Positions 1 through 38,778 of a DNA stretch of 38,778 nt are shown here, piece by piece. Both the position numbers and the translations under genes were made by a program. Each line of letters begins with the position of its first letter. The first letter of the stretch is position 1. Origin of the DNA: Candidatus Hydrogenedentota bacterium (lineage in GTDB: Bacteria > Hydrogenedentota > Hydrogenedentia > Hydrogenedentales > SLHB01). Below the pieces are notes generated by a model that made no database searches, was not told where the DNA came from, and worked only from the letters and a program-made list of their open reading frames with translations. The DNA lies in assembly GCA_019695095.1 (NCBI GenBank), contig JAIBAQ010000040.1:1-38778 (forward strand). The letters run 5' to 3'.

Positions 1-35
1 GCGGGCCCGCTTGGGCTCGCTTTTGTGTCTTTCTC
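1..35 (+). terminator. Rho-independent terminator of an upstream gene
   Basis: The first 20 bases form an 8-bp stem, positions 1-8 with 13-20, containing one G-T wobble, and a GCTT loop. A T-rich tail follows at 21-35. It would end a plus-strand transcript entering from the left before tRNA-Lys. The stem may extend beyond the window edge, so the left boundary is not fixed. Confidence 0.6.
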
Positions 36-42
36 GCCACGT

Positions 43-118
43 GAACGGGTAGCTCAGTCGGTAGAGCATCGGACTTTTAATCCGGTGGCCGCGGGTTCGA
101 ATCCCGCCCCGTTCACCA
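43..118 (+). tRNA. tRNA-Lys (anticodon UUU)
   Basis: This is a complete 76-nt cloverleaf. The acceptor stem GAACGGG (43-49) pairs with CCCGTTC (108-114), followed by discriminator A115 and an encoded CCA at 116-118. The D-arm carries TAGCTCAG, the anticodon loop is CTTTTAA with anticodon TTT at 76-78, and the T-arm is GCGGG-TTCGAAT-CCCGC. It decodes AAA and AAG as lysine. A T-rich stretch directly after CCA (119-128) probably serves as its termination signal. The gene converges on the five-gene minus-strand operon, whose last stop codon lies only 23 bp away. No integrase or attachment-site duplication is visible beside it. Confidence 0.97.
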
Positions 119-141
119 TTTCTTTTTGTCGACCGGGGTTG

Positions 142-2262
142 TCAGGGCCAGAAGTAGTCCAGCCGCGCGACTGTCGTGTCCACCAGCAACTGCGCGCCTT
201 CCGGGCTGACGATGAACTTATCCGCGCTGTAGCCGCCGCCGGGAATTGCCTTCGCCGTCGGAAGGTATCCGCCATTCGAATCCGTAAGCTGCACCAAGAA
301 CGTCAGTACGGGTTTGCTGCGCGCTTGGATGCGTATGCCATAGTCCTGGAACAACTCGAACGGATTGGTCGCCATTCCGGCATCGCCGATTCGCAGCACG
401 TGACACACGATCGGATGAACCGAATCCGTCACGTAGAAAGGTTCGCGAGGCGGCTGGATCTCCGGCAAATCGAGTTCGATGAGGTCGTGCTTCAGTACAA
501 TCGCGGACTTGGCATCTTTGTTGGCCGTAGGGAGCGTATCGTCCACGGCGTTCACGATACGGCGCGCGATCTCCTCGCGTCGCGAAATACCGCGCCGCGC
601 AAGCATGGCCTCTTCAGCGGCTTTGCGGAACATCGTATGCGGCGAAACGTCGCCGGCGGCGGAGATCTGCGGCAGAACGAACAAATTGGGATCGTGGCGG
701 CGGTGGAGTTCTTGACGAACATCGTGCCAGAAATCGGCAGAGACTTCCGATAACCCTTCTGTTTCCTGCGCCGGACACGGCACGTTGATAAGCACCCCGG
801 TCAAGGTTTGATCGGGCCTCCAGAAATAGAGGAGTTGGACGGCGGGGTCGGCGCCGCCTTCAAAGCCCATGAAGTCGCCTCGGCGGGTGTCGCCGTACAT
901 CACGGCCGTGCCATCCGCATATTGCGCTCTTCGGTTGATGCCTACGGCGGCGCTGCCCAAAGCCCAGTTCATGCTTGCTGGAGCGCGATTTTGCCAGGCT
1001 TCGGCAATGGCTCCCGCCACCCTGTCAATGAAGAACGCGCGGTACTCTTCCGGCTTCATCGCACCGTCGCTCTCAACCACGTCGTAGAGTCCCTTGAATA
1101 CGCTGCCATCCAGAACAGGCGCGGTGTGGGTATGGGTGGCACTGATTACGATCTTGCGCGTGTCGATATCCGCCGCTCGCGATTTGACGGCTTCGCGGAT
1201 AGCGCCTGCAGTGGCCTTGTCAACCGATACGAGATCGCAAGAGACCAAAACGGCCTGTTCGGATTCGCCGTTGGGACCGCGCGTCTCGATAGCAAGCGCA
1301 GTACTGGTCAGCGGATCGCGTACTTTCGTCGAAATGCGCTTGTTGAGTTGGCCTGCCAGCGACACTGGCTTCTCTGGCGTAATGTCAGCGGTGGCCCAAC
1401 CGACGTAGAGCGGGTCCTCGCGGTTTGCGGATGCGGCGAGTGCGGCAACGTGTTCCTTAAACCACGCGCCGCACGCCTCGATTTGCGGCATGTTGTTCAA
1501 CCAATCCGATTCGTATTCGACCGTGAACAGGCCAGGCGTCAGCCGTAATTCATACACGGCTTTCAAGACTCCGGCGATATCGCCCGCACCTTGCCCCCAA
1601 GGCACGTCGTGCGCGTCGAGCGCCGCCTTGTCGAGGTCCTTCACGTGAAGAGAGAGCAGGCGCTTGCCAAGTAGCCGGACGGCTTCCGCGGGCTTAAGCC
1701 CGGAGCGCAACCAGTGCCCGGTGTCGCCGCACGCGCCGATGCGCGGCCCACGCCCCTCGCACACCTTAAGCACTTCCGCGGGATTCCAATAGCGCGAACT
1801 GCCTTCGGGATGATTGTGAATGGCCAAGTTGACGCCAAACTCGTTGCAGTACTTCTCGATGGTGTCGAGAGCCTCGGGCGCAGGTTCCGAGACGATGAAC
1901 TCCAGTCCGAGTTTGCGCGCAAATTCAAAGGTGCGTTTACACACGCCCTCGTCCGTGGGAATGTTGTGGATGTACATGCTCGTCATCCGGACTTTGGACT
2001 CATCGAGCTTTGCCTTGATCTGCTGGATCATGTCGTCAGGCAGTTCCGCGTTCAAAACGGCGTCCGAATCCGGGCGAACCCGTTGTCCTTCAAACGCCTC
2101 GATATAGGACATGCCCACGGCGGCAGTTTTGTCCACCGCTTCAAAGAAGGTGAACTCCTTGAAGCTCCACGCTGCCGGTCCCACGCGCCAGCCGAACGGT
2201 GATTGTGCATGCGCCGCAGCAGTTGCGACGAGGATTAGTGAAAGAAGGCGTACGTGCTTCAT
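142..2262 (-). CDS. Exported fusion: sugar isomerase-like TIM barrel + ceramidase-like domain
   Basis: The 706-residue product starts with a Sec signal peptide (cut near AHA-QS, residues 19-20). Residues about 22-275 resemble the xylose-isomerase-like/AP-endonuclease-2 TIM barrel, with likely metal ligands E126, H149/H151, D180/H183 in GDTGHW, H206/D209 in LHVKD and E249. Residues about 285-706 resemble the neutral/alkaline ceramidase N-terminal family: ADITPEKP, the ATHTHTAP histidine motif (H377, H379) and GDVSP (537-541), which holds the catalytic serine in true ceramidases. The usual VHxT histidine motif after the INV strand is replaced by a CPAQ-type sequence, so ceramidase activity is doubtful. 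I chose ATG at 2262 because it overlaps the upstream stop codon as ATGA, has GGAAA 5 nt upstream and begins the signal peptide; ATG 2274 in the same frame is the alternative. It is the last gene of the operon. The substrate is unknown. Confidence 0.88.
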   Translation of the reverse strand: MKHVRLLSLILVATAAAHAQSPFGWRVGPAAWSFKEFTFFEAVDKTAAVGMSYIEAFEGQRVRPDSDAVLNAELPDDMIQQIKAKLDESKVRMTSMYIHNIPTDEGVCKRTFEFARKLGLEFIVSEPAPEALDTIEKYCNEFGVNLAIHNHPEGSSRYWNPAEVLKVCEGRGPRIGACGDTGHWLRSGLKPAEAVRLLGKRLLSLHVKDLDKAALDAHDVPWGQGAGDIAGVLKAVYELRLTPGLFTVEYESDWLNNMPQIEACGAWFKEHVAALAASANREDPLYVGWATADITPEKPVSLAGQLNKRISTKVRDPLTSTALAIETRGPNGESEQAVLVSCDLVSVDKATAGAIREAVKSRAADIDTRKIVISATHTHTAPVLDGSVFKGLYDVVESDGAMKPEEYRAFFIDRVAGAIAEAWQNRAPASMNWALGSAAVGINRRAQYADGTAVMYGDTRRGDFMGFEGGADPAVQLLYFWRPDQTLTGVLINVPCPAQETEGLSEVSADFWHDVRQELHRRHDPNLFVLPQISAAGDVSPHTMFRKAAEEAMLARRGISRREEIARRIVNAVDDTLPTANKDAKSAIVLKHDLIELDLPEIQPPREPFYVTDSVHPIVCHVLRIGDAGMATNPFELFQDYGIRIQARSKPVLTFLVQLTDSNGGYLPTAKAIPGGGYSADKFIVSPEGAQLLVDTTVARLDYFWP

Positions 2263-3578
2263 GTCAGTTTCCATCCGTTATGCATGGGGCGAACCAGCAT
2301 CGAATTGGCCTTGTCATTGTCTATAAACCGTTCGGTCTTGGGGTCCCACTTCAGCTTCTGCTCCAGACGCGCGGAGATGTCGGCGAGCATGCCCATGTAG
2401 GAAGCCGTGTGGGCGGCATCCACATCAGACACGGGATCCTTGCGGCTGCGCACGCACTCCAAAAAGTTGCCGCCGTGATTTGTCGAATCGGTAAGCTTTG
2501 TATCCGTATCCTTGAATTCGACTTTGAGAAGAGACTCTGGCGCGGCCCAGATCCCCGCGCGATCGACGTGGACCCATCCTTCGTCGCCAATGAAACAGCA
2601 GCCCGCCTGTTTGAAGTCGCCTTCTTCGAATTTGCTGCTGTCCTTGAAAATCAACTTCAGGCCGTCTTCGTACGTGAACGTGCCTTCCCACGCGTTTACG
2701 TTGTCGGTGAAAGACTCGTGGCGATAGTCTGCCTTGCATTCGACTTCAAACGGCACTTGGCCGACGCGCGGGCAACCCCAGTTGGCAATGTCCAGATGGT
2801 GGACGCCCCAATTGGCGATGAACCCGACGCAGTAATCCCAGATCAGGTACCAATCAGGCCACTCGACGCGGCCGAGGTTGTAAGGCTTGTCGGGCGCGGG
2901 GCCTCTCCACATGTTCCAATCAAATCCCTCTGGAACGGGTTGGGGATCAAGCGTGCCGGAGTATTTCGGACGGTAATGCGCTCCCGGCGCGGACACCTCG
3001 ATGGTGTGTATGTTTCCGACATACCCATTTCGCGCAAGGGTGCACGCGTGCTGAAAGTCCTTGAGCGAACGCTGCCAGGTGCCAGTTTGAAATACGCGCT
3101 TGCCGCCGCGCACGGCATCGCGAATGATGCGGCATTGCTCCACCGACACGCCCAGCGGTTTCTCGCAATACATGTCCTTGCCCGCCTTGACCGCGGCAGT
3201 TGCCATGAGCGCGTGCCAATGATCTTGCGCGGTAATCACCACCGCATCGATGTCCTCGCGCGCCAACACCTCACGAAAATCGCCGTACATGGCGCAACCG
3301 GTGTCTCCGTACCTTTCGTCAACCAGTTGCTTCGCTTTTTGCCGCCGATCTTCATAGGTATCGCATACGGCCACGACCCGGCAATCGTCGAGATCGAGAA
3401 ACTTGCCCATGTTGTTTGTGCCCATGCTTCCCACGCCGATGCATCCAAGGGTGATGCGATTGCTTGGGGCCGGCGTACCTTCCGCGCCGAAAACGGAGGC
3501 GGGAACGATGTTGGGCAACGCCGCCGCAGCGCCGGTCGCTGCCGAGTATTTCAGGAATTGCCGTCGAGTCAGTTTCAT
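2259..3578 (-). CDS. Tat-exported Gfo/Idh/MocA family oxidoreductase
   Basis: A 439-residue NAD(P)-dependent sugar or polyol oxidoreductase of the Gfo/Idh/MocA family. The N-terminus has a twin-arginine motif, RRQFLK at residues 5-10, and a hydrophobic segment ending near residue 33. The Rossmann motif GVGSMG is at 48-53, the family EKP motif at 139-141 and the GVHHLD segment, near the substrate site, at 258-263. Tat export fits a protein that must fold around its cofactor before crossing the membrane, as in glucose-fructose oxidoreductase. ATG 3578 is chosen because GGGGGGA lies 7 nt upstream and it places the Arg-Arg pair near the terminus. It lies 25 bp after the isomerase-like gene and overlaps the next gene by 4 bp, so the two are probably translationally coupled. 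The substrate cannot be read from sequence. Confidence 0.93.
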   Translation of the reverse strand: MKLTRRQFLKYSAATGAAAALPNIVPASVFGAEGTPAPSNRITLGCIGVGSMGTNNMGKFLDLDDCRVVAVCDTYEDRRQKAKQLVDERYGDTGCAMYGDFREVLAREDIDAVVITAQDHWHALMATAAVKAGKDMYCEKPLGVSVEQCRIIRDAVRGGKRVFQTGTWQRSLKDFQHACTLARNGYVGNIHTIEVSAPGAHYRPKYSGTLDPQPVPEGFDWNMWRGPAPDKPYNLGRVEWPDWYLIWDYCVGFIANWGVHHLDIANWGCPRVGQVPFEVECKADYRHESFTDNVNAWEGTFTYEDGLKLIFKDSSKFEEGDFKQAGCCFIGDEGWVHVDRAGIWAAPESLLKVEFKDTDTKLTDSTNHGGNFLECVRSRKDPVSDVDAAHTASYMGMLADISARLEQKLKWDPKTERFIDNDKANSMLVRPMHNGWKLT

Positions 3579-3603
3579 GCTTCTATCCCCCCATTCCATG
3601 CGA

Positions 3604-4434
3604 CTACTTCTTTCGCAAGACCTTGTTCAAGTGGCCCAGACTCACGCGGCCTTGTTCTTCCGAGCTGCACTCCACCGAGAGCACGCCCTTGAAACCTGCC
3701 TTGCGGAGTATTTTTACGATGCGATTCCAGTCGAGCACACCTTCTCCGCATGCGCAACCGGACGGTACGCCCGTCACTTTTCCGCGGTCGCTCATGACCA
3801 CACCGCCGATGTCTTTGGCATGCACGTGAACGACCCGCTTGGCGATGGCCTCAAGAAATGCGTAGGGGTCCTGCCCTGCCATGAACACGTTGCCGGTGTC
3901 AGGATTGCAATTGTAGTAGGGCGACTTCACGAGATTCAGGAGTTCGAGATACGTGTTCAGTTTGACCGAATACTTCTGATGCGGTTCCAGCGCGATGTGC
4001 ACCTTGTGGCGCTCGGCGACAGGCAATACGCGCCGCAACGTATAGTAGATAACATCGAACGCTTGCCGCTTCGACATCCAATCAGGAACGACGCCCTCGT
4101 CGGTACACACACAGCCTGCGCCAAGCGCGTCCGCATATTCGATGGCGCGTGTAAGGAATGGGACGCTGATTTCGGGTTGGGCCATGGGCGCGTGTGCGGA
4201 CACCGCGCTGACCTTCAGTCCGAAACGTTCGACAATCTCGCGGACCTCAAGCGGATCGCGTTCCATGCTTACCGCGCCGTAGTAACCCGCTTCGCATAGC
4301 AGATCGCGGCCATTTAACATGTTCAATTCGCAGTATCGATAACCTTGCTTGCGAATTGCGGCCAAGGCGTATTCAAGTGGCTTGTCCGCGTGTCGAAATG
4401 CCTCGGTATTAAGACCCAACTGAATTTCCGGCAT
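3604..4434 (-). CDS. Sugar phosphate isomerase/epimerase-like TIM barrel
   Basis: A 276-residue protein of the xylose-isomerase-like/AP-endonuclease-2 barrel superfamily, which includes ketose 3-epimerases, IolE/IolI-type enzymes and 3-keto-sugar processing enzymes. Likely metal ligands are E150 and H152 in ALEPHQ, D179 in NPDTGN, H203/H205 and D208 in HVHAKD, and E255 in SVEC. The common GDxGH motif reads PDTGN here, so the histidine is lost. There is no signal peptide, so it should act in the cytoplasm, unlike its neighbours. ATG 4434 has AGGA about 7 nt upstream; an in-frame upstream ATG at 4482 would overlap the intercistronic hairpin and adds no family sequence. It is the third gene of the operon. 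Confidence 0.88.
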   Translation of the reverse strand: MPEIQLGLNTEAFRHADKPLEYALAAIRKQGYRYCELNMLNGRDLLCEAGYYGAVSMERDPLEVREIVERFGLKVSAVSAHAPMAQPEISVPFLTRAIEYADALGAGCVCTDEGVVPDWMSKRQAFDVIYYTLRRVLPVAERHKVHIALEPHQKYSVKLNTYLELLNLVKSPYYNCNPDTGNVFMAGQDPYAFLEAIAKRVVHVHAKDIGGVVMSDRGKVTGVPSGCACGEGVLDWNRIVKILRKAGFKGVLSVECSSEEQGRVSLGHLNKVLRKK

Positions 4435-4448
4435 GACAGTTCCTTTCT

Positions 4449-4468
4449 CGTGCCGTTGGCGCGGCACG
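4449..4468 (-). promoter_or_regulatory. Intercistronic hairpin before the isomerase-like gene
   Basis: CGTGCCG at 4449-4455 and CGGCACG at 4462-4468 form a perfect 7-bp stem with a 6-nt loop. It sits in the 66-bp gap of the operon, directly upstream of the AGGA ribosome binding site of the gene starting at 4434. No T-run follows, so it is not a terminator. It may set the relative expression of the genes on either side by affecting mRNA decay or ribosome access; that role is inference. Confidence 0.5.
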
Positions 4469-4500
4469 CCCCCCGAATTCACTGACTCGCTTCCGAGAAC

Positions 4501-5880
4501 CTATCCCTCAATGCGGTAGACGTGCGTCTTTGTCCGCAGTATGAGTGCGTTGCCGTCAACAGCGGGCGACGCCATGAAGCCGTCTTCAAGTTCATTCGTC
4601 GCGACGATTTCCGGAGTCTTGCCCGCCTTGAGAACCGTGGTCTTTCCTTGCGTGCTTGAGAAATAGATGTGGCCATCCGCGAATATCGGCGAAGTCACGT
4701 AGTTGCCGCCCGCCTTCTGCTCCCAGACCTTTGCTCCGGTTGCCGCTTCCAGGCACGTGATCATTCCGCTATTGCTGATCAGGTAGAGAAGGCCGTCGAT
4801 GAAGATCGGCGAAGGTTCCTGCGGAAGAATGGCCGACTCGGCAGTCTTCCACGCGACATGCGTTTCGCTAATGTCGCCATGTCCATCGGGCCGAATCGCC
4901 AACAACTCGCTTTCGCCCCGGCCCGATACCACGAACACGAGTCCGTCGCCATAGACCGGACGTGACGCGGATGTGTAACCGGTCGTGGGTACGTTCCAGA
5001 TTTCCTTGCCCGTGAGCGGTTCGTACGCGAAGGCTGAAGACGAACCGGCGCTTACCAGTTGATACGACAAGCCCACTTTGATTGCCAACGGCGTGCTGAA
5101 CGCCTTGCGATAATCTCCCTCGCGTTTGGGCTTGCCTGTCTCGTCGAGGTCATTCCACTTCGTGGTTCGGTCGGTTCTCCATCGTGTCTCGCCGGTGGTC
5201 TTGTCGAGCGCGGTCAGGTACTGCTGGTCGACTCCATCGAACGTCAATACAAGAAGGTTCTCGAAAATGATGGGCGACGAGCCGGGCCCGCGATAGTGAC
5301 GGCACGGCAGGTCGTTTCGACTCCAAATGGGCTTGCCGGTTGTCGTGTCCAGACACGCGGTTCCGTAGACTCCGAAATGGACGTACACTCGGCCTGCTTC
5401 GATGACGGGAGAAGGCGAAGCGTAGCCGTTGACGCCGTTGCCAAGCGGCTCAGGCTTGTCGCACGTGAAGACCTTCTCGTTGAAACGTATTTCGCCCGTC
5501 TTCGCATCCAGACAGACAGCGAAGAATTCCGTGCCCTCGTCGGTCGCCATGGTCATCCAAACCTGGCCATCAAGTACCACGGGCGTCGACCAGCCCTTCA
5601 GCGGCAGAGCCGTCTTCCACTTTACGTTTTCCGTTTCGCTCCACGATACGGGCAATCCGACTGGCTGCGTGTCTCCCTGCGGGCGAACGTGTCCATCGCC
5701 GAACGGGCCGCGAAATTCCGGCCAGCCGGTTTGTTGTGCCGCTGCAAAGGCAACTTGATCAAGCGCGGTCCACACGCTCGACCGCACGTCGGGAGCCAAA
5801 TGCGCAAATGCAACCGGGACTCCGCTTACGGTACCCGCCGCCATAATCGTCCTTAGAAATGTGCGGCGATCGATGCCCAT
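4501..5880 (-). CDS. PQQ-like beta-propeller protein, Tat-type leader
   Basis: A 459-residue outer-membrane-assembly/quinoprotein-like propeller (PQQ-like repeats). Blade motifs of the form xLDxxTGxxxW recur, for example CLDAKTG, CLDTTTGKPIW, ALDKTTGETRW, AYEPLTGKEIW and CLEAATGAKVW. The N-terminus MGIDRRTFLR followed by a hydrophobic stretch looks like a twin-arginine leader. The product is shorter than PQQ alcohol dehydrogenases and shows no dehydrogenase catalytic motif, so PQQ binding or catalysis is not implied. ATG 5880 has AAGGGA 7 nt upstream. It is closely related to the next upstream gene (5915-7261), with long near-identical blocks through the propeller, so the two arose by duplication. 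It is the second gene of the operon. A binding or scaffold role at the cell surface is one guess. Confidence 0.88.
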   Translation of the reverse strand: MGIDRRTFLRTIMAAGTVSGVPVAFAHLAPDVRSSVWTALDQVAFAAAQQTGWPEFRGPFGDGHVRPQGDTQPVGLPVSWSETENVKWKTALPLKGWSTPVVLDGQVWMTMATDEGTEFFAVCLDAKTGEIRFNEKVFTCDKPEPLGNGVNGYASPSPVIEAGRVYVHFGVYGTACLDTTTGKPIWSRNDLPCRHYRGPGSSPIIFENLLVLTFDGVDQQYLTALDKTTGETRWRTDRTTKWNDLDETGKPKREGDYRKAFSTPLAIKVGLSYQLVSAGSSSAFAYEPLTGKEIWNVPTTGYTSASRPVYGDGLVFVVSGRGESELLAIRPDGHGDISETHVAWKTAESAILPQEPSPIFIDGLLYLISNSGMITCLEAATGAKVWEQKAGGNYVTSPIFADGHIYFSSTQGKTTVLKAGKTPEIVATNELEDGFMASPAVDGNALILRTKTHVYRIEG

Positions 5881-5914
5881 CGTGAATCCCTTTCCGCTCG
5901 CGTGCTCAGTGTGG

Positions 5915-7261
5915 TTAGTTTGGCGTTTCTTCAATTCTGTACACATGGGTCTTGGTCCGCAATATCAGGGCTTTGCCATCTACCGCGGGCGACGCCATGA
6001 ACCCGTTCTCGAGTTCGTTTGTGGCAAGGATTTCAAGCGTTGGTCCTGCCTTGAATACCGTTGTCTTGCCTTGCGTGCTCGAGAAATACAGCTTGCCATC
6101 AGCGTAAATCGGAGAGGACAAGAAGTTTCCGCCGAGATCCTTCGCCCACACTTTGGCGCCAGTCCGTGCTTCCATACAGGTTACCATCCCCTGATTGCTG
6201 CACAGGTACAGCAAACCGTCGATGACGATAGGCGAAGGCTCCAGCGGGATTATGGCTGCCTCGTCGGTCTTCCACGCAATGTGCTTGTTGCTCACGTCGC
6301 CCTGTCCATCCGGACGTATGGCCCACATCTCTACCTGGCCCTGCCCTGTAAATACAAACACCAGCCCGGCTCCGTATGCCGGGCTTGCGGCGGGCGTGAA
6401 TCCTGGCATGGGAACGTTCCAGACAGCTTTGCCGGTCAGGGGTTCGTATGCGTAGGTTGCCTTTGACCCGACGCTAATCAGGAGCGGCTTACCGGCAACG
6501 TCGATGATAATTGGCGAAGTATAGGATTTGCGCCAATCGCCTTCGCGTATGGGCTTGCCTTGCTCGTCCAGGTCATTCCATTCCGTTGTCCGGTCTGTTC
6601 TCCACACGGTTTCTCCCGTGTCTTTATTGAGCGCAGTGAGGTATTGCTGGTCCACGCCGTCAAGCGTCAGGATCAGCAAGTGCTTGAAAAGAATGATAGA
6701 AGATCCCGGCCCCCGAAGGTGACGGCATGGGAGGTCCGTCCGTTTCCACAGAGCTTTCCCTGTCGCCGTGTCCAGGCATGCTGTGCCGTAACTGCCGAAA
6801 TGGACGTATACGCGGCCATGTTCGATAGCTGGGGAAGGAGAGGCGTATCCATTCACTTCGTTGTCAAGGGGTTCGGGGTTGTCGCAGGTAAACACCGTTT
6901 CATCAAAGAGCACGGCGCCTGTATTGGCATCCAGGCAGTTGGCGTGGAATTCCTTGCCGTCCTCGGTGGCCGAAGTCATCCACACCTGGCCGTCCATTAC
7001 CACGGGCGTGGACCATCCCTGGAGTGGCAGTGCCGATTTCCACTTTACATTCTCAGTCTCGCTCCAGTGGAGGGGAAGGCCGATGGTTTTCGTATCTCCC
7101 TCTGCGAGCACATGTCCATCGCCGTATGGGCCGCGAAAGGCCGGCCAGCCAGGCTGCTGGGCGCCTGCAAGTTGGCTCGCGCAGCACACAAGCACCGCAG
7201 ACGCACAGAGCATCTGTACACCCTTTGCCACCAGAAGCACGGATCTTTGTTGTCGTCTCAT
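5915..7261 (-). CDS. PQQ-like beta-propeller protein, Sec-type leader
   Basis: A 448-residue paralogue of the gene at 4501-5880, sharing the FRGP-GDGH start of the mature domain, the SETENVKWK segment, the blade motifs CLDANTG, CLDTATGKALW, ALNKDTGETVW, AYEPLTGKAVW and CMEARTGAKVW, and the C-terminal RTKTHVYRIE. Unlike its paralogue it has a hydrophobic Sec-type leader (residues 1 to about 34, likely cut before QQPGW). Two cysteines in the leader do not form a good lipobox. ATG 7261 is preceded by AGAGGGA about 7 nt upstream. It is the first gene of the operon, divergent from the GH38-like gene, so the operon promoter should lie in 7262-7507. Its function is unknown beyond being an exported propeller. 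Confidence 0.88.
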   Translation of the reverse strand: MRRQQRSVLLVAKGVQMLCASAVLVCCASQLAGAQQPGWPAFRGPYGDGHVLAEGDTKTIGLPLHWSETENVKWKSALPLQGWSTPVVMDGQVWMTSATEDGKEFHANCLDANTGAVLFDETVFTCDNPEPLDNEVNGYASPSPAIEHGRVYVHFGSYGTACLDTATGKALWKRTDLPCRHLRGPGSSIILFKHLLILTLDGVDQQYLTALNKDTGETVWRTDRTTEWNDLDEQGKPIREGDWRKSYTSPIIIDVAGKPLLISVGSKATYAYEPLTGKAVWNVPMPGFTPAASPAYGAGLVFVFTGQGQVEMWAIRPDGQGDVSNKHIAWKTDEAAIIPLEPSPIVIDGLLYLCSNQGMVTCMEARTGAKVWAKDLGGNFLSSPIYADGKLYFSSTQGKTTVFKAGPTLEILATNELENGFMASPAVDGKALILRTKTHVYRIEETPN

Positions 7262-7322
7262 TCCATGTCCCTCTTTAGAAATGAGCATCTCACGGTGCTT
7301 CTGGACGATGCAAATGAAAGCT

Positions 7323-7416
7323 CCTGGCAGCAGGATCCAATGTGCGAGATTCCTGCCAGGGTTTCTATGCAATTTGCTCCACTGGAACTCTCTTTCGTGT
7401 AACTAGACCAGTTCCA
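7323..7416. promoter_or_regulatory. Two inverted repeats in the divergent control region
   Basis: In the 246-bp gap between the divergent operon and the GH38-like gene, CCTGGCAG (7323-7330) is inverted at 7353-7360 and TGGAACT (7383-7389) at 7410-7416. Both are placed where a regulator could act on either direction. The arms are 8 and 7 bp with spacers of 22 and 20 bp, so chance or a mRNA hairpin in the operon leader is possible. No convincing -35/-10 pair was found for the minus-strand operon. Confidence 0.35.
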
Positions 7417-7430
7417 TCTCCTGAATCGCC

Positions 7431-7460
7431 TCGCCAAATGGGATGCGATTCGCCTATACT
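7431..7460 (+). promoter_or_regulatory. Possible sigma70-type promoter of the GH38-like gene
   Basis: The -10 candidate TATACT (7455-7460) matches the consensus at 5 of 6 positions. TCGCCA (7431-7436), 18 bp upstream, matches the -35 consensus at 4 of 6. Transcription would start near 7467, about 40 nt before the ATG at 7508. Confidence 0.4.
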
Positions 7461-7507
7461 CGTTCATAGCGTGAATGGGGGTTCTCAACCAAGAGAGAGA
7501 TGGGGCC

Positions 7508-10500
7508 ATGCGAACTCAAACTGTTGCGGCGATTCTCGGGTTGTCCATGTTGCTGTCGGGTGTGGCGGCGGCGGAATCGATTTGGAGTATAGGTCATGTG
7601 GACGGCAGCTATGGGGAGTTTGCCATTGCCGGTGCGTATGCGGACTATTCGAAGGCATTTCCGCAGGATGTGACATTCACGGTTGGCGCGAGCACGGCGC
7701 GAAAGAACTGGCCCTACATCCAACCCGGACCCGATGACGCGTGGGCGGAATCCAAGACCCATCCCTATTCCGTGAAGTGGCGCATGCGCAAGGCGCCGAA
7801 GAGCGCGTGCCGCATTATGGTCTACCTCTGTGATACGCAGCCCTCCGCGCCGGTATTGGCCGTGACGGTAAACGGACACGAATGCCCGGCGGTTCAATTG
7901 CCGGGAGGCGCCGGCGACCCGTCATTGACCGACTCGCACGCAGGGCGGCGGCACGCACAGCCGTTCGTGTTTCCGGGGAACTGGCTGCGCCGTGGTGAAA
8001 ACACCGTCACGCTTACCACCACGGCCGGATCGTGGATGCTCTTTGACGCAGTGACGCTGGAGTCGGGGATACCGAATACGCCGCAAGTGAGCCGGATCAA
8101 CGCGTCAAGTACACCGATGTTCAAGAACGTGGATGGCGTGCTGAAGCAAGCGGTCCGAGTCGAAATCGAAAACGCGGGGCTCGAAGGCACGGGCACGCTG
8201 GTGTTGGCCGATTCGCCCGAAACGAGTCAGGCAATCGACATTAAACAAGGCGCGCAAGCGTTCCACCTGCTTGTACCGCCGTTCACGCAAACGGAAAGCC
8301 GCCGCGTGCAGCTAACCGTCGGCGACAAAGTGGAGGAGGCCGCTTTTAAGGCCTTTCCCGAGAAGCAGTACAAGCTATTCGTGGCGGCCTCGACGCACAC
8401 GGATATTGGCTACACGGACCTGCAAGAAAAGTGCATGGAACTGCACGTGAACAACGCCATGCTTTCCCTGGATGCCTCCAAATCCAACCCGGATTTCAAA
8501 TACAGCCTCGAGGTATTTGCGCAGGCGGATTGGATAAAGGAACTCAGGCCTGACGCGGTACCTGCGATTGAGCAGGCCATTCGAGACCGGAAATTGGGGC
8601 TGACGGCGCTCTATCTGAACATGTTGACTGGCATGTGTTCCGGTGAAGAAATGATGTGGTTGCTGCGTCCTGCCCAGAAATACGGGCGCAGCCTGGGCGT
8701 GCCCGTGGAAATGGCCTCGCTCAACGACGTGCCCACGTCGGTGGGTACCCTGCCGATGCTTTTCCGGGCAGCCGGCGTGAAATACTTTTCGGAAGCGATC
8801 AACGAGGATCGTGGACCCGTGTTCAAACACGCCGACCCCGAGATGATTCAGTCTCCGTTCTGGTGGGAATCCCCGGACGGTTCGCGTTTGCTCACGACGT
8901 TCACGCGAACGTACTTCCAGGTGTGCCAAATCCGAATGCAGGAGAGCCTCGATTCGATGGAGGCCACCCTCCCGAGATTCATGAAGTCGTTCACGCGCGA
9001 AGACTATCCGTGCGACGCCATTTTCATCAACGGAGGTTTCGTCGACAATAGAGTAATGTCTCCCAGCTATGCGGATGTGGCCGCGGAATGGAACCGCAAG
9101 TGGGACTTTCCGAAGGTGATTCTGTCAACGCCGGACGAATACTTCCGCTATGTGGAAGAGAATTTTGGCAACGCGCTGCCTGTGTACCGCGGCGACATGG
9201 GCGTGTTCTGGGAAGACGGAGCGGCGTCTTCGGCTGCCGAAACGGCTATGGTCCGCTGGGCCAAGGCTGACCTTTGCGCGGCAGAGAAATGGGGCGCGCT
9301 GGCCGCGGCAAAAGGTCACGGCGATGCGACGCTCGACACGTATGCGGACGCATGGAAGGAAATCCTCTACTACGACGAACACACGTGGGGTTCCGCGGTG
9401 AGTATCAGCGACCCGAACAATCCGCAGACCTCTGGGCAGTGGGCCCGTAAAGCAGCCTACGCGGACAGGTCGTTGAAGCAAGGTAAAGCGTGGGCGCAAA
9501 ACGGCAATACCGCGCTCTGCACATTGGCCGGCGCTCGACCGAACGAGAGCGGACGCACCTTGCTTGTCTCCAACCCATTGTCATGGGAGCGTGATGTGCC
9601 CGTCAGCGTTCCATGCGAATCCGCCGTCAACGCGGTTCGAGACAAGTCCACCGGAAGATTCGTTCCTGCTCAGAAGACCGCCGACGGAGGATTGTGCTTT
9701 GTCGCGCCCCGAGTCCCTGCGATGGGTTACCGCATCTTTGAACTGACAACGAAGAAGAAGGCCGTAGAGGGTTTGCTTCTCAAAGACGGCGACGACTACA
9801 CGTGGAAGACATCGAAGTACCGCATTCACATTGACCCGAAAACAGGCGGCCTTGATCGCATCACCGACACCGCGACCGGTAGAGAGTGGGTGGACGCGAA
9901 ATCAGGTTATGGCCTGAACCAATACCTGTACGTAACCGGCGGAAACGGCACTGCGATGATTCATCCCCCGGCCAAGCGCTGCACGGATCTTGCGGTAAAT
10001 ACACACGATTCCGCGACAGTCAGCCTGGTGGAGAACGGACCCGCGAGAGCGGTCCTTCACATCCAGCGCGCGGGTGGGGCAGTTTCGCCGGTGGACACGG
10101 ATCTCGTGCTTCACGCCGACGGTACGCTGGACGTCGTGAACGTTGTTCACAAACAGGAAACACTTGAGAAAGAAGCGGGGTATTTCGTTTTCCCATTCGG
10201 GTTGAATACGCCGGATGAAGCGAAAGCCTTCATTGAACTGCCGTATGGAATCATTGAGGCTGACACGGACCAGATGCCGGGCGCTTGCCGTGAGTGGTAT
10301 TGCGTCAACACGTTTGCGGCGGTAGGCAACAACACGGGTTCGGCTTACGTGGCAGCGCCCGATGCGCCGCTATTCTGCGTGGGCGACATCAATCGGGGAT
10401 TATGGCCAAACCGCCTGAACGGCAATCGGCATATTCTCTACGCGTACGTGTTCAACAATTATTGGCACACGAACTACAAAGCGTCTCAAGGCGGCGACAT

Positions 10501-10891
10501 CCGCTTCGCGTTTTCCGTGCGCCTGTCCGATGCGCCGTTCGATCCTGTCGCCGCCACGCAATTTGGATGGGCGCGCACGCTTGACTTGACGCCGGGCCGT
10601 ACGGGTGCCGCCTGTGTGGACGGCCACGCGACGGCGAAGCAGTCGTTCGTCGCGTTGGACAAGGGCCCCGTCATACTTAGTGAATTGTTGCCGACCGAAG
10701 GCGGTGTGCTGGCTCGCTTGTACAACCCCTCGGGTCAAAGCGCAGAAACGACGATCCATCTGGAGGGCGTGAAGCCCAAGGCAATGCTGTTGACCGACCT
10801 TTTCGGTGAAAACGGCACACCGCTGGCAAAAGGACAGAAGATCGCCGTGCGTGGACGCGGCATAGCAACGGTTCTCCTCAAGCTGGAGTGA
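7508..10891 (+). CDS. GH38-like alpha-mannosidase-type protein with N-terminal PL4-type domain
   Basis: The 1127-residue product has a Sec signal peptide (residues 1-22). Residues about 24-187 resemble the carbohydrate-binding beta-sandwich of rhamnogalacturonan lyases (family PL4), with YSVKWRM and a WSIGHVDG start. A linker domain leads to a GH38-type catalytic barrel at about 288-600. The barrel opens with HTDIGYT (297-303), a variant of the HxHxDxGW-type metal motif, and has a candidate nucleophile D407 in SLNDVPT. Residues about 700-1127 are beta-rich like the GH38 C-terminal half. GH38 enzymes are zinc-dependent alpha-mannosidases; the altered motif means the specificity is open. ATG 7508 is preceded by GAGAGA and begins the signal peptide. 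The gene is divergent from the propeller operon and converges on the prepilin-type gene. Confidence 0.8.
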   Translation: MRTQTVAAILGLSMLLSGVAAAESIWSIGHVDGSYGEFAIAGAYADYSKAFPQDVTFTVGASTARKNWPYIQPGPDDAWAESKTHPYSVKWRMRKAPKSACRIMVYLCDTQPSAPVLAVTVNGHECPAVQLPGGAGDPSLTDSHAGRRHAQPFVFPGNWLRRGENTVTLTTTAGSWMLFDAVTLESGIPNTPQVSRINASSTPMFKNVDGVLKQAVRVEIENAGLEGTGTLVLADSPETSQAIDIKQGAQAFHLLVPPFTQTESRRVQLTVGDKVEEAAFKAFPEKQYKLFVAASTHTDIGYTDLQEKCMELHVNNAMLSLDASKSNPDFKYSLEVFAQADWIKELRPDAVPAIEQAIRDRKLGLTALYLNMLTGMCSGEEMMWLLRPAQKYGRSLGVPVEMASLNDVPTSVGTLPMLFRAAGVKYFSEAINEDRGPVFKHADPEMIQSPFWWESPDGSRLLTTFTRTYFQVCQIRMQESLDSMEATLPRFMKSFTREDYPCDAIFINGGFVDNRVMSPSYADVAAEWNRKWDFPKVILSTPDEYFRYVEENFGNALPVYRGDMGVFWEDGAASSAAETAMVRWAKADLCAAEKWGALAAAKGHGDATLDTYADAWKEILYYDEHTWGSAVSISDPNNPQTSGQWARKAAYADRSLKQGKAWAQNGNTALCTLAGARPNESGRTLLVSNPLSWERDVPVSVPCESAVNAVRDKSTGRFVPAQKTADGGLCFVAPRVPAMGYRIFELTTKKKAVEGLLLKDGDDYTWKTSKYRIHIDPKTGGLDRITDTATGREWVDAKSGYGLNQYLYVTGGNGTAMIHPPAKRCTDLAVNTHDSATVSLVENGPARAVLHIQRAGGAVSPVDTDLVLHADGTLDVVNVVHKQETLEKEAGYFVFPFGLNTPDEAKAFIELPYGIIEADTDQMPGACREWYCVNTFAAVGNNTGSAYVAAPDAPLFCVGDINRGLWPNRLNGNRHILYAYVFNNYWHTNYKASQGGDIRFAFSVRLSDAPFDPVAATQFGWARTLDLTPGRTGAACVDGHATAKQSFVALDKGPVILSELLPTEGGVLARLYNPSGQSAETTIHLEGVKPKAMLLTDLFGENGTPLAKGQKIAVRGRGIATVLLKLE

Positions 10892-10925
10892 CCTTCTTCA
10901 CTGACACGGGGGCTCTCGGGATTTG

Positions 10926-12074
10926 CTATCCCGCAGTGCCCTCCAGGATATACGAAGCCCAGATCTGCACCTTTTGAGGATACCGGTCATCGTATCCAAT
11001 GACGGGGAACTTGCCGCCGTATTGCGTGTATTTCAAGAATTCGGCGTGCCCATCCGCATACAACACGTTTGCGCCGCCGGGCACATGATTGAATGCCGGA
11101 ATCGCTGCCAACCCGGTATCCGAGCCATTCACTTTCTTGACCGTCCCCCACGCATCACACATCGTGGGGATATCCGCGGCCGCTTTGGCGCTTGCTGCCG
11201 GATTGTTGACGTCTGTAATTAGGAATCGCTCGATTCCTTCGCGAAGGTGATAGACCAAATCAGGTCCGAGGATCATATCGCCGGATTCGTCGAACCCCAC
11301 GGCGCGTTCCAGAATTTTGGATGAAGTCACCCATGTCAGTAGCGCATCTTTACCCGCGAACGCGATTGCTCCGTCCTTGTTGATTCCGTTCGCGGCGTAC
11401 TCTTCGCGCATTCCCTCCGGAATCTCATAGACTCCGACCCAAAACCCGCCGTCTCCTGACTGCGCCTGATTTGGCTGCCCTTCTGCATACGGGCATTCCG
11501 GGCCGACGTCCAGCTTTAGCTCGTCAATACTTCCTCCCTGATAGAAGTCTCTGACGCCCGTATTTGCGTATTCGTTGGATTTCCAGACCAGCCGCGCAGT
11601 TGCTCCGTGCGTCATGGCATATCCGAAGTAACAGTACGACCGGGAATAGCTGAGATGAGTCAGCATGCAGTTGGCGTTGGCCTTCCCTTGAGCAATAAGG
11701 GCATTGATTCGGTCGACGCCCTGCTCCAATTCCAGGATGCCGCTATCGTATGTATTGCCTTCGACATGCGAATCCGACGGACACAGAATGAGCTTCGGAT
11801 CGGTCATGTATTCCGGGTAGACACTGCGCATATCCACCCCAAGGAGATTGTGGTCGAATCCTGGTAGTAACCGCTGAAGATCCGGGTACATCTCCCTGTT
11901 TTCGGCGGAGTACATATTGAAAACGATGCCCCACTGCTTCAAGTTGTTCGCGCAGGATGCGCGCCGCGCCGCCTCCCGGGCTCGCGCCAATGCGGGCAAC
12001 AACACTGCGGCCAGAATCCCGATAATCGCGATGACTACCAACAACTCGATCAGGGTGAATCCCCGGTACTTCAT
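10926..12074 (-). CDS. Prepilin-type N-terminal domain protein (DUF1559-like)
   Basis: A 382-residue protein with a type IV prepilin/pseudopilin start: [17 protein letters not shown], cleaved after the glycine, with methylatable F and E at mature position 5, then the usual hydrophobic helix. The C-terminal part has the H-x(10)-DG segment, [14 protein letters not shown], close to the H-X9-DG motif that marks large families of such proteins in Planctomycetota and relatives. These proteins are thought to be exported or assembled by type II or type IV pilus machinery; roles are mostly unknown. ATG 12074 has AAGGGA 9 nt upstream. It follows the GH20/GH67-like gene by 128 bp on the same strand and is probably cotranscribed, so it may present or bind glycan at the surface. 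Confidence 0.9.
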
Positions 12075-12095
12075 GGGTCATCCCTTCCATTCAGT

Positions 12096-12134
12096 GCGGC
12101 GCATGAACGCCGCGTCCCCCAACTTCACTTGGGG
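12096..12134 (-). promoter_or_regulatory. Two adjacent hairpins in the leader of the prepilin-type gene
   Basis: GCGGCG/CGCCGC (12096-12101 with 12108-12113) and CCCCAA/TTGGGG (12117-12122 with 12129-12134) form two perfect 6-bp stems 3 bp apart. They lie in the 128-bp gap after the GH20/GH67-like gene and end just upstream of the AAGGGA ribosome binding site. No T-run follows, so full termination is unlikely. Processing or stabilisation of the prepilin mRNA, or attenuation, is possible. Confidence 0.45.
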
Positions 12135-12202
12135 TAGAAATGGAAATTCACCCGCAGATCGATCACGGTCACATCACAACTAGCTCGGCGAAGCGGCATC
12201 AC

Positions 12203-14536
12203 TCACTTCTTGATGAGCCAAGCCTCCGAAATGCGCGACATTTGACGCCAATTGATGCCGGGTTCGAAGGGTATGTCGAATGTTATGGTTAGATTTCCCT
12301 CACGGTAGGCACGGCGGGGGACGGGGAATTCCTTAATGTCGCCCACCTCACGGCCGTCCTGTGTGGGAATGAGGCGGACACCGTTCGCGCGCGGAAGGCA
12401 AGAGCTCACGCCTGTCGTCCGAAACACATAATCCGCGTTGGGGTCCAGTCCCATGTAACGCAGTCCGTCGGGCCAGTCCATCTTGCTCATCCACGACTGC
12501 CGCACGCGCCGCTTGCCGCTATCCCACCACATGAAATCGGGGATGGCTGCGCGGTCCGGGTCAAGAAGTGTGTTGGCGGCTTCCGAACGGATAACGTGAT
12601 CGCACTGGGCTACATTGCCGATGTCGTCGTAGAAGCTCCCTGTGCCGGGGTGTTCCCACATGGCAAGTTCACGCAATCGCGCGACTTTGGAAGTCTCATC
12701 AGGCAACGCGCGTACTTTTGCCAACTCGTCTTCAAGCCACCAGCGGTTGTTGAGTGGATAATCCACGTAGTCGAGCACAGCTCCGCGCTCCGCGCCGCTG
12801 GCCTTATACTTCTCCACGCTGGTCTGTAATCCAATCGACTGCCACAATGCTTCGCACAAGTCTACGATTCGTTGCCGCAGCTCGGGCCGGACTGGAGCCG
12901 TATCTACACGGGCTAGCGCGGCCAGCGCCGCGTCAATGGCCTTTTCCGATCCTGCCGTCGAGGCTTCGAGCATTCGGGCATTTGCTTCTTCTTCCAAGCC
13001 CGATTCGTTGATTAGGCGATGCCGCACGTATGTGTCGTAATAGGCGCGAAGCAGGCAGAGTTGCCAACGCCAATTCCCGGAAAGTTGTGGCGACTTCTCT
13101 TCGATTCCCTTCCAAAGGGCAAGAGTAGCATCTACACCGCCGTTATTCGCGAGCGAACCCTCCCAGTTCTTTTCCAAGGCGAAGATGCCGTCTGCAGCGG
13201 TCTCGGCAACATCGGGGCCGAAGAACAATCGAGCGTAGTCGGTCAATATCTCGCGGAGATCGGCCTGCGTGTTCCATCCCAGAGAACTCCACACGACTTT
13301 ATTCACATCGTCGTGAATGCCGTCTGAATACGTCAGAAATCCATTCGTATACGGCGCGAGATTGTTGTGCACAGTGCGATAAAACACGGGTCGCGGATTG
13401 ACCGGCTCTCGGCCCAGAGTGAACGCAAACGCGGGGTCTATCCAGGGCACGGCGTACTGGGCCCGGATGACGTGCGTTATATCCGGATAGTGACGAATCC
13501 CGTACCGTTTATCGAGACGCAAGCGCGTCTCGGAGATGGACGGGCTGGAAGGCCCGGCCACTACGCCACCCAGCCATGTCGGTTTGTGTTCTTCCATCCA
13601 CGCGTAGAACACATCGACCTGCGCATCCGTGAAGCCTTGAAGCGATACCCAGACTTTTGCCTTGGGGTGGTACTTAATCAAGCGTTTGGAGACATCTTCG
13701 AGAAACGGCATAACAAGTTCGGGCGGATTGTCTCCTGGATCGCCGCCGGGAAAGAACACGGCGTCGAGTCTCTTGAATCCCTTATACGCTTCTTCGTGCT
13801 CGTCGAGCGCCTTGGCGCGCAAAGCCGTGTCGTTCAAGTCGAAGCTGGCAGGCGTCCAGATCCAGTAGTCCAGTCCGTACTTGTCGCACGATGCGCTAAC
13901 CGCACGGTCCATGACCTGTCGTGGCGTAGACCCTACCGTCGGCCGCTCGTCTTGTATCGGAATAGTCTCGATGGCATTCGTGCCGAACAGGGCGAGCTCG
14001 CGAATATACTGGTCGTACTGTTCTGGCGTCCACGCGTCGTAGGAATTCGCCGTGGCTCGGTAACCCAGTTGGTGTCCGCGAATCGCATACTCAGGCGATG
14101 CCGACACGTTTATGGGATGTGGCAGATACGCCGTGCCTGGCCGCCACTCCAACTTTCGAAGGAGATACCCGACGCCAAACAGCGCGCCACGCTTGCTCGC
14201 GCCTACGATGCGGACACGGGTGGAGTCCGGTTCCTGAGAAGTCTCAATTCGGTAGGCATCGGATAATTTCGAGACATTGGATTCTACGAGCACCTCAATC
14301 ACGGTTCCATGCGAGGGACGCTTGCCCACGATTTGCCACTTCAATCCGCAACGCTTCTCGACTTCTTCCGAAAGAACCGTGGCCGCCACACGGGCCGCGT
14401 TGCGATTTCCATCGACACACACGGTAGCGGAGCTCAAGTCCAGGTTTTGCGCCGGAGCGGCAACGCACAAAAATGCCGTGGCAATCACTAAGCATATGAG
14501 ACTCGTTAGCTTTGTATTCTGTTGGTACATAGACAC
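12203..14536 (-). CDS. Exported GH20/GH67-like glycosidase-type protein
   Basis: A 777-residue protein with a Sec signal peptide ending near residue 30 (VAAPAQ). Residues about 31-145 look like the small alpha/beta domain found before the catalytic barrel in alpha-glucuronidases (GH67, GH115) and beta-hexosaminidases (GH20): cleavage-product-like VEKRCG, then GALFGVGYLLRKL. A TIM barrel follows (about 150-480), with DYWIWTP, FFPGGDPGD and GGVVAGPSSP segments, and then a helical region. I cannot place it in one family or name catalytic residues with confidence. The GTG start at 14536 is preferred because AGGA lies exactly 7 nt upstream; ATG 14530 would be 13 nt away. It has its own promoter at 14585-14613 and leads the prepilin-type gene. 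Confidence 0.75.
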   Translation of the reverse strand: MSMYQQNTKLTSLICLVIATAFLCVAAPAQNLDLSSATVCVDGNRNAARVAATVLSEEVEKRCGLKWQIVGKRPSHGTVIEVLVESNVSKLSDAYRIETSQEPDSTRVRIVGASKRGALFGVGYLLRKLEWRPGTAYLPHPINVSASPEYAIRGHQLGYRATANSYDAWTPEQYDQYIRELALFGTNAIETIPIQDERPTVGSTPRQVMDRAVSASCDKYGLDYWIWTPASFDLNDTALRAKALDEHEEAYKGFKRLDAVFFPGGDPGDNPPELVMPFLEDVSKRLIKYHPKAKVWVSLQGFTDAQVDVFYAWMEEHKPTWLGGVVAGPSSPSISETRLRLDKRYGIRHYPDITHVIRAQYAVPWIDPAFAFTLGREPVNPRPVFYRTVHNNLAPYTNGFLTYSDGIHDDVNKVVWSSLGWNTQADLREILTDYARLFFGPDVAETAADGIFALEKNWEGSLANNGGVDATLALWKGIEEKSPQLSGNWRWQLCLLRAYYDTYVRHRLINESGLEEEANARMLEASTAGSEKAIDAALAALARVDTAPVRPELRQRIVDLCEALWQSIGLQTSVEKYKASGAERGAVLDYVDYPLNNRWWLEDELAKVRALPDETSKVARLRELAMWEHPGTGSFYDDIGNVAQCDHVIRSEAANTLLDPDRAAIPDFMWWDSGKRRVRQSWMSKMDWPDGLRYMGLDPNADYVFRTTGVSSCLPRANGVRLIPTQDGREVGDIKEFPVPRRAYREGNLTITFDIPFEPGINWRQMSRISEAWLIKK

Positions 14537-14584
14537 CCCGCAGTCCTTTCTATGATGTAGCTAGTCCCGTGCGTTCCTGTTTCT

Positions 14585-14613
14585 ATTTTAGATGCGGTGT
14601 CGACCTGTGACAA
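14585..14613 (-). promoter_or_regulatory. Sigma70-type promoter of the GH20/GH67-like gene
   Basis: On the minus strand TTGTCA (14613-14608) and TAAAAT (14590-14585) are separated by exactly 17 bp, each matching consensus at 5 of 6 positions. Transcription would start near 14578, giving a leader of about 42 nt before GTG 14536. No equally good promoter was found on the plus strand of this 221-bp divergent gap. Confidence 0.65.
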
Positions 14614-14757
14614 CGCCGTTGTTGCCAGAATTCGGTTCCTTCCTGGAGCAGGGATTCGATATCATACACGGCGAGGGGGCAAAGAACCGCGCGAGCACGG
14701 GGCGGAAACAGAGACTCCGACTTCTTCTAGTTGGTTTGGGCAATTGGGAAGAGGGCC

Positions 14758-16152
14758 ATGCTCGCATTTCCAAGAGATTTCCTGTGGGGCGCCGCCACAT
14801 CGGCACAGCAAATCGAGGGGGCTGCGCAGGAGGACGGCAGAGGTAAGTCCATTTGGGACGCCTTTGAGCAAACGCCTGGCCGCATCTGGCTCGGGCACAC
14901 GTCTAAGACCGCGTGCGACCATTATCACCGGTATCGCGAAGACATTGACACCATGCGCCGCATGGGACTGCGCGCATATCGCTTCAGTCTGTCGTGGCCG
15001 CGAATTTTCCCGGCAGGCATTGGAAGCGCAAACCAGGCGGGACTGGACTTCTATGATCGACTCGTAGATGCCTTGTGTGAGGCAGGTATTGTGCCTCACG
15101 TCACCCTTTTTCATTGGGACCTTCCGTACGCGCTTCATTGCCGGGGCGGTTGGCTCAACCGGGAAAGTGCCGACTGGTTCGCTTCTTACGCGGAAGCGGC
15201 AGTCGCGCGTCTTTCCGACCGCGTCTCCCACTGGGTAACGTTCAACGAGCCCCAGATTTTCGTCGGAATGGGGTATGAGCGAGGCGAGCATGCGCCTGGT
15301 TTGAAGTTGCCGTTTCCCGAGCTTCTCCGAGTGGGCCATCACGTGCTTTTGGCCCACGGAAAGGCTACGCAGACACTGCGCGCGCGCAGTGCGTCGAAGT
15401 GTTCCGTCGGCCTTGCGCCGCATGCAGTCGTGTGTATTCCTGCCACAGACTCTCCCGAGGACCAGCGTGCGGCGCAAGACAAGATGTTCCGCTTCGAAAA
15501 GAAAACGTGCTGGTCCAACACGTGGTGGCTTGATCCGATCTTCTTCGGCTCCTACCCCGACGACATGCTCTCGCTGTGCGAACGGGACATGCCCGATGGA
15601 TTCGCGCATGACCTTCCAACTATCCATGCGCGCCCCGACTTTTTCGGTGCTAATCTCTATGCGGGAAGTTATGTCCGCGCGGGTGATTCGGTCATGCCCG
15701 AGGATGCGCCGTGGCCGGTGAACATTCCTCTCAACGCCTTCAAGATGGTAGTGACGCCCGAGGCCATGTATTGGGGCGTAAAGTGGTTCTATGAACGCTA
15801 TCGTGCCCCAATCGTGATCACGGAAAACGGCGCGTCCTGCACGGACTGGGTGTCGCTGGATGGTGGCGTTCACGATCCCCAGCGCATCGACTACACGGCC
15901 CGCTACCTGCGCGAACTGGCCCGGGCCATGACCGAGGGAGCCGAAGTGCGCGGGTATTTTCATTGGAGCCTTCTCGACAATTTTGAGTGGTCAGAGGGTT
16001 ACAAAGAACGGCTGGGACTTGTGTACGTCAATTTCGAAACTCAAGAACGTATCTGGAAAGATTCAGCGTACTGGTATCGGCACGTCATAGAGACTAACGG
16101 TGAGTCGATCTTCCAATTGCCAAATAGCATCAAGGGGAGAGAGGATGTATGA
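14758..16152 (+). CDS. GH1 beta-glucosidase-type glycosidase
   Basis: A 464-residue family GH1 retaining beta-glycosidase of normal length. It has the N-terminal FPxxFLWGAATSAQQIEG signature, the acid/base E164 in TFNEP (161-165) and the nucleophile E356 in ITENG (354-358); FEWSEGY near the end shapes the sugar site. There is no signal peptide, so it should hydrolyse imported disaccharides or oligosaccharides in the cytoplasm. ATG 14758 is preceded by GGGAAGAGGG; an upstream TTG at 14731 would only add residues outside the family. Its stop codon overlaps the start of the GH42-like gene as ATGA. The exact sugar (glucoside, galactoside, fucoside or other) is not predictable from the motifs. Confidence 0.96.
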   Translation: MLAFPRDFLWGAATSAQQIEGAAQEDGRGKSIWDAFEQTPGRIWLGHTSKTACDHYHRYREDIDTMRRMGLRAYRFSLSWPRIFPAGIGSANQAGLDFYDRLVDALCEAGIVPHVTLFHWDLPYALHCRGGWLNRESADWFASYAEAAVARLSDRVSHWVTFNEPQIFVGMGYERGEHAPGLKLPFPELLRVGHHVLLAHGKATQTLRARSASKCSVGLAPHAVVCIPATDSPEDQRAAQDKMFRFEKKTCWSNTWWLDPIFFGSYPDDMLSLCERDMPDGFAHDLPTIHARPDFFGANLYAGSYVRAGDSVMPEDAPWPVNIPLNAFKMVVTPEAMYWGVKWFYERYRAPIVITENGASCTDWVSLDGGVHDPQRIDYTARYLRELARAMTEGAEVRGYFHWSLLDNFEWSEGYKERLGLVYVNFETQERIWKDSAYWYRHVIETNGESIFQLPNSIKGREDV

Positions 16153-18362
16153 CGACGAGTTTTGCGGCCATACTCGTTGCTATCCTGAGCGGGGCGCCCA
16201 TCTCGGCGGAACTGAGACCCTACATGGGCAGGCAAACGATTTTCCTGAACGGCAATCCTGAACCCGCGATGATCTATCACCCCACGGGACGGCTCTCGAG
16301 CGAACCCTGGCTGCCTGGGGCGCAAGACCACTTTAAAGACTTCGCCCAAGCAGGATATCGCTTATTTGCCTGCGAGGCCGGACTGGGAGGACTCTGGACT
16401 GAGTCGGGAGTTGACGTCGATTATGTCCGGCGTCAGATTAGGGCAATACGAGACGTACGGGCCGACGCGGCAGTCCTGTTGCGCCTCAACGTCGAGCCCC
16501 CGGGATGGTGGCTGGATAAGCACCCTGAAGACCGAGTCGACTATGCGTTGATTCCTGGCTCCAATATCCCCGAAGAAGCGCGTGCAAAGCCGCAAGACCG
16601 GAAACGAGTCAGTTTCGCATCGCAACGCTGGTTGGATGAGGCGGGCGATCAATTGTCGATACTTTTACGCGGCCTTGCGAATTCTGACGAGGGCAATTCG
16701 CTTTTCGCGGTGCTCATTTGCGGTGGGGAATGGGGGGAGTGGTTCTATCCCGGCTTTGAGTTTGAACCGGATACGGGCGCGGCCATGACCCGTCACTTCC
16801 GTGATTGGCTGTCCGAGCGGTATGGGACGAACGAGGCGCTTCGCGCCGCGTGGAAGGATGCTTCCGCTTCACTTGATAATGCGACGGTCCCTGATCTGAA
16901 CACGCGTTTCCGCACGCACGAGAAGATGTTCCGCGATCCGCAGACCGAACGGCGGGCCATCGACTACTACCAGTGCCACCAGGAACTTGTGGCGAAGGTG
17001 CCGCTTCACTTCTGCCGCATTGTCAAGGAGTCATGGTCTCGCCCGATACTGACGGGCTTATTCCACGCCTACGTCTTACACCTCTCGCATCAGGCATCGG
17101 GCGGTCACCTTGAAGCACGTACAGTCCTCGAATCGCCCTTCGTCGACTTCTTATCGTCTCCCTTCTCCTACGAATTTGATGCGCGTTTTCTGGGAGGGAC
17201 GGGACATTTCCGTTGCCTCATGGCCAGCATCCAGGCCCACGGCAAGCTATGGATCAGTGAGAACGACCATCCGACGCTGTACGGCGATCACTTCTCGCGG
17301 CCCGGACCCTTTGCCCCCGCGAACATTGAAGACTCCATCGCCACCATGCGGCGCAACAACGCCCATTGTTTCACGAATGGAGCAGGCATGTGGTGGTTCG
17401 ATTTTGGACGCGCGGGCGGTAACGGCGACGGAGGTTGGTGGGACCACCCGGATCTGATGCGGGAAGCCAGGGAAGAACTGAAGTTTGCGCGAGCGCTGCA
17501 AGAAAGGCCGCGCCGTTCGGCGGCCGACGTGTTGATTGTGTATGACACCCGCTGCTTCTACTATCTCGCCCCCATGTATCTGGGAGGATACAATCAGTCG
17601 GCCCACTGGGATCGCACGGAGACGTTGTCATTTGAAGCGCTGAATCGCACCGTGGCCGATTCCTACAAGAGCGGGGCCGTGTTCGATCTCGCTTATCTGG
17701 ACGATTTGCCGCTGCTCGATCTGACTCCCTACCGGACCATTGTCTTTGGGTTCACCCCGTACTTGACGGACGCTCACGTGGCTTTCATCAAGGAACGGGT
17801 ATTGACACCCAACCGAACGGTTGTGTGGGTATACGCGCCGGGATACACGGACGGAAACTCGCTCAGCGTGGAACGGGTGAGCGCGATTACCGGGTTCAAC
17901 GTGGAGAAATCGACAGTGAACCTGCCGCCGCAACTCCTCATTCGCGAAAACGTGCTTGCTCCCGGATTTCCCGAGACGCGCATCGACATCACTATTCAGG
18001 ATGCCTGGACCTCGCCGACATTTCAGATCGTCGATCCGCAGAGCGAGACGCTCGGATACTACGGAGGTTCGCGTGAAGTGGCGCTGGCCCGCAAGACAGT
18101 TGCGGGGATCACCGTGTGGTACTCCGCGCTGCCCCTCAAAAATCCGGCGTTGCTGCGTGAGCTATTCCGGCAAGGTGGAGCGCATATCTACAATGACAAG
18201 AACGACGTGTTGCACGCCGATTCCGAGGTGCTCTGGATTCACACCGAAACTGGCGGTCCGCGAAACCTCGTGTTGCCAAATGGTGCGCTCCACACTATTG
18301 TGCTGGAGCCATGGACCACAACCGTACTTGATTCAAAGTCCGGTGAAGTGCTCTTGGATTGA
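16149..18362 (+). CDS. GH42-like (beta-galactosidase-type) protein
   Basis: A 737-residue protein with a Sec-type signal peptide (residues 1-20, cut near ISA-EL). The TIM barrel (about 25-440) resembles GH42 and related clan GH-A families. E194 in GGEWGEW is the likely acid/base and E371 in WISENDH the likely nucleophile. The following region (about 480-680), with DVLIVYDTR and a flavodoxin-like fold pattern, matches the GH42 trimerisation-type domain, and a short beta-rich tail ends the protein. It starts with ATG 16149, overlapping the GH1 stop by 4 bp, with GAGAGG 6 nt upstream, so translation is coupled to GH1. It lacks clear GH42 N-terminal signatures, so it may be a distant or new family in the same clan. 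Confidence 0.78.
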   Translation: MTTSFAAILVAILSGAPISAELRPYMGRQTIFLNGNPEPAMIYHPTGRLSSEPWLPGAQDHFKDFAQAGYRLFACEAGLGGLWTESGVDVDYVRRQIRAIRDVRADAAVLLRLNVEPPGWWLDKHPEDRVDYALIPGSNIPEEARAKPQDRKRVSFASQRWLDEAGDQLSILLRGLANSDEGNSLFAVLICGGEWGEWFYPGFEFEPDTGAAMTRHFRDWLSERYGTNEALRAAWKDASASLDNATVPDLNTRFRTHEKMFRDPQTERRAIDYYQCHQELVAKVPLHFCRIVKESWSRPILTGLFHAYVLHLSHQASGGHLEARTVLESPFVDFLSSPFSYEFDARFLGGTGHFRCLMASIQAHGKLWISENDHPTLYGDHFSRPGPFAPANIEDSIATMRRNNAHCFTNGAGMWWFDFGRAGGNGDGGWWDHPDLMREAREELKFARALQERPRRSAADVLIVYDTRCFYYLAPMYLGGYNQSAHWDRTETLSFEALNRTVADSYKSGAVFDLAYLDDLPLLDLTPYRTIVFGFTPYLTDAHVAFIKERVLTPNRTVVWVYAPGYTDGNSLSVERVSAITGFNVEKSTVNLPPQLLIRENVLAPGFPETRIDITIQDAWTSPTFQIVDPQSETLGYYGGSREVALARKTVAGITVWYSALPLKNPALLRELFRQGGAHIYNDKNDVLHADSEVLWIHTETGGPRNLVLPNGALHTIVLEPWTTTVLDSKSGEVLLD

Positions 18363-18387
18363 CCCTTTCAGGGAGAATGGGGACGCA

Positions 18388-19839
18388 ATGTTCTTTGCCG
18401 GATGTGCTGTCTTAGTCGTCGGACTTGCCGCCGCTAATACCCCCGAAGCCAGTGTGTCGCAGCTCTTTGTTGACGACATCTGCGTCGCGCGAAAACAGGG
18501 TGTCTTGCGTCGTGCGCATGCATGCAGCAAGCTCAGCGAACCGGTATTGATACCCGAAAAGCCGTGGGAGGGGAACCGGGTATACGTGTACGGTACGGTG
18601 CTGCCGGACGCCGCGACGAATGGGTTCCGCATGTGGTATATGAGCGCAGGGGATACGCTGGCCGGCACCGCGCGCGATCCCAAGCTCGGCGACCAGGCCA
18701 AGAACCATGTGCTCTATGCGACCTCAGCCGACGGTATTCGCTGGGATCGGCCCGAACTGAATCTCTTCTCGTTTGGAGGCAATCCGCACACCAACATCGT
18801 CTTCGACTTTCACAGTCCAAGCATTGTGTTCAATGCGAATCAATCCGATCCCGAGATGCGCTATGTGATGTTCGGGCGTTCCAAAGGGGGCAAGAAGTCC
18901 GGGTATACCACGGCAACCAGCTCAGATGGCCTGCATTGGACGCCGAACCCGAACGAGCCGGTGTTGGATGGTGGCGATACGTGCACGCTCACCCTAGACC
19001 CGAAGACCGGTGAATACTTGGCGTTCTTTAAGAAGTCCCACGACTACCGGGGGTTCAGTAGAAGGCTTGTATATCTCTCCACGAGCAGGGACCTTCAAAC
19101 GTGGAGCGCCCCTGTACTCGTGATGGCTCCAGACGAAATCGACGATGCGCAGACGAAGGCGGAAGATGGCATTTGTTCCCACTTCTACAACATGGCGGCC
19201 TTCCCGTATGGAGGCCAGTATCTTGGGTTCGTCACGCATTTCCGCTACCGCGGCGAGCCCGCGGAAAAAGGCCCCGAGCAGAGCGGGCAGGACGGCCCCA
19301 TCGACGTACAGTTGGTCCATAGCCGTGATGGCCGTGTGTGGAAACGCTGCGAAGACCGCTCGCCGGTCATCCCCAATGGCCCTTACGAGTATGACGCGGG
19401 TTGTATTTTGGGCACTGCAAACATGCCCGTTGCCGTTGGCGACGAGCTCTGGGTCTATTACACCGCAATCAACACCACACACGGCGGCTATACACCGAAG
19501 AAGCGTGTGACCATCGCGCGCGCGGCTTGGCCGCTCGACCGGTTTGTGTCGCTGGATGCAGAGGAAGAGGGAATCGTCGAGACGCACTCGTTCCTGTCGC
19601 CTGGATCTTCGCTGGTTGTCAATGCCGACGCTTCCACGGGTTCGCTTGCCATTGAGGTACTGGATGGCGAAGGAAAGGTCCTGAAAGGCTACGGAGCAAG
19701 CGAGTGTGAAGTGATGAACGAGGATTCGCTCAGGCGCGCAGTCCAGTGGAAAGGCGGCAGCGAATTGCCAAAAGGCGCCGAGATCCGTTTGCGTTTTGTG
19801 CTGAAACACGCCTCACTCTATAGCTATACGATTCGCTGA
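18388..19839 (+). CDS. LFVDD-type five-bladed propeller, GH32/GH43-like
   Basis: A 483-residue protein with a Sec signal peptide (residues 1 to about 18). The mature part begins SQLFVDD and runs through propeller-like repeats: RMWYMS, YATSADGIRWDRP, GYTTATSSDGLHWTP and VHSRDGRVWKR. These recall the five-bladed fold of GH32, GH43 and GH68, but I see no complete Asp/Asp/Glu catalytic set. The C-terminus (about 390-483) is a beta-sandwich with VEVLD-like and SLYSYTIR segments. The same architecture occurs at 36396-38084, so this is a paralogous pair. ATG 18388 has GGGGA 6 nt upstream; the longer open frame beginning at 17956 overlaps the GH42-like gene and is rejected. It follows that gene by 25 bp in the same operon. 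Confidence 0.8.
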   Translation: MFFAGCAVLVVGLAAANTPEASVSQLFVDDICVARKQGVLRRAHACSKLSEPVLIPEKPWEGNRVYVYGTVLPDAATNGFRMWYMSAGDTLAGTARDPKLGDQAKNHVLYATSADGIRWDRPELNLFSFGGNPHTNIVFDFHSPSIVFNANQSDPEMRYVMFGRSKGGKKSGYTTATSSDGLHWTPNPNEPVLDGGDTCTLTLDPKTGEYLAFFKKSHDYRGFSRRLVYLSTSRDLQTWSAPVLVMAPDEIDDAQTKAEDGICSHFYNMAAFPYGGQYLGFVTHFRYRGEPAEKGPEQSGQDGPIDVQLVHSRDGRVWKRCEDRSPVIPNGPYEYDAGCILGTANMPVAVGDELWVYYTAINTTHGGYTPKKRVTIARAAWPLDRFVSLDAEEEGIVETHSFLSPGSSLVVNADASTGSLAIEVLDGEGKVLKGYGASECEVMNEDSLRRAVQWKGGSELPKGAEIRLRFVLKHASLYSYTIR

Positions 19840-19845
19840 CGTCCA

Positions 19846-19891
19846 TTGCGCGATTCGCTTCGCGATTGGCTATGATAGTCGCGAACGTTCG
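19846..19891 (+). promoter_or_regulatory. Possible promoter with adjacent palindrome
   Basis: The 80-bp gap before the gene at 19920 holds TATGAT (19871-19876, 5 of 6 matches to -10) and TTGCGC (19846-19851), but the 19-bp spacer is long. Six bases after the -10 lies a perfect 10-bp palindrome, CGAACGTTCG (19882-19891), well placed for a repressor. The short site could be chance. Confidence 0.3.
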
Positions 19892-19919
19892 ATTTCCAGG
19901 TTGGGGGGGAGTGGAAACC

Positions 19920-22052
19920 ATGCGCAAACATGACTGGACCTTTGCGTCGAATCACGCGCGATTCGACGCTGTTATCTTGACGATGTTGCTAACGCTGACT
20001 GCCGCAACTGGCCTCGCACACGCGGCGGCGCCTACCTTTCAAGAGTTGATGAATCCGGACGTGTTTCCGAATCCGCAGCGCGGCATGCAGGTTGACAGCG
20101 CGACCGTCTCGTCCGATGCCTTGCGCGTCGTGACAACGGGCGCGCAATTCACGCTGAACACCGCCGGTAAGGGTTCCCTCAGGCAACGAATCGGACACGA
20201 ACGGGAAATCGTGCAACTGCAAATAGCAGGGGTGGGCGCGCTTCCGAAGCTGACGCATACAGGCCCTGGCTTCGCGTTTGCCCAGTTCGACACACCTAAG
20301 CTGGATCTTCGCGTCAACGGCGATTCTCTGTTCATGTTTCACGCGCACGAGGCGGTGACGATTGACGTTACTCGCATGATCAACATCGGATTCTATGCGC
20401 CGGATGAATCGAATTGCCTGATTCTCGACGAGTGGGGAGGCTATGGACTGTTTGCCTCGGATCCGAATACCAAGTTCGACGACAACGTATACGGCAGCAA
20501 AATCACGAAGCTGACAATCCCCGCGGACGGCGTGCTGTGGATTGGGATTTGCCCTCCCAAACCCTACGACTGGAAACGCTCCATCACCGACAATGTCGTG
20601 TGGCATTGGTCCAACACGCTCGGCTATCCGAAGGACGACGATCTGATCGCATGGTCACAGGAAGGCAACACGGTCCTGCTGCAATCGGAGGTTATGCTGT
20701 GGAAGGACTGGAATTTAGCCTTCGTGCCGCGCCTCGGCGAAGCGGAATTCGCGCGTGTTCGCAAGACCATGCATGACCACGGCCAGCGGTTCATCGTCTA
20801 TACCAGTCCGTATTACTTCCTGAAGGGTACGCCCATCGAATCGAAGGCCATGAACAGTTTCGATCACTTCGAGCAAACCGGCTTCCCGCCCGGCTGGCCC
20901 GATGGGGTTAATATCGATCTCTTCATGGACGAGATTTCGAAGGTCATGCGCGAGTACAAACCCGATGGACTGTATTTCGATGGCCAATATATGAAGAGCG
21001 TGCCCGCGTTGTATGCGTTGGCTCGCCGGACGCGTGCATTGTTGGGCGAGGATGGCATTCTCGAGTGGCACTCGACCACCGCGCTCGGTCACGGATTCTG
21101 TTATCTGCCGCAGGCGGACGCGTACGTCGATTTCATCTTGCGCGGGGAAGGCCGCGAAGGCAACTACGGGGACTTCGACTATCTCCGGTATTTTGTCTCG
21201 GGTTACAACGCAAGCAACAGCATTGGCGTCATCTGCAACAACAATTCCAAACCCACCCCGGAACTGATGAAGAAGCTACTGCAAGTCAATGCGCGCATGC
21301 ACACTATAGCCGGGTGGTTGGCAGAGCCTGCCGTGATGGATGTCGTTCACAAGGACTATCAAGCCCATTTGACAGACGCATTGCAGGCCGCCGTTGACAA
21401 AGGCGTCGATGATCGTCAGGCACAGGTAGCCGCGAAAAGCGAAGCGCGGTCGGCCGAGTTGAATGCCTTGCTTGCCGCCCCTGCGTGGGGAGAAGCAAGA
21501 CTCGTTGCGAAGGCAGACGATCTGCTGAAGTGGACTCCAAGCGTCTCACCCCTGAACTCAAATGCTTTTGCAGCGAGAGATGGCGTTCTGGCGATCACCG
21601 CCAAGGCAAGCACCTATGCATTCCTTACTCATCCACTGACCGCGCCGGCGCACGGTTTTGTGTTCAGAATGAAGCAGGGTACGGACGGTGGCATGTCGTG
21701 GGGACCGGCCGTCGCATTGCGTTGGCCTTCCGGCGCATTCTTCCGCGTGGGGCTTCGAAGTGACGGAAGCTTGCAGTCGGACCTCAACGGCGAACAACAA
21801 TTGTTCGGCAAGCACGATCCATCCCAATGGGTTTGGGTGCGCGTGCGCTGGCTCGAGCAGTCGGGAGTTGTCGAATCCAGCACCGATGGCGCCAAGTTCG
21901 AACGCGTGTGGACCTTCTCGCACAAGGGCATGTTCCTCGCTGAAGCGCCAAGTATTCTCGTCGGCAAAGTGTCGTACAACTGTACCGAGGTCGACCATTC
22001 CGACGTGGGCAGTGAAGGGGTCTGCTACGTGGACGAAGTCCGCGTGTTCTGA
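19920..22052 (+). CDS. Exported TIM-barrel glycosidase-like protein, unclassified
   Basis: A 710-residue protein with an N-terminal hydrophobic export signal ending near AHA-AAP (residues 35-37). Residues about 40-215 are a beta-sandwich. The region about 220-490 looks like a TIM barrel: FIVYTSPYYF, then GLYFDGQ with D354 placed like the nucleophile Asp of alpha-galactosidase-type barrels (clan GH-D/GH36-like), then LEWHSTT and a long DAYVDFILRGEG segment. Residues about 535-710 resemble a concanavalin-like lectin domain, with VFRMKQG, ALRWPSG and YVDEVRVF. I do not recognise a defined family. ATG 19920 is preceded by a GGGGGGAG stretch; the longer frame from 19866 adds only non-conserved residues. 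It may be the last gene of the GH1 operon or have its own promoter. Confidence 0.75.
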   Translation: MRKHDWTFASNHARFDAVILTMLLTLTAATGLAHAAAPTFQELMNPDVFPNPQRGMQVDSATVSSDALRVVTTGAQFTLNTAGKGSLRQRIGHEREIVQLQIAGVGALPKLTHTGPGFAFAQFDTPKLDLRVNGDSLFMFHAHEAVTIDVTRMINIGFYAPDESNCLILDEWGGYGLFASDPNTKFDDNVYGSKITKLTIPADGVLWIGICPPKPYDWKRSITDNVVWHWSNTLGYPKDDDLIAWSQEGNTVLLQSEVMLWKDWNLAFVPRLGEAEFARVRKTMHDHGQRFIVYTSPYYFLKGTPIESKAMNSFDHFEQTGFPPGWPDGVNIDLFMDEISKVMREYKPDGLYFDGQYMKSVPALYALARRTRALLGEDGILEWHSTTALGHGFCYLPQADAYVDFILRGEGREGNYGDFDYLRYFVSGYNASNSIGVICNNNSKPTPELMKKLLQVNARMHTIAGWLAEPAVMDVVHKDYQAHLTDALQAAVDKGVDDRQAQVAAKSEARSAELNALLAAPAWGEARLVAKADDLLKWTPSVSPLNSNAFAARDGVLAITAKASTYAFLTHPLTAPAHGFVFRMKQGTDGGMSWGPAVALRWPSGAFFRVGLRSDGSLQSDLNGEQQLFGKHDPSQWVWVRVRWLEQSGVVESSTDGAKFERVWTFSHKGMFLAEAPSILVGKVSYNCTEVDHSDVGSEGVCYVDEVRVF

Positions 22053-22064
22053 CGCCCGCTTGGC

Positions 22065-23351
22065 TTACGCAACCGTTACGTCCAGCGCGCCCACCCAGTG
22101 AGCCGCGTGGTTTGTCCACGGTTGTGGCGGTGTGCAATCGAATACGCACAGGAACTTCCTGGAGCCTATTGCCAGAACGTCTGTGTAACCGGTGGTCATA
22201 TTCGGCGCGAAGTTGATTTCATCGGTCCAGGTTTCGCCGCCGTCCGTGCTGAACACGACGCAATTACCCCAGCGCGGGTATGCCAATCCACCGTACGTCA
22301 ATGCCAGAACGCCATCGGAAAGCGCCATCCTCGGAAAGCACCCGCGAGCTTGTCGCATGGGCTTTGGGCGCGTCCAGGTGCGGGCAAAGTCCTGCGAGTA
22401 GGAGATGACAAGCGGCGCGCTCGGAGGGCCTGGCTCGTAGTAAGCGTCCGCAGACAACACATTACCAGGATAGATGCCGGTGCCGGGCACGGCATAGTTC
22501 AGGTCGCGATAGGTCTCCGACGGTTTGCCCATCAGAGGGCTGCTATCGTCATTCACTAGCCGCATCACGCACACCATGCGTCCGTCGCCAAGGTGTACCA
22601 GATTGGGCTCGCACGGGCCCCACAGGGTCCAACCGGTCTTCGTGCGCCCCTCGGGATCGTCGATCGTGTCCAGGCTACCCACGTCTGAAAGGTATTCCCA
22701 ATTGACACCTTCATCCTTGGAGAGTGCCACGAACGTCGAAAACTCCGATGGGGTGCGGAAGTCTTGCATGGCGGCAACCAAGTCTCCGTTGGGCAATTGA
22801 ACCGTATTCCCGTGAAACCACTTGGGCCTGTCCGGCTTGAAGCGATCGGCAGGCAGAAAGAGGCGTCCATCCTCCAGCGGTCCACGGACAGTGCTCCAAT
22901 TGTCCGTGGATTCCCATCGTTTTGTCGAACGCCAGCCGGGTTTGCCGTCGATAGCCTGGGTTTCATAGTGAATGGAAACGCATCTGCCGTTGGCCAGACG
23001 AAACGTGTTCAGGGCCATGCCCGCGATGTCCACGCGAACTCCTCTCCACGTAGCCCCCAAGTCTTCCGAGCGCACCGCTGCAAGCGGCCCGCCTTCCTCA
23101 ACCGCCTGCGCGTGAAGTACAACGGTATCCCCGCCCAGTCGGGCCATTGTCGGAAACATCGGGCCTCGCATGACGATACGTGTCTCGCCCAGCGTGATGC
23201 GGATCGAGGAACGCTGCACCGTTCGCTCGGCAAATGGGGAAAGCACGTTTGTTTTGCTTTCGCTGAGGCCAGGCGCGGCCAGTGCCGACTCGGCCAACAA
23301 GGCGCTTAAGGCGCCTCCTCCTATTCCAGCGATGAACGTGCGACGTTCCAT
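22065..23351 (-). CDS. Exported sialidase-like (BNR/Asp-box) protein
   Basis: A 428-residue six-bladed propeller of the sialidase/neuraminidase superfamily. Asp-box motifs (SxDxGxTW) appear as SEDLGATW, SKDEGVNW, SQDFARTW and STDGGETW. The N-terminus MERRTFIAG with a hydrophobic run looks like a twin-arginine leader cut near LAAP. Many BNR proteins are not sialidases; I did not identify the full Arg triad or the Tyr/Glu pair, so hydrolysis of sialic acid is not established. ATG 23351 has GGGGGGA 5 nt upstream; frame from 23399 adds a poor leader. Its own promoter is seen at 23396-23424. It converges on the unclassified TIM-barrel gene, with only 12 bp between the two stops. Confidence 0.85.
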   Translation of the reverse strand: MERRTFIAGIGGGALSALLAESALAAPGLSESKTNVLSPFAERTVQRSSIRITLGETRIVMRGPMFPTMARLGGDTVVLHAQAVEEGGPLAAVRSEDLGATWRGVRVDIAGMALNTFRLANGRCVSIHYETQAIDGKPGWRSTKRWESTDNWSTVRGPLEDGRLFLPADRFKPDRPKWFHGNTVQLPNGDLVAAMQDFRTPSEFSTFVALSKDEGVNWEYLSDVGSLDTIDDPEGRTKTGWTLWGPCEPNLVHLGDGRMVCVMRLVNDDSSPLMGKPSETYRDLNYAVPGTGIYPGNVLSADAYYEPGPPSAPLVISYSQDFARTWTRPKPMRQARGCFPRMALSDGVLALTYGGLAYPRWGNCVVFSTDGGETWTDEINFAPNMTTGYTDVLAIGSRKFLCVFDCTPPQPWTNHAAHWVGALDVTVA

Positions 23352-23395
23352 AGCTATCCCCCCGGCAAGTCGATGGTCTGAGGTCTCCATACGGC

Positions 23396-23424
23396 ACAAT
23401 AGAGCCGCGCACTCAGATAGTCAA
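23396..23424 (-). promoter_or_regulatory. Sigma70-type promoter of the sialidase-like gene
   Basis: On the minus strand TTGACT (23424-23419; 5 of 6) and TATTGT (23401-23396; 4 of 6) are 17 bp apart. Transcription would begin near 23389, about 38 nt before ATG 23351. Confidence 0.6.
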
Positions 23425-23594
23425 CGCGACAGAGACACCGAGAACACCTTCTGGTTTAGGGAGCGCCGGAGGATGCGCGATAAGCATTCAGTTTTCTCAC
23501 TTCCGGTCTGTCAACTTCTTCCATGGAACCGGTTAGCGCAGGCCGGTGTTCTATGGCTAAATGCCACCGGTCCGGCGGGACGTAGCAGGCCAGA

Positions 23595-23624
23595 CGGACA
23601 TAGGATGCAATGAGCCGGTATAAT
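23595..23624 (+). promoter_or_regulatory. Sigma70-type promoter of the CocE-type hydrolase gene
   Basis: A perfect -10 box, TATAAT (23619-23624), lies 18 bp after CGGACA (23595-23600; 4 of 6 matches to TTGACA). The start point near 23631 gives a leader of about 44 nt before ATG 23675, which has GGGGGG 7 nt upstream. Confidence 0.55.
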
Positions 23625-23674
23625 TCCTCAGAGAACCCGTCGCTTGAGCCGAAGCAGTACTTGGGGGGCAATCC

Positions 23675-25978
23675 ATGATTGGGCGAATTTTGGCGCGTCT
23701 TACTATGCTGGTTGCGCTGTGCGGGATTGCAGCGGTCTCGCAAGCGGCAACGATCACACTCTCCGGAACAGTTACCAATCAGGCTGACAGTTCTCCAATT
23801 GCCGACGTCACCGTTGGGGCGACGCGTGTGTCCGGCCTCGGAAGCGGCCAACCCGGCGACTCAATTCCCGTCGAGTCCACAGTCACCACCAACAGTTCCG
23901 GTGTATACACGTTTAGTATCAGCGACAGCACGCCCGGATTGGACCGCGTGCTCATATTCGTGTACTCGACGAATTGGATTGCCGAGTTGTACAACGGTGT
24001 CCAGCTTGCATCGCCTATACCTACTTACTCGGAAGTGAGCGCGCCCGGAGTTGTGGAAGTCGATTTCACCCACACAGTGACGGGGATCGACTTTGCACTG
24101 GAAGCAAGCAACAACTTCTCTACCCACATGATCCCCATGTCCGACGGGACGCTGCTCGCCACCGACGTGTACCGCCCAAGCGGCACCGGACCCTGGCCCA
24201 CAGTGCTGTACCGTACAACCTATAACAAGAATCAGGACAGCGTGAACGAGTGGCCACTCTGGAACGCGCGCGGATATGTCGTTGTTTCGCAGGATATCCG
24301 GGGCACATTCGCATCGGAAGACATCTTCCGCGCGTATCGAGACGACGGCTACGGAGACAACAAGGACGGCTATGAAACGGTTCAATGGATTCTTGCCCAA
24401 ACCTGGTGTAACGGCAAGATTGGCACAATCGGAGGATCGGCGCGCGGCATATCGCAAAACTTTCTCATGGCGAGCCTGCCTCCTGGAGTGATCTGCCAAC
24501 ATATCGGTGTGGCCGCTTCGGACTTGTATGATCAAGCCATGTTCGCGGGAGGTACGTTTCGCAAGGCTTTGGCTGAAGACTGGATGTCGGGCCGCGGTCC
24601 TGAGGCGCTTGCCTATCTCAACACGGTGGTGAAGGCTCATCCGTATCCCAACGATCCCTTCTGGGATGTGATGCGGCCGGAAACGAGGTACGATCAGGTT
24701 ACGTGGCCGACGGCCAATGTGGGAGGGTGGTACGACATATTTCTTAAAGGCACGATTCGCAATTTTCAACTCCTGCAAAACAATGGACAGCCGGGTTCCC
24801 AGGGACAGCATAAGCTCATCATCGGACCCTATGGTCACGGCAATCCCGAAAGCACGTTCGCTTGGCCCGCCAATTCCGCTTCTCCGGGGATGGACAGTCA
24901 CAACAGCTTCGAATGGCTGGATTACTGGATGAAAGGGATTGATACTGGCGTCGATGACGATCCCCCCGTCGCGTACTACGTGCTCGGCGACGTGACTCAG
25001 CCAAGCGGACCCGGCAATGTGTGGCGCTATGCAAATACGTGGCCGGTCCCCGCGACGACGGTCTCGTACTACCTGCATCAAGGGGGCGCACTGAACATGA
25101 CTCGCCCCACGGGCAGCGAAGCGACCGATGTGTATCAGTATGACCCAACGAACCCCGTGCCCACCCTGGGCGGGGCAAATCTCTCTATATCCAAAGGTCC
25201 GTACGATCAAGCTGCGCTCGAAGCGCGAGATGACGTCGTCTCGTTCACAACACCCGTGCTTCAAAACTACGTGGAAATCACGGGACAGGTGACCGTCGTC
25301 CTGTACGCATCCAGTTCCGCGCTCGACACCGACTTCACGGCGAAGCTCTGCGACGTTTATCCGGATGGACGTTCGATGATCGTGTGTGACGGTATCGTTC
25401 GCGCGCGCCACCGCAACACGCTGAACGCCGATGAACTGCTCACGCCCGGCACGCCCTACGAGTTCACCATCGACTTGTGGGAAACCTGTATCGCGTTCAA
25501 TGCGGGTCACCGGATTCGCGTCGACATATCGAGCAGCAACTACCCGCGATTTGGTGTCAATACGAACACGGGCGAACCGTTCAATCAAGAAACGCACACA
25601 GTCGTGGCCACGAATACTATCTATCACGATGCGACGCGGCCGTCGCGGCTCATCGTCCGCATGACGGGCCCCGATACGAACAACAACGGCGTTCCCGATT
25701 CGGCGGACGCCGACGGCGACGGTATGCTTGACGAGTTTGAGTGGACAATCATTAACTTCAGCCAGGTGGACGCGATACAGGCCATCGAAGATGTCGCGCC
25801 CAACGACGATTTCGACAACGACGGCTACTCCAACGCGGTGGAGTTCGGCAACAACACCGACCCAACGCTGGATTTGGGCGCGCTTCCTTTGAAGCCGTTT
25901 GTGCTTGTACCGTTTCTTGCGGCATTCTTTGCAGTGGCGATTATCGCGCTGACTAAACGGGCCCGAAGATACGCATAG
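23675..25978 (+). CDS. Surface-anchored CocE/NonD-type S15 hydrolase
   Basis: A 767-residue protein with a Sec signal peptide (1-24). A carboxypeptidase-regulatory-like beta-sandwich (about 28-140) is followed by an alpha/beta-hydrolase of the CocE/X-prolyl dipeptidyl-peptidase S15 family (about 150-420). The nucleophile is S255 in GGSARG, with D354 in GGWYD and H388 in YGHG completing the likely triad. Residues about 440-660 form the PepX_C jelly roll. Next are calcium-binding Asp-rich repeats (DTNNNG, DADGDG, DFDNDG, about 670-730), a hydrophobic helix (about 736-758) and the basic tail KRARRYA. That ending looks like a C-terminal membrane or sorting anchor, so the enzyme should be displayed outside. 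Such hydrolases cleave esters or amides; the substrate here is unknown. The sulfatase gene follows 31 bp downstream. Confidence 0.93.
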   Translation: MIGRILARLTMLVALCGIAAVSQAATITLSGTVTNQADSSPIADVTVGATRVSGLGSGQPGDSIPVESTVTTNSSGVYTFSISDSTPGLDRVLIFVYSTNWIAELYNGVQLASPIPTYSEVSAPGVVEVDFTHTVTGIDFALEASNNFSTHMIPMSDGTLLATDVYRPSGTGPWPTVLYRTTYNKNQDSVNEWPLWNARGYVVVSQDIRGTFASEDIFRAYRDDGYGDNKDGYETVQWILAQTWCNGKIGTIGGSARGISQNFLMASLPPGVICQHIGVAASDLYDQAMFAGGTFRKALAEDWMSGRGPEALAYLNTVVKAHPYPNDPFWDVMRPETRYDQVTWPTANVGGWYDIFLKGTIRNFQLLQNNGQPGSQGQHKLIIGPYGHGNPESTFAWPANSASPGMDSHNSFEWLDYWMKGIDTGVDDDPPVAYYVLGDVTQPSGPGNVWRYANTWPVPATTVSYYLHQGGALNMTRPTGSEATDVYQYDPTNPVPTLGGANLSISKGPYDQAALEARDDVVSFTTPVLQNYVEITGQVTVVLYASSSALDTDFTAKLCDVYPDGRSMIVCDGIVRARHRNTLNADELLTPGTPYEFTIDLWETCIAFNAGHRIRVDISSSNYPRFGVNTNTGEPFNQETHTVVATNTIYHDATRPSRLIVRMTGPDTNNNGVPDSADADGDGMLDEFEWTIINFSQVDAIQAIEDVAPNDDFDNDGYSNAVEFGNNTDPTLDLGALPLKPFVLVPFLAAFFAVAIIALTKRARRYA

Positions 25979-26009
25979 ACGTCCGGGCCTCGCGGGAGGA
26001 TCTGAGGCA

Positions 26010-27716
26010 TTGCAGAGCTTAAGCCGAAGAGATTTCCTCAAAAGTACTGCGCTATCCGCTGTAGTCGCGGGAGGGTTGGCGCATGCGCAAGAGGCGCCCC
26101 GCCGTAAGCCTAATGTCCTCCTGATACTCACTGATGACCAAGGTTATGGGGACTTGGGATGCCTGGGAAATCCGCACCTCAAGACTCCCAATATCGATGC
26201 CTTATACGCACAAAGCACGCGATTGACGCAATACCACAATTGCCCGGTGTGCGCTCCCACTCGAGCGAGCCTCATGACCGGCCGCTACAACTACCGCACC
26301 TGCGCCATCGACACGTATCGGGGCCGTGCCATGATGCATCCCGATGAGGTGACGCTCGCCGAAATGCTGGTTGGCGCGGGCTATCGCACGGGCATTTTTG
26401 GAAAATGGCACCTCGGCGATTGTTTCCCCATGCGCGCCATGGACAAAGGGTTTCAAGAATCGCTGGTGATTCGCGGCGGTGGGCTTATGCAGCCATCCGA
26501 CCCGCCGGGGAGCGGAGGTTACTTCAACCCAATACTTTCTAACAATGGTTCCCTTGAGCCTCACAGCGGTTACTGCACTGATATATTCGCCGATGCGGCC
26601 ATACGCTTCATCGAGTCCCATGCCAACGAGCCGTTCTTCTGCTACTTCCCCACAAATGCGCCCCATACGCCGCTGTTGGTGGATGACAAATACGTCGCAC
26701 CCTATACGGCTATGGGGCTACCCGAATCCATAGCCAAGATGTACGGCATGATCGCGAATCTGGACGAGAATGTGGGCCGTCTATTGCAGACGCTGGACCG
26801 TCTTCAAATTGCCGACAACACGATTGTTGTTTTCATGACCGACAACGGCGCTCAGACCGGCGGAGAGAAGGATCGTTTCAATGCGCATATGCGAGGCGCC
26901 AAAGGCACAGTCTACCAAGGGGGAATCCGGGTGCCTTGCTTCATCCGCTATCCCAAAGAGCTCACGGCGGGCCGCGACATCGATCGCGTCGCGGCGCATA
27001 TCGATATCGCTCCAACGCTCCTCGATGCCTGTGACGTCCATTCTCCCAACACGGTGAAGTTTGATGGCAAGAGTTTGTGGGCGTTGTTGACAGGTTCTTC
27101 AACCGAATCCGGCTGGCAGGACCGCACTCTGTTCTTTCAATGGCATCGCGGGGACGTGCCCGAACCCTACAACAACTGTGCCGTGCGCACTCAACAATAC
27201 AAACTCGTGAACGGTGTCGAACTATACGACCTGAGTGCAGACCCTGGCGAAGAGCGCGATATTGCTTCCGAGCACAACGAACAAGTCGCCCAGATGCGGC
27301 GGGATTACGAGGCGTGGTTGCAGGATGTCTCGAGCACACGCGGATACGCGCCGCCACGAATTGTCGTGGGCGACCCTCACGCGAACCCCGTCTACCTGAC
27401 GCTCCAAGACCAACGGTCGGGTGAAGCCCCCGCCGGTCCAAACGGCGGGTTCTGGAGTATTGAGGTAACAGTCAAGGGGAACTATGCCGCTAAGTTGGTG
27501 TTTTCAGGCGAAGATGTGAGGGACCCGCCGGAGCCGTGGGAGGCCCACCTTGTGATTGGCGGCGTACACGTTCGGCAGCCACTACGCGATTCGAAAACCG
27601 ACTGTGAATTCCGGCCCATATCCCTTCCTTCTGGGCCGGCGAGTCTCCGAGCCTGGATTGAGTCAAAGGGGATTCCCCGTACCGCCCGTTACGTGGACCT
27701 AAGCCTGATTTCGTAG
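26010..27716 (+). CDS. Tat-exported sulfatase (formylglycine type)
   Basis: A 568-residue type I sulfatase (alkaline phosphatase superfamily). The Tat motif SRRDFLK (5-11) precedes a hydrophobic stretch. The metal ligands D42/D43 are in TDDQGYGD. The catalytic motif is C81-A-P-T-R85, with Thr in place of the usual Ser, followed by ASLMTGR; GKWHLG (131-136) and MTDNG complete the site. Activity requires conversion of C81 to formylglycine by a maturase not present in this window. Residues about 445-568 form a C-terminal extension after the normal end (YDLSADPGEE). The start is TTG 26010, with GAGGA 9 nt upstream; it is needed to retain the Tat motif. It likely removes sulfate from a glycan and is cotranscribed with the preceding hydrolase. 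Confidence 0.94.
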   Translation: MQSLSRRDFLKSTALSAVVAGGLAHAQEAPRRKPNVLLILTDDQGYGDLGCLGNPHLKTPNIDALYAQSTRLTQYHNCPVCAPTRASLMTGRYNYRTCAIDTYRGRAMMHPDEVTLAEMLVGAGYRTGIFGKWHLGDCFPMRAMDKGFQESLVIRGGGLMQPSDPPGSGGYFNPILSNNGSLEPHSGYCTDIFADAAIRFIESHANEPFFCYFPTNAPHTPLLVDDKYVAPYTAMGLPESIAKMYGMIANLDENVGRLLQTLDRLQIADNTIVVFMTDNGAQTGGEKDRFNAHMRGAKGTVYQGGIRVPCFIRYPKELTAGRDIDRVAAHIDIAPTLLDACDVHSPNTVKFDGKSLWALLTGSSTESGWQDRTLFFQWHRGDVPEPYNNCAVRTQQYKLVNGVELYDLSADPGEERDIASEHNEQVAQMRRDYEAWLQDVSSTRGYAPPRIVVGDPHANPVYLTLQDQRSGEAPAGPNGGFWSIEVTVKGNYAAKLVFSGEDVRDPPEPWEAHLVIGGVHVRQPLRDSKTDCEFRPISLPSGPASLRAWIESKGIPRTARYVDLSLIS

Positions 27717-27959
27717 AAGCCGGCGGGTGTGTGACCCTCAGAAGCGGAGTGGCCAGTCACCTGCACTAGGAATACTTGGGCGCGATGCAGGGTTTCCGTG
27801 GTTGTGGTGGGAAAGGTCCATAATCGGATACGAAACTTGCTTCTCTGTCCCCGATTTGAGTACCATCAAGCACCTTCACTGGGGGGCACGCCGTAGAGAA
27901 GCCTTTCCGGCAATCTTCCGTGGATTTTAGTAAAACGTAAACCAAACGAGGAGCGTACT

Positions 27960-30401
27960 ATGTTTAATGACTTATGCCGACCTCCGGCAAGGTCGTCCGT
28001 CTGGAAGGTCTTGCTGGGAATCTTGGCGCTCATGGCAGTACTGCCTACGCAAATGGCAGCGGCGAGTGAGGCCGATCTCGTGATGCCTGACCTGGCCAGC
28101 GTGACTTTCATGGGATTCATCAACGGGCACATGCTGCTCCTTCTTGGGCTGCTTATTTGCATCGGTGGTGTGGCATTCGGCTTGATGCAGTTTTTCAAGA
28201 TCCGTAATTTGCAGGTTCACAAGTCGATGTTGGAGATCTCCGAGCTCATCTATGAGACCTGCAAGACCTACTTGTTCACCCAGGGCAAATTCTTGGCACT
28301 GCTCTGGCTGTTCATTGCGGCGATTATCGTCGTCTATTTCGGATTCCTGCAGCACTTTGCGCCCGAGAAGGTCGTGACCATCGTGGTCTTCAGCGTCATC
28401 GGTATTTTGGGAAGCTATGGCGTGGCATGGTTCGGTATCCGAATCAACACCTTCGCCAACTCACGCACCGCGTTCGCCAGTTTGAAGGGCAAGCCCTTCC
28501 CGACGATGGCGATTCCCCTTCAGGCCGGTATGAGCATCGGAATGCTCCTGATCTCGGTCGAGTTGGTGATCATGCTGTGCATCCTGCTGTTCATCCCCTC
28601 GGATTGGGCTGGCCCCTGCTTTATCGGGTTTGCTATTGGCGAATCGCTGGGCGCCGCCGCGCTGCGTATCGCGGGCGGTATCTTCACAAAAATCGCCGAC
28701 ATCGGTTCGGACCTCATGAAGATCGTCTTCAAGATTAAGGAAGACGATGCTCGTAACCCCGGCGTAATCGCGGACTGCACCGGCGACAACGCGGGCGACT
28801 CGGTCGGCCCGACGGCTGACGGTTTCGAGACCTACGGCGTAACGGGCGTGGCGTTGATTACTTTCATTCTGCTCGCCGTACCGGATCTGACCACGCAGGT
28901 CCAACTTCTGGTGTGGATCTTCGTGATGCGTATCGGCATGATCGTCACCAGTGCGGTTTCTTATTACATCAACGACATGTGGGCCAAGGGTAAGTACGGC
29001 AACGCCGACAAGTTCAACTTCGAGATTCCGCTGACTACGCTCGTCTGGCTTACCTCGGTAGTCTCCATTGTGATGACGTACGTGTTGTCCTTCCTGCTCA
29101 TCAAGAGTGTCGGCGACGGTTCGCTGTGGTGGAAGCTGGCAACCATTATCACGTGCGGCACGATTGCCGGCGCAATCATCCCTGAACTGGTGAAGGTTTT
29201 TACATCCACAAACAGCCGTCACGTGCGTGAAATCGTCGCGGCGTCCCGCGAAGGCGGCGCGAGCTTGAATATCATCAGCGGTTTTGTGGCCGGTAACTTC
29301 AGCGCATACTGGATGGGCCTTGCCATCATTTCGCTGATGGGACTTGCTTTCGGCGTGAGCACGACCGGCCTTGCCGGAATCATGTCGGCGCCTGCCATCT
29401 TCGCATTCGGTCTTGTGGCCTTCGGTTTCCTGGGCATGGGCCCTGTCACCATCGCGGTCGACTCGTATGGTCCCGTTACGGACAACGCCCAGTCGGTGTT
29501 CGAACTCTCGACCATTGAGACGATTCCCAATATCCAGGAAGACATCAAGAAGAACTTCGGTTTCGATGTGAAATTCGAATTGGGCAAAGAGTTCCTCGAA
29601 GAAAACGACGGTGCGGGCAACACCTTCAAAGCGACGGCGAAGCCTGTTTTGATAGGTACGGCCGTTGTGGGCGCGACCACGCTTATCTTCTCGATCATCG
29701 AAATGCTCAACAAGGAATTCACGGCGGCAGTTGTGGCGCAGGGTCTGTCCATTCTGAACCCGGTGTTCCTGCTGGGCCTTATCACGGGCGGCGCGGTCAT
29801 CTACTGGTTCTCCGGCGCGGCCACTCAGGCTGTTGCCACCGGCGCGTACAAGGCTGTTGAGTTCATCAAGAAGAACATCAAGCTCGAAGGCGGCGGTGAG
29901 AAAGCCTCGGTCGAGGATTCCAAGAAGGTCGTGGCCATCTGCACACAGTACGCGCAGATGGGCATGTTCAACATCTTCCTGGGCGTGTTCTTCTCCACGC
30001 TCAGCTTCGCGTGTCTGAACCACTACTTCTTCATCGGCTACCTGATCTCCATCGCGATCTTCGGGCTGTACCAGGCCATCTTCATGGCCAACGCCGGCGG
30101 CGCATGGGACAACGCCAAGAAGCTGGTGGAGACAGAGCTGAAGGCGAAGGGTACGGAACTCCACGACGCGACGGTCGTCGGCGACACGGTCGGCGATCCG
30201 TTCAAGGATACGTCCTCGGTGGCCATGAACCCCGTCATCAAGTTCACGACCTTGTTTGGCTTGCTGGCCGTAGAATTGGCCATTGAGCTGACTAACACGC
30301 AACGAATCACTGCGGCGGTAGTCTTCTTCCTCTTGTCGCTCGTCTTTGTCTATCGCTCCTTCTACAGCATGCGCATCCCGCACATGGAAAAGGGCAAATA
30401 A
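27960..30401 (+). CDS. hppA: Membrane-bound ion-translocating pyrophosphatase
   Basis: An 813-residue polytopic membrane protein (about 16 helices) that hydrolyses pyrophosphate and pumps H+ or Na+. The substrate motifs are present: GGIFTKIADIGSDL (239-252), EDDARNP (261-267), DCTGDNAGD (272-280) and, near the C-terminus, NAGGAWDNAKK and GDTVGDPFKDT. The GNTFKA motif (553-558) has Lys at the fifth position (K557), the signature of potassium-independent enzymes. It departs from common forms: GPTADGFETYG replaces GMAADLFESY, the helix after IGSDL reads MKIVFKIK, and about 20 extra residues precede GNTFKA. An N-terminal signal-like helix (12-34) is also unusual. ATG 27960 has GAGGAG 7 nt upstream. 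It is monocistronic and ends in a strong terminator. The 243-bp upstream gap has a CATAAT at 27819-27824 but no good -35. Confidence 0.97.
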   Translation: MFNDLCRPPARSSVWKVLLGILALMAVLPTQMAAASEADLVMPDLASVTFMGFINGHMLLLLGLLICIGGVAFGLMQFFKIRNLQVHKSMLEISELIYETCKTYLFTQGKFLALLWLFIAAIIVVYFGFLQHFAPEKVVTIVVFSVIGILGSYGVAWFGIRINTFANSRTAFASLKGKPFPTMAIPLQAGMSIGMLLISVELVIMLCILLFIPSDWAGPCFIGFAIGESLGAAALRIAGGIFTKIADIGSDLMKIVFKIKEDDARNPGVIADCTGDNAGDSVGPTADGFETYGVTGVALITFILLAVPDLTTQVQLLVWIFVMRIGMIVTSAVSYYINDMWAKGKYGNADKFNFEIPLTTLVWLTSVVSIVMTYVLSFLLIKSVGDGSLWWKLATIITCGTIAGAIIPELVKVFTSTNSRHVREIVAASREGGASLNIISGFVAGNFSAYWMGLAIISLMGLAFGVSTTGLAGIMSAPAIFAFGLVAFGFLGMGPVTIAVDSYGPVTDNAQSVFELSTIETIPNIQEDIKKNFGFDVKFELGKEFLEENDGAGNTFKATAKPVLIGTAVVGATTLIFSIIEMLNKEFTAAVVAQGLSILNPVFLLGLITGGAVIYWFSGAATQAVATGAYKAVEFIKKNIKLEGGGEKASVEDSKKVVAICTQYAQMGMFNIFLGVFFSTLSFACLNHYFFIGYLISIAIFGLYQAIFMANAGGAWDNAKKLVETELKAKGTELHDATVVGDTVGDPFKDTSSVAMNPVIKFTTLFGLLAVELAIELTNTQRITAAVVFFLLSLVFVYRSFYSMRIPHMEKGK

Positions 30402-30418
30402 GCGATTGGCGTTTATCG

Positions 30419-30460
30419 AACCGGGGCTCCGCCAATGGTGGAGCCCCGGTTCTTTCGTCT
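30419..30460 (+). terminator. Terminator of the pyrophosphatase gene
   Basis: A perfect 12-bp GC-rich stem (30419-30430 with 30440-30451), which can extend inward to 15 bp with a 3-nt loop, is followed by the T-rich CTTTCGTCT. It lies 17 bp after the pyrophosphatase stop codon. Confidence 0.85.
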
Positions 30461-30504
30461 AAAAAGAATCAAGACGGATCCGCTGAGTTCAACGGATCCG
30501 TCTT
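30461..30504 (-). terminator. Terminator of the purple-acid-phosphatase-like gene
   Basis: AAGACGGATCCG (30471-30482) and its perfect complement (30493-30504) form a 12-bp stem. Read on the minus strand it is followed by GATTCTTTTT (30470-30461), a typical rho-independent tail. It lies 17 bp after the stop codon of the gene at 30522-31940. It is back to back with the terminator of the opposing gene. Confidence 0.88.
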
Positions 30505-30521
30505 GTCTGTCTTAATCTGGC

Positions 30522-31940
30522 CTACGTCGTCGAGTACGTCGACATCCCGGACGCGTCTTTGGTGAGTTGGAAACCGTCAAGCCGCTGTCCGTCAATACCA
30601 AAGGTGTCCATAGCCAGGCGATCGCTGCTTACCTCCACAACCTGATAGAGCTGCATGTGACCTGCGGTTTTCGCCATCAAGTCCCCGAATTTGGGGCCGA
30701 CCTCATATTGCTTCGGGCCGGACACAGACACGACATAGACAGTGCCGGGATCGGACGCTCCCACAATCTTGTCGCCCGCCACCTTGTGCGTGCGTCCGTA
30801 GGCGTGGTCATGTCCCTGAAGGACGAGATCAACCCGGTACTTGTCATAGAGCGGACGCAACAGGCCGCGCAGATACTCATTGTCGCGGCCCTCGCTAACC
30901 GAGTAAATGGGGTGATGGTGCGTCACGATGGTCCAACGGTTGGGGTTCTCGGCCAGCAGTTTCTCGAACCATCTCAGTTGGGCTTTCTGCACTTCCTGCG
31001 GAGCATCGTCCTCGAAAGCGTTTGTATTGAGCGAAATGAAGCGAACCCCCTGATAGTCCACGAAATAGGCTTCTTGCTTAAGTCCTGGTGTGTTTTCGGG
31101 TCCGTTCTCCGGCAACTTGAAATGCGCGTGATACGCGGGATGCGCACCATAAGGGTAGGTCATCGGCGTCTTGGTCTTCGTGTCATGGTTGCCGGGAGTG
31201 GGCAAACACGGCATCGTCTGGGAGAGTACCGACGTCGCGTACGCGAATTCGCTCCATAGGTTGTCGTCCCATCCATCGGTGACCAAGTCGCCCGCAAACA
31301 AGGCCAGCGCCGCATCCGGCGCATGTTGATAAGCCTTCCGCATTGCGCGTGTGCACATGGAGCGAATGTCATTCTGAACGTCGCCCAGGTAGAGGAACTT
31401 GAACGGAGCGGCGGACGCTTCCGCCGTGCGGAAGACATTCCACTCGCTCCATGAAGTCCCATCGCCAACGCGATAGCAGTACTGGGTGGCGGGATTGAGG
31501 CCTTTGATCGAGTGTGCATAGGAATAGACCAGCTCGCCGGTCGCAGTGGTTAGCGGCGCCTGCGGCGACGCGGGAAATGCAATCGCATCTTTATCCGTGA
31601 GGGGCGCCGCAGTCAGCGGGGCGATTTGAACCTGTGGTTTCTCGATTTGCCCTTGTGCGCGCCAGACTACGCTCACGCAATGGGCCGGGTCTTCAGAGAT
31701 GGACAGCATGACCCGTTGCGGAGGTGCGCTCGCTACGGCAGGGGCGGCTTGAGCATCCGCGGCATACGTGCGGAAGGGCACGAATAGACCTGCGCCGAGG
31801 GCTGCCGCCGACAACAGAAAACCACGCCGCGAGGGGGTAAGTTCTGCATCGGTCTTTCTGTACGACGGGTGGACTTGCTGAGGCAACAGGGCGGCGCTTG
31901 GTTTAGAATCTTCGATGAGGAGAGAGTGGGTTCGGTGCAT
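30522..31940 (-). CDS. Tat-exported purple acid phosphatase-like metallophosphoesterase
   Basis: A 472-residue calcineurin-like phosphoesterase with an N-terminal fibronectin-type-III-like domain (about 75-172), the purple acid phosphatase arrangement. Metal ligands: D187 in LGDVQND, D218 in AGDLVTDGWDD, N251/H252 in PGNHD, then THHHP and GHDHAY. The twin-arginine motif SRRGF starts at residue 37 and precedes a hydrophobic helix, so export is by Tat, with an unusually long n-region of about 36 residues. ATG 31940 has AGGAAGGA 10 nt upstream and no better internal start exists. It converges with the pyrophosphatase gene and is divergent from the rhamnosidase gene. It probably releases phosphate from organic esters outside the cytoplasm; substrate unknown. 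Confidence 0.93.
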   Translation of the reverse strand: MHRTHSLLIEDSKPSAALLPQQVHPSYRKTDAELTPSRRGFLLSAAALGAGLFVPFRTYAADAQAAPAVASAPPQRVMLSISEDPAHCVSVVWRAQGQIEKPQVQIAPLTAAPLTDKDAIAFPASPQAPLTTATGELVYSYAHSIKGLNPATQYCYRVGDGTSWSEWNVFRTAEASAAPFKFLYLGDVQNDIRSMCTRAMRKAYQHAPDAALALFAGDLVTDGWDDNLWSEFAYATSVLSQTMPCLPTPGNHDTKTKTPMTYPYGAHPAYHAHFKLPENGPENTPGLKQEAYFVDYQGVRFISLNTNAFEDDAPQEVQKAQLRWFEKLLAENPNRWTIVTHHHPIYSVSEGRDNEYLRGLLRPLYDKYRVDLVLQGHDHAYGRTHKVAGDKIVGASDPGTVYVVSVSGPKQYEVGPKFGDLMAKTAGHMQLYQVVEVSSDRLAMDTFGIDGQRLDGFQLTKDASGMSTYSTT

Positions 31941-32181
31941 AAGTCAAGATCCTTCCTCGTATCAAGTTTCATCGTGTGTTTTTGAGAGACTCGGCAAAGC
32001 CAACTCGCGCACACGGGTAGGTGAGCATCCTTCCGGCGGCTGCCAGAGCGATTTTGGCATCATAGCGTCTGTGTATGGCAAGTTCCAGACTGACATTGAC
32101 AGATTCCGACATCTTTGCTTTCCCCTGTAGGTCTTCATCCTGTATGCTGGTGCTTCATGCGCGAAGAGGGAGGTAAAGCTC

Positions 32182-35100
32182 ATGTACATTCGACAATTGG
32201 GGGTTCTAGTAGCGTGCCTTGTGGCCGCGACAGGGGTATCAACAGTGATGGCAGCGGAAAGCGACGCGTTGGTCTATGGGTTACGGTGCGAATACCGGTC
32301 AAATCCATTGGGCATCGATATCACACAGCCACGCTTGAGCTGGAAGATGGAGGCAGCCGGGCGCGACCGGGCGCAGTCGGCCTACCAAATAATCGTGGCG
32401 TCGTCGAAAGACAACCTGGCGGCAGACAAAGGCGACCTGTGGGATACCGGCAAAGTGAAGTCCGATCAGTCCCTCAACGTCGTCTACTCGGGCACGGCGC
32501 TGGCTTCATTCCAGCCCTGTTGGTGGAAGGTTCGCCTGTGGGACGAAGCCGGCAAGGAATCCGCGTGGAGCGAACCGGCGCAGTGGTCCATGGGTGTTCT
32601 GAAACCCGAAGAGTGGACCGCGAAATGGATCGGTCTCGACGGTGGTGACGAACCCGCGGATAGCGCAGGCGACATTGCGAAGGCGCGTTGGATCTGGTTT
32701 GCCGAGGGCGATCCCGCTCAGTCGGCCCCGGTAGGGTCTCGTTACTTCCGGAAGACCATCGATGTCCCTGCGGGCCGCGTACTGACTTCGGCGACAGCGT
32801 ATCTCTCCGGTGATAACCAGGGCTCACTGTTTGTCAACGGGACGCATGCCGTCGACTTCAATTCGTTCAAGGGCGCGACCGAGAAATCCATTGCCGACGT
32901 GCTCACACCGGGTAAGAATGTGCTGGCCGTCTCCGTGGACAACATGGGAACCGGACCGAATCCTGCCGGGTTGCTGGCCGCGTTCGTGCTGCGATTCGAT
33001 GGCGGCGATCCGGTTCTTGTGACAACCGATGGAGAATGGAAGGCGAGCGACGCCAAAGCCGATGGTTGGAACACGGCGGGATTCGACGATGCCAATTGGG
33101 GCAAGGCCAAGGATCTTGGCGCGAGTGACCTGCAACCTTGGGGCACGCCCAAGAAACCGGAGTCTCGTGTGCTGCCTGCACGCATGTTGCGTCGCGAATT
33201 CGATGCGGCCAGTCCGGTAAAGCGGGCCATGGTGTATATCAGCGGTCTTGGCCTCTACGAACTCTACATAAACGGCGAGCGAATCGGCGATCAGGTGCTT
33301 GCGCCGGGATGTACCGAATACAACAAGCGGACCTTCTACAACACGTATGATGTGACGGACGTGGTTCAGTCCGGAAAGAATGCCGTAGGCGTTTGGCTGG
33401 GTAATGGCCGCTACTACGCCCCGCGAACCGGCGAACCGACAGCAACCCGCACGTACGGTTATCCAAAACTGTTGTTTCAGCTTCGGCTTGAAATGGCCGA
33501 CGGCTCGGTGCAGGAAGTCGTCAGCGATGAATCGTGGAAGCTGACAACGGCTGGCCCGATTCGTGCCAACAATGAGTACGACGGCGAGACCTACGATGCT
33601 CGATTGGAGATGCCGGGCTGGGACAAGACCGGCTTCGATGACTCGCAATGGCAGACGCCGCTGTTGGTCGAGAAACCCGGTGAAGTCATGTCGGCGCAGA
33701 TGTCCAAGCCAATCAAGGTGAACGCCGTACTGCATCCCGTCGCGATGACGAACCCCAAGCCGGGCATGTACGTCTTCGATATGGGGCAGAACATGGTGGG
33801 CTGGTGCAAGTTGAAGGTGAAAGGGCCCGCTGGAACGCGCGTCACTCTGCGTCACTCAGAAGTCGTCCACGACGACGGAACGCTCTACCTCGACAACATC
33901 CGTGGCGCGAAGGTTACGGATGAGTACATCCTCAAAGGTTCGGGCAAAGAAACCTACGAACCTCGCTTCACGTATCACGGCTTCCGCTTCGTCGAGTTGG
34001 TCGGCTATCCCGGCCAGCCCGATCTCGATGTACTTGAAGGATGCGTCGTCCACGATGCTGTCACGCCCGCAGGCAGCTTCGAATGCTCCAACAAGCTCGT
34101 GAACGCCATCTACAAGAACGTCGTGTGGGGTACGCGTGGCAACTACCGCAGCATGCCCACCGACTGTCCGCAACGCGACGAGCGCCAAGGCTGGCTTGGC
34201 GACCGCTCCGAAGTGTCGCGCGGCGAGTCGTTCATGTTCGACACGTCCGCCTTCCACTCCAAGTGGATATGCGATATGCACGATGGCCAAAGAGAAGACG
34301 GCAGCATATCGGACGTGTGCCCGACTTATTGGCCGCTGTACAACGACAACGTTACGTGGCCGAGCACGTTCGTCATCGTGCCCGGCATGGTCTACGACCA
34401 GTATGGCGACAGCCGCACCATTGAGCGCCACTACGACGGCATGCGCAAATGGATCAAGCACATGGAGGCCGGACTCAAGGACGACATCTATCCCAAGGAT
34501 AACTACGGGGATTGGTGTGTGCCGCCCGAGGAACAGCACCTGATCCATTCGAAAGACCCGATGCGTCAGACGCCCGGCGACTTTCTGGGTACCGCGTATC
34601 TTTACTACGACCTCACGCTGATGGCGAAGTACGCGAAGATGCTCGGCAAAAAGGACGACGAGAAGGAATACCTTGCGCTGGCCGAGCGGTTGAAGACGGC
34701 CTTTAACAAGAAGTTCTGGAATGCGGAAGAAGCCAAGTATGCGAACGGCGCGGCCACAACCTGCGTACTGCCCATTGCGTTTGGCCTGGTGCCGGAAGAC
34801 GGCAAGGACCGCCTGTTCCAGCGGCTGGTCGACAAGATTATGATCGACAACAAGGGCCACACAAGCACCGGCCTTATCGGTGGACAGTGGCTCATGCGCG
34901 TTCTCGCCGACAACGGTCGCTCGGACGTCGCCTACACGATCACGCAGCAGAGCGACTATCCAAGCTGGGGCTACATGGTCAACAAGAACGCGACGACGGT
35001 GTGGGAACTGTGGAACGGCGACACGGCGGATCCAGCGATGAACTCGCACAACCACGTCATGTTAGTGGGTGACCTGATTACATGGTTCTACCAGGGTCTC

Positions 35101-35433
35101 GCGGGTATCCGTCCAGACAGCCCCGGCGCGCAGAAGCTCGTGCTGAAGCCTACGCCGGTTGAAGGACTCGACTTTGTGAAGGCTTCGTGGAAGTCGCAGT
35201 TCGGGCAGATCTTCAGCGAGTGGCGGCGCGCGAACGGAAAGCTCATCTGGCAAGTAACCGTGCCCGCGAACTCGACCGCTGTCGCATATATGCCTACGAC
35301 CGACGCGGCCAGCGTCACCGAGGGCGGCAAACCGGTGAAGGATGTCGAAGGCATCAAGGTCGGCAAAGCTAAGGAAGGCGTGCTTGAGCTGGAGTTGGGC
35401 TCCGGTCAATACACGTTCGAGGCGGCCTTCTAG
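32182..35433 (+). CDS. GH78 alpha-L-rhamnosidase
   Basis: A 1083-residue inverting alpha-L-rhamnosidase with the usual multi-domain architecture: Sec signal peptide (1-24), N-terminal fibronectin-like domain (about 28-140, with PRLSWKM), a carbohydrate-binding insertion (about 160-330), a second beta-sandwich, the (alpha/alpha)6 catalytic barrel (about 640-980), and a C-terminal beta domain. The catalytic signature MPTDCPQRDERQGWLGD is at residues 658-674; D661, D666, E667 and D674 are the acidic residues typical of this site. The later TTVWELWNGD segment fits the second catalytic glutamate region. ATG 32182 has GGGAGGT about 8 nt upstream. The gene is monocistronic and ends at a strong terminator. 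It removes terminal alpha-rhamnose from plant or algal polysaccharides or glycosides. Confidence 0.97.
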   Translation: MYIRQLGVLVACLVAATGVSTVMAAESDALVYGLRCEYRSNPLGIDITQPRLSWKMEAAGRDRAQSAYQIIVASSKDNLAADKGDLWDTGKVKSDQSLNVVYSGTALASFQPCWWKVRLWDEAGKESAWSEPAQWSMGVLKPEEWTAKWIGLDGGDEPADSAGDIAKARWIWFAEGDPAQSAPVGSRYFRKTIDVPAGRVLTSATAYLSGDNQGSLFVNGTHAVDFNSFKGATEKSIADVLTPGKNVLAVSVDNMGTGPNPAGLLAAFVLRFDGGDPVLVTTDGEWKASDAKADGWNTAGFDDANWGKAKDLGASDLQPWGTPKKPESRVLPARMLRREFDAASPVKRAMVYISGLGLYELYINGERIGDQVLAPGCTEYNKRTFYNTYDVTDVVQSGKNAVGVWLGNGRYYAPRTGEPTATRTYGYPKLLFQLRLEMADGSVQEVVSDESWKLTTAGPIRANNEYDGETYDARLEMPGWDKTGFDDSQWQTPLLVEKPGEVMSAQMSKPIKVNAVLHPVAMTNPKPGMYVFDMGQNMVGWCKLKVKGPAGTRVTLRHSEVVHDDGTLYLDNIRGAKVTDEYILKGSGKETYEPRFTYHGFRFVELVGYPGQPDLDVLEGCVVHDAVTPAGSFECSNKLVNAIYKNVVWGTRGNYRSMPTDCPQRDERQGWLGDRSEVSRGESFMFDTSAFHSKWICDMHDGQREDGSISDVCPTYWPLYNDNVTWPSTFVIVPGMVYDQYGDSRTIERHYDGMRKWIKHMEAGLKDDIYPKDNYGDWCVPPEEQHLIHSKDPMRQTPGDFLGTAYLYYDLTLMAKYAKMLGKKDDEKEYLALAERLKTAFNKKFWNAEEAKYANGAATTCVLPIAFGLVPEDGKDRLFQRLVDKIMIDNKGHTSTGLIGGQWLMRVLADNGRSDVAYTITQQSDYPSWGYMVNKNATTVWELWNGDTADPAMNSHNHVMLVGDLITWFYQGLAGIRPDSPGAQKLVLKPTPVEGLDFVKASWKSQFGQIFSEWRRANGKLIWQVTVPANSTAVAYMPTTDAASVTEGGKPVKDVEGIKVGKAKEGVLELELGSGQYTFEAAF

Positions 35434-35460
35434 GCCCATTGCATAGTCAGAACATTCTCA

Positions 35461-35496
35461 ATGAGACCCTGCGGCAACGCGGGGTCTCATTTTTTT
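35461..35496 (+). terminator. Terminator of the rhamnosidase gene
   Basis: A 13-bp stem with one wobble pair (35461-35473 with 35478-35490) and a GCAA loop is followed by a run of seven T (35490-35496). It sits 28 bp after the stop codon. Confidence 0.93.
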
Positions 35497-35504
35497 GTCG
35501 TTCG

Positions 35505-36335
35505 TCAGTATGGTGCCTCAAGCTGTTCAAAATTCAGCGCGTTGAAGTCATATAGGACTTTCACGTGGCACAGGCCATTGGCGTCAAGCTGTCCGGAGTA
35601 CAACTTCCCGCTTTCGGCCCATACGAGCCGCTGTCCATCCACTTCTGCCCATTCCCATGTCGGACACTCGATAACTACGCCGGTACGCCCATTTTGGAGC
35701 ACATGTTCGTCGAAATAGCAGCCCTGCCCCTTCTGCTGGGGTAGCGTTTCATGCGCGATTTTGTTGATGGTCCATTCTTCGTTGATCCTCTTCTCAAAGA
35801 GCATGAATGTGTTCCATTTCGCTTCGCGCTTATGCGGCAACTCGGACCAACCGTCACGGATCAATCGTGGATAGTACACGCTGGTACACTCGGAGCCGTA
35901 ACGGACGGGCCACGGATACTCGGTGCTGCATTTGAGGCCAGAGTCATCACGTAACGGAACGTTGGAACAACCGCCATTCAGCCAATAACTAGAATTCGAC
36001 AAGAACATTCCGCCGCCCAACCAGCAATCGCCCTTGGGCCAAAGCGTGAGTGCTTTCAGGTAGGGAGCACGGGATATGCCCGTCCACGATCCTTGCGTCT
36101 CGGAATCCCAATGGCCGTTCATGGCGAAATAGATGAGGTGCTTGCCATCCGGCGAAAGGTCGCACCGTCGTTCGTAAATGCGGCCGTTCATCCACTGGCC
36201 GACCAGAAATTCGTCGCTGCTGCGGTCCCAACCAATCACAGCAACCTTCTTCGATGGACCTCTGCGCACGACAACGGCGTACGGAGCGTCGCGCGCCATC
36301 AACACGTGCAGTCTCGCAGGGAATTGCTCAGCCAT
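35505..36335 (-). CDS. Uncharacterised protein, possible PD40-like propeller
   Basis: A 276-residue protein that I cannot assign to a known enzyme family. One segment, DLSPDGKHLIYF (about 60-72), matches the TolB/PD40 type propeller motif, and the rest is rich in aromatic beta-strand-like sequence and cysteines. There is no signal peptide or membrane helix. ATG 36335 is preferred (GAAGG 5 nt upstream); GTG 36341 in the same frame would add two residues. It lies 60 bp downstream of the LFVDD propeller gene on the same strand and may be cotranscribed with it. The terminator at 35461-35496 is oriented for the opposite strand. Confidence 0.72.
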   Translation of the reverse strand: MAEQFPARLHVLMARDAPYAVVVRRGPSKKVAVIGWDRSSDEFLVGQWMNGRIYERRCDLSPDGKHLIYFAMNGHWDSETQGSWTGISRAPYLKALTLWPKGDCWLGGGMFLSNSSYWLNGGCSNVPLRDDSGLKCSTEYPWPVRYGSECTSVYYPRLIRDGWSELPHKREAKWNTFMLFEKRINEEWTINKIAHETLPQQKGQGCYFDEHVLQNGRTGVVIECPTWEWAEVDGQRLVWAESGKLYSGQLDANGLCHVKVLYDFNALNFEQLEAPY

Positions 36336-36395
36336 TCCCACCTTCGATTCTCAACCTAGCAACTTGGATTTCTCAGTGAACCGATAAACTTCGCA

Positions 36396-38084
36396 TTACT
36401 TCGATGGCGGCGCACCCACCGTATCGGTCGGTCCGGTGAAGCCCGGGCCGCCCGCGGCCACGTAGCCGTAGCTGGCGCCTGATGCGTCGGGACTGACCCA
36501 GAAGCTGTAGAGCTTGCCGTTGGTCAGATGGAAGCGGAAACGCACGGGTTTACCGGCCAGAGCCGAGAGGTCGTCCGTCTTCTTCCATGCAACACGCTGG
36601 ATCGTGCTGTTCGCGCTGATTGGAGTGCACTTGTCCTTCTTGAATCGTTTAATGATTTTACCGTTTTCGTCGAGGACTTCCACAGACAATTGCCCGTTCG
36701 GATCGTCGACGTTGACGTACAGATACTTGCCTTTGAATGTCACGGGTCGTGTGGTCAATACGCCTTCGGTATCCCCGGCGTCCATTGATACGAATCCGTC
36801 GCGACGAAGTGTGGCAAGACCGGTTGCGCTGGTGCCCGATGCGGGCGAGCCCTGCACGCCGGACCGGCCACTCATGTAGAAGTAAATCTGATCGCCCACG
36901 ACAAGGCAGCAGCCGCCCGCGGACTGCACGTTGCCCCAATTCCAGTCGCCGTATTTCTCCGAAACGGGAATGAACGGTTCGTGCGTGGGACGATCCCAAT
37001 GGAATCCATCGCGCGTATAGCCGATACAGATCTCATTGGGTTTGGCGCGATCGGTTGGCTGCCCGCGCCAAATCGAGAAGAGCCCGATCATGATGCTTTC
37101 ATAGGCCACGGCGTCGAGGTTGTAGAGTTCGCACGGAGTCTTCAGATCGTCGCGTTGCGGGTCGAGGTTGTCCGCGCCTACCCAGAATGGAGACTTCTTA
37201 TCCTCCCATTGTGACGCGGCAAGGACGTCCGCTCCTTCCGCATACCGGCGGAACCGTCCGATGGTCGTGTGATCATAGTCGCGAATACCATAGACCCATA
37301 CGTTCCGGAAGGGGTTGTAGAACACCGTTGTACGGTCGCCCACCGTCCCACTGGATCCCACGGGGTCGCCCCAATGTATGCCGTCGCTCGAAAAAAAGAT
37401 CGTGAGGTTGTGCCTGCTTTTGCCTGTCCAGCCGAATTCGAAGAGCTTGTACCGGCGTACCGGATCCTTCTCCAGCAGATCGAGCCACACCGTCGTGGAG
37501 TCGCGCTTGGCAGCTTGAACGATGTTGGTGTTCGGCACGACGTCGAGCATAGGCTTTTCCCAATGGATACCGTCCTTGGAGGTGGCGTAGCACGTCGTCA
37601 CCGTGTATCCGCCCATGTACCACATCTTGAAGAGGTTATCTTGCGGGTCAAACCACACGCCATCGCTGAATACCATGGCCGTCGGCGCGGGGTGTTCCTG
37701 GCTCTTGCTGCCTTCGCTCTCCCACGGGGAATCGGGCTTCAAAACGGGGTTGCCAGGGAAATAGGTTGCGGGATGATGCGTGCGGGCAAGGGTCGTATCC
37801 TCAACCAAGAAGTCATCCACAAAGAGTTGCCGGCCTACGTCGATGGGGATCACGGCCGGCGGCGTTTTCAGATAGGGAAGCGGCATTGGTTCGCGGCTCA
37901 CCGGCAGATCGCGCGGCGGCCACACCTCGGGCAGTTGGATGCCGTTGTAAAGCAATTCCCCCTTAGCCGCGGAGGCACTCTGCGCGAAGGCGCCTGATGA
38001 GACAAGTTGTGCACACAATAGTAGCGCCACGAACAGCGCAACTTGGTGCAGAGAGATTAATGACTTCGTCCGAATAGTCTGCAT
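36396..38084 (-). CDS. LFVDD-type five-bladed propeller, GH32/GH43-like (second copy)
   Basis: A 562-residue protein with a Sec signal peptide (about residues 1-34, cut near AFA-QS). After a short linker, the mature domain begins with GRQLFVDDFLV and has propeller-like repeats: KMWYMGG, YATSKDGIHWEKP, FFSSDGIHWGDP and GYTRDGFHWDRP. The C-terminal sandwich (about 445-540) closely matches that of the gene at 18388-19839: VEVLDENGK and LYSFWVSPD correspond to VEVLDGEGK and LYSYTIR. It ends in a Gly/Pro-rich tail of about 25 residues. I see no full GH43 or GH32 catalytic triad. ATG 38084 is the first good start; its ribosome binding site is weak (GGGAG 12 nt upstream). It heads a pair with the gene at 35505-36335. 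Confidence 0.82.
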   Translation of the reverse strand: MQTIRTKSLISLHQVALFVALLLCAQLVSSGAFAQSASAAKGELLYNGIQLPEVWPPRDLPVSREPMPLPYLKTPPAVIPIDVGRQLFVDDFLVEDTTLARTHHPATYFPGNPVLKPDSPWESEGSKSQEHPAPTAMVFSDGVWFDPQDNLFKMWYMGGYTVTTCYATSKDGIHWEKPMLDVVPNTNIVQAAKRDSTTVWLDLLEKDPVRRYKLFEFGWTGKSRHNLTIFFSSDGIHWGDPVGSSGTVGDRTTVFYNPFRNVWVYGIRDYDHTTIGRFRRYAEGADVLAASQWEDKKSPFWVGADNLDPQRDDLKTPCELYNLDAVAYESIMIGLFSIWRGQPTDRAKPNEICIGYTRDGFHWDRPTHEPFIPVSEKYGDWNWGNVQSAGGCCLVVGDQIYFYMSGRSGVQGSPASGTSATGLATLRRDGFVSMDAGDTEGVLTTRPVTFKGKYLYVNVDDPNGQLSVEVLDENGKIIKRFKKDKCTPISANSTIQRVAWKKTDDLSALAGKPVRFRFHLTNGKLYSFWVSPDASGASYGYVAAGGPGFTGPTDTVGAPPSK

Positions 38085-38107
38085 GGTATCGGTCGACTCC
38101 CAGATTT

Positions 38108-38123
38108 CGAGTCCGAGGACTCG
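38108..38123. promoter_or_regulatory. 16-bp palindrome upstream of the LFVDD propeller gene
   Basis: CGAGTCC (38108-38114), a 2-bp spacer and GGACTCG (38117-38123) form a perfect inverted repeat 24 bp before the ATG at 38084. It could be an operator or a leader hairpin that lowers translation. Confidence 0.4.
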
Positions 38124-38176
38124 GTCCCCCCAAATGCCGCCCCACCCCGGCGCGGTCTTCGTAACGTGGACTACAG

Positions 38177-38193
38177 AATGCCGATTCGGCATT
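38177..38193. promoter_or_regulatory. 17-bp palindrome, candidate operator
   Basis: AATGCCGA (38177-38184), a single T and TCGGCATT (38186-38193) form a perfect inverted repeat about 93 bp upstream of ATG 38084. A half-site-like AAATGCCG occurs nearby at about 38131-38138. The position and symmetry suggest a transcription factor site for the propeller gene, but no regulator is in the window. Confidence 0.45.
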
Positions 38194-38702
38194 TGAAATG
38201 GCAACCGGCAGTTGTCGGCGGCCGGCCGGATGCCAAACTGGGGAATGCTTCAAAGGATGGGGGCCCAGACAGGATTTTCACTCGCGCAGGGCCGCCGAGA
38301 CGCCGGGAGCGACGTGTCGTTCGCGAGTATCGGGCTTGGATTTCAGTGGGCGGAAGGTGTAGCTGAAAAGGCAAAAGTCAAGACGCTTGGCTGCCGGCAG
38401 GTGTGTCGACGAAGGTTGGCCGTAACCGTGATTGCATAGATTGGGTAAGTCCCCGGATTCCGCCATTGCGGACGTCATTTTCGGGGAAAAGGCGCGCATC
38501 TCAAGCGTTACGCTACTCAAAGCAGGTTGTGTTGGGCGTGAACGGATGCGTCCACTGTTTGCAATGAGCGCTGTGCGAATGGTACCGTATTCAGCGGTCC
38601 GCATCGCGTTATGCGCGCGTTGGCGGCATGGTCTCCGTTGGCGTGTCAATCGTTTTCGAACCGGCGCGCGGGAGGCCGGTGTTATTTTTGACGGAGCATA
38701 AG
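38194..38702. other. Intergenic stretch without a convincing gene
   Basis: About 500 bp lie between the upstream region of the LFVDD propeller gene and the SRP RNA. Open frames exist on both strands (up to about 150 codons), but their translations are arginine-rich, lack a family motif and have no good ribosome binding site. A T-rich stretch at 38683-38689 could be part of the SRP RNA promoter, but no clear -35 was seen. Confidence 0.6.
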
Positions 38703-38778
38703 GTGACGGCTGGGTCCCACTCAACGGGATGCCGCCAAACCCGGTCAGGTCTTGACGGAAGCAGCCGTAGGTGGATTT
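38703..38778 (+). ncRNA. ffs: SRP RNA (4.5S type), 5' part, cut by the window edge
   Basis: The last 76 bases match the conserved small bacterial signal recognition particle RNA. The helix 8 core GGTCAGG (38743-38749) and GGAAGCAGCC (38757-38766) supply the symmetric-loop motifs CAGG and AGCA that bind Ffh, with a 10-nt apical segment between them as in E. coli 4.5S RNA. Flanking CCCGG and CCG-TA-GG give the next pairs with the usual asymmetric bulge, and GGGTCCC..CAACGG (38712-38726) matches the upstream conserved block. The apical loop (TCTTGACGGA) is not the common GGAA form. The 5' end at 38703 is estimated; the 3' strand of the terminal stem lies outside. It guides membrane proteins to translocation. 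Confidence 0.85.

Follow-up and report, generated by a model that had tools for sequence, protein, structure and literature searches.

A widespread family of predicted five-bladed propeller proteins, nameless in Pfam and NCBIfam, as probable glycan-degrading enzymes of Hydrogenedentota

Introduction

The described proteins that lie closest to the family treated here fall into several groups: the GH130 enzymes, the GH32 fructosidases, the GH43 and GH62 arabinofuranosidases and xylosidases, the GH137 module of BT0996, and the GalNAc deacetylase of Flavonifractor plautii (6n1a). In the GH130 family, Asp142 of BT3780 is invariant and carboxylates have a role in the hydrolases (PMC4599007), and BT0996 combines two enzymes of RG-II breakdown, a GH2 beta-glucuronidase and a GH137 beta-L-arabinofuranosidase (PMC9843283).

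The window, by which we mean the whole stretch of 38,778 nucleotides that was analyzed (contig JAIBAQ010000040.1 of a Candidatus Hydrogenedentota bacterium), encodes two proteins, P0001 and P0002, of what we call the LFVDD family. We consider them likely to represent a new enzyme family that is secreted and degrades glycans in an exo-acting manner, most probably by inverting glycoside hydrolysis, on a scaffold that pairs the propeller of GH32, GH43, GH62, GH130, and GH137 with an accessory sandwich, a reading to which we give a probability of roughly 0.58. The fold and the family are computed and the function is what we infer, the support for an enzyme coming from fold matches, profile matches, conserved columns, fusions to glycosidase-like modules, and glycosidase neighbors. 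We know of no activity for any member of the family.

Genes and Shared Sequence

The two genes and their parts are as follows.

18388–19839, plus strand: P0001, an LFVDD propeller protein of 483 amino acids (ATG start at 18388, intact reading frame)
18463–18477, plus strand: LFVDD motif of P0001, residues 26–30 (D29 in 63 of 65 aligned rows)
18463–19536, plus strand: predicted five-bladed propeller of P0001, approximately residues 26–383 (AlphaFold2 model; fold matches span 25–390)
19537–19836, plus strand: predicted C-terminal sandwich of P0001, residues 384–483 (own model pLDDT 93.3, pTM 0.85)
36396–38204, minus strand: P0002, the second LFVDD propeller protein, 602 amino acids from the TTG at 38204 or 562 from the in-frame ATG at 38084
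36399–36803, minus strand: C-terminal sandwich of P0002 (36% identity with the P0001 sandwich)

A purine-rich stretch precedes the ATG of P0001, the N-terminus of which, judged by eye, resembles a signal peptide; by the same kind of inspection both proteins look secreted. The earlier note had placed the second gene at 36396–38084, and the gene is real, with the ATG at 38084 in frame, but its strand had been left unstated: the plus-strand reading of the region is interrupted by stops, and it is the minus strand that is open. On that strand, 54 bases downstream of P0002, lies a gene for a 278-residue protein that matches no Pfam model at E 0.001 (35505–36341).

The LFVDD motif occupies residues 127–131 in P0002, MWYM begins at residue 82 in P0001 and 194 in P0002, and DGxxW recurs at 115, 180, and 314 in the former and at 211, 274, and 399 in the latter. 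BLASTP aligns the two proteins over 494 columns at 29% identity (E 1e-38, 135 bits), and the alignment continues across the C-terminal region as far as the final strand. Without composition adjustment the score is 134 bits for the pair, 66.2 for the isolated C-terminal part of P0001, and 80.5 for its isolated propeller, against a maximum of 30 bits among 200 shuffles of P0001 compared with P0002. The computation shows P0001 and P0002 to be of common ancestry and to form one family, and with an E-value of 1e-38, far above the 200 shuffles, it bears out the LFVDD start, the MWYM and DGxxW repeats, and the matching C-terminal sandwich that had been noticed in both genes.

Spread, Genomic Setting, and Fusions

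The two copies counted in the window by the earlier note are both real, but that count understates the family, since the host genome alone holds 13 matching pieces that make up about 11 genes, and a profile search finds at least 12 matches there; among the other propeller families of the same genome, GH43 has 8 matches, GH32 has 2, and GH130 has 2. With P0001 as the query, the family is present in 36 of 40 genomes, the host genome included, and with a profile of 45 members it is present in 62 of 68 searched genomes of the host phylum, the matches across which, with up to 23 candidates scored per genome, come by hand sum to at least about 396. The family occurs in many copies per genome within one little-studied bacterial group. 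Beyond the host phylum, members turned up in one Opitutus, one Aminicenantes, and two acidobacterial genomes, and among plasmid records in one hypothetical protein of Isosphaeraceae bacterium EP7. The Opitutus contig (SIBG01000018.1; L009:2-13441) carries a head-to-tail array of nine LFVDD propeller genes spanning 13.4 kb, of which the first and the last are truncated by the locus ends. The window itself holds, at 4501–7372 on the minus strand, two adjacent genes for PQQ_2-type propellers that have the appearance of a tandem duplication.

Viral contigs searched with P0001 gave no match. Five propellers on IMG/VR contigs (L042–L046), found with alignment A2 and considered as phage members, score 41–103 bits in the family profile against at least 288 for the scored members, and they are therefore remote propellers rather than LFVDD proteins; they carry SxDGxxW-type repeats. 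Literature searches, judged at listing level (titles and abstract starts), yielded nothing on the family.

Around P0001 lie three further genes.

14731–16152, plus strand: GH1 gene, first of four same-strand genes (PF00232, E 1.7e-145)
16149–18362, plus strand: 737-residue protein, weakly GH42-like (PF02449, 16.1 bits, below the cut-off of 21)
19866–22052, plus strand: 728-residue protein without a Pfam match at E 0.5, starting 26 bases after P0001

P0001 is the third gene of this run, in which the gaps are −4, 25, and 26 bases, the 737-residue gene overlapping the GH1 stop by 4 bases and ending 25 bases ahead of P0001. The window also encodes a GH38, a GH78, a sulfatase, and a BNR protein. 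A 777-residue protein at 12203–14536 on the minus strand shows only a weak match of the GH20 domain-2 kind (E 0.03, below cut-off). The nearest relatives of P0001 are 55–61% identical to it; one of them (genome G004) is adjoined by GH106, GH78, and an MFS transporter, a second (G038) by GH20, a GH123-like protein, and a sugar transporter, and the third (G014), on a short contig, by an HPPK protein and one matchless protein, with no glycosidase. Between the GH78 proteins of G004 and the window the identity is 60%. Since the host genome (G000) and G004 each contain 13 GH78-type matches, a chance neighborhood is possible, though it seems unlikely; the neighborhoods were read at few loci, without a background count, in a host genome rich in glycosidases.

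For fusions, 12 regions were fetched, nine of them chosen for a frame of more than 900 amino acids. In four genomes the propeller is fused to a module of about 520 residues (L166:3453-6566, L167:3804-6875, L168:3276-6302, and L169:3260-6265, all on the minus strand), and in L166, the one of the four that was scanned, this module is GHL10 (34.9 bits against a Pfam cut-off of 27.9). Another LFVDD gene adjoins the fusion in L166 and L167. In L163 the propeller is joined to CBM9 and a GH123-like part, the stretch upstream of the propeller also reading like non-coding sequence, and in L165:4108-7419 (minus strand) a BNR_2 sialidase-like propeller and a laminin G domain stand in front of the LFVDD propeller in one frame, which thus contains two unlike propellers. 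L164 has an additional N-terminal part, L171 has two propellers in one frame, and the long frame of L170 may be merely an open upstream frame.

Predicted Fold and Standing against Named Families

The AlphaFold2 model of the whole of P0001, built from 13 sequences, consists of a five-bladed propeller and a separate sandwich (mean pLDDT 81.2, pTM 0.82), with weak loops at 90–103, 220–223, and 291–300. The earlier impression of a fold recalling GH32 and GH43 agrees with this prediction and with the fold search, in that the propeller is of the GH32, GH43, and GH130 kind. The top Foldseek rows are BT_0996 (6.8e-11), GH130 7fip (7.2e-11), the GalNAc deacetylase 6n1a (2.1e-10), and GH32 structures from 3.7e-10, and the VIA Z-scores are 25.4 for GH130 9gph, 25.3 for 6n1a, 25.1 for 5mt2, and 23.5 for GH159 7zei; values from 25.4 to 25.0 among the best fold matches are ties. 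The GH43, GH62, and GH32 structures rank after GH130, the GH137 module of BT0996, and 6n1a in the fold search, and all of these nearest folds are remote. The top matches include a deacetylase and phosphorylases besides hydrolases. Searched against PDB sequences with HMMER, a profile of the 45 relatives matches 6n1a best (4.2e-11), followed by 7fip (2.6e-9) and an invertase (9.5e-8). The best matches of the P0001 sandwich alone are CBM6 and CBM36 modules, with Z of 8.0 to 7.5.

Neither P0001 nor P0002 rises above any Pfam or NCBIfam cut-off. The one Pfam match of P0001, to the BT_1020-like propeller PF24067, has an E-value of 0.023 and is below cut-off, and a search for the PF24067 family found it in 5 of 20 genomes and not in the host genome. 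Among the 45 members, searched against Pfam at E 0.1, PF24067 appears in 7, PF00251 in 6 (best 1.3e-4), and PF04041 in 1. Membership in GH32 was rejected, there being no PF00251 match of P0001 or P0002 at E 1, as was membership in GH43, with no PF04616 match for the two proteins at E 1 and none among the 45 relatives at E 0.1.

The LFVDD members that were scored reach at least 288 bits in the family profile, against at most 60 for the GH130, GH43, and GH32 loci among the matches listed, except for L131, a frame of which scores 161 bits over profile positions 236–476 beside a GH43-like match and looks like a true member. When the family was aligned with the named ones by hhalign, GH32 gave a probability of 95.3% (E 2.3e-8, over blades I–III), GH130 gave 0.7%, and GH43 gave 0.5%, with no usable alignment in which to place its Asp, Asp, Glu triad, the loci that gave a row numbering 13 of 25 for GH130, 11 of 25 for GH43, and 19 of 25 for GH32. 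The family-profile scores, the hhalign link to GH32, and the HMMER link to GH130 structures argue together for a separate family within the same superfamily.

A GH130-type glycoside phosphorylase or mannosidase, in which phosphate would be bound by conserved arginines, has to be weighed here. GH130 enzymes head the fold list (Z 25.4), 14 of the 45 members weakly match the NCBIfam model for beta-1,2-mannobiose phosphorylase at E 0.1 (best 9.5e-7), and R226 and R320 are conserved, but P0001 and P0002 have no PF04041 match at E 1, P0001 scores 20.4 bits in NF052550 against a cut-off of 450, P0001 has Ser in the column of the invariant Asp, where only 6 of 65 rows have Asp, and the hhalign probability is that given above. 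Phosphorolysis is, moreover, unusual for secreted proteins, and the proteins of the window look secreted by eye. Direct membership of P0001 and P0002 in GH130 was rejected, and we regard the reading as a whole as very improbable.

The LFVDD family is thus nameless in Pfam and NCBIfam, and widespread. The new family proposed in the earlier note, to which membership in a characterized CAZy family would be fatal, shows no such membership by the Pfam and NCBIfam models, the two libraries compared; a listing in CAZy is possible.

Conserved Columns and Candidate Active Site

Conservation was read from a 65-row alignment, which leaves out the duplicate of P0001 in L001 and the partial copies L009_+1_0, L009_+1_3552, and L028_-, and which keeps 18 of 29 later matches, those that were short or shared the test stretch with a kept row having been dropped. 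Two of its columns are of particular concern.

18976–18978, plus strand: D197, in the column that pairs with the aspartate of the GH32 RDP motif (62 of 65 rows have Asp here)
19180–19182, plus strand: H265, candidate acid or binding residue (column Q, H, E, or D in 64 of 65 rows)

The match of D197 to the RDP Asp undergoes small shifts between alignments, and the three rows that lack it are L010–L012. D29, R226, and R320 are kept in 63 rows each, Y84 in 62, Y68 in 55, and Y267 in 58 (His in the other 7); column 61 is Glu in 56 and Asp in 5, and column 335 is aromatic in all 65, with D336 in 43. Y68 is adjacent to the GH32/GH43 base column. The column of the GH32 nucleophile (the NDPNG Asp of blade I), placed by alignment only, is column 66, where P0001 has Tyr, P0002 has Val, and the 65 rows have Glu in 13 and Asp in none. 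The acid/base Glu of the GH32 EC motif may correspond, in an approximate blade register, to column 265, which is His in P0001 and Glu in P0002 and acidic in 25 rows; overall it holds Q in 22, H in 17, E in 15, D in 10, and P in 1, with at least 10 changes on the tree. The statement that no complete catalytic triad is visible is, by alignment, right for the two proteins of the window, but for the family it needs amending, with the RDP Asp column kept in 62 of 65 rows and a subfamily of 12 rows that has Glu in both other candidate positions.

That subfamily combines E66, D197, E265, and D336. In 16 rows besides P0001, H142, D197, and H265 occur together, 12 of these rows having C66, and five rows have Y66, D265, and D336; P0001 has Y66, H265, and D336, and its three nearest relatives have Y66, Q265, and D336. 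Covariation on the tree could be demonstrated neither for columns 66 and 265 nor for columns 142 and 265, the independent pairs, 5 and 2, being too few. Active sites that differ by subfamily would be the best reading of these sets. That column 265 stays polar in 64 of 65 rows despite at least 10 changes argues for a working pocket in which chemistry or specificity has shifted, and the replacement of H265 by Gln within the group of P0001 argues against H265 being essential there.

The same columns bear on a non-catalytic alternative, in which the GH32/GH43 base would have been lost and the protein would act as a lectin at the surface or in the periplasm, the sandwich giving it a second binding module. 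It would suit the non-acidic column 66 of 52 rows and the Gln of 22 rows in column 265, and fusions to GHL10-like, GH123-like, and BNR_2 modules would fit a binding module too. Against it stand the retention of D197, R226, and R320 in 62–63 of 65 rows, which come from several phyla, the 12-row subfamily with Glu at both 66 and 265, and the case of GH130, in which the same fold is catalytic without a classical acid (PMC4599007). A lectin appears to us unlikely on balance.

A metal-dependent sugar deacetylase or other carbohydrate esterase like 6n1a, with H142, D197, and H265 as ligands in some subfamilies, is improbable. It would account for 6n1a being the best PDB profile match and tying for the best fold match (Z 25.3, model 44..480), and for the joint occurrence of the three residues in P0001 and the 16 other rows, but the nearest relatives of P0001 have Gln in place of H265. 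Moreover, two of the residues that we take to be the metal ligands and base of 6n1a (E64, H97, D100, and H252), namely D100 and H252, align with S143 and Y267 of P0001 (HMMER, numbering by eye).

It is possible, if unlikely, that the LFVDD proteins are an unlisted enzyme family radiated inside one phylum, D197 and the two arginines being kept while the other active-site positions were swapped (E66 with E265; C66 with H142 and H265; Y66 with D, Q, or H at 265), so that members would catalyze by different means, for example by plain hydrolysis in one subfamily and by metal-dependent or tyrosine-assisted chemistry in another.

Under the preferred reading of secreted glycan hydrolases, the end of the sugar would enter the central funnel, where D197 could set a pKa or steady the transition state, column 265 could aid acid catalysis or binding in a manner that differs between subfamilies cutting different linkages, and D336 together with the aromatic residue 335 could hold the −1 sugar, the sandwich steadying the propeller or binding polymer. 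E61 and D336 are acidic candidates for the base in P0001. These funnel assignments would follow from alignment columns rather than geometry. The neighboring GH1, GH42-like, and GH78 genes suggest as substrate a side chain of a heteroglycan, perhaps with rhamnose, which is the weakest step of the proposal. Against an enzyme speaks column 66, where neither P0001 nor P0002 has an acidic residue and only 13 of 65 rows do, and a catalytic residue would hardly be expected to vary within an orthologous group as H265 does, with Gln in its place in the three nearest relatives of P0001.

With about 11 genes, the family is about as numerous in its host genome as GH43, GH32, and GH130, and neither Pfam nor NCBIfam names it. 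Should the family prove catalytic, a considerable part of what these bacteria can do in breaking down glycans has been overlooked, and its subfamilies would form a ready-made series in which to test how the active site of a propeller is remodeled.

Comparison with Known Systems

The P0001 sandwich superposes on the CBM6, CBM35, and CBM36 jelly rolls with Z of 6.7–8.0 over about 87–91 residues, but there is no sequence match, no CBM model of these families being found for 12 members at E 1; it may be weakly CBM6/35/36-like, although a Z of 8.0 may reflect a common arrangement only. The GH43 and GH62 arabinofuranosidases and xylosidases share the five-bladed propeller (Z approximately 21–23), whereas the PF04616 search and the hhalign probability of 0.5% set GH43 apart. 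With the GH32 fructosidases the family shares the Asp of the RDP motif, retained as D197 by 62 of 65 rows, but the nucleophile column is non-acidic in P0001 and P0002. The deacetylase 6n1a is the best profile match, with a fold match range that runs up to model residue 480, but the residues taken to be its metal ligands appear not to be conserved in the aligned LFVDD columns. The GH137 module of BT0996 (5mui, 5mt2) comes first in Foldseek (Z 25.1), yet the identity in fold alignments is 14–16%, the comparison being by fold only. The GH130 mannoside phosphorylases and mannosidases (9gph, 7fip, BT3780) differ in their invariant Asp column, where P0001 has S143 and 6 of 65 rows have Asp (the EDPR stretch of 7fip aligning near columns 142–145 by HMMER, in a register set by eye on the following strand), and in the extra C-terminal sandwich of the LFVDD proteins, and P0001 and P0002 have no Pfam or NCBIfam membership; what the two have in common is the five-bladed propeller, the SxDxxxW blade motifs, and, in the 7fip alignment, a W-E stretch ahead of blade I. 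Relative to Pfam and NCBIfam, the LFVDD proteins are new at the level of the family, within a fold superfamily that is known.
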